From Bradyrhizobium ontarionense (lineage in GTDB: Bacteria > Pseudomonadota > Alphaproteobacteria > Rhizobiales > Xanthobacteraceae), in the NCBI RefSeq assembly GCF_021088345.1, contig NZ_CP088156.1:6687001-6751000 (forward strand): a stretch of DNA of 64,000 nt, given 5' to 3'. Position numbers and translations under genes: made by a program. The notes beneath the pieces are model-generated. The model ran no database searches. It had not been told where the DNA came from and was given only the letters and a program-made list of their open reading frames with translations. Of the stretch, positions 1 to 64,000 are shown piece after piece. The first letter of the stretch is position 1; each line of letters begins with the position of its first letter.

Positions 1-669
1 GCGGCCCCCCTTGGTCGGGCGGTTGCGATCGTGTGTCTCTCGGCAGCCGTCGATCGAAACGGACACGATGAAACCGTGACGCGCGAAGAGCTCGAGTGCT
101 CCCTCGGGCAGGACCGTCAGATTGGTCGAGATCCGGTGAATGAATTTGATGCCGGTTTCGTTCGAAACGGCTTCTGCGCGTGCGCACATCGCGCTGATGC
201 GTTCAAAGTTCAAGAGGGGTTCGCCACCGAAGAATTCGAACCGGACCGATTCTTCCCCATGGAGGCGGTCTTGCACGAACCGGAAAATGTCGTCGGCGAT
301 GTCGCCCTCGAGCTTGCCACTGATGCGTCCGTAGTCGCCGCCATCGGCAAAGCAGTACGTGCAGCCGAGATTGCAGACCGACGTCAGATTGACGTTGATC
401 GCCAGGTTCGCCCCGTCGGAAATCCTGGCCTCCCGCACCACGGGTATGTTGGCCTCGGAAACGATTCCGTTGTCGGCCAGCAGGTTCCATTCAGCGGCTT
501 CGATCGCATTCATGGCCTCAAGCCCGGCTCGCAGGCGCTCGCCGAGATCACGAGAAACGCGAATGGCTCGGCTGTTTCCAGAGACGAAGAGGGTGACGTC
601 CTCCAGTCGGCCTGCGTCTACGATCTGATAGTCGCGTCCGCAGCGCCAATGAGAAAAGGCTACCGACAT
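1..669 (-). CDS. Radical SAM protein, peptide-maturase (SPASM) type, 3' end outside window
   Basis: N-terminal 223 residues of a radical SAM enzyme; the rest lies beyond position 1. Seen directly: the 4Fe-4S motif CNLGCTYC (Cys99, Cys103, Cys106, spacing CxxxCxxC), then FEFFGGEPLLNF (the GGE motif that contacts SAM) and an FIVSVSIDG strand, all in the order typical of the family. About 95 residues precede the cysteine motif, including a stretch reading QIVDAGRLEDVTLFVSGNS. Such an N-terminal extension is usual in SPASM-type maturases of peptides and quinohemoprotein subunits, and unusual in metabolic radical SAM enzymes. The cysteine-rich C-terminal SPASM region cannot be checked here. The ATG at 669 is chosen because it gives the expected length before the motif; its ribosome binding site is weak. 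A short ORF ends 24 bases upstream. It is divergent from the large operon, so membership in that pathway is unproven. Confidence 0.85.
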   Translation of the reverse strand, partial: MSVAFSHWRCGRDYQIVDAGRLEDVTLFVSGNSRAIRVSRDLGERLRAGLEAMNAIEAAEWNLLADNGIVSEANIPVVREARISDGANLAINVNLTSVCNLGCTYCFADGGDYGRISGKLEGDIADDIFRFVQDRLHGEESVRFEFFGGEPLLNFERISAMCARAEAVSNETGIKFIHRISTNLTVLPEGALELFARHGFIVSVSIDGCRETHDRNRPTKGGR

Positions 670-693
670 CGTTGTTGTCCACCTGCTGCGTCG

Positions 694-876
694 TTACGAA
701 GCCCCGCGGGGCGGAACGACGATCGAAGCTGAGCCTGCGATTGCGTCGTGTCGCACCAATCCCGAATGCGAATTTGGTCTTGCCACTTTCATGATGGCGC
801 AGATGCCGTGTCCGGCAAGATCAAGACGAAGGGTGTGCGGGCCATCAGAAATCTCCCGAGGTTCCTCGAACTCCAA
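694..876 (-). CDS. Candidate small peptide ORF upstream of the radical SAM gene
   Basis: Open frame on the same strand as the radical SAM gene, ending 24 bases before that gene's ATG. Read from a TTG at 876 it gives 60 residues; read from the only ATG (792) it gives 32 residues, beginning MKVARPNSHSG and ending VVPPRGAS. No good ribosome binding site is seen before either start. The position matches that of precursor peptides for radical SAM maturases, but the sequence has no repeats, no Cys-rich core and no recognised leader. It may be chance coding. The rest of the 877-1106 stretch shows no gene and no confident promoter. Confidence 0.25.
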   Translation of the reverse strand: MEFEEPREISDGPHTLRLDLAGHGICAIMKVARPNSHSGLVRHDAIAGSASIVVPPRGAS

Positions 877-956
877 TTCGGCGCATCAGCAGTTCTGATT
901 GATCGCTTCGAGGCGAATACTGTGAGCTTAACACGTAGTGGGCGAGTTGATTTTCG

Positions 957-972
957 TTGATCCGAAGATCAA
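957..972. repeat. Perfect 6-bp inverted repeat in the divergent intergenic region
   Basis: TTGATC and GATCAA arms separated by CGAA, about 135 bases before the start of the first PKS gene and about 80 bases beyond the TTG of the opposing small ORF. It could be an operator or a small hairpin in the leader; it may also be chance. Confidence 0.25.
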
Positions 973-1106
973 TTGCAACCGATTTTTCAATGTTAGGTGG
1001 TGTTGTAGAAAGCGCTCGCTTTCGATGGTTGTGCGTGGTATCAATCTCACGTTGAGGGAGCCGTGCAGCAACGACCGGCCGCGATAAGCCGCGACGCAAA
1101 ATCGTC

Positions 1107-4100
1107 ATGACGGGTGGAGTGATGTCGTCCGGCATAGTTGCAGATCATGCGATGCTCGAGGGCGAGTTGTTTGGCGATGAGAGGATCGCTGTAGTCGGTC
1201 TATCATGCCGTGTTCCTGGTGCAGACGATGCCGCCGGCTATTGGCGCAATCTGCTCGACGGCACTGAATCGATCGACGTGCTGGATCGAGCTGCAATGGT
1301 GGCAGCGGGGGTGAGTCCGGAGCAGTTGGAAAATCCGAGCTATATTCCCGTAAAGGGTGTTCTGCGCGACTTCGACTGTTTTGATTCTGCGCTTTTCGGC
1401 ATGAGTGCACGTGAGGCGGTTCTCACTGATCCGCAGCATCGTATCTTCCTCGAACAGGCGCTGGCGGCTCTCGAAGACGCGGGTTACGGTTCCGCGCAAT
1501 ATCGGCCATCGCGCTGCGGGGTGTTCGCGGGCTGTGGCTTCAACACCTACATTTGGCGGTTGATGCAATCGGGCGAGGTCGATGCCGGTCGGGCGTCGCT
1601 GCCCGCGATGCTCGGCAATGCTTCCGACTATCTTGCCACTCGCGTTGCGCACAAACTGGACTGTCGCGGCCCGGCTCTCACCGTTCAGACGGCTTGCTCG
1701 ACAGCGCTCACTGCCGTGCATCTCGCTGCGCAGTCATTACTTTCCGAGGAGTGCGATATTGCTGTTGCGGGGGGCGTAACGATCCGCGTGCCGCAGATGG
1801 CGGGACACGTCTTTCAGAACGGCGGAATTCTGTCCGCAGACCGGCACTGTCGTCCGTTCGACGCGGAGGCAGCAGGTACGATCAACGGCTGCGGCGCCGG
1901 AGTCGTTGTCTTGCGGCGTCTGGAGGATGCACTGAGGGACGGCGACCCGGTGCGCTGCGTTATCCTGGCCTCGGCAATCAACAACGACGGTGCCGAGAAG
2001 CAGGCGTTTACCGCGCCCAACCCGGATGCGCAGACGGCAGTCATCGCGCAGGCTATGGCGCAGGCCGGTCTGACCGTCGATGACATCGACTATCTCGAGG
2101 CGCATGCGACGGGAACTGAGCTTGGCGATGCAGTGGAGATCGCTGCTGCTGCGCGCGCGCTGGTTGGCCGAAAGCGGCCCTGCCTGGTCGGCTCGGTGAA
2201 GGGCAACATCGGCCATCTCGATGCCGCAGCCGGAAGCGCGTCGCTGATCAAGACAATACTTTCAGTCGAACACGGGTTGATTCCGCCGTCGATCAATTGC
2301 CGGGTGCCGAACCCTGCATGCGAATTCGCAAGCACGCCGTTCGAGATCAATCGCGCGACATCGCCTTGGCCCCAGACCGGTCGTCCGCGGCGCGCCGGCG
2401 TCAGCTCTTTTGGCTTTGGCGGCACCAACGTCCACGTCGTCCTCGAGCAGGCGCCGCCTGTCGACGTGGCTCCCGGTCACGTCGCTCCCGGTCACTTGGC
2501 TCCCCGTCACTTGGCTCCCGGTCGAGCGGGACCGCAGCTGATCTGTCTCCAATCGGCGGCGCCGGAGGCGCTCGACCAGGTGGTCGCGAGGTTGCGGAGC
2601 TTCGTGGAGGCGTGTCCTGAACGACGGCTAGAGGATATTGCCTACACCCTGCAGGTGGGACGACAGCCCTTGCAGCAGCGGCTGGCCTTCGTCGCGCGAG
2701 ACCAGCGCGAACTGATCGCCCGGCTGAGTTCATTGAGAGGCGAAGACAGCACCGAGGCGGTGCGGTCGCCCGCCGTGGTTGTGATGCTCGATGGTGAGGG
2801 CTCCGTTGGAGCCGGCACGGTGCGTCGTTCCTACGATGGCGACGCCCTGTTCCGACGGCGGCTGGACGAGGTTGCGGGCGATGTCGCGAGGCGTTGTCAG
2901 GTTGACGTCCGTGGAGCCTTGCTCGGTGGAGCAACCTTGCGCGACGCGGGCGAGTTGATGATGTTCGTCCTGATGTTGACGGCTGGTCGCGTGCTCCGCG
3001 AACGCATCGTTTCGCTGCGGGGGGTGGTCGGCGTGGGTGTCGGTGAGCTCGCGGCCCTGGTTGTCGCCGACGCGATGACGCTCGATGACGCGTTGTCGAT
3101 CTTGCAGGGGACGCGCCGGTCCAGGAGTCCAGCGGCAGGTTGTCGGGATGGCGCTTCGCAAGGCGGAACGCGATCCGGTGGACTGCAGATTCGCGAACCG
3201 TCGATACCGGTCGGATCGGCCGGCTTGGGAAGGCTCTATGAGGTTGCCGATCTGATCGAGAGCGTTCCGCCGTGTGAGCGAGATTCGGATGGCGACGCCC
3301 ACACGGCGCTTTCGACCCTGAACATCGGTGACAGGGCCCTGCTGGTGATCGATGTGAACTGTCGGATGGCTCTCGCACCGCGGTCCCCGCGCGTCTCGGG
3401 AGCCGCGGCCGTGGTGTGGCGGCTTGGCGACGACGACACCGTGGAGGCATCGTCGCTTGCCTGTCTTGGTGAGTTGTGGGCCGCCGGTGCGGCCATCGAC
3501 TGGAAAGCGGTGCACGATGGCCGGCGCCCGCGTCGTATCTCGCTGCCGAGCTATCCCTTCCAGCGCCAACGACATATGCCGCAGACGTCTGCCGCGACAG
3601 CCGCATCACCAACTATCGACGCGACGCGTCAGTGCGCGCTGTGGTCTGTGGTGTGGCGCCGGCTGGCCCGGCGCGCGCCGACGAAAGTGCCGGGCAGGGT
3701 CTTGTTGGCGCACTATGACGATCCATTCGCTCAGGCGCTCGTTCAGCGCTTGTCGGCGGTGACGAAGGTGGCCGAAGTGCCCGCGACTGGGATCGACGGA
3801 GAAATCGAAGTCCCTGAAGGAGCGCACGTCGTCTACGTATGCAAGGCAGACGTTGGCCTCGATTGTGTGGCGCCCTGGTCCAGCGTCGAGATAGGCAACC
3901 TTTTCAGGCTGGCCCGTGCCGTGTCGAAACGTGCGGCTCGACTGGATGTTGTTACGATCGGCGCCTATGAAGGAACAGTGGGCGGTGTTGTCGTCGGTCC
4001 GCACGGGGCTGCGGCGGCCACTTTCGCGAAGGTCATGCGCCAGGAAGGTTTCGCGCCGGCGCTCGGCCGCACCATCGATGCGGACCAAGGCGCGGTCAAT

Positions 4101-6974
4101 CCCGATGTAGCTGATCGAGCGGCTGTTCAGGTTGTCGACGAACTTCTCTCCGACCGAGACCACGAACTTGTCTGTTGTCGTGGAAATCAGCGGCTCACAC
4201 GCGACTTCGAGCCCGTCGTGACCAAGTCCGTCGATCGTTCGGACGGTGTCTATCTGCTGTCCGGAGGAAGGGGCGGTATAGGCCGGCTTCTCGTGCGCCG
4301 ACTCGCAAGCAGGCCCGGAGCCCGCGTGGCGGTGTTGCAGCGATCCGCGCCCGTGGACGGTGGGATTGGCCTGGCTGCGGAACTCGGGATCGAAGACGAT
4401 CGCCTGATCGTGTGTACAGCTGATGTACGCGATCGTGTGTCGGTGTCGGAGGCTGTCAAGGAGATCGTCGGACGATTTGGCCCCATCACGGCTGTAATTC
4501 ACCTGGCAGGCGTCGCGGCCGCGGGGCCCGTCGCTCAGCTCGACGCCGAACGCATCTCGCTGGCGATCGACGCGAAGCTGCAGGGCGCGATCAATGTGCA
4601 GGCCGCGATTGCACGACAGAACAACGGCTGCGTTCCCGAAGTGACGTTGTTGCTATCTTCCCTGACCGGTTTGCTGGGGGGGCCTGGTCTTGCGGTCTAC
4701 GCGGCGGCCAATGCGGCGTTGGAAGCGTACGGAGCGGCGGCGGCCCTGAGAACAGGCGGCCGGGTCGTCGCATTGTCCTTGGACCGCGTCGCAGGTGTCG
4801 GAATGGCAGACACGGTGGCGCGAACGGCATGCCGGGTCGACTTCGACCGGTGGTGGTGGCTTGCCCATGAACACCGCGTGATGGGCAAGGCGATCGTTCC
4901 GGGAACGGTCTTTCTTGGATCGATGTTCGGTGCGATGGCGGATCGGGCGGGCTCAACGGCGCTTGTCGCCGATGAAGTCACGTTACTTAGGCCGGTCGAG
5001 CTTGGCGAGAATGGCCCAACCGGCATCGTGATAGATCCGAAGCCTTCTGCTCCCGATTTCTGGACGGTCGATGTGCTCACCGACCGTCAAGGTAAAACGG
5101 GAACCGTCGTTGCACGTGGGCGCTTCCGCGCATCGAGCGGTGGCGAGCCAGGCCGGTTCGATTTGGCGGCCTTGCGCGACCGGTGTCCTCTCCCATTGGC
5201 GTGGCGGGCTGACGGATTGGAGCTGGTTTTGGGCGAACGCTGGAATTGTCTGAATAGCCTTCGCGCTGGAGACGGCGAGTGGCTTGCCGAACTCGAACTG
5301 CCACCCCACGCCCATGAAGACGCGCTCGCGGGCTTTGCTCATCCGGCCCTGCTCGACGTGGCCATCGGAGCTGCGATCGGCGTCGCGGGTGGGCGGGGAT
5401 GTGTCCCCGTCTCCTATCGCGGCGTTCAGGTGTATTGCTGGCCGCTGCCATCGCGCCTGATCAGCCACATTGCTGGAGGCGAGGAGAGGCACGGGCGCTG
5501 GCGTTTTGCCGTAACCCTTGCCGATCCAGATGGTCGGATCGCGTTGCGGGTAGATGAATATTGTCTGCAGCGCGTTGATGCTGCGGTGGAAGCTGCGCCC
5601 CGGCTCGCCCCTACGGCCGCGGTTTCGCAAGGCATGCGGCAGGGACTTGATCCCGATGATATTCCGCTGATTGTCGATCAGGCATTGTCTGTTGATGGCG
5701 AAGCCAACCTGTTCGCCTGCAATTCGAATCTCAGAGACCTGATCAAGGAGAATGCCGATCAGATTGCCTTGTTGCGCCGCCTGGCGGACGTCTCTGAGCC
5801 GGTTGCGCGCGTGTTGTGGGTCATGCGCGACGTGCTTGGTGCGCCACGGATGGGGGCGGACGACGATTTTTTCGCGCTCGGTGGCGACAGCATTCTGGCT
5901 CTGGATGTGGTTTCGCGTCTCAACCAGGCAAACGCACAGATCGTGAGTCTCGCGCCGAACGATCTATATCTGCATCCGACGCCGCGCAGCCTTGCGCAGT
6001 TGGTCGCCGATAGTGCGCCCCCCACGGCGACCGCCGATATCATGTTGTGCCGGCTCCGCCAGCCGATCCCGGAGCACCGCTTGCGACGCGTCGTTGATGC
6101 CGTGCAGGCGAGGCTGGCGGAGATCGAGCCCGGGCGGCCATTTTCGGCGATCGATGCAATTCCCGCCGAGCTTCCGCACGGCCTCACGATCCAGTTGCTA
6201 CGCGCGACGCCGGGAGGGGCGCCCAGCTTGATGCTTGCGGCTCGGACGGGTGTGCTCGACCAGGCCGAGTGGCGAAAGGTCCTGAGCGAGCTCGCGCGCG
6301 AGCTGCCTGCGGATGCTGACGATCATGACGAGAGTCTGACCGGTCTCGATCCGGAACGCATTGCGCTGGTTCCGGAATCCCAAGTCGCCGCCCTCGAGCG
6401 GGCTGCGGAGCGGGTTGGCGGTTGCCGGCTCGACGAAGTGATCCTGGCGGCGGCGGGGCTCGCATGCGCGCCAAAAGGCTGGTCGGTGCAAGCCGGCCGG
6501 GGCGCGACGCGCTTCTGCCCGATCGGACCTGCGCTGAACGAACCGCAGGACGCGCTCGGAATGGCCAAGGCAGCGATGCGCCAATCGGCTGCCGCCGACA
6601 ACGGTGGAGACGTTCTGCTCAGGCCTTCGCCGGGCTACTTCGCCTGCGTTCGTAACTCGTTGCTTGAGAGTCCAGTCGATCCGAACGGCGATCCCATGGA
6701 CTGGTCGTTCTCCGGACATCACAAGATGCTGCTCCAATGGTGGCGCGATCCCGATGACGGCGGATTGCGCATTGAGGGAAGATCGTCGGCGGACGGTGCC
6801 GCGACGGCTTCATGTCACGAGGTCGCGCGCGCCCTGCAGGACATTGCCCGGCATTGTGCTTCCCAACGGACACCCACCTACAGCGTCAGCGATTTTCCGC
6901 ACATTCAGCTGAACCAAGAAGACCTCGATCAACTCGTGGTTCGCTTTGCCTCCTCCAGTGGGGATCTGCCGTGA
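1107..6974 (+). CDS. Type I polyketide synthase KS-AT(degenerate)-KR-DH-ACP-E-like
   Basis: First gene of the operon, 1955 residues. KS about 24-448, with TACSTA (Cys197), EAHATGT and GNIGHL, so the triad is complete. An AT-like region (about 550-800) is short and reads GVGVGELAALV where active ATs have GHSxG, so the nucleophilic Ser is absent. KR about 843-1235 has SGGRGGIG for NADPH and the Ser and VYAAAN catalytic residues. DH about 1249-1500 has HRVMGKAIVP (HxxxGxxxxP) and HPALLD. ACP is near 1570-1645 with GGDS. The tail (about 1650-1950) resembles an epimerisation domain but lacks HHxxxDG and ends with a typical SDFPHIQLNQEDLD linker. The KR-before-DH order differs from canonical DH-KR. 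Malonyl loading must come from another AT. The start could instead be the ATG at 1122, which has GGTGGAG just before it. The stop overlaps the next gene's GTG. Confidence 0.93.
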   Translation: MTGGVMSSGIVADHAMLEGELFGDERIAVVGLSCRVPGADDAAGYWRNLLDGTESIDVLDRAAMVAAGVSPEQLENPSYIPVKGVLRDFDCFDSALFGMSAREAVLTDPQHRIFLEQALAALEDAGYGSAQYRPSRCGVFAGCGFNTYIWRLMQSGEVDAGRASLPAMLGNASDYLATRVAHKLDCRGPALTVQTACSTALTAVHLAAQSLLSEECDIAVAGGVTIRVPQMAGHVFQNGGILSADRHCRPFDAEAAGTINGCGAGVVVLRRLEDALRDGDPVRCVILASAINNDGAEKQAFTAPNPDAQTAVIAQAMAQAGLTVDDIDYLEAHATGTELGDAVEIAAAARALVGRKRPCLVGSVKGNIGHLDAAAGSASLIKTILSVEHGLIPPSINCRVPNPACEFASTPFEINRATSPWPQTGRPRRAGVSSFGFGGTNVHVVLEQAPPVDVAPGHVAPGHLAPRHLAPGRAGPQLICLQSAAPEALDQVVARLRSFVEACPERRLEDIAYTLQVGRQPLQQRLAFVARDQRELIARLSSLRGEDSTEAVRSPAVVVMLDGEGSVGAGTVRRSYDGDALFRRRLDEVAGDVARRCQVDVRGALLGGATLRDAGELMMFVLMLTAGRVLRERIVSLRGVVGVGVGELAALVVADAMTLDDALSILQGTRRSRSPAAGCRDGASQGGTRSGGLQIREPSIPVGSAGLGRLYEVADLIESVPPCERDSDGDAHTALSTLNIGDRALLVIDVNCRMALAPRSPRVSGAAAVVWRLGDDDTVEASSLACLGELWAAGAAIDWKAVHDGRRPRRISLPSYPFQRQRHMPQTSAATAASPTIDATRQCALWSVVWRRLARRAPTKVPGRVLLAHYDDPFAQALVQRLSAVTKVAEVPATGIDGEIEVPEGAHVVYVCKADVGLDCVAPWSSVEIGNLFRLARAVSKRAARLDVVTIGAYEGTVGGVVVGPHGAAAATFAKVMRQEGFAPALGRTIDADQGAVNPDVADRAAVQVVDELLSDRDHELVCCRGNQRLTRDFEPVVTKSVDRSDGVYLLSGGRGGIGRLLVRRLASRPGARVAVLQRSAPVDGGIGLAAELGIEDDRLIVCTADVRDRVSVSEAVKEIVGRFGPITAVIHLAGVAAAGPVAQLDAERISLAIDAKLQGAINVQAAIARQNNGCVPEVTLLLSSLTGLLGGPGLAVYAAANAALEAYGAAAALRTGGRVVALSLDRVAGVGMADTVARTACRVDFDRWWWLAHEHRVMGKAIVPGTVFLGSMFGAMADRAGSTALVADEVTLLRPVELGENGPTGIVIDPKPSAPDFWTVDVLTDRQGKTGTVVARGRFRASSGGEPGRFDLAALRDRCPLPLAWRADGLELVLGERWNCLNSLRAGDGEWLAELELPPHAHEDALAGFAHPALLDVAIGAAIGVAGGRGCVPVSYRGVQVYCWPLPSRLISHIAGGEERHGRWRFAVTLADPDGRIALRVDEYCLQRVDAAVEAAPRLAPTAAVSQGMRQGLDPDDIPLIVDQALSVDGEANLFACNSNLRDLIKENADQIALLRRLADVSEPVARVLWVMRDVLGAPRMGADDDFFALGGDSILALDVVSRLNQANAQIVSLAPNDLYLHPTPRSLAQLVADSAPPTATADIMLCRLRQPIPEHRLRRVVDAVQARLAEIEPGRPFSAIDAIPAELPHGLTIQLLRATPGGAPSLMLAARTGVLDQAEWRKVLSELARELPADADDHDESLTGLDPERIALVPESQVAALERAAERVGGCRLDEVILAAAGLACAPKGWSVQAGRGATRFCPIGPALNEPQDALGMAKAAMRQSAAADNGGDVLLRPSPGYFACVRNSLLESPVDPNGDPMDWSFSGHHKMLLQWWRDPDDGGLRIEGRSSADGAATASCHEVARALQDIARHCASQRTPTYSVSDFPHIQLNQEDLDQLVVRFASSSGDLP
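2468..2527 (+). repeat. 15-bp tandem repeat, about four copies, inside the PKS gene
   Basis: Near-identical 15-base units based on GCTCCCGGTCACTTG follow one another in frame just after the KS domain. They encode the motif APGHV/APGHL/APRHL/APGR, a flexible Pro/His-rich linker between KS and the dead AT. Likely replication slippage in a linker under little constraint. Confidence 0.7.
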
Positions 6975-9900
6975 GCGGGGCGATCCGGGACATCTATCCC
7001 CTCACTCCCCTCCAGCAGGGAATATTGTTCCATACCCTGATGGCACCGAGGGACGGCCTTTATATCGATCAGTTGGCGGTCGAACTCGAGACCGATGGAG
7101 ACTTCGACCTACCGGCTTTCGCGGAAGCCGTTGGTGCCGCCGTCGGGGCGATTGACGTGCTGCGCACGGCCTTTGTCTGGGAAGGACAGGAAGGGCCGCT
7201 GCAATTGGTGCTGGATCACGCGCCAATGACGGTAGGGCAGCTCGATTGGCGCTCACTCGACGAGACCGAGGCCGGCGACAAGCTCGAAGCATTTCTTGCC
7301 GAAGAACGCAATGCCGGGTTCGATCTTGCAAAGCCGCCGCTGATGCGGATGACGGCTGTGCATTGGTCGGATGGATCCTGGCGACTTGTCACGACCTACC
7401 ATCACATCATTCTTGACGCATGGTCCATCGTCAACCTGTTCGCCGAAATCCGGAAAAACTATCGGGTGGTGCGTGGTCCCGCACGGACACCTCCGAGCGA
7501 GCATCGTTATTCCTTCAAGGACTACGTTCTTTCTCTTCCGGCTCGTCTGAGACCTGATGCAGAGCCGTTTTGGCGCGATGCGTTGTCGAACGTGTCGGGA
7601 CCGACATCGTTGGCGGTGAAGCGCGCAGGTTCCGAACCCCGGGGCGGTCATCTATGTGCCGAGCACGTTTTCGTTCTCTCGGCGGAGCAGACCGCGCAGA
7701 TCCGCGCGGCGGCCAAGCGGGCGGCAGTAACCTTGGCGACGCTGGTCGAGGGCGCCTGGGCTCTCTTGCTTGCCCGCTATGCCGGCACCAGCGATGTGCT
7801 GTTTGGGATCACCTTCGCAGGCCGCCCGGCGGATCAGCCGGATGCGGCAGCCAAGATCGGCCTCTTCATCAATACCCTGCCGGTGCGAGTCACCGTCAAT
7901 GCTTCCGATCGAGTCGGGCCGTGGCTGCGCGAGCTGCACCGACAATTTGCCAACCTGCGGGCCCACGAGTTCACGCCACTGCCCAAGATCAAGGAATGGG
8001 CGGGCCTGCCGCAGGGGGTGGCGCTGTTTGACAGCGTGATGGCATTCGAGAACATTCCGGGGGCCGTAAGCAAGCCGGACGCTGCACGACAAACGATCGA
8101 TGCACGAAATGGCCGCTATCTGTTCCGGACCAACTATCCGATCAATGTGATGGTTGTCCCGGCCGATGAGATGATGCTGCGGATCAACTATGATACCGGC
8201 CTGTATGACCCGGCCGCCATCGGGCGGGCGATGGAGCATTTCGCGTCGCTGCTCGTTGGGCTTTCCGAAAATGAGCAGAGGAGGCTCGGCGATCTTCCGC
8301 TGATGAGCCGCCAGGAGCGCGACGAAGTGCTGGCGGCAGGTCTCGGTCCCGTCGGAGCATATCCGGCAGACCGTTGCATCCACGAACTGTTTGAAGATCA
8401 GGCGACCCGGTTTCCCGACGGCATTGCAGTTGTCGACGGTGTGCGCGAATGGACATATCGCGAGCTGGACGAGCGCGCCAACGCGCTCGCCTGGCGGATC
8501 ATCGAGGCCGGGGTCGGCCCGGAAAAGCGCGTCGTCATCTGTGCCGAACGATCCGCTGAACTCGCGGCCGGGGTCCTTGCGATCCTCAAGGCCGGCGGCG
8601 TGCACGTGCCGCTTGATCCGGACTACCCGAAGGCCCGGCTTGCCAGCATGTTGCAGAGGGCGAAGCCGGCGCTGATCCTGTGCGAGCCGTCGCTGCTGGC
8701 CCTGCTGCCTGAGAGTCCAGCCATGATCGTGCCGCTGGAGCGATCGATCGATGGCAACAGGTCGGGCGAACGGCCTAGCCGCCGCGCAAAGCCCGACAAT
8801 GCCGCTTATGTCATCTTCACCTCCGGATCAACCGGCGTGCCGAAGGGAATCGAGCTGGCGCACCGGGGCCTCTGCAACATGATTCCCTGCTGGAACGAGC
8901 TGTTTGACGTTCGAGCCGGGGATCGCGTGCTGCAGTTCGCGTCGTTTTCCTTTGACGCCTCCGTTTGGGAGATCTTCTCGGCGCTCATCTCCGGCGCCAC
9001 GCTTTGTTTCGGTGATCGCGCCACTCTTTATTCCGCTGAGCGTCTGCTGGGTGCATTGCGCGAGCTGCGAATCACACACGCACTACTTCCGCCGTCCCTG
9101 CTGGGCGTGCTCGATCCGGACGAACTGCCGCAGCTGCGTTGCGTAGCTGCGATCGGAGAGCGCTGCACGATGGACATCGCGCGGCGCTGGAAGACGGATC
9201 GTCGGTTCTACAATGCCTACGGCCCTGCGGAGGCGACGATCACCGATTGCGTGCACGAGGTGCCGGATGTTCGGCGGTCGGTCGGAGATCCGCCTATCGG
9301 GCATCCGATGACGAACGTACGCCTGTACGCCCTCGATCCCGATCAGCAATTGGTTCCGAGCGGCGTTGCCGGTGAGCTGCATATCGGGGGCGTCAATCTG
9401 GCGCGCGGCTATATCGAGCTCGCCGGCGCGACCGCGGAGAAATTCTTGCCCGATCCGTTTTCCGGCATCCCGGGGGCACGGATGTATCGCACGGGCGACC
9501 TTGTTCGCATCAACGATGACGGAGAGTTCGAATATCTCGGTCGAGCGGACTCGCAGGTCAAGATTCGCGGCGTGCGCGTCGAACTCAACGAAGTCGAAGG
9601 TGCCCTGCGCCGCCATTCGGCGGTTCGCGACGCCATCGTGGTGGCCCGCGACGTACAGGCCGGATTGCCGGAGCAACGCCTGATCGCCTACTTGATCGTT
9701 CCCGATGTGGGGGCTCGCAACGTCGCGAGTTTGCGCAGCTACCTGCGGGGCGTGCTGCCGGAAGCCATGGTGCCGTCGGTCTTCGTCTTCATCGATCGCA
9801 TGCCTCTCACTCCGAACGGAAAGATCGACAAGAAGGGATTGCCGGATCCTGATTTCTCGCGTTCGGACGCGATAGGCGAGTTCACCGCCCCGCGGAGCGA

Positions 9901-11443
9901 GATGGAGCGGCGACTGGCCGGGATCTGGGCGAAAGTGCTGCGGCTGGAGAAGGTCGGCATTCGCGACAACTTCTTCGACCTGGGCGGCGATTCGATCGTC
10001 AGCATCAGGCTGGTCGCGGCGGCCCAGCGGGCCGGCCTGACCCTCACGCCGCGACTGATCTTCGAAAACCAGACCATTGACGAACTCGCGCGCGCTCTTG
10101 CCCCGGGGGGCGGTGCTGTTGCCGCGCCGATCATCCGGCCTGCAGGTCCGTTTCCGGCGACACCGGTTCAGCGCTGGTTTCTGCTGCATGCGGGACGGAA
10201 CATTTCGCACGAGAACCTCTCGATCGTCCTTCGGGTGGACCCCGGCCTCTCTGAAAGCAAATTGGCCGCCGCACTCCAGCAGCTTGTCGATCGTCACGAT
10301 TCCCTTCGACTGAAGGCCGAGTGGACCGAAGGCGGAGAATGGCGTCTGCTCATTCGGCCGCCCGGCGCGATGGTGAATTTACAGCGGGTGCGAACGCCGC
10401 AGAGGGATGTCTTTGAACAGCTGACGCGGGTACAGGAGCAACTTGTTCCAGAGCGTGGGCAGGTGTTCGCCGCCGTATTGCTGCAAGGAGAGAAAGGGGG
10501 CGATCGGCTCCTGATGTCGGCGCACCACCTGTCGATCGATGCGATGTCATGGACCATTCTGCTCGATGATCTGACGGCGCTTTGTCAGGACCAGACATTG
10601 CCAGATCCGATGGTTCCCTTTGCCGCCTGGGCTGATGCCCTGCACGGCCATGCGGCGCGTGGGGCCTTCGCAGGGCATGCCGATTATTGGCTGCAGCTCC
10701 TGCAGGGAGCTCCGGTTGCCGGTGCGGACATGGCCGCAGATGCCGGGTTCGAGAGCGAATTGGTGCGGTTCACACGCGATGAGACGGACCGTCTCCTCGC
10801 AATTGTTCCTGCTACCGCAAATCCCGGTGATTTCCTCCTGCTGGCGATCATGGCTGCGGTTGGCGGCGGAACTCTGGTTGACATGGAATCGATGGGCCGT
10901 CGTCTGAGCGAGGTCCCAATTGATCCGTCGCGAACGGTCGGATGGTTCACCGCGATTGCGCCCTTTCGGCTTCCGGCCCGCCTGCCCGAGGAGCTCGATC
11001 TCGCAATGCGCGAGGTCTCGCAGCGTCGTCTGGAATGGGAGGACCATGCCGCGAGCTATGGAATTCTCGCCGGCCGCGACGACGCCACGGCAAGGCAGCT
11101 GTGTTCCGCACCGCCACGGCAGGTTCTGTTCAACTGGCTCGGCCGTCTGGACCGCATCTGTCCCGAAGACGGCCCGTTTGAACTGTTGGATCAAGAGCCC
11201 GGTCTTTTGCGTAGCCCCGATCGGGCTCGCCCGTATCCGGTCGAGCTCAATGCATGGTTGATCGGCGGGCAATTGAACCTGCACTGGACGCTGCCCGCGA
11301 AGGGACGGCAGCGCGAGCGCGCGCGTATGGTCGCCGCGAGCGTTCGCAGGACGCTGCTCGAGCGGGCCGAGCCAATTGGCGCGATCGAAACGGACCTTTC
11401 CAGCGAAGAGCTTGCCGTCGCGCTGGCAAGCATGAACCTATAG
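6971..11443 (+). CDS. NRPS C-A-T-E, one module with epimerisation
   Basis: 1490 residues from the GTG at 6971, which overlaps the preceding stop (GTGA). C about 1-430 with HHIILDAW (HHxxxDA rather than HHxxxDG). A about 465-960 with FTSGSTGVPKG, YGPAEAT, YRTGD and NGKIDKKGL, all intact. T near 975-1045 with GGDS. E about 1060-1490 with HHLSIDAMSW, RTVGWFTAIAP and LFNWLGRLD, the hallmark epimerisation motifs. By-eye specificity residues D-A-W-L-A-I-A-I-T-K match no code I know; the DAW start suggests a hydrophobic residue. The module should therefore add one amino acid and convert it to the D form. It ends with a TDLSSEEL linker typical of E domains that hand over to the next protein. The next gene begins 17 bases downstream. 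Confidence 0.93.
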   Translation: MSGAIRDIYPLTPLQQGILFHTLMAPRDGLYIDQLAVELETDGDFDLPAFAEAVGAAVGAIDVLRTAFVWEGQEGPLQLVLDHAPMTVGQLDWRSLDETEAGDKLEAFLAEERNAGFDLAKPPLMRMTAVHWSDGSWRLVTTYHHIILDAWSIVNLFAEIRKNYRVVRGPARTPPSEHRYSFKDYVLSLPARLRPDAEPFWRDALSNVSGPTSLAVKRAGSEPRGGHLCAEHVFVLSAEQTAQIRAAAKRAAVTLATLVEGAWALLLARYAGTSDVLFGITFAGRPADQPDAAAKIGLFINTLPVRVTVNASDRVGPWLRELHRQFANLRAHEFTPLPKIKEWAGLPQGVALFDSVMAFENIPGAVSKPDAARQTIDARNGRYLFRTNYPINVMVVPADEMMLRINYDTGLYDPAAIGRAMEHFASLLVGLSENEQRRLGDLPLMSRQERDEVLAAGLGPVGAYPADRCIHELFEDQATRFPDGIAVVDGVREWTYRELDERANALAWRIIEAGVGPEKRVVICAERSAELAAGVLAILKAGGVHVPLDPDYPKARLASMLQRAKPALILCEPSLLALLPESPAMIVPLERSIDGNRSGERPSRRAKPDNAAYVIFTSGSTGVPKGIELAHRGLCNMIPCWNELFDVRAGDRVLQFASFSFDASVWEIFSALISGATLCFGDRATLYSAERLLGALRELRITHALLPPSLLGVLDPDELPQLRCVAAIGERCTMDIARRWKTDRRFYNAYGPAEATITDCVHEVPDVRRSVGDPPIGHPMTNVRLYALDPDQQLVPSGVAGELHIGGVNLARGYIELAGATAEKFLPDPFSGIPGARMYRTGDLVRINDDGEFEYLGRADSQVKIRGVRVELNEVEGALRRHSAVRDAIVVARDVQAGLPEQRLIAYLIVPDVGARNVASLRSYLRGVLPEAMVPSVFVFIDRMPLTPNGKIDKKGLPDPDFSRSDAIGEFTAPRSEMERRLAGIWAKVLRLEKVGIRDNFFDLGGDSIVSIRLVAAAQRAGLTLTPRLIFENQTIDELARALAPGGGAVAAPIIRPAGPFPATPVQRWFLLHAGRNISHENLSIVLRVDPGLSESKLAAALQQLVDRHDSLRLKAEWTEGGEWRLLIRPPGAMVNLQRVRTPQRDVFEQLTRVQEQLVPERGQVFAAVLLQGEKGGDRLLMSAHHLSIDAMSWTILLDDLTALCQDQTLPDPMVPFAAWADALHGHAARGAFAGHADYWLQLLQGAPVAGADMAADAGFESELVRFTRDETDRLLAIVPATANPGDFLLLAIMAAVGGGTLVDMESMGRRLSEVPIDPSRTVGWFTAIAPFRLPARLPEELDLAMREVSQRRLEWEDHAASYGILAGRDDATARQLCSAPPRQVLFNWLGRLDRICPEDGPFELLDQEPGLLRSPDRARPYPVELNAWLIGGQLNLHWTLPAKGRQRERARMVAASVRRTLLERAEPIGAIETDLSSEELAVALASMNL

Positions 11444-11460
11444 GTGGTCGGAGAGGGCGT

Positions 11461-14400
11461 GTGAGCAGCCTAGACAGCATCACAGGCGTCTTCAGCTTGA
11501 GCCCTACGCAGCGGGGAATGCTGCTTGGCGTCGACGCGAGACGGGACCAGTCGGCACATATCGTCTGCTTTGCCTGTCGCCTGGCCGGCGAGTTGCGTCT
11601 GGCCGAATTCGAGCGCGCCTGGCGACGGGTGTTGCGACGCCACTCGATTTTGCGCACAGGTTTTAGTGGGGATGGCAAAGCAGAGATTTTCCAGTTCGCA
11701 CGCGCAGATGTCGATCTTCCGTTCGAAGTTCTCACTGACGGCCGGTCGCTCGACGCGTATATCGCCATCGACGGGCGACGCCGGTTTGATCTGGACCGTC
11801 CGCCGCTCATCCGGGTCGCTGTCCTGCTGCAAGCACCAGGTGCCGCCGAACTGGTGCTTACTCACCATCACGCGGTGATGGATGGCTGGGCGTTGCGTCA
11901 TATCCTTGACGAGGTCATGGCGTGCTACGGAGCGGAGTGCGCCGGCACCGAGCCCGAATTGCCGACGGCCGTACCGTTCAGCCGGTTCATTCGCTGGTGG
12001 CGGCGGCGCGACGCTGGGTCCGACTCATCATTCTGGCAACAAAGGCTCGCAGGGTTCAATGATCCGGTTCCGATCGGTGCCGCGAAGCGACCGACCGGGC
12101 CTGCCGATGGCTACGGCGTCAAGGATTGGCGGGGCACTCCGGATCTTGCTGACGCTGTTCGCCATTGTGCTCAGCGTCTCCGGATAACTCCGGCACTCCT
12201 GATGCAGGCGGCCTGGGCGCTGACGCTCGCGCATCTGAGCGGGCGCTCGGACATCGTGATCGGCGTGACCTCATCCGGCCGATCCGCCGGGTTCGATGGC
12301 GCTGATCAGGTTGTCGGGCCGTTGATGGTGACGCTTCCTCAGCGGTTTATTGTCGATGTGCGCGCCGACGTTGGAGCGTGGTTATCCAATGCGGCACGTG
12401 GCGCGCTTGATGCGGCCCAGTACGAGCACGCGGATTCGGTGGCGATTCGAGAAGCCGCTGCTGTTCCCGTCAGTCGCACGTTGTTCGAGAGCGTCGTGGT
12501 TGTACAGAATCTGCCAGTCGAGTCGGTACGATTGACTGTGGCTGGACTGACGCTCGATCTCTCCGACGTCCGCGTCGAAGGAGGTCAGGGCACATATCCG
12601 CTGGTGCTGTCTGTCTTTGCGGGCGAGGCGCTCGCCTTTCGATTGGTCTACAGCCGTGCCAGGTTCGATGACAGCGATCTCCCTGAGATTGTTCACGCAT
12701 TCGAGACCGCGCTGGTCCGGCTGTGCCGCGCTGCGAGCTCCACACTCGGCGAGGTTCTGCAGGGAATGCCCTCAGCGGCCCAGGGGCGCTGGATTGCGCC
12801 CGCCGCGCCAGTCTTCGTGGCGCCGATAGGACCCCTCGAATTGCAGATCGCGGAGGCGTGGCGAGACATCTTCAGGCGGCCGGTTGGGCGCGATGACGGC
12901 TTTCTCGATAGCGGGGGTAACTCAATTCTTGCGCTCGAGCTCGCAGCTTCGCTATCGCGGCGTCTGGGGTTCGAGATACCTCTGAAATGGATCTTTGAGG
13001 ATGGCTCCGTTGCTCGCCTCGCGGCGCGGCTCGAGGACCCGACCGAATTGACAGAGGCGGTGTCGCCGCTTGTTCCTGATGCCTCTAACCGGGAGCGGCC
13101 ATTTCCTCTGACCGAGGTTCAAAGAGCCTACTGGGTTGGGCGCGCACGCGGCTTCGAGCTTGGCGGGATCAATTCATTCACGCTCCTGGAAGTGGCGATC
13201 GGTCGGGTCGAGCCCTACGAGCTTGAAACAGCCTGGAATCGCTTGGTGGAACGGCACCCGATGCTACGGGCGGAACTGACGAGCGACGGACAGCAGCGGA
13301 TTCGCCCGACCGTTCCGTGGATGCCGCTCGGGCATCGCGATTTTTCGCACCTGTCGGGGACGGCGCTGGAGCAGGCCCAGCAGGAGTTGCGGAACGAGAT
13401 GCGCGGTCAGGTCGCGGATCCGACCCGCTGGCCGCTGTTCTCGCTATGCATATCAGAGTTCGCCGACGGTGAGCGGCGTCTCAATGTGGCATACGATCCG
13501 ATCGTCTGCGATGCCGGCAGTATCCGGCTGATCGCGAACGAATTGGCGATGCTGATTGCCGAACCGACCGTTGATCTGCCGCCTTTGGCGGTCGATTTCC
13601 GCGACTACGTGCTTGGAATAGGCCGGCTCCGCGATGGTCCGGCTGGCGCACGCGCCTCGGACTACTGGAACAGGCGGATCGATCAGTTGCCGGCGGCGCC
13701 GGAGCTACCCGTTGTACCGGGCCGGTCGGATGCCGCTCCGTGCTTCAAGCGTCGAAATGCGACGCTTCATGCGGATGCCTGGCTCCGGCTGCAGGCCAGG
13801 TGTCAGGAAGCCAGGATCACCCCCTCGGCGCTCCTGATGGCGATCTATGCCTCGGTCGTCGCGGACTGGTCCAGAACGCGCCATTTCGCTTTGAACATTA
13901 CGTTGTTCAACCGGGCGCCCCTGCATCCTGACGTAGCTCGTATGGTCGGCGATTTCACCTCGCTCACGCTTCTTGAGGTCGACTTGAGGCAAGTCCAATC
14001 GCTGGCCGAGCTGGCAGGCCGGATGCATACCCAGCTGTTGAACGATCTCGAGCATCGAATCGTCGATGGTGTCGAGGTCATGCGCCGTCTGTCGAGTCGC
14101 ACGGCTGCCGGTCAGCTGGTCATGCCGGTCGTCTTCACAAGTACACTTGGGCAACAGTCCCTCGATCCAGGAGGGACGACACCGATTGGTCACCTGGTTC
14201 AGGGATACGGGCAAACGCCTCAGGTCTATCTCGATTGTCAAGTCGGTGAGTGGGGCGGCGATCTACATTGCTGGTGGGATTGTCTGGATGAACGGCTGCA
14301 GCCGGGCGTCGCCGAGGATATGTTCGCTGCATTCAACGGCCTGCTGCAGCGACTGTCCGAGGACGTGGCTGCGATGGGTCGCATCCTGCCGGCCCTTATT

Positions 14401-17400
14401 CCACCAGCGAGCCTCGCGACACGTGCGCGAGTGAACGAGACGCGATCGCCGATCGCGGAAGACACGCTGGATCAGTTGTTTCTGCGAAGCGTCGAATGTG
14501 CTCCGGATGCGCCGGCACTCATCAGCCGGCATTCGGTCATGACCTATCGAGAGCTCGAACGTGCGTCCTTGGCGCTTGCTCTTCGGGTCGCCGAGACGGC
14601 CGGCGCCGCCGAACCAGTCGCCATTTTCGCAAAGCACGCCCATCCGCTGGCGATCGCGTCGATGGCGGTGCTGCGTGCAGGCAAGGCGTTTACCCGCATC
14701 GATCCGGCTTGGCCCTTGGAGCGGCAACGGATCGTGCTGGCCATCGCAGGCTGTCGGACGGCACTGGTCGATAGTGAGGCCGACATCGATTTGCCGGCCG
14801 ACATCGCTCGGATGCCGATACGATCGGAAACGATAGCAGATCCCGCACCGATCAGCAGTCGCGCGCCGGACTCGACTGCCTATGTGATGTTTACGTCCGG
14901 ATCAACCGGTACTCCAAAGGGAGTCACGATCACTCATCGTGCAGCAGTCAACACCATTTTCGACATCAACCGGCGTCTGACACTGACTCGTGACGATCGC
15001 GTCCTGGCCGTTTCGGCGGCAACATTCGACCTGTCGATCTATGATTTGTTTGGTCCGCTCGCGGTGGGCGGAACGATGGTTTGTATCGAGCCCGACGAGT
15101 GGCGAAATCCGCTGGCGTGGATGACGGCGATCGCCCGCCATGGTGTGACAGTGTGGAATTCTACTCCCGCACTGATGGAAATGCTGGTGGACCAGGCGGA
15201 ATCGGCCGGGCAACCGCGAAGCCTCGGGTCACTTCGCGCAGTTCTGCTGAGCGGCGACTGGATTCCTCTTGCGTTGCCGCAGCGAGTGCGGCGGCTTGCT
15301 CCGGAGGCATCCTGCATCGGTCTTGGTGGCGCGACCGAGGCCGCGATCTGGTCGACTTGGCATCCGCTCGACAAGGCTGAAGCCGAATGGTCAAGCTATC
15401 CGTATGGCGCGCCGCTTGCGAACCAGACGACCCATGTTCTCAATGAATGGCTGCAGCCGTGTCCCGACTGGGTTGCGGGCACGCTCTATATCGGAGGCGT
15501 CGGTGTTGCGACTGGCTATTGGGCGCGGCCGGACCTGACCGAAGCTGCCTTTATCGTTCATCCGGAAACGGGCGAGCGCCTGTTCAAGACGGGAGACCTG
15601 GCGCGCTTCCGGCCGGACGGAAAGCTCGAATTTCTCGGTCGGGAAGACGGACAAGTGAAGGTCCGCGGGCACCGGATAGAACTTGGAGAGATCGAGACGG
15701 CATTGGCCAATCACCCGGATATCCTGGCGGCCGTTGCTCTCGCCGATCGACGGGGCATTTCGGCCTACTGCGTCGGAAAGCCGGATCGCCAATCTCCGGA
15801 CTCGGATCGAATTCAACGGTATCTGACGAGCGCGCTGCCATACTACATGGTGCCCCGCGACATCCATGTCATCGAGACACTTCCTCTCACTGCGAACGGA
15901 AAGGTCGATCGGTCCGCGCTCGCCGCACTCGCCGTTCGGCCAGAGCCGAAGACTGGAGAGGCGAGGCGGATCGGAGAGCTGACGGAGATCGTCGCCACAG
16001 CCGCGGCGGGGCTGATCGGAATCGACACGCTGCAGGCGGACGACGATTTCTTCGCGGCCGGCGGAGACTCGATCTCGGGGACGCAGCTCATCGGGCGCCT
16101 GGGCGTCCTGACAGGCCGGACGATTGCGTTGCCGCGGCTGTTCGAGTTGCGCACGCCGGGCGCGATAGCGGAAGCTCTGTTGAACGAGGGTGCTGCAGCC
16201 GCGAGCGCGATCCCGCGACTTCCGGCTACGACAAGTGCGCCGGCCAGCATGGCCCAGCGCCGTTTCTGGCTGCTCGATCGTTTCCAGCCTGGTGACCCGC
16301 GCTATGTCATTGCCGGCTCGCTCGAGCTCCGCGGAGCGGTGGACATCGTTGCGCTCGCTGCCGCAGTCTCGGATCTCGTCACGCGTCATGAGCCCCTGCG
16401 GACCACCCTTGACGAAGTTGCCGGCGAGCTCGTCCAGATCATCCACGAGCCGCCCGAACGGCCGCTTCATATCTTCCAGGTCGCCGCGTCGGGCGAAGCC
16501 CTTGCAGCGCTTTTCCGCGAGTTCGCCTCGCTGCCCTTCGATCTGAGCCGGGAAGCTCCTGCCCGCTTTCGCTTGCTGCAGATCGCGCCCGAGCGCAGCA
16601 TCTTCCAGTTCTCAATCCATCATATCGCCTGCGATGCCTGGTCGCTCGGTGTCATCAGCGCGGACATTTCCCGTGCCTATGCCTTCCATCGGGGCAAGGC
16701 GCCGCCGCCTGCTGCGCTGTCGTTGCGATACGCCGATTTTGCCGGCTGGGAACGCCAGCAGATGCGCGGCGAACGAATTGCCGAGGCCCGCCGCTGGTGG
16801 GGTGCCCGCCTTACCGGACTTGGTTCCCAGAAACTGTCGATCCTGGCAGGTCCGACTCGGGAGCAGCATCGGGTATTTCCGGTCGAGCTCGACGAGCCGA
16901 CTTGCCGGCGTCTGGAGGGGTGTGCGACGCGAGCCGGCGCCACGCTTTATACGGTGCTGCTCGCGGTCTTCGCCGCCGCTCTCCGCGTACATGGCGGACG
17001 TGATGACATCGTCATCGCCAGTTCGGTATCCGGGCGCACGCACTCAGAGCTCGAAAATCTGGTCGGCTGTTTCATCAATCTCATTCTCATTCGCATCGAT
17101 CTGAGCTCTGCGCCATCGCTGGACGAAGTGGTCAAACGTTCGCAGGGCTTCATTGCCGGTGCATTGATGCGGCAGGACTTGCCTTTTGAGGAGATCGCTG
17201 CCGCCGCGCGGGCCGCCGGCGCGGGCGACGAATCGCCATACGTCGCGGTGTTCGTTCTGCAGAACACGCCGCCGGGCCGGATCTCATTGGACGAACTTGA
17301 GGTCTCGATGCCCGACCATTCGCTCGGGCTCAGCCGCTACGCCCTGCATCTGCACTTGCATCGGGCGGACGGTAAGTTGCGCGGAGCACTGAGAACGAAT

Positions 17401-17613
17401 GCAGAGATCGTCGGCCGAGGTTTGGGCGCTGAGCTTGCCGAGCTGTTCGCGCGACTCTGCGAGGCGGCATCGGCCGAGCCGGCCACCGCGCTGCAGAGTC
17501 TGCTTGAACGGATCGGCGGCGGGCAGACGCGTCGCCGTGTCCATCAGACCCGCTTGAACCGGATGCTGCGCACGCAGGGTAGTTCGCTGCAAGAGGTCGC
17601 CGACAATGAATGA
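11461..17613 (+). CDS. NRPS C-T-Cy-A(Cys)-T-C, thiazoline-forming
   Basis: 2050 residues from the GTG at 11461, which has GGAGAGG just upstream. C1 about 1-430 with HHHAVMDGW. T1 about 455-525 carries GGNS, with no A domain between C1 and T1. Cy about 545-985 is a heterocyclisation domain: it opens FPLTEVQRAYWVGR, has DPIVCDAGS (DxxxxDxxS in place of HHxxxDG) and PVVFTSTLG. A about 1000-1490 has intact core motifs, and its residues read D-L-Y-N-L-S-L-I-W-K, identical to the known cysteine code. T2 carries GGDS near 1534. C2 about 1580-2020 has HHIACDAWS and ends the protein without a carrier, so its acceptor must be on the next NRPS. The Cy-A-T unit should add Cys and cyclise it to a thiazoline. 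The hydroxylase gene overlaps by 8 bases. Confidence 0.93.
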   Translation: MSSLDSITGVFSLSPTQRGMLLGVDARRDQSAHIVCFACRLAGELRLAEFERAWRRVLRRHSILRTGFSGDGKAEIFQFARADVDLPFEVLTDGRSLDAYIAIDGRRRFDLDRPPLIRVAVLLQAPGAAELVLTHHHAVMDGWALRHILDEVMACYGAECAGTEPELPTAVPFSRFIRWWRRRDAGSDSSFWQQRLAGFNDPVPIGAAKRPTGPADGYGVKDWRGTPDLADAVRHCAQRLRITPALLMQAAWALTLAHLSGRSDIVIGVTSSGRSAGFDGADQVVGPLMVTLPQRFIVDVRADVGAWLSNAARGALDAAQYEHADSVAIREAAAVPVSRTLFESVVVVQNLPVESVRLTVAGLTLDLSDVRVEGGQGTYPLVLSVFAGEALAFRLVYSRARFDDSDLPEIVHAFETALVRLCRAASSTLGEVLQGMPSAAQGRWIAPAAPVFVAPIGPLELQIAEAWRDIFRRPVGRDDGFLDSGGNSILALELAASLSRRLGFEIPLKWIFEDGSVARLAARLEDPTELTEAVSPLVPDASNRERPFPLTEVQRAYWVGRARGFELGGINSFTLLEVAIGRVEPYELETAWNRLVERHPMLRAELTSDGQQRIRPTVPWMPLGHRDFSHLSGTALEQAQQELRNEMRGQVADPTRWPLFSLCISEFADGERRLNVAYDPIVCDAGSIRLIANELAMLIAEPTVDLPPLAVDFRDYVLGIGRLRDGPAGARASDYWNRRIDQLPAAPELPVVPGRSDAAPCFKRRNATLHADAWLRLQARCQEARITPSALLMAIYASVVADWSRTRHFALNITLFNRAPLHPDVARMVGDFTSLTLLEVDLRQVQSLAELAGRMHTQLLNDLEHRIVDGVEVMRRLSSRTAAGQLVMPVVFTSTLGQQSLDPGGTTPIGHLVQGYGQTPQVYLDCQVGEWGGDLHCWWDCLDERLQPGVAEDMFAAFNGLLQRLSEDVAAMGRILPALIPPASLATRARVNETRSPIAEDTLDQLFLRSVECAPDAPALISRHSVMTYRELERASLALALRVAETAGAAEPVAIFAKHAHPLAIASMAVLRAGKAFTRIDPAWPLERQRIVLAIAGCRTALVDSEADIDLPADIARMPIRSETIADPAPISSRAPDSTAYVMFTSGSTGTPKGVTITHRAAVNTIFDINRRLTLTRDDRVLAVSAATFDLSIYDLFGPLAVGGTMVCIEPDEWRNPLAWMTAIARHGVTVWNSTPALMEMLVDQAESAGQPRSLGSLRAVLLSGDWIPLALPQRVRRLAPEASCIGLGGATEAAIWSTWHPLDKAEAEWSSYPYGAPLANQTTHVLNEWLQPCPDWVAGTLYIGGVGVATGYWARPDLTEAAFIVHPETGERLFKTGDLARFRPDGKLEFLGREDGQVKVRGHRIELGEIETALANHPDILAAVALADRRGISAYCVGKPDRQSPDSDRIQRYLTSALPYYMVPRDIHVIETLPLTANGKVDRSALAALAVRPEPKTGEARRIGELTEIVATAAAGLIGIDTLQADDDFFAAGGDSISGTQLIGRLGVLTGRTIALPRLFELRTPGAIAEALLNEGAAAASAIPRLPATTSAPASMAQRRFWLLDRFQPGDPRYVIAGSLELRGAVDIVALAAAVSDLVTRHEPLRTTLDEVAGELVQIIHEPPERPLHIFQVAASGEALAALFREFASLPFDLSREAPARFRLLQIAPERSIFQFSIHHIACDAWSLGVISADISRAYAFHRGKAPPPAALSLRYADFAGWERQQMRGERIAEARRWWGARLTGLGSQKLSILAGPTREQHRVFPVELDEPTCRRLEGCATRAGATLYTVLLAVFAAALRVHGGRDDIVIASSVSGRTHSELENLVGCFINLILIRIDLSSAPSLDEVVKRSQGFIAGALMRQDLPFEEIAAAARAAGAGDESPYVAVFVLQNTPPGRISLDELEVSMPDHSLGLSRYALHLHLHRADGKLRGALRTNAEIVGRGLGAELAELFARLCEAASAEPATALQSLLERIGGGQTRRRVHQTRLNRMLRTQGSSLQEVADNE

Positions 17614-18661
17614 GCGCAAGCAATTTCCACTGTCGAGGCGGGCGCTCCCCAGGGCGCTGCCAACGGACCCATCGGGGCTGGTCGAGTATCACGATGAGGT
17701 CGACAGCGTTCCACTCCTGATGCTGTGCCCACGCTTCGACGGATTGGTGCTCACGCGATGGCTCGGCGAGAATGGACCGCTGCTCCGGGAACTGGTCACG
17801 AGGTCAGGCGCCGTTCTGCTTCGCGGCTTTTCAGATCCATCTGCGGAGGCCTTGAGCGCTGGCTTGAGCACCCTCGGCGACGGCCGTGGTCCCGAGGCGT
17901 ATGTCAATCGCTCGACGCCGAGGCTCTCTGTGGGCGGCAACATCTACACCGCGACGGAATACCCCGCAGACCGTGTCATCCCGCCCCATAATGAAATGTC
18001 GTATACGGCGCGGTGGCCGCTGTTCCTTGGACTCATGTGTGTGCAGCCTGCCGAGACCGGGGGCGAAACCCCGATCTATGACAGTCGGAAGGTGCTCGCA
18101 GCCATTCCGCAGGAGGTGCGGGAGGCCTTCGAGCGCCACGGTGTGCTGTATCTGCGGACGCTCGCGCCGGGCATCGATCTTCCATGGCAAGAGGTGTTCC
18201 AGCTCGACGACCCGGTCGCTGTCGAGGCGTTCTGCAACGAGCAGAATATCCGCTGCGATTGGCTCGATCGCGACACACTGAGGATCGCGGAATGTCATCC
18301 GGCCGTGCGACGACATCCGCGAACGCGCGAGGAGGTCTGGTTCAATCAGGCTCATCTTTTTCATCATCTCGCGCTTGGTCATGGAACTGCCCGGGTTCTC
18401 TCAAGTGCCGTCGGGGCAGACCGATTGCCGCGCGATGCGCAGTTTGGTGATGGGACCGCAATACCGGCCGACATGTTGGAGGCCGTCAAGGCGGCATATG
18501 CGGCCAGTGCCATGAGTTTCTTCTGGCAGCCGGGTGACATGTTGCTGTTGGACAACATGATGTTCGCTCACGCGCGCAACAGCTACGGCGGAAAGCGGCG
18601 TGTGCTGGCCGGGATGACTGCGTTTGTGGACGGCGTCAGATTGGAAGACTTCGATAGATGA
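17606..18661 (+). CDS. TauD/SyrP-like Fe(II)/2-oxoglutarate hydroxylase, probable aspartate beta-hydroxylase
   Basis: 351 residues, full length for the TauD/TfdA-like family. The metal triad is visible: His128 and Glu130 in PPHNEMSYT, and His322 in NMMFAHARNS; Arg332 in GGKRRVL is placed to bind 2-oxoglutarate. HxE rather than HxD is common in the SyrP-like branch associated with NRPSs. SyrP-type enzymes hydroxylate the beta carbon of aspartate held on a carrier protein. Context supports that role: the gene overlaps the preceding NRPS by 8 bases and the following NRPS by 4, and that following NRPS has an aspartate-type A domain preceded by a degenerate C domain. The AAGAGG ahead of the ATG suits this start. 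The stereochemistry and exact substrate are inferred, not shown. Confidence 0.85.
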   Translation: MNERKQFPLSRRALPRALPTDPSGLVEYHDEVDSVPLLMLCPRFDGLVLTRWLGENGPLLRELVTRSGAVLLRGFSDPSAEALSAGLSTLGDGRGPEAYVNRSTPRLSVGGNIYTATEYPADRVIPPHNEMSYTARWPLFLGLMCVQPAETGGETPIYDSRKVLAAIPQEVREAFERHGVLYLRTLAPGIDLPWQEVFQLDDPVAVEAFCNEQNIRCDWLDRDTLRIAECHPAVRRHPRTREEVWFNQAHLFHHLALGHGTARVLSSAVGADRLPRDAQFGDGTAIPADMLEAVKAAYAASAMSFFWQPGDMLLLDNMMFAHARNSYGGKRRVLAGMTAFVDGVRLEDFDR

Positions 18662-21600
18662 CCGGCATGACAAACAAGCTGGCTCGACTTGCTCCGCAGC
18701 AACGCTATCTTTCGGAAGCGTTTGCCGGCGCGGCGCCCGACAACGTGCCACGCGCGGTCATCGTGCTGGAGATCGAGGGCACATCTCCCTCCATCGAGGA
18801 TCTGAGGAGCGCCGCGAGCAGATTGGCCGCGCGGGCCGAAATCCTGCGAACCCGCTTTCAGGCGTTGCCGGGCCACTCCCTGCCGGTCCAGTCAATCGCT
18901 CCGGTTCTGTCGCCGGATGTCACGATCGGCGATGCGAGCGATCGTGATCCCCTCGCCACGATGTGGGAGTCGGCAATCGACCAAGAGTCATCTTCGCCTC
19001 TTGCAATTGTGCTTGGTAATGGACGTGTGGTGGTCAGATTACCAGCGCTCTGCGCAGATGCCCGCACGCTTGATCTTGTGACCGAGCTTCTGGTCTCTCC
19101 GTCAGCGGCTGGTGCCGTTCCGATCGAATTTGCCGAGGTCGCGGAGTGGCTCTGCGATTTCACGTGTGAACGCGCAGCCGCGGAGTCGGTGTGGTGGCAA
19201 GCCCGCGCATTCCCGACACCGCTGCTCCCGTTCGAGAGGCCGAGTACGCATCGAAACTTCATTGCGCTGCATTGGGCTGTGCCAAAGTCGCTCCACGAAC
19301 GAGTAAGCCTGCATGCTGGAAAGCGCGATGTTAGCGAGGAGGCATGCTGGCTCACCGCTTGGTGGATCGTGCTTGCGCGGATCGCGCAGGCAGGACTTGC
19401 GATTGCCGTCGAGTTCGATGGACGCCGTTACGATGGGCTGGAGGATTGTCTCGGACCGCTCGCGCGCCGTGCGCCGCTGGGGTGGGCCTATGACGGTCGT
19501 TTGTCGGTCGAGGAAATTGTCCGGGCGGTACAACGGGACCTTGAGCTGGGACGCGACCGCGTCGAGCATTTTGATCCGCGAAACGACGGTTCGCTTGGCC
19601 GGTTCGGCTTCGCGTGGCGGTCAGGGAAGGCCGTCTTCACAGGATCCGGACTGACGTTGCGGCCGCTGGCGCGAAGGATTCACGCAGGTCCATTCGCTGC
19701 GGACCTGTGCTTCGAGCACAGAACGGCGTCCGACCGGGTCACGCTGGACGCGACGCTTCTGATTGAGGCGGGTTCGATCGAAGCCGGGGCGGGCGAGGAG
19801 CTCAAGCGCCTCGTGATGGAGGCCGTCGCGGCCGTCGTCGAACAGCCGTCGGCAAGTCTGCAGGATCTGAGCTTTTCCGTTCGCAACGAGCCGGCAAAGG
19901 TCATCTCGCGGCCCGGCACTTTGCTCGAGTCTCTCGAGCATTGGGCGACAAGCACACCCGATCGTATTGCAGTTGTCGACGAAGCGGGTTTGCTGACGTT
20001 TGGCCAGTTGTGGGCCCACGGCGGGCGATTGGCAAACCGATTGAGCGCGTTGGGCGCCGGTCCCGAGCGACCGATAGCTCTTCTCATGGGGCGTAGCTCG
20101 GCAGCCGTGTTGGCGATGGTGGCGGCGTGGCGTTGTGGCGCCTGCTATTTGCCTCTCGATCCGATGCTTCCGCCCGCACGGCTCCAAACCATACTCAGAC
20201 AATTGCCGGTTGCGGCTTTGGTGGTCAGCTCCGAATATGCGGATCTTGTTCAGGGCGTCGACGTTGCCGTGCTTCGCCTGAACCGAGTGGAGCCGTCCCC
20301 CGACATGGTGACAGGTTCGTTGCCGCGATCGAATCCCGAGTCTTGCGCTTATCTGCTTTCAACGTCGGGATCGACGGGAGTTCCAAAGGTTGTGGTGGTC
20401 GAGCATCGCCAGCTGCACGCCTACGCGACCGCTCTGGTTCATCAGCTGAAGTTCGGTGACAGCTGGAAGTTCGGCATCGTGTCACCGTGGTTTGCCGACA
20501 TCGGCCTCACCATGCTGGCCGGCGCTTTCATCACCGGCGGCTCTCTTCACATCATGCCTGAGGCACGACTGCTCAATGCCGATGCGTTCGGTGCTTTCGT
20601 GCGCGACCATGGCCTGCAGTGCCTGAAGATCGTCCCGACTCACCTGCAAGCCTTGTTCGCCGGCCGCGAGACCGCCGACATACTTCCGAAGGAAATGCTC
20701 ATTCTTGGCGGCGAGCAGCCGGCCTGGTCACTGGTGCGGCAGATCGCTGCAATTGCACCGCGGCTCCGCCTGGTCAATCACTACGGCCCTACGGAGACCA
20801 CGGTCGGAGTCGTTACGGGCGAAATCGATCCTGCCGAAGCCGACCATCTGGCGCGCCCGATGCTTGGTCGTGCGTTGCCGAATGCAGACGTGCATATTCT
20901 GGACGAGAAACTTCGGCCCGTGCCGGCCTGGATGCCAGGTCAAATTCACATCGGCGGATTGACGGTCGCGCGGGGCTATGTCGGCGCGAGAGCGGCGACA
21001 GCAAGGGCATACCTGCCGGATCCGTTTTCGGAACGCGCCGGCAGCCGGATGTATGCGACCGGAGACATGGCACGTCGATGCCTTGATGGGCGCATCGAGT
21101 TTCTTGGCCGCTCCGACCGACAGGTGAAGATTCGTGGTCTTCGCGTCGAGCCGGACGAACTGGAAGCTGCGTTGCATGGGACGCGCGGCATTGCTCGGGC
21201 TGCCGTCGTCGTGCGAGGTGAACCGCCGTCCGGGCCGCGTCTGGCCGCCTATGTCGTGCTTGCGCCTGACCACCCGTTCGACGCGGCAGCTATTCGCCGC
21301 GAACTTGCGGACACATTGCCTTCCTACCTGCTGCCATCGAGTATCACGGCGATCGCTGACCTGCCCATGACCGCGTCCGGGAAACTGGACGTCGCGAGGC
21401 TTCCTGCTGAGACGAACACGCGCGGCGGCGCCCTCGCGACGCGGAAGGAGCGGGAAATCGGCGCGTTGTGGTGCGAAGTGCTCGGTACGACGTCAGTCGG
21501 TCGCGAAGACAGCTTCTTTGAGCTCGGCGGTCATTCGCTCGCGCTGGCGGAGCTGAGCCTTCTTCTTCGCGACAGGCTGGGGCTCGATTTTCCGCTGCCA

Positions 21601-21771
21601 GAACTCTTTCGGCATCCCACGGTGGCGGCGATGGCAAGGATGGCCGACAAGCAGGCCGGTCAGGATCGCACACGTGCCTTTGCGAAGGCTCGCAACCTGG
21701 CCGAACAGCGGCGCGTTGCGTTGACGCAGTTGGAAGAGCGTGCGGAAAAGAGCAAGGGGACAGCCACATGA
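18658..21771 (+). CDS. NRPS degenerate C (interface-like)-A(Asp)-T
   Basis: 1037 residues; its ATG overlaps the hydroxylase stop (ATGA). Residues about 1-410 have a condensation fold, but the active-site motif is replaced by PALCADA (near 129-135), so both catalytic His are missing. A about 425-935 has STSGSTGVPK, NHYGPTETT, YATGD and SGKLD. Its specificity residues read D-I-T-K-I-G-H-V-G-K, very close to the aspartate code DLTKVGHIGK, and the His at position 322 separates Asp from Asn. T carries GGHS near 958, followed by a charged helical tail. In siderophore NRPSs that make beta-hydroxyaspartate, a non-catalytic 'interface' C domain recruits the hydroxylase to the aspartyl carrier. The preceding NRPS ends in an active C domain, so the two proteins together form C-interface-A-T. 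Confidence 0.9.
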   Translation: MTGMTNKLARLAPQQRYLSEAFAGAAPDNVPRAVIVLEIEGTSPSIEDLRSAASRLAARAEILRTRFQALPGHSLPVQSIAPVLSPDVTIGDASDRDPLATMWESAIDQESSSPLAIVLGNGRVVVRLPALCADARTLDLVTELLVSPSAAGAVPIEFAEVAEWLCDFTCERAAAESVWWQARAFPTPLLPFERPSTHRNFIALHWAVPKSLHERVSLHAGKRDVSEEACWLTAWWIVLARIAQAGLAIAVEFDGRRYDGLEDCLGPLARRAPLGWAYDGRLSVEEIVRAVQRDLELGRDRVEHFDPRNDGSLGRFGFAWRSGKAVFTGSGLTLRPLARRIHAGPFAADLCFEHRTASDRVTLDATLLIEAGSIEAGAGEELKRLVMEAVAAVVEQPSASLQDLSFSVRNEPAKVISRPGTLLESLEHWATSTPDRIAVVDEAGLLTFGQLWAHGGRLANRLSALGAGPERPIALLMGRSSAAVLAMVAAWRCGACYLPLDPMLPPARLQTILRQLPVAALVVSSEYADLVQGVDVAVLRLNRVEPSPDMVTGSLPRSNPESCAYLLSTSGSTGVPKVVVVEHRQLHAYATALVHQLKFGDSWKFGIVSPWFADIGLTMLAGAFITGGSLHIMPEARLLNADAFGAFVRDHGLQCLKIVPTHLQALFAGRETADILPKEMLILGGEQPAWSLVRQIAAIAPRLRLVNHYGPTETTVGVVTGEIDPAEADHLARPMLGRALPNADVHILDEKLRPVPAWMPGQIHIGGLTVARGYVGARAATARAYLPDPFSERAGSRMYATGDMARRCLDGRIEFLGRSDRQVKIRGLRVEPDELEAALHGTRGIARAAVVVRGEPPSGPRLAAYVVLAPDHPFDAAAIRRELADTLPSYLLPSSITAIADLPMTASGKLDVARLPAETNTRGGALATRKEREIGALWCEVLGTTSVGREDSFFELGGHSLALAELSLLLRDRLGLDFPLPELFRHPTVAAMARMADKQAGQDRTRAFAKARNLAEQRRVALTQLEERAEKSKGTAT

Positions 21772-24700
21772 CGGACGGTCCGGCCATTCAGCACGGTGTC
21801 GCCATCGTCGGCATGAGCGCGCGTTTCCCCGGCGCGCCCGACATCGAGGCGTTCTGGCAGATGTTGTGTGCGGGACGCGAGGGCGTTCGGTTCTTTAGTG
21901 ACGAGGAGCTGATCGCACATGGTGCCCGGCCGGACGAACTACGGCACCCTCGCTACGTCCGCGCGGCTGCGCTGCTGGACGATCCCGACTGTTTCGATGC
22001 CGAATTCTTCAGCATCAATCCGCGCGATGCCGAGTTCATGGATCCGCAACAGCGCATCATGCTTGAGGTGAGCCATTCGGCGCTCGAGGACGCGGGTTAC
22101 GGGGACCCGGAGCAGCGTCCTGTGACGGGCGTGTTCGTGGGATCGAGCATGTCCCACTACGCGTTTCACGTTCATGATCTCAATCCCATTCGCGGGCCGT
22201 CCGGAACGATGCAGGCGTTCTTCGGCAATGCCGAGAGCCATCTCGCGACGAGAGTCAGCTTCAAGCTCGATCTTCGCGGACCGAGCATGTACCTGCAGAC
22301 GGCGTGTTCGACGTCGCTGACGACCGTGCACCTCGCTTGCCGTAGCCTGTTGTCGCGTGAATGCGACATGGCGCTTGCTGGCGGCGCTTCCATCACCGTC
22401 CCGCATCCGGCTGGCTACGTTCATGTCGAAGGCGGGATCTTGTCGCCTGATGGTCACTGCCGACCGTTCGACGCGGAGGCCGGCGGAACGGTGATCGGAA
22501 ACGGCGCCGGCGCTGTTGTCCTGCGCCGCCTTGAGGACGCGATTGCTGATGGCGATCGGATCCTGGCTGTCATTCTGAGCTCGGCCGTGAACAATGATGG
22601 CGCCGACAAGATGGGATACACCGCGCCTGGCGGGCCAGGCCAGGAAGCCGTCATCGCGGACGCATTGGCGCTCGCCGGAGTCGAGTCGTCGAGCATCGGA
22701 CTCGTCGAGGCTCATGGCACCGGCACCATCTTGGGCGATCCGATTGAGGTATCCAGTCTCAACGCGCTCTATCGCGGGGCTCCGGGAAGCTGTTTGATCG
22801 GCTCAGTGAAATCGAACTTTGGTCATCTGCTGGCGGCGGCCGGCGTGGCCGGCCTCATAAAGACAGTTCTGGCGTTGAGCCGCGGCTGCATTCCGCCAAG
22901 CATCAATTTCAGAAGCCCGAATCCGCGCATCGATTTTGCAGCAGGGCCGTTTCGTGTTGCAACCGGGGTGACGCCCTGGCAGGGCGGCCAGACGCCGCGC
23001 AGGGCATCCGTCAGCTCATTCGGAATCGGCGGCACGAATGTGCACATCGTGTTGCAGGAAGCCCCCGCACTGCCGCCGTCAGACGTGGAATCTCGGTGTG
23101 AGATATTGCCCCTCTCGGCGTCGAGCCCGGCAGCGCTGGCGAAAGCTGCTCAGGCTCTGTCGGATCGGCTGCTGGGCGCCGACGACGATACGACGCTTCA
23201 GGACGTCGCTTTCACGCTTCAGCAGGGCCGTCGCGCCCTGCCGTTCCGGCTTGCCGTCACAGCACGCAATCTCACCGAGGCGGCGGACCGGTTCCGGCAA
23301 TCGATCGGCCAGGCTACACCGGCTGCGGTGCGTCCAGGACCGGTGGCCTTCCTGTTCTCCGGCCAAGGCTTGCAGCGTCGTGGGATGTTCCGCGGGCTCC
23401 ATGCCAATTCCAAGTTCTTTCGACACTGGTTTGATCATTGTGCCGAGGTGCTGATTGCGGAAGGACTCGACTTGCGCCGGCTGATCATGGCCGAGAGCGG
23501 GCGAGAACAGGATCTTGAGCAGACCGCCATCACGCAGCCGGCGCTGTTTGCCGTCGAATATGCGCTCGCCCGCCAATGGATGGAATGGGGCGTCAAGCCG
23601 GAGATGGCCTTCGGCCACAGTCTCGGCGAGTATGTCGCCGCCTGCATTGGAGGCGTGTTCGCATTGGACGATGCTCTACGCCTGGTGGCCTTGCGGGGGC
23701 GTCTGATGCAGGCGCAGCCGCCAGGAGCCATGATCGCGATTCCGCTCGACGCGAAGGACCTGCGAAAGTTCGAGACCGATGCGATCGTGATTGCCGCGAT
23801 CAACGGCCGCCGGCGCAGCGTCATGGCCGGACCGGAACCCGACATCGTCGCGTTGGCCGAGCGACTGTCCGCAGGCGGAATTGCCGCGCGGCGGCTGCGG
23901 GTTTCTCATGCGTTCCATTCACCGGCAATGCGGCCGGCGGCAGCCGATCTGGCGCGAGCGATTTCGACCATCGAACTGAATCCGCCAACCCTTCCCATCG
24001 CATCGAGCGCATCCGGGACCTGGCTCTCGGCGGAGGAGGCGCAGGATCCGCAATATTGGGCAAATCAGCTGGTGATGCCGGTCGATTGCCTGACGGCTTT
24101 GGAGACGATCGCAAGCGAGGAGCCATCGGTCCTGCTCGAAGTGGGGCCGGGGAGCGCCTTGACCGGCTTTGCCCGCACGATCATGCCCGCCTCGGTGCGC
24201 TGCTTCGCTTCGGACGCCGGCGGTCTCGACAGTGAGGAACACTATGCAGAGTTGCTGGGCAAACTCTGGACGGCGGGTGCGCCTATCGAGTGGTCGAACC
24301 ATCATCAAGGCCGGCACCGTCGTCGGGTTTCGCTCCCGGGCCACAACTACGAACGCAAGCGTTATTGGATCGGCGACGGAGCTGTTTCGTCGGGCGCAAG
24401 GCCTGAGGCCAAGCCGACCGCGGCTGCAGCCAAGGAGGTCGGCGCACAGAGGTCCGACGACGTATCCGAATGGTTCTATGTTCCGTCCTGGCGCTTGTCC
24501 ATTGGGGCGTCCACGCTGAGTGAGGCGCGGCAAGGACAGGATTGGTTGATCCTCGCCGACCTCGGTGGGCTCGGGACGCGCATTGCCGAGCGGCTGCGGA
24601 CGCTCGGGCACCGCGTGGCTGTGGTGCACGCTGGTGTCGAGCCGGACCTCGCAGACCATACGTCGTTCGTCGTTCGTCCGGGCGTCGCGGCCGACTACGA

Positions 24701-27302
24701 TGCCTTGTTGCAGCGCATGCACCTCAATGGGCTGATGCCCGCGCAGATCATCTCGTTGTGGGGATGCGGTCCGCCCTCCAAGCTCTGTACGGACACGACC
24801 CTGTGTTTCGATGCGATGATCTTGCTGGCCCAGGCGCTGGGACGACGACAATCGGAAATTCGGCATTCGCTCGTGATCGTGTCCGAAGGAAGCCATCGGA
24901 TCACCAATTCCGAGGCGCTTTATCCCGAACGCGCTCTCGGTCTGGGACCGGCCAAGGTCATACGGCAGGAATTTCCGAACATTGCCTCACGCCACCTTGA
25001 CCTCGTCCCTTCGGATTGGACGGAGCCGGCGGCGCTGGATCGCCTGCTCGCGGAGCTTGCAGATCCGTTTGGGACGGAAGGCGGACGGATACGGGACCTT
25101 CGTGACGTCGTGGCTCTGCGCGGCATCGATCGCTGGATGCAGACATTCGAGAAGGTGAAGCTCGAGCGTTCCGAGCCGCCGCTGATCAGACGAGGTGTCT
25201 ATCTCATCACCGGCGGACTTGGCGGGATCGGTCTTGTGCTGGCCGAGCGACTGGCCACCCAGTGTGAAGCGCGCCTGATATTGACGTCCCGCTCGCCTTT
25301 TCCTCCTCGCGAGAAGTGGGACGAACTCTCGCGAGAGTCCGGCCACGACGGTCCGTTTGCCACGCGCATCGCCAGCATTCGGCGCCTCGAGGCGGCAGGC
25401 GGTTCGGTGCGGGTGATCCAGCTCGATGTTACCGACGTTGCGGCCGTCGATCGAACGGTCCAGGAGATCGTTGCGGAGTTTGGCGCGCTGAACGGAGTGA
25501 TCCACGCCGCCGGTTCGGCCGGGGGAGGGATGATACAGCTGAAGGAGCTGGGCGCGGCGCACGCGGTCTGCGCTCCGAAGGTTCAGGGCACCCTGGCCTT
25601 GCACCAGGCCCTGCACAAGGTCGATGTCGACTTCCTGGCGCTCTGCTCGTCGCTCACCTCTGTTCGAGGTGGTCTAGGCCAGGTCGACTATTGCGCAGCC
25701 AACGCGTTTCTCGACGCGTTTGCGCAGTCGTGCGCGACGACGCGCGGCAAACGGCGGACGATTTCGATAAATTGGGGAGCATGGGCGGAGGTCGGCATGG
25801 CGGTCGCGGCTATCAGGCGCCATGGCTTCCTTCCTTGTCCGTTCTGGCTCCGCCAGAAGTCGAGCAACGAAGGAGCGGCCTTGAGCCACCCCATGCTCGA
25901 CCGAATCTTGATCTCCGGTGCCGACGAACGGGCGGTGAGGGCCCGCCTGCGCCCCGGCGAGCTCTGGGTGCTTTCGGAGCATCGTCTCAACGGCCGGCCC
26001 ACGATGCCGGGTACCGGGCATCTCGAACTGCTGAGGGCCGCGTGGGCCGCAATTTCCAGCAACGAGGCTCTCGAATTCCGCGACGTCAGCTTCAAGGTCC
26101 CGCTCTCGGTCGCCGACGGTGCTGCGCCCGAGGTTCACGTCCTCACAGAGTCAAATCGCACCGCCGGGAAGATCAGCGTCGTCACCCAGGTCGGTGGCGG
26201 CGACAGTCTTGTCGAGCATGTGTCGGCCAACGTGCGTCCTGTCGGCGAGATCGCTCCCATCATCACCGACATCAATGCGCTGTTGGCACGGCTCACGCCC
26301 TTTGATCAGGCGCCGGCGGCGCCGCGCCGGAGTACTCTCACGTTCGGGCGTCATTGGGACTTGCCGTCTCGGGTCTATGTCGGCAATGGAGAAGTCGTCG
26401 CCGAAGTGATGCTGCCAGAGACGTATGCCGCCGAGCTCGACGCATTCTGGCTTCACCCATCACTGCTCGATGTTGCGCTGGGAGCGGCCAAGCTCCTGAA
26501 CAGGAGCGATGTCCCGATGCTCCCGTTTGGCTATGCGCGGCTTCGGCTTCTGGCGAGGTTTCCGGGGCGCATCTTCTGTCATCTGCGCGCGCGGCCTCAG
26601 GACGCGGCGTCGCGGATATTTGCAGTCGACGGATCGGTCATGGCGCCGGATGGAACGGTGCTCGCCGAATTCGAGAACTGCCAGTTCCGGGTGGCCGATT
26701 CGAGGGAGGGCGGTGAGTCCACTCGAACGCAGTCGGCAAACAGCGACGTGGTCGACGTGCTTGCCGGCGCAATTCGTTCGGACGAAGGCGCAGAGGCGTT
26801 CGTTCGTGCATTGGCATGCACAACGCCTCAAATCGTCGTATCCGCCTTGGATCTGGATGCCGTGATCGCGAAATGGCGCGATCAGGAGCAGTCGATCGTG
26901 GAGCGGGTCGCCAAGGCCGAGCTTCCGCGCCCATCGACGATACTGGGTGGTGATGCAAGCGCACCGAAGCCTGCCGGCGACGTTGAGACCCAGATATCGG
27001 ACATCTGGCGAGACCTGCTTGGCCATCCGCAGATAGGCCGCGACGACGATTTCTTCGCGCTCGGGGGCGACTCGTTGCTCGGAATCCAGCTTCATGCACG
27101 CATGCAGGACTTGTTCAGGATTTCCATCACCCTCGCGGCGGTGTTCGAAAACCCGACCATTGCTGCCCTCGCGAGGATCGTATCTGACAAGAGCAGCGGC
27201 GGAAGCGCGTCGCACGAGATGGATCCGTCGATGATGCCGATCATTCCGACGAAGACCAGAGCCATCGAGGACATACTCGGAGAGTTGCTTGACAATGCGT
27301 GA
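21768..27302 (+). CDS. Type I polyketide synthase KS-AT-KR-DH-ACP
   Basis: 1844 residues; the ATG overlaps the previous stop (ATGA). KS about 10-435 with TACSTS, EAHGTGT and SNFGHL. AT about 525-810 is active-looking, with FSGQG, GHSLGEY and HAFHS, the last typical of malonyl-CoA specificity. KR about 900-1350 with TGGLGGIG and VDYCAANA. DH about 1380-1600 with HRLNGRPTMP (HxxxGxxxxP) and LHPSLLD. ACP near 1735-1800 with GGDS. This is the only intact AT seen in the window and could also load the first PKS in trans. As in the first PKS, KR precedes DH. The module should extend the aspartyl intermediate by a malonate unit, reduce it and dehydrate it to an alkene. The next gene overlaps the stop by 8 bases. 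Confidence 0.94.
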   Translation: MTDGPAIQHGVAIVGMSARFPGAPDIEAFWQMLCAGREGVRFFSDEELIAHGARPDELRHPRYVRAAALLDDPDCFDAEFFSINPRDAEFMDPQQRIMLEVSHSALEDAGYGDPEQRPVTGVFVGSSMSHYAFHVHDLNPIRGPSGTMQAFFGNAESHLATRVSFKLDLRGPSMYLQTACSTSLTTVHLACRSLLSRECDMALAGGASITVPHPAGYVHVEGGILSPDGHCRPFDAEAGGTVIGNGAGAVVLRRLEDAIADGDRILAVILSSAVNNDGADKMGYTAPGGPGQEAVIADALALAGVESSSIGLVEAHGTGTILGDPIEVSSLNALYRGAPGSCLIGSVKSNFGHLLAAAGVAGLIKTVLALSRGCIPPSINFRSPNPRIDFAAGPFRVATGVTPWQGGQTPRRASVSSFGIGGTNVHIVLQEAPALPPSDVESRCEILPLSASSPAALAKAAQALSDRLLGADDDTTLQDVAFTLQQGRRALPFRLAVTARNLTEAADRFRQSIGQATPAAVRPGPVAFLFSGQGLQRRGMFRGLHANSKFFRHWFDHCAEVLIAEGLDLRRLIMAESGREQDLEQTAITQPALFAVEYALARQWMEWGVKPEMAFGHSLGEYVAACIGGVFALDDALRLVALRGRLMQAQPPGAMIAIPLDAKDLRKFETDAIVIAAINGRRRSVMAGPEPDIVALAERLSAGGIAARRLRVSHAFHSPAMRPAAADLARAISTIELNPPTLPIASSASGTWLSAEEAQDPQYWANQLVMPVDCLTALETIASEEPSVLLEVGPGSALTGFARTIMPASVRCFASDAGGLDSEEHYAELLGKLWTAGAPIEWSNHHQGRHRRRVSLPGHNYERKRYWIGDGAVSSGARPEAKPTAAAAKEVGAQRSDDVSEWFYVPSWRLSIGASTLSEARQGQDWLILADLGGLGTRIAERLRTLGHRVAVVHAGVEPDLADHTSFVVRPGVAADYDALLQRMHLNGLMPAQIISLWGCGPPSKLCTDTTLCFDAMILLAQALGRRQSEIRHSLVIVSEGSHRITNSEALYPERALGLGPAKVIRQEFPNIASRHLDLVPSDWTEPAALDRLLAELADPFGTEGGRIRDLRDVVALRGIDRWMQTFEKVKLERSEPPLIRRGVYLITGGLGGIGLVLAERLATQCEARLILTSRSPFPPREKWDELSRESGHDGPFATRIASIRRLEAAGGSVRVIQLDVTDVAAVDRTVQEIVAEFGALNGVIHAAGSAGGGMIQLKELGAAHAVCAPKVQGTLALHQALHKVDVDFLALCSSLTSVRGGLGQVDYCAANAFLDAFAQSCATTRGKRRTISINWGAWAEVGMAVAAIRRHGFLPCPFWLRQKSSNEGAALSHPMLDRILISGADERAVRARLRPGELWVLSEHRLNGRPTMPGTGHLELLRAAWAAISSNEALEFRDVSFKVPLSVADGAAPEVHVLTESNRTAGKISVVTQVGGGDSLVEHVSANVRPVGEIAPIITDINALLARLTPFDQAPAAPRRSTLTFGRHWDLPSRVYVGNGEVVAEVMLPETYAAELDAFWLHPSLLDVALGAAKLLNRSDVPMLPFGYARLRLLARFPGRIFCHLRARPQDAASRIFAVDGSVMAPDGTVLAEFENCQFRVADSREGGESTRTQSANSDVVDVLAGAIRSDEGAEAFVRALACTTPQIVVSALDLDAVIAKWRDQEQSIVERVAKAELPRPSTILGGDASAPKPAGDVETQISDIWRDLLGHPQIGRDDDFFALGGDSLLGIQLHARMQDLFRISITLAAVFENPTIAALARIVSDKSSGGSASHEMDPSMMPIIPTKTRAIEDILGELLDNA

Positions 27303-28752
27303 CGTGGGGCGGGACATCCAACGATTGTCCGACGAATGGCGCCGGCGCCTCGTCGCGGAGCTTCCGCTCCTTTCGTTCGCTCAGCAACGCATCTGGCTGT
27401 TGCACCAGCTTGACCCCACCAAGGCGATGTACAATGTGCGCTACATCGTCCGTGCGCTGGGTGTTCTTGATCTCGATGCGCTTCGCCATGCGGCGGCGGA
27501 AGTTCGTCGTCGCCACGCGGTGTTACGTACCACCTTCCACCTGATCGACAACACCCTCTATCAGGTCATCCGCGGCGAAACGCAGAGTGACTTTGTTGTC
27601 GTCGACATCTCGGATCTCGCTTCCGAGGAGCGGGTCGAGGAAACGGCTTTGCGTATCGAAGCCGAGTTCCGCAAGCCGCTCGATTTGGAGCGTGGGCCGC
27701 TGTTCCGCACCGTGGTTCTTCGATCAGCCGCGCGGGAGCACACGATCATTTTCGTGTTCCATCACCTCGTCATCGATGGTCGCTCGATGACCTTGTTTAC
27801 GGACGAGATCACGGAGCTGTACCAGGCGCGAGTTGCCGGGCGTCCGCCGAATCTGCCGGCGCTGCCCATTCAGTATGCGGACTACGTTGCATGGCAGAGG
27901 CAGGCCGTCGAAGGGCCTCTTCTGATCAACGAACTATCGTATTGGCGGGATCGGCTGTCGAACTGTCCGCTGGTCTCGGGGCTGCCGCCGGACCATCCGC
28001 GTTCGCCGCTGGCGAACGGCTCCAGCGAAAGCCTATTCTGCCGGCTCGACACGGCGCTGGCGGGCAGGATATCGATGGCTGCTGCGGCCAGAGGATGCAC
28101 GCGTTACATGCTGCTGCTGGCCGCATTTGCGGCAGTGCTCGGCCGCATTGCGGGTAGCTCCGATATCTGTATCGGCTCTCCGGTCGCCGGAAGAGTGCGT
28201 CGTGAGTTCGAGCCGCTGATCGGCTGCTTTCTCAATACGCTGGTCATGCGCTTCAAGTTATCCCGCGAGATGACCTTCGACGACCTTCTGCAGCAGGCGC
28301 GAGAGGTGACGACCGGTGCGTACGCGAACCAGACCGTCCCGTTCGAACGCATCGTCGAAGAGCTGAAGCCGCCACGTGACGCAAGCGGGACGCCGTTCTT
28401 CCAGGTGATGATGAATATGCTCAGTCACAAGCCGCGATCCATGGTGTTCGACGAACTTGAATTGGTTCCTATCGGACTTGGAGAGCCGCCGGGCGGAGGA
28501 ATGGACTTGAACATCAAGGTGCAGGCCGAAGCGAACGACGGAATAGGCATCTTCCTGACGTATCGAGCCGATCTGTACGAACGCTCGACGATTGTCAGCC
28601 TGCAGACCGAGCTCGTTGGCTTTCTTGCCCAGGTGGTGGATCGGCCGGACCTCAGACTTGGCGAGTTGTCGGGGCACACGAACGGCGCGCCGGTGGCGGG
28701 TCCGGAACGGGCGACGGGCTTTTCGGCCGGGGTCGGTCCCCGTGCCGGATAG
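27295..28752 (+). CDS. Stand-alone NRPS condensation domain protein
   Basis: 485 residues made of a single C domain, with LSFAQQRIWLLHQLDP at the N-terminus, HHLVIDGRS near 156-164 and [11 protein letters not shown] later, so it should be catalytic. No A or T domain is attached. The ATG at 27295 overlaps the PKS stop by 8 bases; an in-frame TTG lies two codons upstream. It is strikingly similar to the first domain of the NRPS at 32355 (shared NVRY, HHxxIDGRS and [11 protein letters not shown] segments), suggesting duplication. It could condense the PKS product with the next building block, join the two halves of the assembly line, or capture a free amine. The last 40 residues (Gly/Pro/Ala-rich) have no recognisable function. 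Confidence 0.88.
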   Translation: MRDVGRDIQRLSDEWRRRLVAELPLLSFAQQRIWLLHQLDPTKAMYNVRYIVRALGVLDLDALRHAAAEVRRRHAVLRTTFHLIDNTLYQVIRGETQSDFVVVDISDLASEERVEETALRIEAEFRKPLDLERGPLFRTVVLRSAAREHTIIFVFHHLVIDGRSMTLFTDEITELYQARVAGRPPNLPALPIQYADYVAWQRQAVEGPLLINELSYWRDRLSNCPLVSGLPPDHPRSPLANGSSESLFCRLDTALAGRISMAAAARGCTRYMLLLAAFAAVLGRIAGSSDICIGSPVAGRVRREFEPLIGCFLNTLVMRFKLSREMTFDDLLQQAREVTTGAYANQTVPFERIVEELKPPRDASGTPFFQVMMNMLSHKPRSMVFDELELVPIGLGEPPGGGMDLNIKVQAEANDGIGIFLTYRADLYERSTIVSLQTELVGFLAQVVDRPDLRLGELSGHTNGAPVAGPERATGFSAGVGPRAG

Positions 28753-28793
28753 GCCAGGTCGTGGCGCATGGAGTGTGGGGTGGGAGGCGCGTC

Positions 28794-29666
28794 GTGGAAG
28801 GGAATAGCGGGAAGGGCGCAGTGCACACGATCTCAGAACACGGCTGTTTCGGGGGTACGGTCGGATTCTACTCGCATCTTTCCGAGGCGGTTGGCCTGAA
28901 GATGACTTTCTCAGTATATCGACCACCGCAGGCGGCGAAACGGCGGGTGCCATTCCTCACCTTTCTCTCCGCGCTGCTCTGCAATCATCAGAATTTCATG
29001 ATCAAGTCGGGGGCGCAGAGGGTGGCCGCCGAACTCGGGTTGATGCTTGTCATCCCGGACACAAGTCCGCGCGGGGCAGGCATTCCCGGTGAGGACGCCG
29101 ATTGGGAGTTTGGGGCAAGCGCGAGCTTCTTCGTGGACGCGACTCAGGAGCCGTGGTCGCGTCACTATCGAATGTATACTTACGTGACGCAGGAGCTCCC
29201 CCAGCTCATTTGCGCGCATTTCGCGGCGGATCAGCGAAGGCAGGGGATCTTCGGTCATTCGGTCGGAGGGAATGGCGCGTTGGTTTGCGCGTTACGTAAC
29301 CCCCAACAGTATCGTTCGGTTTCGGCATTCGCCCCGGTCGTCGCTCCCAGCCAGGTCTCGTCCGGACAAAAGGCGTTCTTGGGATATCTCGGTCCGGACC
29401 GGTCGCGGTGGGCTGAGTATGACGCTTGCGAGCTCGTGAGGCAGCGGCCCTATCCCGGCACGATTCTCATTGATCAAGGAACTGCCGATAAGGCATTGGC
29501 CGGACACCTGCGTCCTGACCTCTTCGAGGCGGCGTGCAAGGAGGTCCGTCAGCCACTGAGCCTGCGCATGCAGGATGGCTACGACCATGGGTTCTATTTC
29601 ATCTCGACCTTCGTAGAGGACCACCTTCGTCATCACGCACGGGAACTTGCTCATGTCGCTGAGTGA
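28794..29666 (+). CDS. S-formylglutathione hydrolase-like esterase
   Basis: Alpha/beta hydrolase of the FghA/esterase D family, about 290 residues. Family signatures are clear: EHGCFGGTVGFYSH at the start, IPDTSPRGAGIPG, HYRMYTYVTQELP, GHSVGGNGAL with the nucleophile Ser, an acidic residue in DQGTADK and the His in DGYDHGFYF. Enzymes of this family normally hydrolyse S-formylglutathione in formaldehyde detoxification, next to an alcohol dehydrogenase; here there is none, and the gene sits inside an NRPS/PKS operon. A role as stand-alone thioesterase, releasing or proofreading carrier-bound intermediates, is a reasonable inference. Deviations such as SALLCNHQNF in place of the usual SGLTCTxxNF hint at changed specificity. 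Start codons are all GTG (28761, 28773, 28794, 28821); 28794 is preferred for the GGGAGG before it. Confidence 0.85.
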   Translation: MEGNSGKGAVHTISEHGCFGGTVGFYSHLSEAVGLKMTFSVYRPPQAAKRRVPFLTFLSALLCNHQNFMIKSGAQRVAAELGLMLVIPDTSPRGAGIPGEDADWEFGASASFFVDATQEPWSRHYRMYTYVTQELPQLICAHFAADQRRQGIFGHSVGGNGALVCALRNPQQYRSVSAFAPVVAPSQVSSGQKAFLGYLGPDRSRWAEYDACELVRQRPYPGTILIDQGTADKALAGHLRPDLFEAACKEVRQPLSLRMQDGYDHGFYFISTFVEDHLRHHARELAHVAE

Positions 29667-29892
29667 GGACTGCGGGATCGGCGCCGGCCTGATGCAGCAA
29701 TATCAGTCGCTGATCTCGGACCATGAGTGGACGCGATCGGCCCGCGACAATGAGAGTGGAGCGGAAGTCCTTCCATGGAAATTGAATCGTGCGGCGAGGG
29801 TGATGCGATGGCCAGCAGGTCTGCGACGGGCATTGCCGATGAGTCGGGCCAGTCTCCAGGCATCGATCGTTCGGTTGGAGGACAGACCATGA
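29653..29892 (+). CDS. Small ORF of unknown function, translationally coupled
   Basis: 79-residue ORF (MSLSEDCGIGAG at the start, VRLEDRP at the end) that fills the only sizeable gap in an otherwise overlapping operon. Its start overlaps the esterase by 14 bases and its stop overlaps the decarboxylase ATG by 4 (ATGA), the same style of junction as at several neighbouring genes. It is not MbtH-like and I recognise no family; the C-terminal half is basic. The ribosome binding site is weak. Reality as a protein is uncertain; it may only serve translational coupling. Confidence 0.4.
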   Translation: MSLSEDCGIGAGLMQQYQSLISDHEWTRSARDNESGAEVLPWKLNRAARVMRWPAGLRRALPMSRASLQASIVRLEDRP

Positions 29893-31349
29893 GCGCGATC
29901 GATCTCGACCCGGAGAATTGGGATGAGTTCCGAAGCGCAAGTCACGCCGCGCTCGACTCCATGATCGACTACCTGCAGACGCTGCGGGATCGCCCGGTGT
30001 GGAGGGAGACGCCAGAGCATGTTCGGGAACGATTTCGACATGCACTGCCGCGCGGTCCGAGGCCGTTCGGAGACGTGCTGAAGGAGTTCGAGGCCTATGT
30101 CCGCCCATATGTGACGGGGAACGGACATCCGCTGTTCATGGGTTGGGTTCATGGAGCGGGAACGCCCGTCGGCATGATAGCCGACATGCTTGCGGCCGGC
30201 TTGAACCCCAATTGCGGTGGCCGCAACCACATCGGGATCGATGTCGAGCGCCAGGCCGCGCTCTGGGTTGCGGAGATACTCGGCTTTCCGCGTCAATCGT
30301 CAGGCTTGTTCGTCACCGGATCATCGATGGCGAATCTGATCGGTGTCCTGGTGGCCCGCAGCAGCGCGCTGGGCTCGGAGGTGCGGACGACCGGGTTGCA
30401 GGGGCTGAAACAACGTCTTGTCGCCTATGCGTCGAGCGAGACGCATCACTGCATCGTTCGGGCCATCGAGATCGCCGGACTTGGCTCCGACAACCTTCGC
30501 GTGATCCCGGTCGATTCCAGCCGCCGCACTCTGCGGACGGACATTCTGGTCGACAGGATAGAGGAGGACCGTGCGGCGGGCCACGTGCCGTTTCTGGTGG
30601 TCGGAACTGCCGGAACCGTCAATTCGGGCGCGATCGATCCGCTGGACGAGATTGCAGAGATCGCGAGCGCCAAAGGCCTCTGGTTTCATGTCGACGGCGC
30701 GATCGGCGCGGCGGCGATGCTCTCGCCGGCGTTGCGGCCCTTGATGAAAGGCCTGGAGCGGGCGGACTCGGCGGCGCTCGACTTCCACAAGTGGATGCAC
30801 GTGCCCTACGATGCAGGGTTCGTCAGCGTGCGCGACGCTTCGTTGCATCTCGATACGTTCGCGAGCGAGGCTGCTTACCTGTCGCGGGCGAAGGTCGGAT
30901 TGGCAGGAGGCGACGTGTGGCCCTGCGATCTGGGACCGGATCTTTCGCGCGGCTTCCGCGCGCTCAAGGTCTGGTTTGCATTTCAGACCTACGGTGCGGA
31001 CCGGATCGGCAAGTGCGCCGAAAAGAACTGCCTCGCGGCGACCTACCTGGCGGAGCGGCTCGCTGAAGACGGAAGCTTCGAGTTGCGGGCGCCTGTGGTG
31101 CTGAACATCGTCTGCTTCGGTATCAAGGGCGAGCGCTCTGGCCGTGCCAATCGTACCCTGGTCGAGCGTCTTCACCTGAGCGGGAGAGCTGCACCTTCGG
31201 TGACATATCTCGATGCACAGCCAGTCATTCGCGCAGCGATCGTCAACCACCGCACGACACGTGAGGACATCGACGAATTCGTCCGCGCGATCGGTGAATT
31301 GGTTTCGAGCGAGGGTCCCTTGCCTGTCGAGGCGATTGCGTCGTCGTGA
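29889..31349 (+). CDS. Group II PLP-dependent amino acid decarboxylase (aromatic-L-amino-acid decarboxylase-like)
   Basis: 486 residues. The fold-type I decarboxylase signatures are present: HPLFMGWVHGAG and ADMLAAGLN in the N-terminal part, ETHHC with the ring-stacking His region, TAGTVNSGAIDPL, HVDGAIGAA with the Asp that binds the PLP nitrogen, and LDFHKWMHVPYD with the Lys that forms the Schiff base. The ATG at 29889 has GGAGG seven bases upstream and matches the usual start of the family; longer in-frame extensions exist but lack support. It would turn an amino acid into an amine. In an NRPS operon this could supply an amine to a terminal condensation domain, or a building block such as beta-alanine if aspartate were the substrate. 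The substrate cannot be read from sequence. It is the last gene of the first plus-strand operon. Confidence 0.9.
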   Translation: MSAIDLDPENWDEFRSASHAALDSMIDYLQTLRDRPVWRETPEHVRERFRHALPRGPRPFGDVLKEFEAYVRPYVTGNGHPLFMGWVHGAGTPVGMIADMLAAGLNPNCGGRNHIGIDVERQAALWVAEILGFPRQSSGLFVTGSSMANLIGVLVARSSALGSEVRTTGLQGLKQRLVAYASSETHHCIVRAIEIAGLGSDNLRVIPVDSSRRTLRTDILVDRIEEDRAAGHVPFLVVGTAGTVNSGAIDPLDEIAEIASAKGLWFHVDGAIGAAAMLSPALRPLMKGLERADSAALDFHKWMHVPYDAGFVSVRDASLHLDTFASEAAYLSRAKVGLAGGDVWPCDLGPDLSRGFRALKVWFAFQTYGADRIGKCAEKNCLAATYLAERLAEDGSFELRAPVVLNIVCFGIKGERSGRANRTLVERLHLSGRAAPSVTYLDAQPVIRAAIVNHRTTREDIDEFVRAIGELVSSEGPLPVEAIASS

Positions 31350-31360
31350 ATAGAGGTCCC

Positions 31361-31376
31361 AAGCTCTCTCGAGCTT
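31361..31376 (+). terminator. Short hairpin after the decarboxylase gene
   Basis: AAGCTC/GAGCTT arms around a TCTC loop, 12 bases after the stop. There is no following T-run, so intrinsic termination is weakly supported. Confidence 0.2.
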
Positions 31377-31503
31377 GAGACTGGATGGCGTTGAAAAGGG
31401 GTGAAACCAATTGTCGCAGGGACCCGCTTGAAACGCCGAGATGCCGGGGAGCGTCGCTCGATGATGTCGTCGCGCTCACAGTCCTATGCGCGGGGACCGA
31501 CGG

Positions 31504-32130
31504 TCATGTCGAGGACGTGACCTGTTCCGGTGGCAAACCGAAGTTCGGCAGATTGAACAGTCGGCCATTGCCCCACATCATGGGCTGAATCAGACCATTG
31601 ACCAGCACCATGAACGACAGCGTTCCGATTCCAACCGGTCCACCCAAGAGGTATCCGGACCCGAGCAACAGCGCCTCCAGACTGCCTTTCGCTAGCCAAA
31701 AGGGTGCGCTCCATCGTTTGACGATGGCAATCGCCAAGAGGTCGATGGCACGGATTCCAAAGCCGCTCATAATGATCAGGGCCGAACCGTAGGCACACAA
31801 CATCGTTCCCAACACCATGAAGGACAGCGGGTTGATGGCAAGGAAAGGGCCGAGCTCGACGTGGAGCAGCAGGTCGATGAGGTTGCCGCACAAGAAGAAC
31901 GTGAGCAGGGGAGAGAGCAGAGGCCTCCGGGACGTTAGAACCGCTGTGCCAGCCAGACAAACGACGGCAACGGCTGTCTGCACCATGCCGACAGTCACCG
32001 GTAAATGCGTGCGAAGACCGAGCGCCAGGACATCGAGCGGATCTGTCCCGAGATGGGAGTAGATGTAACAATAGGCGCCGACCGAAAATGTGATGCACCC
32101 AGCAAGATAGATGAACAGCCTGAGAGTCAT
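31504..32130 (-). CDS. YczE/YitT-like integral membrane protein
   Basis: 208 residues, strongly hydrophobic, with about five membrane spans (for example LFIYLAGCITFSVGAYCYIY near the N-terminus, then LSPLLTFFLCGNLIDLLLHV). Motifs such as SHLGTDPLDVLALGL and FGIRAIDLLAI repeat the GxxPxDxLxxGL pattern of the YczE family. In Bacillus, yczE lies near lipopeptide genes and sfp and has been linked to nonribosomal peptide and polyketide production, though its molecular role is unknown. Here it is convergent with the decarboxylase and divergent from the NRPS at 32355, inside the cluster. Export or membrane support of the pathway is an inference. About 220 bases separate it from the next NRPS start; this should contain divergent promoters, but I see no confident boxes. 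Confidence 0.75.
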   Translation of the reverse strand: MTLRLFIYLAGCITFSVGAYCYIYSHLGTDPLDVLALGLRTHLPVTVGMVQTAVAVVCLAGTAVLTSRRPLLSPLLTFFLCGNLIDLLLHVELGPFLAINPLSFMVLGTMLCAYGSALIIMSGFGIRAIDLLAIAIVKRWSAPFWLAKGSLEALLLGSGYLLGGPVGIGTLSFMVLVNGLIQPMMWGNGRLFNLPNFGLPPEQVTSST

Positions 32131-32354
32131 TTTCTGTCACTAGCAATTTAAGGTTGTAATTTTCCTGTCGACGCTGTTCGGCCTCTAGCGCGGCGCTACA
32201 GGGGTGATTTGCTCGATCTGCCTTTCGCAAGGAATCAGACGTAGTCGCTGTCGGACTTGAAGGGTTGGCTTCGTCCAGCTGGACATGCCACGCGCGCGAA
32301 GAGTACAATCTCCAGGAGCAAATTTCAACGAAAACTTACTTCGGTTGTTGCGAG

Positions 32355-35300
32355 ATGGACGATTTTGCAGATCGCATCCGTGAATTGCCGCCGAAGCAAC
32401 GGCGGCTGCTCGCAAGCGAGCTCGCCCCCCTGTCATTCGCCCAGCAGCGGCTGTGGTTTCTGCATCAGCTCGACCCCAACAACAACAACTGCAATGTGCG
32501 CTACGTTGTCCATGCCAACGGTCACCTGCAGATCGAATTGCTCGAGCAGGCGATCGCGCGGGTGCAGGAGCGGCATTCCATCCTGCGCACCAACTTTGTG
32601 ACCATCGAAGACGTGCCCTATCAGGTCGTTCATTCGCCCTGTGACCCGCAACTGGCGGTCGTCGATTTGTCGGAGCTGCGTCCCGGCGTGCGCCAGGTCG
32701 AGGCGAGGGCCTTGATCGACAAGGAGGTCAGACGGCCGTTCGACCTGGAGAGAGAGCGGTTGTACCGCGCTATGCTGGTGAGGTTGACGCAGCAGGAATA
32801 CATCATCGCGTTCATCTTCCACCACGCCATCATCGATGGTCGCTCGGTGCAGATCTTTGTGCACGAGGTCGCCGTGCTCTATGAAGCGGCGGTGCTTGGG
32901 CGGTCGCCGAGGCTGCCCCCTCTCGAAGTGCAATACACCGACTATGCCCGCTGGGAACGCAAGCTGGTCGAGGGCGAAGCCATCGCCACGCAGTTGGACT
33001 ATTGGCGGACCCGGTTGTCCGGTTATGCCTTTCTCGATCTGCCGTGTGACCATTCAAGACCGCTGGTTCGCAGCGGACGCGGCGCTAAGGTGGCGATTTC
33101 GGTGCCCGACGCGCTCCCTGCCGAGATCGACTTGCTTGCAAGAGCGGAAGGCTGCAGTCGTTACGTCGTGTATCTGGCGGCATTCGCGTTCGTCTTGGGG
33201 CGCCACGCTGGGCGCACTGATGTCTGCATCGGGTCGCCCGCTGGAGGCCGTCCTCGCAAAGAGGTGGCCCCGCTGATAGGTTGTTTTCTCAACACTCTCG
33301 TAATGCGGCTCGATCTGTCGGCGGCGCGCACGTTCCGCGCCTTTCTGAAGCACGTGCGCGATGTGACGGTCGCGGCGCAAGACCATCAAAGCGTGCCGTT
33401 CGAGCGGGTGTTTGAGGAGATCAGTCTGCCGGCGGATGTCGGCCGAGCGCCGATCTTTCAGGCGATGCTCAATGTTCTGGCGATCGACGATCGGACAGGT
33501 GGAGAGCTGCCCGGGGTCTCCCTCCGACCTATCAGCGAGGCAGAAGAGGCCTATGCGATGGTCGATATCGGCCTTGAAGTGCGTGAGTTCCCGCGGCTGA
33601 CGACGATGTGGCTGGTCTACAGCGCCGACCTGTTCGAACGCGAAACCATTGTTGCCTTTCGCGACCGTTTCTTGCGGTTCTTGCGATCTGTCGTTGCGAA
33701 CCCGGATCAGGAGCCGGCTTCGGTCCGACTGGTGGATGAAGATGTGTCTCCATCAGGTGGGGAAGCAGACGCTTCGCTCTGCATATTCGAGCGTATCAGC
33801 ACCATCGCGTCGGACGATCCCGGAAGATCGGCGATCGTCACGCCTGCCCATTCGTTGTCTTATGCGGACCTGGACGCTTCGATTTGCCGTTTTGAACGCG
33901 GGATCCTTGGGGGACATGGGACCGCGTTCCGGATCGCCGTTGCGATTGACGATCCAGCGTTGTCGATCGTGGCCATGTTGGCGGCGTTACGGGCCGGGGG
34001 CGACTGCCTGTTGTTCGACCCCGCCGAGATTGAGGCGAATCTCGATGCGGTGCTGGTCGAATTTCGACCAGACGTCGTTTTGGGCCGCATCGAAGCCGGG
34101 CTGTTGAACCGTCTCGAGGCAGCCGGTGCACGCCATCTGGCGTGGGACGCAGTCCGTGGCAACGAACATGCTGTCACCTCCAGGCCGTTGCGACCTGGCC
34201 GGGTGCTCTTTCACCGCAAGGTCGGCGAGCGATCGGCGAACCTGATCGCGCACGACGCCACGGCGATGTCGTGGTTCGGACGGCGCTGCGCCGAGGCGAT
34301 GCGGGCAACGGGAAGCGATCGCGTTGCCGTGCTCTATTCGCTCAACTCCTGGCCTGCGTTGCTCGGGACGTTCGCCGCATTGCAAACCGGGGCAACTCTT
34401 TGCCTCGTCGACGCGGTCGTCGAGCCGGCCTGTGTCGTGGGGCCATTCCTGAGGGCAAGCGCTGCGACGATCGTGCATTGCTCGCCGACGCTGTTCCATC
34501 GTTTTGCGCATGGCACGCGGGCGAGTGAGTGGGCGAGACTGAAGACCCTGCTACTTGGCGGAGAAGTCGTGCGCATGCGGCACATCGAGCTGTTCCGGCG
34601 GTTGCTCCCGAAGGATGCGGTGCTGGTGAACGGCTATGGCTGCATCGAGATGCCGGTCATTGCGCAACAGAGCCTTTCCCGTGCCGAGGCTCTGCACGGT
34701 GTCTCGATGCCGGTCGGACGGGCTGTTGATGGCGTCCAAGTCCACCTGCTCGACAAGTTCGGTCAAGACAACCAGGTCTTTGGAGAAGTCGCCGTGCGCG
34801 TCGTGCAGCCGCCGCGACATGATGAAGCCGCTGTCGGCGCTGGTCCTGAGGCGTCGGTGGGCTGGATTCTGACTGGTGACATCGCGCGCCGTTTGCGCGA
34901 CGGCTCGCTCCAGCTCATATGTCGGCGGGACCGCTTGCTCGAAACGAGGCTGCGGAGTTTCGACCCCGCTGCCTCCGAGGACGTGCTGCGCGATGCCCCC
35001 GGAGTGACGGACTGCCTGGTGCTGCCGTTCTTGCAGGCCAATGGCACGGCTGCATTGTTGGCCTTTATCGTCGGTGGGAAGCGGAACACGATCAATCACG
35101 CGGCCATTCGTGGCTTCATGCGTGGGCGTGTCTCATCGGGCGAGTTGCCGGCACTCTATATCGATTGCTCCGGCATCCGGCTTCGGCCGAACGGGACGCC
35201 CGACGCCGCGGCGATGTTGCATGACCCCTCTACGCTGGCTGCCCAGGGCGCAAGTGTAGTCTTCATTGCCAGCCACGATCGCGGCACTCAAACTCATCGG

Positions 35301-37160
35301 CCGGATGCCGGGGCGGGATTGATCGGCGAGCGGCCGAGCAGCGCCGACTGGCAAGAGATCATTGCACGCAAGAATTCAACCGCACGGCCATTTGAAGAGG
35401 AAAAGTGTCTTCACGATCTCTGGCGCGACCGTTTGCGGTTGCATGGAGATCGCACGGCGCTGATGTGCGCCGGCGCAACGATGTCCTATGCGGAGGCCGA
35501 CCAGCGATCGGATCGGCTGGCGGATGAGTTGCGTGCCAGGGGCGGCGGGCCCGAATCGATTATTGCCACATGCATGGAGCGCTCATTCGAGGCGGTCATC
35601 GCGATCATCGCCATCTTGAAAGCCGGTGCCGGCTATCTGGCGATTGACCCCAGCCACCCGCTTCAACGAATCGCATGGCTGGTGCAGGACGCCAACGCTT
35701 CGATTGTGATGACCAGCGGAGGCACGGCCGCTCGTCTGGCGGACTGCGGCGCGGTGGTCATGCAGGTCGACCGACTGGTACCGGCGGTGGTGGCCTCGCC
35801 ACCGTCCGTCCGCGAGGCGCATCCGCTCAACGCAGCCTATCTGGTCTATACGTCGGGCTCGACTGGCAATTCAAAAGGGGTCATCGGAACGCATCGCGGA
35901 ATGGTCAATCGCATTGCGGCCCAAGCCGGAATCTGCCGATTTGAGGACGATGACGTCTGCTGCTTGCACAGCTCGGTGGCATTTGTCGATTCCGTTTTCG
36001 AGCTGTTTGGACCACTCTGCAGCGGCGTGCCGCTGGTCCTGATTCCCGATGCCGAGGCGCGCGATCCCGAGCGATTCGTCCGGGCGATCGCCGACAATCG
36101 CGTGACGCGGCTGTCGACTGTGCCGACAATGGCGCGCGCCATGCTCGCTCTTCCGGATGTCGCGCGGCATCTCCGCCACCTGCGTGCATGGAGTCTCAGC
36201 GGAGAGCCGCTGGATGCCGAGCTTGTCCGGCAGCTTCGCCGATCGATGCCGGACTGCGGGATCGCCAACATATACGGATCATCCGAGATCGCAGCCGACG
36301 CCACAGCTTGGCGTGTCCAGCACGATGGGCCTGTCGCAATCGGCAGCCCGATCATGAATACCCAGGTTCATTTGCTGGACGAGAACCTGCGACCGGTCCC
36401 ACCCGGCGAAGTCGGCGAGGTTTTCGTCTGCGGTGCGGGCGTTGCGCGCGGCTATTGGCGACGGCCGGCACTGACGGCCGATCGATTCGTACCGAGTCCG
36501 TTCGGGCAGGGAGAGCGACTCTATCGGTCGGGAGATCGCGCGCGTTGGCGCGATGATGGAGAACTCGAGTTCGTTGGCCGGCTGGACGATCAGGTCAAGA
36601 TTCGCGGTGCGCGCGTCGAATTGCGCGAAATCGAGGCCGCCTTGAGGAGCCATCCGGCCGTCGAACAGGTCGCCGTCGTGCCCTACCGTGCCGAAGGGCA
36701 TGAGGACACGCATCTCATCGCGCATGTTGTGAGTTCGCGGCCGCTAGCTGCGAGGCTCTTGCGCGAGCATCTTTGCGCGCGCCTGCCGGACTACATGATC
36801 CCAACTGGGTTCATGGCGCTTGAGCGATTGCCGCTGACCCCGACCGGGAAGATCGACAGGCTGGCGCTGCCTCTGCCCGACCTCGGGCCCTCTAGCTCCG
36901 ATTTCATCGCTCCGCGCAACGATACCGAGCGAACTCTCGCCGGAATCTGGGCTGAGCTGCTCCAGGTGCCGCTGGTCGGCGCGCATGATCATTTCTTCGA
37001 GCTCGGCGGTCATTCCCTGCTGGCGATGCAAATGATGCGGCGCGTGCGAACGATCTTTGCGGTCGACGTGTCGCTGCGCGCGTTCTTGGAAGCGCCGAGC
37101 CTGGAGGCGCTTGCGCTCATGATCGACGAGGTGCGTGTGTCGTCTCTGTTGACCGGATGA
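32355..37160 (+). CDS. NRPS C-A(degenerate)-A-T, beta-alanine-like specificity
   Basis: 1601 residues from the ATG at 32355; an in-frame ATG at 32265 would add 30 residues with no domain. C about 1-440 with HHAIIDGRS. Next, about 480-960, is a complete-length A-like domain that has lost the ATP-binding loop ([10 protein letters not shown] where TSGSTGxPKG should be) and has NGYGCIEMP for the usual YGPTE, so it is probably inactive. A normal A domain follows at about 1015-1510, with [16 protein letters not shown] and TGKID. Its specificity residues read V-D-F-S-S-S-I-A-D-K; loss of Asp235 and the VD...S.ADK pattern resemble beta-alanine activating domains. T has GGHS near 1553. It probably adds beta-alanine or another beta-amino acid. 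The C domain is closely similar to the stand-alone C protein at 27295. Confidence 0.92.
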
Positions 37161-37197
37161 TGCCCGGCTGTCGGCAGCTGCGGGGAAGGAGGTGCGA

Positions 37198-40100
37198 ATG
37201 GAACAGGCCGTCACCGGATCTCACGGAATGCAACTTCTCTCTGCCGGGCAGAAGAGGTTGTGGTTCTTGCACCGGCGTGATCCGAGCGGCTCTGCCTATA
37301 CGGAGGCGTGGGTCGGACGGATCGTCGGGAACCTGAACATCGGTGCGCTCGCGCAGTCGCTGGATCATCTCGTCGGTCGCCACGAGGCACTGCGGACGTC
37401 GATTGTCGAAATCGGGGCCGAGCCGTGGGCGTTGGTCCAGACCGACACCAAGACGAGCCTTTCGTGTGTGGGCGGACCGATCTGCGAATCCGAGATCCAG
37501 CAGGCGGCGTCGGATTTCATCAGCCAGTCTTTCGACCTGAGCAGAGGCGTTTGTCGGACCGCACTTTTCTCGGTGCGGGATGGCTCCCACGTCCTTGTTC
37601 TTGCCGTCCATCACATCGCCTGTGATGGTCTCTCCTTCGACGTGATGCAACGCGAATTGGCAGCCGACTATGCGGCAATCGTCACCTGCCAACCCAGGCT
37701 GTCGGCACATGCCGATTATCAGTATTCCGATTTCGTCTCCTGGCAGCGATCGCTCCTTGAAGGCGGTGAACGAGAACGCCAACTGGCCTATTGGCGCGAG
37801 CAGCTGTCGCCTTTGCCGGAGCTGGCTCGCGTTCCGCGCATGGGCGCGGTTGTCGAGAGCCGAGCCGAGATTGCGACGGCAGTCCTGCCGCCGCAACGTA
37901 CTCGCGTTCTCGAGAGGCTGGCTGCGACCTGCGGGACGTCCCCGATGGTGGTTGCCGTGGCGGTTTATTTTGCACTGCTGCACCGGCTTTCCGGGGAAAC
38001 GGATCTGTCGGTCGGCACGCCGGTCACGAATCGGATGCCGGGGGAGCTGCAGGGTATTGTGGGGTTCACCGTCAACACGGTCGTGCTCCGCGTGTCGGCT
38101 GAAGGTGATCCGCGCTTCGTCGATTTCCTCAAGCGGGTGCGCGACGTCTGCAGCGAAAGCTTCGACAACGCCGATCTGCCCTTCGAGGAGGTCGTGGCGA
38201 CCCTGGGCGCAAGTGAGCGGCCGCTGTTCCAGGGCATGATCACGTTCACCGAGGGCGCGCACGATGCAGTCAGATGCCTCGATCTCGATATTCGTCCCAT
38301 CGCGATTCCGCCGCGGCAGTTGAAATTCGATATGAGCGTCGATGTCCGGCGGTCGAAGCTGGGCTGGGACCTGACCGTGCAGGCGCGACCTGATCAGTTG
38401 GGAACAGCGAGCGCGCATGGCCTGCTGGAATCGCTGATGACCATGCTGAACGATGTCGCCGCGAGGCCCGAGGCGCATCTGTCGAGCCTTGCCGTACTCG
38501 ATCGCGCGGCCAGGGAAGCCGCGCTGAAGGCGTGGAGTGGCCGGCGTCGGGTGGCAAACGAGGTCGGTATTGCTCAGCGCATCGATCTTCAGGCCGCTCG
38601 GTCGCCCCGGGCCATTGCCCTGTCGTCGGATCGCGGTGATCTCGACTACGGCAGCCTTGTGAACTGGGCTGCCGCCGTTCAGAAGCGCTTGGCCGAGGTC
38701 GGCGTGGCGCCCGGGGGCATTGTGCCGATCGTGGTGCAAGGAGCGAGGGAGGCGGTTGTCGCCATGCTCGCGGTGCTGCGGAGCGGGGCCGCTTTTGCGC
38801 CCGTTGATCCGCGGTGGCCGAAACACCGGATCGAGCAGTTGCGCTTTCGAAGCCCCACCGTGGTGCTTGATCCGGCAACAGCGGATCGGCTGCCGTGGCT
38901 CAAGGGGATCGTCATCGCTCCGCCGACGGAGAAGGCCGACGCGATCTCGGTCGCGGTTGGCTCTGAAGATCCGGCCTATGTCTTTTCAACGTCCGGTTCG
39001 ACCGGTGAACCCAAATGCGTCGTTTGCCTTCACGGCGCGCTGGTCAACCGGTTCGACTGGATGGACGACGTGATCGGTGCGGAGGCGGGCGCCCGCGTCT
39101 TGCAGACGACGCCATTCATCTACGACAGCGTCGTTTGGCAGTGTCTGTGGCCTTTGACCCTAGGGGGCACTGTCGTTCTGTCGGACGACCAGCCCGCAGA
39201 TGGCGCAGAGCTCGCCCGAACCATCGCGAAGCAACGAATTACGCTTGTCGATTTCGTGCCTTCGATCTTGAACTACTTCGTCGCCGGCTTCAGGCGAGAA
39301 CCGCAGGCTCTGGCGAGCCTCAGGACCGTCATACTGGGTGGCGAGAGGCTGGACGCCTCGGTTGCCTCTGCGCTGCGCGCCATATGCCCCCACATCCGTA
39401 TCCTGAACCTGTATGGCCCGACCGAGGCGACGATTGGCTGCATCTGGCACGAGATCGTCGACATCCCGAACGATGAGCCGATTCCCATCGGGTTGCCGAT
39501 CGATAATGTCGAGGCAGTGATTCTCGATTCAGCCGGACAGCCCTGCCGGATCGGCCAGCGCGGTGAGCTCTACCTCGGTGGGCGCTGCCTCGCACGCGGA
39601 TATCTCGATGATCCGGAGATGACAGCCAGCCGATTTATCGAAAACCCATTTCCCGAATTGGATACCGAGCGCCTGTTTCGCAGTGGAGACTTGGCGTATC
39701 GCAGCCCCGACGGAACGATCGTTTGTCTTGGCCGGACAGATGAGCAGATCAAGATCCGAGGTCTTCGCATCGATCCGGGCGAAATCGAAGCTGTGCTGGT
39801 GGGCACAAGCGGGGTGCTCGCAGCCGCCGTCGTAGCCAAGCGCACCAACCAGGCCAATACCGTGCTCGCCGCCTATGTGGTATCGAGCGGCGTGACCGAC
39901 GGTGATCTCTTTGCAGCGATGCGCGCACGCCTGCCGCGTGAAATGATCCCGACCTCTATCGTGGCGATCGACCAGATGCCGATGACGCCATCCGGAAAGA
40001 TCGACCGGCAGGCCCTGGCGGCCCTTCCCATGCCCCGGACTCAGCTGGAGGCCGGCGCTCGTCCCCCTTCGCCAATCGCAGAAATGATCACCGCATTATA

Positions 40101-41640
40101 CGCGGCTATGCTGAACGTAGCGGAAGTCAATCAGGAGGATTCCTTTTTTGCGCTGGGAGGCCATTCGCTGCTCGCCATTCGGCTGATGGCCATGATTCAG
40201 GACTCCTTCGGGGTGGCTTTGCCTCTCGAGTCGATCTTCGAGCATCCCACTGCGTTGGAACTCGCTCGCGTGATCGACCACTTGCTGCAGGCGAATGTCG
40301 AGCTGGCCGCAGCGCCTGAACACGAGGAGGATGCCCGCACTTGGCCGATGTCGGTCGCTCAGTCGAAGATGTACCACGTCGAACGCATGCTTCCCGGAAG
40401 CCATTTCTTCGTCAACGGAAGGGCGTACCGAATTGAGGGAAATCTCGATGTGCAAGCGCTGCGTCGCGCGCTCAATGCAACGATCGGACAGCACCCGATC
40501 TTGGGCTCGCACGTCGTCGATGGCCTCGAAGGTGCGATGTTCGGGTTCGAGCCGGTGCCGGAACCCTCGATACGAGTCGTCGACGGTCACGGGAAGGTCG
40601 AAGCGCTCCTTTCCGAGGACATGCTGCGACCGTTCGAACTCGCGGCCGGGCCGCTTTTTCGGACGCTTGTGGTCAGGGCGGGGCCTCGAGAGCATTTTCT
40701 GCTCCTCTGCGTCCACCACATGATAGCCGACGCATGGTCGTTGGACGTGGTCGTTCACGACCTGGTCATGGCCTATCGCGTTGCGGTTGGAGCCGCCCCG
40801 CCAGCCGTTGCGCGCGCGGAGCGCGTTGGCTTGCAATTCGCGCGCTGGCAACGGAAATGGCTCGCCAGTCCGGAGGCCGAGAAACAGCTGGATTTCTGGC
40901 GCACCAGGCTGGCGAAGGCGCCGGCCGAATTGCCCCGAGACGCCTCGAGGTCAAGCCTTTCGCGATTTAGCGTCGGCCGCGTGAGTGCCGTGATTGATGC
41001 GGGTTTGCTGCAGCGGCTGCGCATCGCAGGCTGCAACAGCGGCTGTACGCTCTATGTCGTCCTGCTTGCCACCCTCTCGATGCTGCTTCGCGAGGTGACA
41101 GGAAGGGACGACGTGCGGATTGGCACCGCGGTATCCCTTCGCGGGCGCGCTGAGTACGAAGCCGCTGTCGGCCTCTTTATCAACATGCTTACGCTCGACA
41201 TCGATCTCGCGGGAAGCGCCGGCCCCACGGAAGTAATCTCGGTTTGCCGGAGCGTCCTGCTTGATGCCTATCGGCATCGCGCAGCGCCGTTCGAATGGGT
41301 CATCGAGCGCCTGCGGCAGGAGGCGCCAGCGTTTGAATTTCCCTTTAATGCCGTGCTCTTGTTTCAGGAACCGCCGGGTCAAACGGAGGCACTTCCCGGC
41401 ATCGAGATCATCGAGCCAGTTGCGGAGGCGGCCAAGGATTATGATACCGCCTGTTCGGATCTCGATTTGTCGGTTCAGGCCATGCACTCTCAAGGACAGT
41501 TGCGCGTCCTATTCGAGTACAAGACCTGCAGCTTTGAGCGCGAAAGGGTCACGCGCTGGCTCGCGCGATACCTCTCCTTGTTGGACAGTTGGGCAGGAGC
41601 GGTCAGCACGGCTCCGTGCTCAACTACCGATGTCACTTAA
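37198..41640 (+). CDS. NRPS C-A-T-C ending in a terminal condensation domain
   Basis: 1480 residues; the ATG follows an excellent AAGGAGG site and lies 37 bases after the preceding stop. C1 about 10-440 with HHIACDGLS. A about 460-955 with STSGSTGEPKC (Cys replacing the usual final Gly), LYGPTEATI, FRSGD and SGKID; specificity residues D-S-W-D-I-G-L-I-G-K match no code I know. T has GGHS near 988. C2 about 1050-1480 has HHMIADAWS and FINMLTLDIDL and is the end of the protein; no thioesterase, reductase or carrier follows. Terminal C domains elsewhere release peptides by cyclisation or by using a free amine, and the PLP decarboxylase of this cluster could supply such an amine. This is the last assembly-line gene. 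Confidence 0.93.
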   Translation: MEQAVTGSHGMQLLSAGQKRLWFLHRRDPSGSAYTEAWVGRIVGNLNIGALAQSLDHLVGRHEALRTSIVEIGAEPWALVQTDTKTSLSCVGGPICESEIQQAASDFISQSFDLSRGVCRTALFSVRDGSHVLVLAVHHIACDGLSFDVMQRELAADYAAIVTCQPRLSAHADYQYSDFVSWQRSLLEGGERERQLAYWREQLSPLPELARVPRMGAVVESRAEIATAVLPPQRTRVLERLAATCGTSPMVVAVAVYFALLHRLSGETDLSVGTPVTNRMPGELQGIVGFTVNTVVLRVSAEGDPRFVDFLKRVRDVCSESFDNADLPFEEVVATLGASERPLFQGMITFTEGAHDAVRCLDLDIRPIAIPPRQLKFDMSVDVRRSKLGWDLTVQARPDQLGTASAHGLLESLMTMLNDVAARPEAHLSSLAVLDRAAREAALKAWSGRRRVANEVGIAQRIDLQAARSPRAIALSSDRGDLDYGSLVNWAAAVQKRLAEVGVAPGGIVPIVVQGAREAVVAMLAVLRSGAAFAPVDPRWPKHRIEQLRFRSPTVVLDPATADRLPWLKGIVIAPPTEKADAISVAVGSEDPAYVFSTSGSTGEPKCVVCLHGALVNRFDWMDDVIGAEAGARVLQTTPFIYDSVVWQCLWPLTLGGTVVLSDDQPADGAELARTIAKQRITLVDFVPSILNYFVAGFRREPQALASLRTVILGGERLDASVASALRAICPHIRILNLYGPTEATIGCIWHEIVDIPNDEPIPIGLPIDNVEAVILDSAGQPCRIGQRGELYLGGRCLARGYLDDPEMTASRFIENPFPELDTERLFRSGDLAYRSPDGTIVCLGRTDEQIKIRGLRIDPGEIEAVLVGTSGVLAAAVVAKRTNQANTVLAAYVVSSGVTDGDLFAAMRARLPREMIPTSIVAIDQMPMTPSGKIDRQALAALPMPRTQLEAGARPPSPIAEMITALYAAMLNVAEVNQEDSFFALGGHSLLAIRLMAMIQDSFGVALPLESIFEHPTALELARVIDHLLQANVELAAAPEHEEDARTWPMSVAQSKMYHVERMLPGSHFFVNGRAYRIEGNLDVQALRRALNATIGQHPILGSHVVDGLEGAMFGFEPVPEPSIRVVDGHGKVEALLSEDMLRPFELAAGPLFRTLVVRAGPREHFLLLCVHHMIADAWSLDVVVHDLVMAYRVAVGAAPPAVARAERVGLQFARWQRKWLASPEAEKQLDFWRTRLAKAPAELPRDASRSSLSRFSVGRVSAVIDAGLLQRLRIAGCNSGCTLYVVLLATLSMLLREVTGRDDVRIGTAVSLRGRAEYEAAVGLFINMLTLDIDLAGSAGPTEVISVCRSVLLDAYRHRAAPFEWVIERLRQEAPAFEFPFNAVLLFQEPPGQTEALPGIEIIEPVAEAAKDYDTACSDLDLSVQAMHSQGQLRVLFEYKTCSFERERVTRWLARYLSLLDSWAGAVSTAPCSTTDVT

Positions 41641-41681
41641 GGTGTCACATCGTCGCATCTGCAATCAAAAGGAATTTCTAC

Positions 41682-41710
41682 TTGTTATTGTTTTTGTGCG
41701 GTGGCACTAT
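41682..41710 (+). promoter_or_regulatory. Possible promoter before the small gene at 41755
   Basis: TTGTTA and CACTAT hexamers separated by 17 bases, about 45 bases ahead of the start codon, in an AT-richer stretch. Match to a sigma-70-type consensus is only moderate. Confidence 0.25.
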
Positions 41711-41754
41711 CTTGACGGTTGAATTCAGCAAGCTTCTTTTCGCAGGAGGATCTC

Positions 41755-42003
41755 ATGGCTACTGCCACCTTCAGAGAAGGCTTTCGTGACGGCACTTTCC
41801 CGGAGCTGAGTGGACGAGATTTTGATGCGTATCTGGCGGCGAGAGTTCTGACGGCTGAGGAACTCGCTACGATTGATCCTGTGACCGCCGTCGTCTTGCG
41901 CGCGAAGTTGCGGAGTCAGATACTGGCATCGGATGAGATCCGGAAGCTTCTGCGAGGTGTTGTAGAGCCGGAGCTGAAGTCATTGGCCGCGAGGAAACCT
42001 TAG
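41755..42003 (+). CDS. Small protein of unknown function downstream of the NRPS genes
   Basis: 82 residues (begins MATATFREGFRDG, ends LKSLAARKP). The ATG at 41755 is set by a strong AGGAGG five bases upstream; an in-frame ATG at 41719 lacks one. The protein is soluble, mostly helical by composition, with no Cys and no signal peptide. The central part (DFDAYLAARVLTAEELATID) is acidic and amphipathic and the C-terminus is basic. I recognise no family; it is not MbtH, an acyl carrier protein (no GxDS) or a Nif11-type leader. It follows the last NRPS by 114 bases, so co-transcription is possible, but the gap may hold its own promoter. Confidence 0.7.
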   Translation: MATATFREGFRDGTFPELSGRDFDAYLAARVLTAEELATIDPVTAVVLRAKLRSQILASDEIRKLLRGVVEPELKSLAARKP

Positions 42004-42019
42004 CGACAAGCGGAGGCGT

Positions 42020-42116
42020 CGGGTTCGGGCTTGCTGTGGTGAGCGATGGTGCGACGTTCGCCGCAGCTTCGCCTGAACAGCCTGAGAGGCACGTCGTGCG
42101 CCTGAAGCCGAACCCG
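42020..42116 (+). repeat. Long-range inverted repeat (possible structured 3' RNA)
   Basis: Arms 42020-42032 (CGGGTTCGGGCTT) and 42105-42116 (AAGCCGAACCCG) pair over 12 bp with one bulged base, enclosing 72 bases that contain further short GC-rich complementarities. It lies just after the 82-residue gene and could fold in its mRNA. Chance pairing in GC-rich DNA is possible. Confidence 0.3.
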
Positions 42117-42371
42117 TAGAACCCGCCGAACATGCACTCAGGTCGTGCTCGGGACTTGAAAGACATTCGTCGGCGGAAAATACGCTGTCGCCTATCTCCG
42201 CAAGCAATTGAAATGACGATGGCCGCGACCTCCCTCCGAGCGGACTATAAGCCCTCACGGGATCGGGATACGCACAGCTTTCGGAAGGCTGATTTCGCGG
42301 CAGATCTCACGTGTCCGCCCTCAGCGAATGTCGGTGTCCGTAGTTGCGCCTCGCCGCAACCAACGCTACAG

Positions 42372-42403
42372 ACTCCCGTAGCCCTCAGGCTGCGGGAGTT
42401 TTG
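42372..42403 (+). terminator. Intrinsic terminator
   Basis: Stem arms CTCCCGTAGCC and GGCTGCGGGAG (11 bp with one G-T pair), a four-base loop CTCA, then TTTTGG. It faces the plus strand and could end transcripts of the NRPS cluster or of the small gene at 41755. Confidence 0.75.
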
Positions 42404-42524
42404 GTCGTCGCGCCTTGTCTGCAATTGTTGACGGCAGCCTAGCTCAGGTTCCCGTCGCCCGGCTTGCCACGCAGCGTCGCCAAACTGTTCTCCTCAATCA
42501 TGTCCCCGATCTAGGGTGAAACAG

Positions 42525-42790
42525 TCAATCGAGCTCTGTTGCGCCTGTGTAGCTTTCTGCAGGCGATTTGGGCCACAGCGGCCTCGATGAGCTCATCGAA
42601 AGTGTGATGCCGCTCGCGGCGCGGACCAGCAGCGGGCCGAGCGACACGGCGCAGACTCCGATGTTGTTGTCGCCGAGCTCGGCGGCGAGACAGCGGACCG
42701 ACGCCTTGGCCAACCCCATGATGTTGTAACGGTCCGCGACCTTGTCGGCGCCATGGTAGCTCATTGTCAGCCCGCCGCTCAGCCCAGCTG
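42525..42790 (-). pseudogene. fabI: Remnant of enoyl-[acyl-carrier-protein] reductase (fabI)
   Basis: On the minus strand the reading LSGGLTMSYHGADKV, then YNIMGLAKAS, then LGPLLVRAASGI is the active-site region of FabI (Tyr and Lys of the MSYYGAxK...MGxAKA motif). The reading frame shifts after AASGI, where FDELIEAAVAQ continues in another frame, and upstream sequence is scrambled; a degenerate DTLADDTTNQASRIDHVV near 42950 may be an earlier part. There is no intact start or end, so the gene is dead. It may be the relic of a second fatty-acid enoyl reductase. Confidence 0.7.
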
Positions 42791-43384
42791 CTGTTGCCGA
42801 TGGTCGGGGTCATTTCGCGTTCCGTCGCTAAAATCAGCATCATATTGCCGCGAGGCCCACCCGCACATCGACGGAGCGGGAGCGTGATGCAACGCATCCC
42901 ACGACATGATCGATGCGTGACGCCTGATTGGTCGTGTCATCCGCGAGCGTATCGAGGTCGGGATCGTCGCTCTGCCTCACCGCGAGCCGGCGGAGATCTC
43001 GACGCCCATCGACGGGACGCGGATTCGGTCGCGGTGCGAACCCGTGTCATCTGCGCTTCAAATCGCCGCTGCACAATCGGGTTCTCAAGATCCGGGGAGC
43101 TGTTCGTCGCCTACCGCATCTATCTCGTCGTCGAGGCCACGGGCGTACCCAGGCGGCGGAAAGCTCGCTCCGATCGCCCCCACGCAGGCCGGACGAATTC
43201 CCGACGCGATCGTGTTCCGCGTCTGCATCACTGCAACGTTCTGCACAACGATGCATCCTCATGACGAGGCCGCCCATGCCGAGCGCATGATCTCGGCATG
43301 TGACAATTTGATGAATGATCCAGCGCAAAACCCGTTCGTTCGACGACTGCTACGAAGCGTATCGTTAAACCGCGATATGGGCCA

Positions 43385-45310
43385 ATGAAGACAGAAATCG
43401 TCAAAGAACTCGGACAGTCCGACATTCTGTTGCCACACCTCGTGTCCGAGGGATTGGCCGCCAATGATCGCATCAAGCTCCGTCTGAGCGCGCTGCAGGC
43501 CGCGGCACAACATGCAAGGCAGCCGCGCAGCGACGTGCCTGATCTCGCAATGGAGAGCCGTGCGGCCGGACTTGCGCCTGCGGCGCTCGTCACGTTGATC
43601 AGCGGGGCCCATCTCGCCGGCGACGACAAGGTCGTTGCACCGGGACTGGCGCCGCTGCTGAAGGGTATCGAGGGCGATATTCTCGCGATGATCGGCGCGG
43701 TCACCGCGGGAGATCCGGCGGACGGCCAACACTTCGAAAAGCGCCTGGCTCTGATCCGCAGCGCCGGTGATCTCGACGCGACGTCGGAGATCGAGATCGC
43801 TCGCATCGGTCGTCTCACGGGCGTCGATCGTGAAGGGCCGGACAGCCTGCATCGATTGGTCATGGATCTACACAAGGCGCTGAACCGTCTGGCCGCAAGT
43901 CATGCGGAGGCGATCATCGCAGGGGCCCATGTCTTCGGCATCCAGGAGTCCGATCGTGCACCGGTCGCGAGCTTCATGCGCGGCCTCAATGAGACACGGC
44001 CACTCAAGTTCAACCATCCCGGACTGGATGCGACCGCGCTTCGGGCGGGCGATCGCCTGGTGATCCAGAACGACATCGGCACCACCGATGCGCACGTGAT
44101 CGTCATCGTCGTCACGGAGAGCGCCATCACGATGACCTACACCGACGTGCATCTGGCGCGCGCGAAATTCTTCGTATCCCTGTTCGACGGACGTCAGTTG
44201 AAATGGAGCGGACTGGACAAGCATGCTGCCGGGGGCCTCGAGAACGACGGGACCTTCTATCTCGTCACCGGATCTTATGAGTATAGCGGGCCCGACGATC
44301 GGGACGAATTGCTCGCCGCGATCGGTTCGTCGCTGGTCTTCCTGATCGACTGGAACAAGGCCCGCAAGCTGCTCCGCAGCTGGGTCGCGAAGAATGACGC
44401 GGTGCGCATCCTGGAGTGGGCGGCGCGCCAGCGTATCGGCCACCGCGGCTTCCTGGAGCTTGGCGGCAACGAACTGCTCGGCGCAGCCGTACGCAGCGCG
44501 GCTCCCACGCGCATCGGCTTCGGCGAGAGACTAGACCAGGTGCTGGGACGAGACGCCGCGATCAGCTTCCTCAAGATGACGCTGCAGATTTCGACGGAGG
44601 CTCTGCTTGGCGGTCAGTCGTCGCGGCTGGCGCGTGACCGGATCGGCGCCGACCTCGTCAGGCATCTCGATCGCGTCGACAGCGCGCTGCTCGCCATGGT
44701 GCTGCGGCAGATCGGCCTGTCGCGCGATGTCGCTGCGCTCGTCCAGCAATCCGTATCCACGATTGATCCGGATCCGGCTGCGGTCAGACTGCTCGCGGAG
44801 CGAGCCGGCCGGATCGAGCGCAAGGCCGACAGGATTGCCATCGAGGCGCGCGCGGAAATCGCGCGGCTCAATGCGCGGCCGGTCATCGGCGAGCTGGTCG
44901 ACCGTATCGAGCAGGCGATCGATGAGTTGGAGCAGGCTGCGTTCATTGCGTCTCTGACGTCGGGTCCGATGAATCCGGAGATCAGGTCCGCGCTGGGGAG
45001 TCTGGCCTCGATCACCGTCACTGCGACCGAGTGCGCGGCTGCCGGACTGGCTGCTGCGGCGGAGGTGCAGGAAGGCAGACGCGCGGATTCGGAGGATGCC
45101 CTTGCGGCCGTCGCCCGGCTGATGGATGCGGAGCATCAGGCGGATGCAAGGGAGCGCGAGATTACCGCGAGCGTGTTCTCCGGTGGACTCGACGTGGCGG
45201 CGTCCCTCGCTGCCCTGGAGCTCGCGCGGGCGATCGAGCGCGCAACCGATTGTCTGGCGAGCTTCGGCCACCTGCTGCGGCGCTACACGATGAGTGACCT
45301 CTCGGCCTGA
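43385..45310 (+). CDS. Large protein with C-terminal PhoU/DUF47-like helical region
   Basis: 641 residues, no signal peptide or membrane span. The first 400 residues have no family I can name; they include mixed strand/helix segments such as FNHPGLDATALRAGDRLVIQND and DGTFYLVTGSYEY. From about 430 onward it is all-helical, with RAGRIERKADRIAIEARAEIARL and ELVDRIEQAIDELEQAA, resembling the PhoU/DUF47 'phosphate transport regulator' helices, with acidic positions suited to metal binding. The next gene starts 11 bases after the stop, so the two form an operon. Pairing with a phosphotransfer enzyme suggests a regulatory or partner role, but the function is unknown. The ribosome binding site before the ATG is weak. 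Confidence 0.65.
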   Translation: MKTEIVKELGQSDILLPHLVSEGLAANDRIKLRLSALQAAAQHARQPRSDVPDLAMESRAAGLAPAALVTLISGAHLAGDDKVVAPGLAPLLKGIEGDILAMIGAVTAGDPADGQHFEKRLALIRSAGDLDATSEIEIARIGRLTGVDREGPDSLHRLVMDLHKALNRLAASHAEAIIAGAHVFGIQESDRAPVASFMRGLNETRPLKFNHPGLDATALRAGDRLVIQNDIGTTDAHVIVIVVTESAITMTYTDVHLARAKFFVSLFDGRQLKWSGLDKHAAGGLENDGTFYLVTGSYEYSGPDDRDELLAAIGSSLVFLIDWNKARKLLRSWVAKNDAVRILEWAARQRIGHRGFLELGGNELLGAAVRSAAPTRIGFGERLDQVLGRDAAISFLKMTLQISTEALLGGQSSRLARDRIGADLVRHLDRVDSALLAMVLRQIGLSRDVAALVQQSVSTIDPDPAAVRLLAERAGRIERKADRIAIEARAEIARLNARPVIGELVDRIEQAIDELEQAAFIASLTSGPMNPEIRSALGSLASITVTATECAAAGLAAAAEVQEGRRADSEDALAAVARLMDAEHQADAREREITASVFSGGLDVAASLAALELARAIERATDCLASFGHLLRRYTMSDLSA

Positions 45311-45321
45311 GGAATGATTTG

Positions 45322-46947
45322 ATGAGTATCGTACGGATCGGGGATGGCCGACGCGAGCGGCCCACAGCGGAGGACGTCGGGGCAAAAGCGGCCAATCTCG
45401 CGAGGATGGCGGCACTGGACTTGCCAGTCCCGCCCGCCTTCGTGCTGCCGGTACAGCTCTGCGCGGACGTCGTGGCAGGAAAGGGCCAGGCAACGCGCCG
45501 GCTTGTTGAAGGACTGAAGGAGGGGATAGCGTTCCTCGAGCAGGCGACCGGAAAGTCGTTCGGCTGCTCCCGCAATCCGCTGCTCGTTTCGGTCCGGTCC
45601 GGCGCAGCGCGGTCGATGCCCGGCATGCTGGACACCGTTCTCAATGTCGGCTGCACGTCCCACGCCGTGCGCGGTCTGGTCCGCGCGACCGGCCGGCCCC
45701 GCCTGGCATGGGACTGCCGGCGGCGCTTGCTCGAGAGCTATGCCGAAACCGTCGTCGGACTCGACCCTGCACCGCTGGCAGGGCGTTTGAACCAGATGAT
45801 TGCCGCGGAGAGCGTGGCAAACGAGCGCGAGCTGGACAGCGAAGCGCTCGAGCGCCTCGCCTCTGACGAGCGCAGGCTGCTGGAGGACTTCGACGATGAC
45901 GGCTGGCTGGAGGATGCCGCGATCCAGCTGGAACGCTCGGCGCGGGCCGTCTATCGATCGTGGATGGGCGAGCGTGCACAGACCTATCGCCGCCTGCAGG
46001 GGATGCAGCATCTGAAGGGCACTGCCGTCACGGTGCAAGCCATGATCTTCGGCAATGGCGGCACGTCGTCCGGTGCGGGCGTCGCGTTTTCGCGCGATCC
46101 CTCCACGGGAGCGCGCGAGCCGGTCATCGATGTGCTGTTCGACTCTCAAGGGGAGGACGTGGTGTCTGGGCGAAGGACGCCGGAGACGGAGGCGGCCCTC
46201 TCGCGGGCGCTTCCCGCGGTGGCGGAGCAACTGCGCGACACGCTGAAGCGGCTCGAAAGGGAATTTCGGGATGTGCAGGACATCGAGTTCACGATCGAGG
46301 AAGGCCGGTTGTGGATCCTGCAGACGAGGGCGGCGAAGCGCACCCCGCGCGCCGCGGTCCGCATCGCGGTCGACCTGGTGCATGAGGGGCTGATCACGCG
46401 CGCGGAGGCGATCGGAAGGATCGAAGGCATCGACCTCGCCGCTCTCGCGGAGACCTCGCTCGTCGTGACCGGGTCACCCGCGGCGGTCGGGATTGCTGCA
46501 TGTGGCGGTGTCACAACCGGGCGAGTGGCGTTCGACAGCGCGTCCGCAGAACGGCTCGCGGCGTCAGGTGATCCGGTCATCCTGATGCGTCATGACACCA
46601 GCACCGCTGATATCGCCGGCTTTGCCGCGGCATCGGGGATCGTCACCGCGGTGGGGGCTCGTACGGCCCATGCATCGTTGGTTGCACGCCAGATGGGCAA
46701 GCCGTGCGTGGTCGGATGCGGCGCCATCGAGCTCGATGGTGAGGCTCAGGCGCGCATCAACGAAGCCACCATTGCGGCGGGCGATTGGATCACCGTTGAT
46801 GGCAACGAAGGCTGCATCTATCTCGGTCGCGGCGAGATCATCACGCGGCAGCCCGAGGCAGAATTGGCGGAACTGTCGAAATGGCGCGGCAAGGAGGAGG
46901 CTGGTCCTGAGGACGTGATCCCGAGCGCCGCCGCGCCGGCTGCCTGA
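45322..46947 (+). CDS. Truncated pyruvate phosphate dikinase-like enzyme (PPDK N-terminal plus phosphohistidine domain)
   Basis: 541 residues against roughly 880 for full PPDK. The ATP-grasp part is clear: DVGAKAANLARM, VSVRSGAARSMPGMLDTVLN and DIEFTIEEGRLWILQTR. The swivelling domain follows, with CGGVTTGRVAF and GARTAHASLVARQMGKPC, which keeps the catalytic His (TAHA for the usual TSHA). The C-terminal PEP/pyruvate-binding barrel is absent, and the protein ends in an Ala-rich tail, so it cannot be a normal PPDK. It could phosphorylate its own His from ATP and pass the phosphate to another protein, or act on another substrate. GAGG lies a few bases ahead of the ATG. Co-operonic with the PhoU-like protein. 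Confidence 0.85.
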   Translation: MSIVRIGDGRRERPTAEDVGAKAANLARMAALDLPVPPAFVLPVQLCADVVAGKGQATRRLVEGLKEGIAFLEQATGKSFGCSRNPLLVSVRSGAARSMPGMLDTVLNVGCTSHAVRGLVRATGRPRLAWDCRRRLLESYAETVVGLDPAPLAGRLNQMIAAESVANERELDSEALERLASDERRLLEDFDDDGWLEDAAIQLERSARAVYRSWMGERAQTYRRLQGMQHLKGTAVTVQAMIFGNGGTSSGAGVAFSRDPSTGAREPVIDVLFDSQGEDVVSGRRTPETEAALSRALPAVAEQLRDTLKRLEREFRDVQDIEFTIEEGRLWILQTRAAKRTPRAAVRIAVDLVHEGLITRAEAIGRIEGIDLAALAETSLVVTGSPAAVGIAACGGVTTGRVAFDSASAERLAASGDPVILMRHDTSTADIAGFAAASGIVTAVGARTAHASLVARQMGKPCVVGCGAIELDGEAQARINEATIAAGDWITVDGNEGCIYLGRGEIITRQPEAELAELSKWRGKEEAGPEDVIPSAAAPAA

Positions 46948-47104
46948 CCATTCGTCCTTCGCGCCGGGTCGATGTCGGTAGCCTAGTTGCGGACGGCCTG
47001 CGCGAGGACGACCGAAACACCCGAATGGACGTCACATCTCTCCGCTAAATGGGCATGTTGGACAAAGTGCCAACAGCGACCTGCGCGTGGTTCGAGAGCG
47101 TTCG

Positions 47105-47851
47105 ATGGGAATGGGGCGTCACCCTCAAATTGCGGCTGTTCCGACCGCCAGAGACGTTCTGTATCGCACGGTTCTGCCGCTGCTGGTCGCCGTTGTGTTC
47201 ATTCTGCTGGACGTGTCGACGAGCTTGGCTGTCGAAGCCGGCACGCCTGGGGACGATCAGCGCCGCTTCTTCGCGATTCCCGCGCAGCCACTTGCGGCGG
47301 CGCTGCAGGCCTTCGGCCAGGTGGCCGGAGTTCAGTTGCTCTATGAAAGCAAATCGGCCGAAGGGCGGTGGTCCACGGCGATCGAGGGGCTCCATACCCC
47401 ACATGAGGCCTTGATAAAACTCCTGGCGGGCACCGATCTGAAGGTGCAGTACAGCCGCCCTGGTGCGCTGACGCTCATGCTCGAGGCTCCCGCGGAGGCC
47501 GACGGCGCCGCGCCGCGCTTCGGTTCGGATCTGTCGCTGGGCACATTGCACGTCCAGGGAGCAACGGCGAGCACGTTGGTCTCGCAAGAATTCAGTGAGT
47601 CGGTGCGGATGGACGTCCATAACGCGCTGCGCAACAACCCGCGGACGCGCGACGGCAACTATCGCGCGGTGGTGAACCTCTGGATCAACCACGAGCGCAC
47701 GGTCGAGCAGGTCGATGTGGCCACCACGACCGGCGATCCGGCACGGGATACGGCCCTGATCGCGGCTCTGCGCGGCCTCACCATGAGCCGTCCACAACCG
47801 GCTGGAATGGCGCAGCCGGTGCGGATCGGCGTCAGCGTCCGAACGCACTGA
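47105..47851 (+). CDS. Envelope protein with STN domain and TonB-C-like domain
   Basis: 248 residues from the ATG at 47105 (a GTG at 47087 would add six). A hydrophobic segment (LYRTVLPLLVAVVFILLDV, about 19-40) is a signal peptide or anchor. Residues about 53-115 read FFAIPAQPLAAALQAFGQVAGV...LLYES, the 'secretin and TonB N-terminus' (STN) fold found in signalling TonB receptors and secretins. The C-terminal 80 residues (VNLWINHERTVEQVDVAT and later PVRIGVSVRTH) resemble a TonB C-terminal domain. It lies upstream of the giant exoprotein gene on the same strand, so it may help to secrete or sense that protein. The linker between the domains is unassigned. No full TonB receptor is near. Confidence 0.75.
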   Translation: MGMGRHPQIAAVPTARDVLYRTVLPLLVAVVFILLDVSTSLAVEAGTPGDDQRRFFAIPAQPLAAALQAFGQVAGVQLLYESKSAEGRWSTAIEGLHTPHEALIKLLAGTDLKVQYSRPGALTLMLEAPAEADGAAPRFGSDLSLGTLHVQGATASTLVSQEFSESVRMDVHNALRNNPRTRDGNYRAVVNLWINHERTVEQVDVATTTGDPARDTALIAALRGLTMSRPQPAGMAQPVRIGVSVRTH

Positions 47852-48038
47852 TTTTTCAGATCAACGGCTTGCCGGATGGTCCGCCCCCCGGCGCGCGGCG
47901 GCGGCATTGGCCGTCCATTGGCCGAATCTCTTTCGGTGTCGGCCCCGATCAATCGTCTGTTTACCAGTGAGCCGAGCCGCGGCGGCCGCGTCCATGACGC
48001 GCGCCTGCAGCGAGCGCGGCGGAAATCAGGAGCGAACG

Positions 48039-51000
48039 ATGTCGCAGGGCAGGTCAACGCACGCGAGACGAGCTGCAATGGCGGCCTCGCGCCAGCGACG
48101 TGCCGCGCGTTCGAGCGGCATGTTTCAATGCGCGGCCGGGATCGAGACGCAGCCGCCTGCTGTGGCGCCGATGGCCGCGCAGCGGCACGTCTCGCGCCGG
48201 GTGGCCCCATCCCGTTTCCACCGGCTGGCGTGGCTCGGCTGCGTGAGCGCGCTCGCGCTGTTTTTGAACGGCGTCGCGGTCCAGGCGCGTCCGCTTGGTG
48301 CGTCGGGCGCGGCATCGGCGGCTGCGGCGGCGAGCGCTGCAGCCTCGGCTGCTTCCCAACAGGCGGCAACGATCGCCAAGCAGTCGCAAGATGCCATGGC
48401 GAAGGCTGCCGCCATGCTGAAGGCGATGCAGGCAGCGCAGGCGGCCGCCCGCAATGTCGCGACGACCGGCACGTCGAACAGCCTCGGCGGCGGCCTTGCA
48501 ACTGTGACCGATGGTCTATCGCCCGGCGGCCTCGTGGTCGATCCACGCGTCGTGAACGCCTCGCAGGCCGGCACGGCGACCAACCTCTGGAGCGGAGCCG
48601 GCCAACCGGTTCAGTCCGCGAGCAACGGCCAGACCACGGTCACGATCAAGCAGACCGCCTCTCAGGCGATCATGACCTGGTATCAGTTCAATGTGGGCAG
48701 GAACACCTCGCTCGTCTTCGACCAGCAGGGCAATCCCGGCTGGGTTGCGCTCAACCGGGTGGACGCGACCGGCAGGCCGAGCCAGATCCTCGGCAACATC
48801 AAAGCCGATGGCTTGGTACTGCTGATCAATCCGAACGGCATCATCTTCGGCGGCAGCAGCCAGGTGAATGTGGGGTCGCTGATCGCGAGCACCCACGATA
48901 TCGCTGGAACCTCGACCGCTGCTGCCTCGGCCTTCTCCGGCACGAGCCCGAACTACAGCGTGCAGAGCGTCACCGCGAACGGTACGTCGTACGCGTTTGC
49001 CGCGCCGGCCAATGAGAGCAGTGCCAACGACTACTTCTCGCAGAACGGGCTTTTCGTCACGGCTGCAACGAACAGCAACGGCGTCGCGGTGGCCAGCGGA
49101 AAATCCGCCGTCTTCGTGATGGGCGATCAGACGCTGGGATCGCTCGGGGGCGGCGGCATCGTGGTGCAGCCGGGTGCGAACATCACCGCCAACCCCGTGG
49201 GCTCGACGACCAGCAATGGCTATGTCGCGCTGATCGCGCCAACGGTCACCAATTCCGGCACGCTGACCGCCAACAATGGCCAGATCGTCCTCGCAGCCGG
49301 GAGCGGGATCGTCCTCACCGAGCCGTTCTCGACGGCGACGGGGGTCAAGCAGGCGCTGACGGCGACCTCCTTCGCGCCGGGCACGACGACGGTGTCCGTC
49401 AACGTGGTGAACGGGGACCAGATCGTGCTCTCGCCGGCGGTCACGACCACATCGCTCACCACAGCTCTGCCGAATGGCGGCCTCGTCACAAACGACGGCC
49501 TGATCGTCTCCAATGACGGTGCGATCAGCGTCGTCGCCGACAGCATTCGCCAGCTCGGTGTGATCGAGGCCACGACGAGCGTCACCCGACCCGGGTCGAT
49601 CGGTCTGAGCACATCCTACACAACTCCGACGACCAACGGAGCGATCGGGAGCATCGTGCTCGGACCGAGCAGCCTGACGACGATCTTGCCGGACGAGACC
49701 AGCAGCACCATCCCCACCAATACGGCCACGTCGACCTACTTCGCGGCCAACATCCAGCCGCAGGTATCGATCAAGGCGAGCGGTGACGTCGACCTGCAGG
49801 GCGCTTCAGATGGTACTGGAGGCGCGTTCCTCAGGGCGCCCGGAGCGGCCGTCGAGCTGACGGCCGGAACTCTGTCAAGCGGGACGACCGGCACGGTTCT
49901 GATGGAAGCCGGCAGCAGCATCGACCTGTCGGGTCTTGCCGGCGTGACCTTGCCGACCTCCAACTACATGTTGACTTTCAAGGTGACTGCTGCCGAGGTC
50001 GCGGATACGCCGCTGGCGCGGGGGCTGATTGGCAGCACCGTCACGATCGATGCACGACTGAGTGGAACGCGGGCCGACGGAGTTTCGTGGGTCGGCTCGC
50101 CGCTTCTCAACGCGCAGGGCTTTACCGGCCTGATTCCGAAGACGATCGACGAGTTGCTGACCGTGGGCGGAAAGCTCGCGATCACGGCGGGACAGAACGC
50201 GATCACGCTGCCGGGCTCCACGATCAATCTCTCCGGAGGCTATGTCCAGTATGCCCCAGGATTGGTCGCCACGACGCGTGTGGTCGGCTCCAACGGCCGC
50301 GTCTACAACATCGGCAGCGCGCCGTCCGATCTCAGCTATGCGGTTCTCGGCGGCTTCAGCGTCGATCATGCGCGCTGGGGCGTGAGCGAAACCTATGCCA
50401 GCGTGTTGGCGGGCGGCTACTACGATCCAGGTTACATCTCCGGCCGCAGCGCCGGCTCCGCCAACTTCACCGCGACCGCCCCGATCCTGGAAGGATCGTT
50501 CGCGACGGCGATCGTTGCCGGCGAGCGTCAGCGCGCCGGACTCGAAGCGATGCCGAACGGCGCCGGCCTCAGCGTGGCCCTGTCGGGCACCAACAGCACG
50601 ACCTACACGGTGCTGCTCGAACCTCGAGCCGACGCCGGTTTGGATCCATTCGGCCTGTCGACGTTCAAGCTCGGAACATCCTGGTCTCCGACGCTCGTCG
50701 CGCTTGCCGACGGTACGCTGGCATTCCCAGTGTTCAGCGACCTCCTCACATCGTCAGCCTTCCGCAGTGTCAGCATCAACACCGGCAGTAATGCCATGCT
50801 GCAGATGACCGCGGATGCCGCGCTCACCGTGCTGCCCGGCGGCAGCGTGACGCTCGGCAATGTCGAGCGGATCGACGGAACCATTACGGCGCGCAGCGGC
50901 AGCATCACCCTGACAGGCTGGACGCTCACCGACGGGATGACCGTGAGGCCTATTGCGCAGTCGGTGGCGCTTCAGGATCTCCTCGTCACGGGTCGGCTCG

Positions 51001-54000
51001 ACGTCAGCGGACTGTGGGTCAACGACAGCGGCGCCGACACTGGCTCGCTGCTCGGATCCGCCTATGTCGACGGCGGCTCGGTGACGATCAGCACCCTTGC
51101 GAGCAGCGATCGCGTTACTCAATTGATTGGTACCGGTACCATCACCTCGGGACGTGATTTAGGCAATTCAACTAATTACGTGATCCAGTCGATTTCAGAC
51201 ACCACGCGCAGCATCAGGCTGGCGCAGGGGAGTGTGATCGATGCGTCGAGCGGCGGCTATATCGATCGCAACGGTGCGCTGAAAAAGGGGACGGACGGCC
51301 TTCCGCTCGGCAAGGGCGGCAGCGTTGCATTGAAGACCTATAGTGCCCGTGATGGGTATAATCTCATACTACCGATCTACGCAACCGCGTCGACGAATAT
51401 CGTGGGCTCGCCCTCCGGTCTCCTCGCTGCGGCCGGAACCGGATTCTACTACTATAGCGACAATGGGACGGGACTGACCACAATCGTCCCGTTGAGCGAT
51501 CGCGCCAATACCTATCTGGAGGGCAACATCTACGCCCGGGGTTTCGCCGGAGGCGGCACTTTCACCCTGCAGGCGCCTTACGTCCAGATCGGCGGCACCA
51601 GCGCGATCTCCTACGGTGCGGGTGAGACCCAGACTGGCGGCGTCGGTCAGATCAACCTGCCGACCGCCTTCTTCAGCAACAGCGGGTTCGGCAGCTACGC
51701 GCTGATCGGGCTGGCGGAAGCCAATGTCGCCGCGAACACCGCGCTGACGCTGCAACAGTCGAATCTCCTGACCCCGGCTCCCGGATCGCTGGCAGGGGTC
51801 GCGACGAATGCTGCAAAGGCGAGCGATCTTGCCCAGGCCGGGACCGTGATCGATGGCCTGCGCAAGCCGCTCAACCTGTCGCTCACGCAGTCCGGCATCG
51901 ATCTGTCCTCGTCCGGATTTGCGAACGTGACCGGCGGCATCAATGTCGGCACCGGTGCTACGATCACGACCGATCCCGGTGCGACAGTGAGCTTGGTCGC
52001 CGATCAGGCCGTGAGCTTCAAAGGCAGCATTGCCGCCGGGGCGGGTGCCACGGTCACCATGGTCTCGAACAAGGCCGCCTTGACCGTCGCTGGCAGCGTC
52101 AAGGCGCAAGGCGGGGCGATCAACCTCGTGAGCTCCAGCAATCTCACGATCGCTGCCGGCAGCATGCTGGACGTGAGTGGCGTGTTCGTGCCCGATCCAA
52201 CGGTGACCCGTTATACGACCGGAACGGTCTATGATGGCGGCACGGTCACCCTGCTCAGCAACGCCGCGGTCGAGGTGCAGCCAGGCGCCGCGATCAACAT
52301 CGCCGGCGCGGCGGGGGTGATCGAAGTCCCCGTCGGGCGCGAGCTCCAGACCCAGGCGGTGTGGAGCAATGGCGGCACGCTGCAGATCGGAGGCGTCACG
52401 GTCTATCTCGGTGGCGCGCTGGCGGCGGCCGGCGGGGCGCCGCTGGCCGCCGGCGGATCGCTGTCGCTCGGCGATTTCGCGCTGCCGGGGACGCTGGTGC
52501 CCTATGGGTCGGCCTTCAACTCCGTCTACAGCGCCGACGCGCAAACCGTGATCGGGATCGGGTCCGGGATTCTGATCGCCCAGAGCGGTCTGGCGACGCC
52601 GTCCACGACGGTCACGCTGGCCGCCGACATGCTCAACAATAGCGGGCTCAGCTCCGTGTCGCTCGCGGCCGGAGGATTTAGTAGTGGCTTGCAAAATAAA
52701 GCCACGATCGGGTTTGCCGGGTCGACAGAGATCAGCCTGCCGGGATCGCTGGTGCTTCACAGTGGGAGCAACCTGATCAGCATTCTGCAGGCCGGCGCCA
52801 AGCTCGCCAATCTCAATGATACTCCGACGAGCGTCGGCGGCGCGACCGTCACGCTCGACGCCGGTTACATCCGGCTGGCAGGGACCAGCTATGAGCAACT
52901 GATATCGCCCCCGGCAGCGAAGAATCGGGCCGACGGCACGCTTTATGTCGGCTCGGATGGCGTATCCCATGGGCGCTTTGTCACGCAATGGATCGATCTC
53001 CAGGGTGACCTGTCACTGGTGAATGTCGGCAATGCCGCGCTGACCACGGCCGGCGCGGTGCGGCTGCTGCCCGGCCGCTATGGCAGCGAAACCCTCTTGC
53101 CCGCTAGCACCACCACGCTCGGCGGCTATTTCGTCACACCCGGTCGCCTCACCATCACGGCGTCCGAGATCTTTCCGGCCACGAGCACCGCCTACCTGCT
53201 GATGTCGACGATGAGCGTCAGCGATTCCTCGCCGACGCTCACCATCAAGCAATACGCGAACAGCCAGCCGACCGCGCCGCTGTCGGCTGGCGGCACGCTC
53301 GTGCTCGACGCGCAGAACATCGAGCAGGACGGCACGCTGTGGGCGCCGCTCGGCAATATCGTCATCGGGCTGCGCTCGGCGGCCGACATGCCGCTGGCGG
53401 TGACTCAGTCGGTCGTGTCGCCATCAGCAACGGCCTATTCGGGGGCGTTGGTGCAGACCCAATCGGTGGCTCTCGGCGCCGGCGGACTGACTGCGGTCTC
53501 GACCGGCGGGCTCGACATCCCCTATGGAACGACGGTCGATGGCGCGACCTGGTATTACGGTATCGATCTGAACGCGAACGTGACGAACAGCGCAGGCACC
53601 AAGGCAGTTCCCCAACAAACCGCAGCGCCGGCAAAATCGATCAGCGTCTTCGGCTCCTCAGTCAAGCTGGGCGGCAGCATCGATGCCAGCGGCGGCGGCG
53701 ACGTGTATGCGGTCGAATACGTCCCGGGTACCGGCGGGACCCGCAACGTCCTGCTCAACTATCAGCAGGTTTCAACGGTCACCTCGAGCAGCACGAGCAC
53801 CAGCTATACGCCGACATATGCCGACGGACGCCAGGTCTACGCGCTGGTGCCGGCCTACGAGGCCCAGGTGGCCGCCTACGACCCGGTCTTCACGACCTAT
53901 CCTTATTATTCCGGGAAGAGCGTCACGTCCGGCGGTCTGGCCGCAAGCGGGAGCAAGCTGTCGAGCTTCCCTGCTTCAGCCATGAACAATGCTGCCGGGA

Positions 54001-57000
54001 TCGCGCCGGGGACCTCCGTCACCTTGAGCGGTGGCAACGGAATCGCGGCCGGCACCTACGTGCTGCTCCCCGGCATGTACGCGACCTTGCCCGGCGCCTA
54101 CCGTGTGGTGCAATACGCAGCCAGTGCTGCAGCATCGACCGGCAGCTTCACCGGGGCCGACGGCTCGGTCTATGTGACCGGCTCTTTCGGCAATGCGATC
54201 ACGGGGACCCGCTCGTCGCAAACGGTGCTGTTCCAGCTGCAATCGCAGGCGGTCTGGGGACAGTCCTCGAAGATCAACATCACCAGCGGCACCAGCTATT
54301 TCTCGAGCTACGCGGCAAACAACGGCCTCGCACCGACCGCTTTGCCGGTCGATGGCGGACTGCTCGTGATCGGGGCCACGAGCAAGCTGACCCTCGGCGG
54401 CAACAACAATTTCGCGGCAGGCAGCAGCGATCTTGCGCCGGCGGTCCAGGGGGCGACCGGACAGATCGACATCGCGGCCGCCAACATCGCGATCGTCGCC
54501 AGCGATCGGCTGGGCCAGTTCGGCACCGTCGCCGCCGATGGCAGCTTCACTGCGAGCACGGCGTTCAGCAATTATCTGTTCCTGGATGCCGACCAGATCA
54601 GCAATCTCGGCGCGGGCAGCGTGCTGATCGGCGGTACCGCGTCCGTCACCTCGCCGGGCTCGGTCACCGCGGTCGCCACGAATCTCGAGGTCGCATCCGA
54701 TGCGCAGCATGCGCTCGGCAGCCCTGAGCTGATCCTGGTCACCCAGGCAGGCGGCGCCCGGGGGCTTACGGTCGACGCCGGCAGTGTGGTCACCACCAAG
54801 GGAACCGTATCCGGGACCAGCCGGAACATCACGCTGACCGGCGATGGCGCACTGCTGCGGGTATCGAACGGCCGCATGGTGTCCGTCACCCGCAGCGGCG
54901 CCACCGGCACCGGGAGCTTCGCCATCGGCACGGCCGTCGGAACGGCGCAGCTCGTCGCCGGCGCCGGCGTCGTGATCATGGCCGGCAACTCGCTCATGGT
55001 CGATACCAGCGGCTCCGGTGCGTTCGCGCCCGATTTGGCGAACAGCAATGGTGCGTCCACGACCGGCGTCACGCTCAAGGCGCCGAACCTGTCGATCGCC
55101 GCGAACACGATCAATTTCGGTCCCGAAGGTCTGGCGGCAAGCGGCCTCAATCTGACGCCCGATCAGTTCAACAGCCTGTTTGCCGGGGCCACGTCGGTGA
55201 CCTTGCGCAGCAACACCGGATTCGACTTCTATGACCAGGCAGGTCTGACGCTTGGCGACGCCGCCAATCCGATCGGCACGCTGACCTTCGACGGCTCCGG
55301 CTTCTATAGCATCGGCAGCAACACGAGCGGGGCTGGTGCCGCGGATTGCTCTGCCTATTGCGCCACCATCGCGGCCACCAACATCACCCTCGTCAACAGC
55401 CGCGGCGTGTCCGGTGTCAGCGCCGATCCGACCGTCGCCGCCGGCGCGGGCGGCACACTCATCCTCAATGCTGCCAAGGTGATCACCGCGGACGCCGGCG
55501 CCAAGAGCTTCGGCGGATTCAGCAAGGTCAATTGGAACGCCGCCGAGAGCATCACCTTCACCGGGACGGGCAGCATCGATGCGGCTGCCGCCACCGCGAC
55601 GGCAAAGTTCAACCTCAGCTCGGTCAAGATCAACAACGCCGGCACGGGATATACCAGCGTGCCGACGGTGACGATCTCCGGCGCCGGTGGAACGACGGCG
55701 ACCGGCACCGCGCTGCTCGGCATCGTGTCTTTCAACGTGCCTGCGGGTGGCAGCGGATTGAGCTATCGCAACGGCGACCTGGTCACGATCAAGGACTCGG
55801 TCACCGGAGCGACCGCCACCGGCACGGCCGTTGTCACCTCCACCGGCGCCATCAGCGGCGTCAACATCATCTCGAGCGGGTCGGGCTTCAGCGGCGTCCT
55901 CGCCAATTTGACAGTGACCGTGACCGCCGGCTCAGGCTCGGGCGTCGCCATCGGCACGGCAGCCGCACCCACCGTGGGGCTTCAACCGCAGTTCGGTGTG
56001 GTCGGCGTGAACGTGACGGGGGGCACCGGCTACACGGGCATTCCGACGGTCACGATTTCTGGCGGCGGCGGCTCCGGTGTCTCCGTGCAGGCGGTCGCCA
56101 CGGTGAGCTCGCTGACGGTCGCCAATGGCGGCACCGGTTACACGAACGCGCCGCTCGTCACCATCACCGGAGGCGGCGGCACCGGTGCGGCGGCGACGGC
56201 TACGCTCGGCGGCACGGGCATTTCCGGGCTGACTTTGACCAACGGCGGAACCGGCTACACCAGCGCGCCGACCATCTCGATCTGGGGCGGCTCCGATCTC
56301 ACGCTGTCGGCGCCTGACGTCGTGGTGAAAGCCGGCGCCAATCAGACGGTCACGGCGCGCGGCAATCTCGTGGTGCAGGGCAATGGCGCGAGCGTGTTCG
56401 CCGCCGACAACAGCATCAGCGGCACGCTGGCGCTGACCGGGGCATCGGTCACGGCCCGCAACGGCGTGCATATCGATGCCGCCGGCGGCAAGGTCAGCCT
56501 GACTGCGGCGGCGGGTGACGTCGCGGTCACGTCCGGCGCCGCGATCAACGCCCAGGGCGTGCGCCTGCCGGTGAACGATCAGTTCATGGATGCGCCGGGC
56601 GGCAGCGTGCAGCTGATCTCCAGCCTCGGCAATGTCAGCATCGTCGGCGCGACGATCGACGTCTCCAATCCCTATGCCGGTTATGCCGGCTCGCTCGCCA
56701 TCCAGACCGGCAACAACGGCACGACCGGCACGGCCACGCTGGCCGGCACGCTGAACGGGGCGGCGCAGTTCAACGATCTCGGCGGCACTTTCAGCCTGCT
56801 CGCGGGCAACCTGAACGGCACGCTGCCGCTCGACGGCGCGACGCCGAACTTCTCGAGCAGTTTCACGGTGACCTTGCAGACCGGCAACATCGAGCTTCCG
56901 GCCGGCGCGACCCTGACGTCGCGCAACGTCCAGCTCACCGCCAATGGTGGCAGCGTCAATGTCGGCGGTACCATCGATGCGCGCGGTCTCAGCGGCGGCC

Positions 57001-60000
57001 AGATCTCGCTGTTTGGAACAGGAACGTTGCCGTCGTCATCCGGCTGCACGAGCTCTTGTGGCGTGTGGATCCAATCGTCCGCGCGGCTGCTTGCGAGCGC
57101 CGTTACCCAGGGTGATGCCGCCTTCAGCCGCTATTCCACGCTCGACAATGGCGCCACCAATCCCAATGGCGGCACCATCACCCTCGCCACGACGGGAACG
57201 CCGACGCCGAACGCCTATGATCCCACCTACGGCTTCGAGCAGGTGACGAGCGCCAATTCCGGCTGGATCAAGGTCGACGCCGGCGCGATTCTCGACGTGA
57301 GCGGCGGGCCCACGGCGCCCGCCGGCCAGGTCATCGTGCGCGCGCCACTGCTCAGCGACTCCACGGTGAACGTGCGCTTCAAGGGCAACGTCGTGACCAA
57401 TGGCGCGACATCCGGCGGCGGACTGGCGCTGAATGCCTATGCGACCTGGAGCACCACGGACAGCACGACGGCCGGCCGTCATTTCGACGGCATCATCGAT
57501 CCTGCCGGCTGGTTCGACGGCACGGGCACGCGGGTCGCCGGCACCGTGATCGCCGGCGATACGATCAGCTACAGCACGACGACGACCTTCACCGCGGTGC
57601 CGACGATCCTGGTCGGCGGCGCCAGCGGCGTGGCCACGGCGATCATGACCACCCAGACGGGGAATCTAGCGCCGACAACAGCCAACAAGGGATCGGGCTT
57701 CGGCACACCGCTGACTCGTACCTGCAAGGGGGGTGGTGCGACATGGACCTGCTATTCCGACGCTGCCATGACGCTCAATCCGGTCCTCGTGACACTGACG
57801 GGCGGCGGCAGCGGCAGCGGACTGGTCGTCAGCAAGGTGACCTTCAGTTCGGGGGCCGTCACCGCGGTCACCGTGGATAACACCGCCGCCATCGGCTATA
57901 CCAGCTCGGTCACGTTAACCGTGACCGGAGGCACGACGGCGGCAACCGTGACAGCCAACCTGCTCATCGCCGGCCTCGTCCCCACCAATCCGAACACGAC
58001 CTACGCCAATGCTCCAGCCGTTACGGCGAACGGTGTGGCCCTGACCGCCAAATATACGGTCCAGCAATCCTATTCGCTGTCGCAGACGACCAACGTCGCG
58101 CAAGGCATCGGCATCTTCGTGCCGACCACGGCGAACGCCGATCACGTCAATTTCTATCAGACCACGCTGACCGGATTGGTTCAGAAGTCGTTCGCGAACT
58201 CCGTCAGCGCGGGGGACGGCGACGCGTTCGATTTCGCCAGCGGGCTCGGCGCCATCCTGCACGTGCGTCCCGAGATCGTGCTGTCGAACCCGTCATCCTC
58301 GATCAATGGCGGCAACGTCACCGTCGCCAGCAACTGGAACCTCGGCGGCGTGAAGGGCCTGACGAACGCCACGGCATTCACGGCCGTGAACGGCACGTCG
58401 GTCGCCGCGAATAGCGTGATCACCGACGTCGCCGGCAAGCTTCTCGCCAACTACACGAACTACACCGGCCAGCTCGTCGCCACGGCCAATACGCCCCTGG
58501 CCTATCGAACCGCCGGTGGGGAGCCCGGCGTCCTGACCGTGCGTGCGGCCAACGACGTCGCGGTCAAGGCGACCATCAGTGATGGCTTCTACGAGACACG
58601 GGACTACTTCGGTGGATCCGTTGCCGTGGCCGACCTGATCGCCAACAATCCGGCGCTGTCGGGCAAAGTGGCCGATTACAATACGACGGCCGCAGCGGAC
58701 CTGATGTCGCGCGTCCAAGGCGTCAACAACGGCTCGTTCTCGATCAACCTGGTCGCGGGCGCGGCATTCACGCCCAACCGCGACACGACGGTGAACCCAT
58801 ACGCGGTCACACCGGTGTCGGCGCTCACGGGCGCCTTGACCGGCAACGTCAACATCAGCGGTCGCGTATCGACCGTCACGAAGGTTCCCACTCTGGTGCG
58901 CACGGGCACCGGCAGCATCACCATCGCGGCCGCCGGCAACTTTCAGCTCCTCGACAAGTCCGTGCCGGGCGCCGTCTATACTGCGGGCGCGGCGACATCC
59001 ACACCCGCCGATTTCACCGCTGTGACGGTCCCGTTCAGCGACAATTGCGGGGGCAGCGCCTGTACGAACGGATCCGTTAACACACCGACCTGGGGAACTG
59101 GCGGCGGCTCCGTGACCATCACCGCCGGGCAGTCGATCGTAGGCGTCGAGACCACGATCAACGATGCGTCGGCAACTTATTCGAGTTCCATGCAGCTGTG
59201 GAGCAACTGGTACTTCCATGGCGGCTGGGGCAACGGCACGGCGACGCCATTCGCCAATTGCACCGCGTTCAACAGCTGCCAGACCGCAGCCTGGATCAAC
59301 TACGCATCGTTCTTCCAGGGCATCGGCGCCCTCGGTGGCGGGAACGCGACCCTGTTGGCGGGGAGCGACATCAAGCAGATCGGGGTCTCGCTTCCGGAGA
59401 CCCTGATCGTCGCCGGCGGCCTCACCGCCAGTGATCCGGCGCACATGATCACCTATGGCGGCGGCAATCTGCTGGTGCAGGCCGGCGGCAATTTGCTGAG
59501 CAGCGACTTCCTGGTTGGTCTCGGCAGTGGCCGGATCAAGGTCGGCGGCACGATCAGCGCGGATCCCAACTCGTCGGCTTCGGCGGCGCTGGTGACCGGA
59601 AATTCCAATGCGACTGCCAAGTCGGCCAATACGTCGCCGACCGGCAAACCCCTGGACTTGATCCTCGGCGTTCAGAACGGCTTCATCAGCGCGATGGCGG
59701 GTGGCAGCATCAATCTCCTGTCCGTGTACGATCCAGCTCAGCTCGCGGTAAGCTCCGTCACATCCACCAACCTGCCGGGCGGAGCCACAGTTTCTACATC
59801 GTCCTGGATGGGTACGCCGTTCACCAGCTACGGAGCCCAGAGCGGGGTTTCCCTGACCGCCGTTTCCGGCGACGTCACGATAGCAACCGCGACCGCGAGT
59901 GCGGTCGTGGCGAAGGGAGGATCCGTCATCACGGGCACCTCCGTCCCGGGGCTCTATCCCGCCAACCTTGACGCCACGGCCCTGAGCGGATCCATCGTCA

Positions 60001-62141
60001 TTGGTGCTGTGGCGCAGATCATCAATATCGTCCCAATCCCGAGTTCTTCTGGTACGGCTACAGGAACGCTGTCGTTGATGGCGGCCCAGTCGATCAATAT
60101 CGGCGCCGGCTCAGGGATCATCATGCAGGATCTGGCGACCGGAGCGTCCAGCAAATACGTGCATAGCGCCGCCAGTTCCGTCACGAGCTACATCAATCCG
60201 CTCGGGCAAACCTTTGCCGATCTGACCCAGGCGCTGCACGCCAATGACCCGGTGCCCGTCATCATCGCCGCGGGACAGGATATCACGATGGCGAGCACCG
60301 CCACCATCACGCTGATCAAGCTGGCCGACATGACCGCGGGTAACAACATTCTGTCTGAATTAGCGATCACGTCGGCTGTCGACGGTGTCCCGCAGTCCAA
60401 TGCCGGACTTGCGACCATTACCTTCCAGAACAATAATGTCAGCGATGTCACCTCGATGGTGGCGGGAAACTCGATCATCGGTGGCTCCTATGTTCTCTAC
60501 GGTCCCGGCTCGTGGCTGATCCAGGCTGGGCGCAACATTGGTCCGCTCCGCCAGAGCCAGAACCAGAACGGCTATGCGGGCCTGGTTGCGGCGGGCAACG
60601 GCACCAACTACGGCACCAATACGGACGTTCCGGGAAAGCTGGTCAAATACCTGCCAAACCAGAGCGCCGACATCTACGTGATGGCCGGCGTCAAGCCGCA
60701 GCGCGTCGATTACGCAGCGGTGATCGCCGAATATGTCGACCCGGCCCGGTCAGGCACCAGCGGGATCGATCTGCTGCGGCTCATCGCCGCCAAGCTCAAC
60801 GACGGGATCGATCCGGCCAAGTCGTGGGACGCCGCCACCCGCGCCAAGGCATGGAGCGACTTCAATGCGCTTGCCGTCGACAAGCAGCACGGCCTGGTCG
60901 ATCAGGCGCTGAGCGGCTATTTCGGAACCGGCGCGCGCGCCAACTACATCGCCTTCATCAACAACTACATCGCGCCGACCGCGCCGGATGTCGGCTTCGA
61001 TTTCCTCGGCGATATCGCCGGAGTTCTCGGTATTTCCAGAGACGCCGCGAGTGCGAGGTTCGCCACCATCGCCGCCGGACAGGATACGCCCACCTTGCGC
61101 GAGAAGCTCGCGATCAACAGCAGCTTCAACGACTTCCTCATCCGGGTCGGCAAGGATCGCAACGATCCAACCAGCGCGTATGCCGGCGAGTATGGCCGCG
61201 CCTATGCCGCGATCTCGACGCTGTTCCCGGCGGCGCTCGGCTATACCGACAACCGCCCCGTCAACGGCGTCAACGGCGCAGCCAGCCGCGTCGTGACCGG
61301 CACGATCGCGCTCGGCGGCTCGGTGCTCGAGACACAGATGGGCAGCGACATCAACATCCTGGTGCCCGGCGGCAACATCAATGTCGGCCGCAATGGGAAA
61401 GACCTGCTGTCTCCCATCCAGGAAGGAATTCTCACGCTCGCCGGCGGGACGATTCGCGGCTACAGCGACGGCACGATCCAGCTCGCGCAGAGCCGGGTCA
61501 TGACCATGCAGGGCGGCGACATCGACATGTTCTCCGCCAATGGCGACATCAACGCCGGGCAGGGCTCCAAGACTTATGCGGCCAGTCCGCCGCAGCAGAC
61601 CATCTGCGACGCCAACGGCTATTGCTACCTCAATCCGACCGGGCTGGTGACCGGCGCCGGCATCGCGGCACTGGTCACGCTGAAGGGGCAGGACCCGAGC
61701 AAGAGCGACGTCAACCTGTACGCACCGACCGGCACGATCGACGCGGGCGCGGCCGGCATTCGCGTCGCCGGCAACCTCAGCCTCGGTGCCGCGCACATTC
61801 TCAACGCCTTCAACATCAACGTCCAGGGCTCGACGACGGGTCTTCCGACCGTCGCGCCGCCGCCATTGGCGGCCTTGACCCTCGGCAACAACACGGTGGC
61901 CGCGCCGCAGAAGCTCGCGCCGTCGCAGCAGCCGTCCACTGATGCGCGGCCGTCGGTGATCATCGTCGAAGTGCTCGGCTATGGCGGCAGCGGCCAGGGC
62001 GGTTCCGGCACCGACACGCCTGCACGCAGTGGTGCGGGCCAGATCGGCGGCAACAACAACGGCGCCGCGGCGCCTCAGGGCAGCGGAACCAAGCCCGACG
62101 CCTGCAAGGATGGCGCAGCGGAGTGTCGGCCGCAGCCGTGA
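48039..62141 (+). CDS. Giant filamentous haemagglutinin-like (TpsA-type) exoprotein
   Basis: 4700 residues. The ATG at 48039 is chosen for the AGGAG seven bases upstream; the frame is open further back. A long basic N-terminus leads to a signal segment (LAWLGCVSALALFLNGVAVQ), as in extended signal peptides of large exoproteins. An Ala-rich helix follows, then the TPS/haemagglutination domain (about 160-330) with TIKQTASQAIMTWYQFNVG, LINPNGIIFGGSSQVNVGSL and STHDI; the NPNGI motif is diagnostic. The remainder is a long beta-helix of short Gly/Asn/Thr/Ser repeats. About 400 residues before the end (ADIYVMAGVKPQRVDYAAVI onward) resemble the FHA-family C-terminal domain (DUF3739-like). It should be secreted to the surface as an adhesin; no TpsB transporter is in the window. 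Cysteines are rare. Confidence 0.92.
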   Translation: MSQGRSTHARRAAMAASRQRRAARSSGMFQCAAGIETQPPAVAPMAAQRHVSRRVAPSRFHRLAWLGCVSALALFLNGVAVQARPLGASGAASAAAAASAAASAASQQAATIAKQSQDAMAKAAAMLKAMQAAQAAARNVATTGTSNSLGGGLATVTDGLSPGGLVVDPRVVNASQAGTATNLWSGAGQPVQSASNGQTTVTIKQTASQAIMTWYQFNVGRNTSLVFDQQGNPGWVALNRVDATGRPSQILGNIKADGLVLLINPNGIIFGGSSQVNVGSLIASTHDIAGTSTAAASAFSGTSPNYSVQSVTANGTSYAFAAPANESSANDYFSQNGLFVTAATNSNGVAVASGKSAVFVMGDQTLGSLGGGGIVVQPGANITANPVGSTTSNGYVALIAPTVTNSGTLTANNGQIVLAAGSGIVLTEPFSTATGVKQALTATSFAPGTTTVSVNVVNGDQIVLSPAVTTTSLTTALPNGGLVTNDGLIVSNDGAISVVADSIRQLGVIEATTSVTRPGSIGLSTSYTTPTTNGAIGSIVLGPSSLTTILPDETSSTIPTNTATSTYFAANIQPQVSIKASGDVDLQGASDGTGGAFLRAPGAAVELTAGTLSSGTTGTVLMEAGSSIDLSGLAGVTLPTSNYMLTFKVTAAEVADTPLARGLIGSTVTIDARLSGTRADGVSWVGSPLLNAQGFTGLIPKTIDELLTVGGKLAITAGQNAITLPGSTINLSGGYVQYAPGLVATTRVVGSNGRVYNIGSAPSDLSYAVLGGFSVDHARWGVSETYASVLAGGYYDPGYISGRSAGSANFTATAPILEGSFATAIVAGERQRAGLEAMPNGAGLSVALSGTNSTTYTVLLEPRADAGLDPFGLSTFKLGTSWSPTLVALADGTLAFPVFSDLLTSSAFRSVSINTGSNAMLQMTADAALTVLPGGSVTLGNVERIDGTITARSGSITLTGWTLTDGMTVRPIAQSVALQDLLVTGRLDVSGLWVNDSGADTGSLLGSAYVDGGSVTISTLASSDRVTQLIGTGTITSGRDLGNSTNYVIQSISDTTRSIRLAQGSVIDASSGGYIDRNGALKKGTDGLPLGKGGSVALKTYSARDGYNLILPIYATASTNIVGSPSGLLAAAGTGFYYYSDNGTGLTTIVPLSDRANTYLEGNIYARGFAGGGTFTLQAPYVQIGGTSAISYGAGETQTGGVGQINLPTAFFSNSGFGSYALIGLAEANVAANTALTLQQSNLLTPAPGSLAGVATNAAKASDLAQAGTVIDGLRKPLNLSLTQSGIDLSSSGFANVTGGINVGTGATITTDPGATVSLVADQAVSFKGSIAAGAGATVTMVSNKAALTVAGSVKAQGGAINLVSSSNLTIAAGSMLDVSGVFVPDPTVTRYTTGTVYDGGTVTLLSNAAVEVQPGAAINIAGAAGVIEVPVGRELQTQAVWSNGGTLQIGGVTVYLGGALAAAGGAPLAAGGSLSLGDFALPGTLVPYGSAFNSVYSADAQTVIGIGSGILIAQSGLATPSTTVTLAADMLNNSGLSSVSLAAGGFSSGLQNKATIGFAGSTEISLPGSLVLHSGSNLISILQAGAKLANLNDTPTSVGGATVTLDAGYIRLAGTSYEQLISPPAAKNRADGTLYVGSDGVSHGRFVTQWIDLQGDLSLVNVGNAALTTAGAVRLLPGRYGSETLLPASTTTLGGYFVTPGRLTITASEIFPATSTAYLLMSTMSVSDSSPTLTIKQYANSQPTAPLSAGGTLVLDAQNIEQDGTLWAPLGNIVIGLRSAADMPLAVTQSVVSPSATAYSGALVQTQSVALGAGGLTAVSTGGLDIPYGTTVDGATWYYGIDLNANVTNSAGTKAVPQQTAAPAKSISVFGSSVKLGGSIDASGGGDVYAVEYVPGTGGTRNVLLNYQQVSTVTSSSTSTSYTPTYADGRQVYALVPAYEAQVAAYDPVFTTYPYYSGKSVTSGGLAASGSKLSSFPASAMNNAAGIAPGTSVTLSGGNGIAAGTYVLLPGMYATLPGAYRVVQYAASAAASTGSFTGADGSVYVTGSFGNAITGTRSSQTVLFQLQSQAVWGQSSKINITSGTSYFSSYAANNGLAPTALPVDGGLLVIGATSKLTLGGNNNFAAGSSDLAPAVQGATGQIDIAAANIAIVASDRLGQFGTVAADGSFTASTAFSNYLFLDADQISNLGAGSVLIGGTASVTSPGSVTAVATNLEVASDAQHALGSPELILVTQAGGARGLTVDAGSVVTTKGTVSGTSRNITLTGDGALLRVSNGRMVSVTRSGATGTGSFAIGTAVGTAQLVAGAGVVIMAGNSLMVDTSGSGAFAPDLANSNGASTTGVTLKAPNLSIAANTINFGPEGLAASGLNLTPDQFNSLFAGATSVTLRSNTGFDFYDQAGLTLGDAANPIGTLTFDGSGFYSIGSNTSGAGAADCSAYCATIAATNITLVNSRGVSGVSADPTVAAGAGGTLILNAAKVITADAGAKSFGGFSKVNWNAAESITFTGTGSIDAAAATATAKFNLSSVKINNAGTGYTSVPTVTISGAGGTTATGTALLGIVSFNVPAGGSGLSYRNGDLVTIKDSVTGATATGTAVVTSTGAISGVNIISSGSGFSGVLANLTVTVTAGSGSGVAIGTAAAPTVGLQPQFGVVGVNVTGGTGYTGIPTVTISGGGGSGVSVQAVATVSSLTVANGGTGYTNAPLVTITGGGGTGAAATATLGGTGISGLTLTNGGTGYTSAPTISIWGGSDLTLSAPDVVVKAGANQTVTARGNLVVQGNGASVFAADNSISGTLALTGASVTARNGVHIDAAGGKVSLTAAAGDVAVTSGAAINAQGVRLPVNDQFMDAPGGSVQLISSLGNVSIVGATIDVSNPYAGYAGSLAIQTGNNGTTGTATLAGTLNGAAQFNDLGGTFSLLAGNLNGTLPLDGATPNFSSSFTVTLQTGNIELPAGATLTSRNVQLTANGGSVNVGGTIDARGLSGGQISLFGTGTLPSSSGCTSSCGVWIQSSARLLASAVTQGDAAFSRYSTLDNGATNPNGGTITLATTGTPTPNAYDPTYGFEQVTSANSGWIKVDAGAILDVSGGPTAPAGQVIVRAPLLSDSTVNVRFKGNVVTNGATSGGGLALNAYATWSTTDSTTAGRHFDGIIDPAGWFDGTGTRVAGTVIAGDTISYSTTTTFTAVPTILVGGASGVATAIMTTQTGNLAPTTANKGSGFGTPLTRTCKGGGATWTCYSDAAMTLNPVLVTLTGGGSGSGLVVSKVTFSSGAVTAVTVDNTAAIGYTSSVTLTVTGGTTAATVTANLLIAGLVPTNPNTTYANAPAVTANGVALTAKYTVQQSYSLSQTTNVAQGIGIFVPTTANADHVNFYQTTLTGLVQKSFANSVSAGDGDAFDFASGLGAILHVRPEIVLSNPSSSINGGNVTVASNWNLGGVKGLTNATAFTAVNGTSVAANSVITDVAGKLLANYTNYTGQLVATANTPLAYRTAGGEPGVLTVRAANDVAVKATISDGFYETRDYFGGSVAVADLIANNPALSGKVADYNTTAAADLMSRVQGVNNGSFSINLVAGAAFTPNRDTTVNPYAVTPVSALTGALTGNVNISGRVSTVTKVPTLVRTGTGSITIAAAGNFQLLDKSVPGAVYTAGAATSTPADFTAVTVPFSDNCGGSACTNGSVNTPTWGTGGGSVTITAGQSIVGVETTINDASATYSSSMQLWSNWYFHGGWGNGTATPFANCTAFNSCQTAAWINYASFFQGIGALGGGNATLLAGSDIKQIGVSLPETLIVAGGLTASDPAHMITYGGGNLLVQAGGNLLSSDFLVGLGSGRIKVGGTISADPNSSASAALVTGNSNATAKSANTSPTGKPLDLILGVQNGFISAMAGGSINLLSVYDPAQLAVSSVTSTNLPGGATVSTSSWMGTPFTSYGAQSGVSLTAVSGDVTIATATASAVVAKGGSVITGTSVPGLYPANLDATALSGSIVIGAVAQIINIVPIPSSSGTATGTLSLMAAQSINIGAGSGIIMQDLATGASSKYVHSAASSVTSYINPLGQTFADLTQALHANDPVPVIIAAGQDITMASTATITLIKLADMTAGNNILSELAITSAVDGVPQSNAGLATITFQNNNVSDVTSMVAGNSIIGGSYVLYGPGSWLIQAGRNIGPLRQSQNQNGYAGLVAAGNGTNYGTNTDVPGKLVKYLPNQSADIYVMAGVKPQRVDYAAVIAEYVDPARSGTSGIDLLRLIAAKLNDGIDPAKSWDAATRAKAWSDFNALAVDKQHGLVDQALSGYFGTGARANYIAFINNYIAPTAPDVGFDFLGDIAGVLGISRDAASARFATIAAGQDTPTLREKLAINSSFNDFLIRVGKDRNDPTSAYAGEYGRAYAAISTLFPAALGYTDNRPVNGVNGAASRVVTGTIALGGSVLETQMGSDINILVPGGNINVGRNGKDLLSPIQEGILTLAGGTIRGYSDGTIQLAQSRVMTMQGGDIDMFSANGDINAGQGSKTYAASPPQQTICDANGYCYLNPTGLVTGAGIAALVTLKGQDPSKSDVNLYAPTGTIDAGAAGIRVAGNLSLGAAHILNAFNINVQGSTTGLPTVAPPPLAALTLGNNTVAAPQKLAPSQQPSTDARPSVIIVEVLGYGGSGQGGSGTDTPARSGAGQIGGNNNGAAAPQGSGTKPDACKDGAAECRPQP
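55620..56290 (+). repeat. GTGYTxxPTVTI repeats in the exoprotein
   Basis: Four protein repeats of about 30-35 residues with the core GTGYTSVPTVTISG, GTGYTGIPTVTISG, GTGYTNAPLVTITG and GTGYTSAPTISIWG, each followed by a Gly/Ala-rich stretch. The DNA also repeats (GGCACCGGCTACAC-like cores). The first copy is separated from the other three by about 290 bases. A diverged copy (TFTAVPTILVGG) occurs near 57590. Confidence 0.75.
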
Positions 62142-62363
62142 GCCGACATCATGTGGCTTCGCGCGAGCGGGCGCGTAGCGTCACGTCGTTTCGTCGCACG
62201 GTGAGCTGTGCCTTCCATGAGACCGACGGCGGGAGCCGGACGGTCGCCGTTGTTGCTGCTGCGCTGACACAAGAGGATAGACGGGGTCGGAAGGCCCTCG
62301 CAAGCGAGTCCAGCTCGGGAAAGGTCCGCGGCGATGGCGCGGACGGCCGTCATCGCCGCAGTC

Positions 62364-62963
62364 CTAACTACCAGTGTCTTCCAGCGCCGGCGTCCAGGCC
62401 CGCACGGGAGGGCAAGGCAATAGGCGGGCGTCTACCCGCGACGGCGCCCGCCGCTCCAGCGGACGCTTGAGCTGACCAGCGCAATGGAGCAACGCCTCGC
62501 GCAATTCGACCTGGATCCGGCGCACGGACACCCGATGGCGTCGCGCGATCTCGTGCACCGACAGCTCATCGACGAACGTGGCAAAGATGATGTCGCGCTG
62601 ACGCTCGGAGAGTTGCCCCAGGACGCGACTCAGCGCGGCCATCTCGGACCGAGACTCCGCGATGCGGGCGGGATCAGGCGACTCGTCGGGGATCTCCAGC
62701 AGCGCATCGATCTCCGATGTCGTGAGCCTGCGACTCTCGGCCACCCGTCGGTTGGTTGCGAGATTGAGCGCGGTCCGGAACAGATAGGCGCGCGGACTCT
62801 GCACAGCACCGACGTCGTTGCCGCACTCGATGCGTAGGAACGTATCCTGAAGCGCTTCGCCCGCAAGCTCGGTCGAACCCAATCGGCGCGCGAGCCGCCG
62901 CTTCAGTTCGTCATAGCCATCGATCAGCGCGCTCAGCAACGCCGCTCGGCCCGAATCCCGCAT
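62364..62963 (-). CDS. ECF sigma factor, FecI type
   Basis: 199 residues from the ATG at 62963; the frame extends upstream to TTG/GTG codons without support. Region 2 shows ELAGEALQDTFLRIE and PRAYLFRTALNLATNRR, matching the FecI branch; region 4 shows LSERQRDIIFATFVDELSVH and EIARRHRVSVRRIQVELREA, a helix-turn-helix for the -35 element. A basic, Pro-rich tail ends the protein. FecI-type sigmas normally pair with a FecR anti-sigma factor and an STN-containing receptor; no FecR is adjacent, though an STN protein lies before the giant exoprotein. It is convergent with that gene, separated by about 220 bases with no visible gene or clear terminator. Targets are unknown. Confidence 0.88.
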   Translation of the reverse strand: MRDSGRAALLSALIDGYDELKRRLARRLGSTELAGEALQDTFLRIECGNDVGAVQSPRAYLFRTALNLATNRRVAESRRLTTSEIDALLEIPDESPDPARIAESRSEMAALSRVLGQLSERQRDIIFATFVDELSVHEIARRHRVSVRRIQVELREALLHCAGQLKRPLERRAPSRVDARLLPCPPVRAWTPALEDTGS

Positions 62964-63406
62964 CTCTGAAACGCCCGCCCCTGGGTGACCTTTCGGAACA
63001 CGCGGCCGCGAAGGTCTCGTCACTAACAAGGTACCGGTTCACGATGACTGACCCATGACATGTGTTGCAGCACGTGTCTCAAACACAACGTTGTGCTCGC
63101 TCGCAGCCAGGGCACGACGCACTGCGCGATCATCGAACAGCTGCGCGAGATTTTTCAGAGAAAGAGATTCGCCGAGACGCCGCGTCGATTGTCTCTCCAA
63201 TGCAAGCCATCGATCGCAATGACGCGGGCGAGCTTTGTGGGATCATCAATCCGTCCCCAATGATCGCACCGGTCGTGCCGGAGAGTGGATCGCTTATCCG
63301 ACTGATCGTTGCATCATGATGGGTCCTCACCCTCCCCACCGACGACGACCCGCATCGTTGCGCATCGAAGGCTCGCAATCTGACTGCAACCCCACGGAGA
63401 TTTCCG
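62964..63406. other. Divergent intergenic region
   Basis: About 440 bases between the sigma factor (minus) and the secreted protein (plus). I find no convincing ORF and no promoter boxes clear enough to mark; it must hold promoters for both genes. Confidence 0.5.
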
Positions 63407-64000
63407 ATGACGACTCGTTCTTCGATCAGCCGCCTGCGCTGCACCGCTTCGGTGCTGGTGCTGTCGACTGCCGCGACCTTTGCCGCAGCGGTGCAGCCTG
63501 CCGCTGCCCAGACCGCCGTCTACGGCGGCGGCAGCACGCTGGTGTCGCTCGCCATGCGCCAGGCCATGGACTGCTATAACGCGCAGACCGTGACCAGCGA
63601 CGGCTACAGCTTCTCGACCGGCTTCGATGCGACGGCCCCGACGCCCGGGCTTCTGCCCCAGACGGCGGACGGCGCCAATTGCAGCCAGCTCGGTGCGCTC
63701 GGAACGGTCGGCCTCTACGCCGCCGTCGGCTCCGGCGCCGGTCAGCGCGCCTTCATCACCAACGATCCGAAGCAGCTGCTCCGTGGCAGCGCGCCGACGC
63801 TGTCGCTGCCGGCCGTGCCGCCGGTGTTCCTCGAGAGCGGCGTTCCGGCGCTTGCGACCTATCCCTATGCGCGCGTCGACTTCGGCGCCGGCGACTCGCC
63901 GCTTCCGAGCTCGCCGACGAACACGCCGAGCGTGACGGCCCTGACCAATTTCTCCTCGGTCAGCAACTGGCAGAACCAGACCAACATCACGGCCAGCAAC
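63407..64000 (+). CDS. Secreted protein, possibly PstS-like substrate-binding, 3' end outside window
   Basis: 198 residues are present with no stop before the window end. The ATG at 63407 follows GGAG at a good distance. A signal peptide is clear: basic SRLRC, a hydrophobic ASVLVLSTAATFAAAV core and a PAAAQ-T cleavage site. The mature start, AVYGGGSTLVSLAMRQAMDC, resembles the GxGSTL phosphate/anion-binding loop at the N-terminus of PstS-like proteins. The following sequence is rich in Ser/Thr/Pro/Gly and contains two early Cys residues. The family call is tentative because most of the protein may be missing. A relation to the neighbouring exoprotein (shared secretion or substrate) is unproven. 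Confidence 0.6.
   Translation, partial: MTTRSSISRLRCTASVLVLSTAATFAAAVQPAAAQTAVYGGGSTLVSLAMRQAMDCYNAQTVTSDGYSFSTGFDATAPTPGLLPQTADGANCSQLGALGTVGLYAAVGSGAGQRAFITNDPKQLLRGSAPTLSLPAVPPVFLESGVPALATYPYARVDFGAGDSPLPSSPTNTPSVTALTNFSSVSNWQNQTNITASN

Follow-up and report, generated by a model that had tools for sequence, protein, structure and literature searches.

The locus described here raises the question of whether a condensation-like domain lacking its catalytic histidines and a hydroxylase encoded by a gene of its own work together on an aspartyl residue during nonribosomal peptide assembly. It is found in a stretch of 64,000 nt from Bradyrhizobium ontarionense (contig NZ_CP088156.1, positions 6,687,001 to 6,751,000), here called the window, to whose first letter all short coordinates refer. 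Three overlapping genes most likely constitute a single station for the loading and hydroxylation of aspartate within a peptide assembly line, and beta-hydroxyaspartate is the residue that can be predicted from the sequence with good confidence. A limited search of the literature found no paper on the cluster around 11254-27302. Its relevant features are the following.

13096..15903 (approximate boundaries), plus strand: Cy domain (DPIVCDAGS, motif at residue 748) and A domain (code DLYNLSLIWK) of the module preceding the aspartate module; from motif, tree and code
16234..17490, plus strand: C-terminal C domain, HHIACDAWS at residue 1789; Pfam PF00668 Condensation, best stretch residues 1661-2079
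17606..18661, plus strand: intact stand-alone Fe(II)/2-oxoglutarate hydroxylase of the TauD family; Pfam PF02668, E 5.5e-41
18658..21771, plus strand: NRPS of 1037 aa, interface-like domain-A(Asp)-T; from the open reading frame, Pfam and code
18658..19902, plus strand: interface-like domain of the C superfamily, residues 1-415, without catalytic histidines; from motif, tree and model
19042..19062, plus strand: PALCADA where HHxxxDG is expected, residues 129-135; from motif alignment
19927..21408, plus strand: A domain, code DITKIGHVGK (aspartate); Pfam PF00501/PF13193 and code
21454..21642, plus strand: T domain, LGGHSL; Pfam PF00550 at residues 933-995 and motif
21768..27302, plus strand: PKS, the next module, with KS, AT, KR, DH and ACP domains; Pfam

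The open reading frames 11254-17613, 17606-18661, 18658-21771 and 21768-27302 follow each other on the plus strand without gaps. The original prediction had the hydroxylase gene overlapping both of its neighbours, and it does: by 8 bp with the upstream NRPS gene (ATGAATGA) and by 4 bp (ATGA) with the downstream one. Another 4 bp ATGA overlap links the second NRPS gene to the PKS gene. By motifs and Pfam the upstream NRPS has the domain order C-T-Cy-A-T-C. The tree puts its Cy domain beside one other Cy-type row, and the code of the following A domain is presumably that of cysteine. The protein ends, as had been predicted, in a C domain identified both by Pfam and by its motif, which scores 375 bits with the C model and 190 with the I (interface) model. 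The expected role of this domain is to link the upstream chain with the (hydroxy)aspartyl-T.

The hydroxylase carries the HxD/E...H motif and the arginine of TauD-type Fe(II)/2-oxoglutarate oxygenases. In both hydroxylase alignments H128, E130 (HNE) and R331 are invariant and H322 is nearly so; we take H128, E130 and H322 to be the iron ligands and R331 to be the 2-oxoglutarate arginine. The structure model has a mean pLDDT of 88.9 and its best PDB match is 1y0z, the clavaminate-synthase-like protein At3g21360. A careful tree, for which 53 of 103 rows were used, unites the window enzyme with P0002 (68% identical) and P0003 in one clade (100/99), with three actinobacterial rows as its sister group (97/83). 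The enzyme had been predicted to group among NRPS-linked hydroxylases, and this holds, all seven loci of these actinobacterial relatives being read with I-A. A 96/83 branch of the best tree separates the window enzyme from the T-type, CcsK, fused and His rows, so that this enzyme would stand outside the named subtypes; joining it with all named types (AU p 0.278) or with the CcsK rows alone (AU p 0.305) is not rejected. Several unreported clades of such hydroxylases have been noted in the available part of a recent survey (PMC12971057).

The second NRPS was predicted to open with a C-like domain in which HHxxxDG has become PALCADA, and its placement in a phylogeny of C subtypes was proposed as the check. 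Both histidines are indeed gone and the aspartate is kept. Pfam Condensation reaches only 18.6 bits here against a cut-off of 30.6, and the structure model of residues 1-415 has the C-domain fold (mean pLDDT 89.2, pTM 0.90). The domain stands directly before A(Asp), with its partner hydroxylase in the same cluster. A first C tree drew, besides the window's own domains, on no more than 16 C and 9 E domains taken from 27 selected loci; two rows labelled E by motif fell among the C rows in it and were treated as C thereafter. In the careful tree, which has 64 rows, the window domain, its relative P0122 and 28 I rows make up one side of a 100/100 branch. Forcing the pair formed by the window domain and P0122 into C costs 45.8 log units (AU p 1.8e-5) and forcing it into E costs 40.1 (AU p 0.0035); both are rejected, and grouping with ordinary C or E domains is thereby ruled out. 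Placing the pair inside the other I rows or as their sister makes little difference (p 0.279, long branch).

Profile scores have to be read with care. The seed of one I model consisted of 49 of the 68 rows (up to 480 aa; 19 dropped) and included the window, which makes that model's scores for the window circular. With HMMs from which the window and P0122 were excluded, the window domain obtains 171.7 bits as I and 23.3 as C, E not being listed, although the I rows were still chosen with a model partly seeded by the window. The same window-free I model gives ordinary C domains of the window 173.6 (win27_C) and 165.3 bits (winN3_C3), and these two (158.3 and 126.4) rank above the window I domain (109.1) when the model is made from 12 cyanobacterial I rows. 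On the C model they reach 423.0 and 293.6 bits, and the assignment as I is therefore based on this contrast with 23.3, together with the tree, and not on the I score. The reference I rows are themselves defined by model and context rather than by a published list of interface domains. Identity over the domain is 59% with P0122, and with the other I domains 15-28% in alignments and 23-32% in local matches. The contigs carrying P0122 and the hydroxylase P0002 both measure 164,895 bases, and the equal size suggests that they are one and the same.

The A domain was predicted to have a code near that of aspartate, and DITKIGHVGK is one conservative substitution away from the DLTKIGHVGK read in CcsL, which is the Asp module for cyanochelin B. 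The similar DLTKVGHVGK is given for the characterized OH-Asp of tistrellabactin in the available part of PMC10391617. Among the 68 proteins found with the interface-like domain, that of the window included, the adjoining A codes are of Asp type (..K.GH) in 46 cases, Asn type in eight, His type (DSVLIAEVFK) in three and SSRD..MGIK type in five, with six others. These codes provide independent evidence since the homologue search scored residues 1-415 only. Such a survey of A codes accompanying interface-like domains (Asp, Asn, His and a few unexplained) helps in predicting products.

The best explanation, in which we place considerable confidence, is that the three genes form one functional unit for interface-aided beta-hydroxylation of T-bound aspartate. 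The A domain of 18658-21771 would activate L-aspartate and load its own T domain. Residues 1-415 would make no peptide bond; they would dock the separate hydroxylase physically at the T domain loaded with aspartate, where this enzyme would hydroxylate the beta carbon of the aspartate. This would take place before condensation. The last C domain of 11254-17613 would perform the true condensation of the upstream chain with beta-hydroxyaspartate; that chain probably includes a thiazoline because a Cy-A(Cys) module precedes. The PKS 21768-27302 would then extend the hydroxyaspartyl intermediate.

Alternatively, the N-terminal domain might simply be a decayed C domain and the hydroxylase might recognize the T domain directly, in the manner of the stand-alone TbH_Asp enzymes. 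The window enzyme is also stand-alone, and the genome includes a unit of that type without an I domain. It holds two more such hydroxylases, one at 5.885 Mb, standing before C-A(DAYWVGGTFK), and one at 107 kb (L002). The latter is 39% identical to the window enzyme and groups with the Tistrella enzyme, T type (98/98). Its neighbours encode a TonB receptor, a PepSY protein, a thioesterase and an NRPS with C-A(DLTKIGHVGK)-T(GGDS) and an E-type domain, in which no domain scores best as I. Against decay, Asp134 and Arg256 are invariant among the aligned I domains, including those of actinobacteria. In the 68 proteins the motif aspartate is kept throughout and HH is found in none, LCAD is retained in 50, and the domain always starts within 35 residues of the N-terminus. 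The domain and the hydroxylase have moreover both been kept, at 59% and 68% identity with the nearest relative. The T motif of the window is GGHSL and not GGDSI, and the best tree sets the enzyme apart from the T-type clade. Judged by its sequence, the PALCADA domain is more than a C domain in decay, and we consider this alternative improbable. The occurrence of the interface-free L002 unit in the same genome makes both modes of recruitment comparable in one organism, and the window, as a divergent and fully separated three-gene unit, offers a useful test of whether hydroxylase recruitment really requires the non-catalytic domain.

About equally improbable in our estimation is that the hydroxylase acts on the same T-bound aspartate by other 2-oxoglutarate chemistry, desaturation or a second oxidation, or does so only after condensation. 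Its lineage is uncharacterized and on a long branch, and enzymes of this fold class are varied in their chemistry, but the Asp-linked CcsK and MobD are both assigned to beta-OH-Asp in the available parts of PMC12628792 and PMC10391617. That the hydroxylase modifies another residue, or that the A domain loads asparagine or some other amino acid, is very improbable: Asn-type codes do occur in the eight relatives mentioned, but the window code has the Asp-type Lys and His, where the Asn type has Glu at the His position, and the nearest hydroxylase relatives adjoin Asp codes in all seven loci.

Interface-aided beta-hydroxylation being the preferred reading, the nature of the product may be considered. 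PF00593 receptors occur at 18 places in the genome. The window has none; the nearest lies at 6,789,130, 38 kb past its end, and the next on the lower side at 5.957 Mb. The label of siderophore cluster is not supported since there is no TonB-dependent receptor near the biosynthetic genes. An esterase gene at 28761-29666 was considered as Fes-like and ruled out, its product being an S-formylglutathione hydrolase (NCBIfam TIGR02821, 421.6 bits). A prediction of the configuration at the beta carbon was also abandoned: when an enzyme is stand-alone yet has an interface partner the rules conflict, and its subtype is not decided by the tree. One such rule goes by interface subtype. Another, in the available part of PMC12628792, assigns S to fused and R to self-standing enzymes.

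The distribution of the arrangement was surveyed in the best 80 of 577 confirmed loci, which include 93 hydroxylase genes, partial loci being scored as misses. An I domain is found within 2.1 kb downstream of 45 of the 93 genes, which is no natural frequency since the loci were chosen by likeness to hydroxylases, several of them with an I neighbour. A C domain lies within 600 bp upstream in 41 of these 45, where the hydroxylase is stand-alone in 33 cases and fused to C in eight. The I domain comes before the hydroxylase in seven further genes and 41 have neither arrangement. The A codes could be read for 36 of the 45: 27 Asp, five His, two Asn and two of the SSRD type. The order C, hydroxylase, I is present in cyanobacteria, actinobacteria (L028, L038), Chloroflexota (L077, fused), Pseudomonas and a Variovorax plasmid (fused), and an acidobacterial locus (L089) has the hydroxylase and I without a visible C. 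In a sample of 195 genomes of the genus, 31 (the window's own included) match the window hydroxylase at E 1e-40; no close ortholog was seen among the 195, the best match outside its own genome being 47% identical with one TGA inside. In a phylum sample, three of 398 genomes, again counting its own, match the I domain at E 1e-5. One genome of this sample (G186) shows a hydroxylase followed by an I domain; in another (G413) the domain scores higher as C (209.6) than as I (131.6).

Several known systems can be compared with the window. The X domain of glycopeptide antibiotic synthetases recruits P450s. It works like the proposed interface in that a C-like domain is complexed with a separate oxygenase (4tx3, with OxyB), and 4tx3 is among the fold matches of the window I-domain model; the X domain was left out of the C-superfamily tree. 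The available part of PMC12210259 includes no hydroxylase. The stand-alone TbH_Asp hydroxylases, such as MobD of tistrellabactin, likewise serve an A(Asp) module, and are described with a GGDSI carrier domain (PMC10391617, available part). The L002 unit fits this type, whereas the window, with GGHSL and an I domain, does not.

Other systems have a non-catalytic domain of the C superfamily before A(Asp or His) and a partner hydroxylase. The interface domain is said to have been presented together with the IbH_Asp and IbH_His hydroxylases by Reitz et al. in PNAS in 2019. IbH_Asp is fused to the C-terminus of an NRPS, whereas the window hydroxylase has its own gene. The Pseudomonas loci with a His code and the Variovorax C-hydroxylase-I-A(Asp) locus resemble the IbH systems; Pseudomonas rows share only the Asp of PALCADA, and the Variovorax row shares Leu, Ala and Asp. 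Profiles for interface domains are included in antiSMASH 8, according to the available part of PMC12230676.

The nearest hydroxylases belong to uncharacterized actinobacterial clusters (L024, L026, L029, L033, L067, L074 and L083). In all seven the hydroxylase gene comes after I-A(DLTKVGHVGK), whereas in the window it comes before. PALCADA is replaced by PRMSMDA in L024 and PRLSMDG in L029. The I-domain tree also joins the window and actinobacterial groups, weakly (77/74). In L024, L026 and L033 a Cys-type A domain (DLYNMSLIWK) and a C domain directly precede I-A-T; a Cy domain is shown by the tree in L024 and is probable in L026 and L033. By Pfam, the I-A-T of L033 is one open frame and the preceding frame has AT, Condensation, AMP-binding and carrier domains. 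As a tentative suggestion, with the balance leaning somewhat against it, the window pair, P0002/P0122 and these clusters may represent a separate, unnamed lineage of interface-dependent Asp hydroxylases, in which hydroxylase and interface domain would have co-evolved and the hydroxylase gene would be free to lie on either side of the interface gene. Their products would have a thiazoline directly followed by beta-hydroxyaspartate (window, L024, L026 and L033) and would possibly not be siderophores.

A match in architecture is found on the plasmid for cyanochelin B, an iron-binding compound of the cyanobacterium Leptolyngbya sp. NIES-3755 (AP017310.1), where, as in the window, an NRPS ending in C, the stand-alone TauD enzyme CcsK and the I-A(Asp) protein CcsL follow each other. 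The upstream NRPS BAU16063, probably CcsJ, has its terminal C domain (HHLILDGWS) at 587, CcsL starts with an I domain carrying PSLCADA, and the intergenic distances are 21 and 3 bp. In the available text of PMC12628792 CcsK is self-standing, CcsL is specific for Asp and the product has two threo beta-OH-Asp residues; the word "interface" does not occur in its main text. The system is, like the window, a PKS-NRPS hybrid and its product has a thiazoline, which, unlike that predicted for the window, does not adjoin beta-OH-Asp in the residue order given there. After the A domain CcsL continues with T(GGDS)-E, whereas the window has T(GGHS) and then the PKS gene, and the identities are 44% between the hydroxylases and 26% between the I domains. 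The original prediction of C, hydroxylase and I-A(Asp)-T divided in this order over three genes is thus correct, and the arrangement was already known from cyanochelin B and recurs in the 33 stand-alone cases of the survey; division over three genes is common, with a characterized precedent. Since the same kind of station is known from cyanochelin B, the window is a distant further example and not a new machine; its novelty lies in a divergent lineage whose setting is Cys-Asp, probably thiazoline-Asp.

The NRPS encoded from 11254 on opens, at 11254-13000, with a C-T start that has no A domain of its own and stands ahead of a Cy-A(Cys) module. Further NRPS and PKS genes lie upstream of the window, within positions 6656592-6687669 of the contig (G000:C1); these include an NRPS frame of 4424 aa on the opposite strand, which carries a KR domain, and two radical SAM genes, one HemN-like and the other, of 494 aa, extending into the window. 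The remaining features considered here are as follows, the last being given in contig coordinates.

1107-6974: PKS; domains KS, KR, DH-like and ACP (Pfam)
29775-31349: PLP decarboxylase, near the NRPS at 32265-37160
32265-37160: NRPS in which a full A domain, code VDFSSSIADK, comes after a degenerate A-like stretch
47087-47851: frame matching STN and TonB_2 weakly, directly before the haemagglutinin-like frame
47907-62141: frame of 4744 aa; domains for TPS secretion and of the filamentous haemagglutinin type
62364-63029: sigma-70 family factor, after the 4744-aa frame and on the opposite strand to it
G000:C1:101430-121000: second aspartate hydroxylase unit (L095, L096), T-type by tree

The Pfam search found no acyltransferase in the PKS at 1107-6974. 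The code of the NRPS at 32265-37160 is similar to the beta-alanine code. Matches of the neighbouring decarboxylase to diaminobutyrate decarboxylase (137.8 bits) and to the aspartate 1-decarboxylase PanP (124.7 bits) are both far below cut-off. The STN and TonB_2 matches of the frame at 47087-47851 fall below theirs.

Arrangements around the interface-like domain vary in other genomes. In a different species of the same genus (L105; G487, contig 291), a single interface-like domain, placed last, is preceded by two hydroxylases, the first fused to the end part of a C domain and the second stand-alone, giving the order C-H-H-I. At seven actinobacterial loci (L024, L026, L029, L033, L067, L074 and L083), of the kind that supplies the hydroxylases nearest to the window enzyme in the tree (three rows), the hydroxylase follows I-A(Asp). 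In L033 the C-ending NRPS is separated from the I-A-T gene by a DUF6817 frame, and Aminotran_5 is encoded downstream. A codes of the SSRD..MGIK type, in which the usual first Asp is missing, adjoin the interface-like domain in proteins P0125, P0131, P0144, P0154 and P0168, and at loci L053 and L089.

In the second hydroxylase unit of the same genome no domain scores best as an interface domain, and a TonB receptor adjoins the unit. It is probably a beta-hydroxyaspartate siderophore cluster. In the tree its hydroxylase groups with the T type (TbH_Asp), of which MobD of tistrellabactin is an example.
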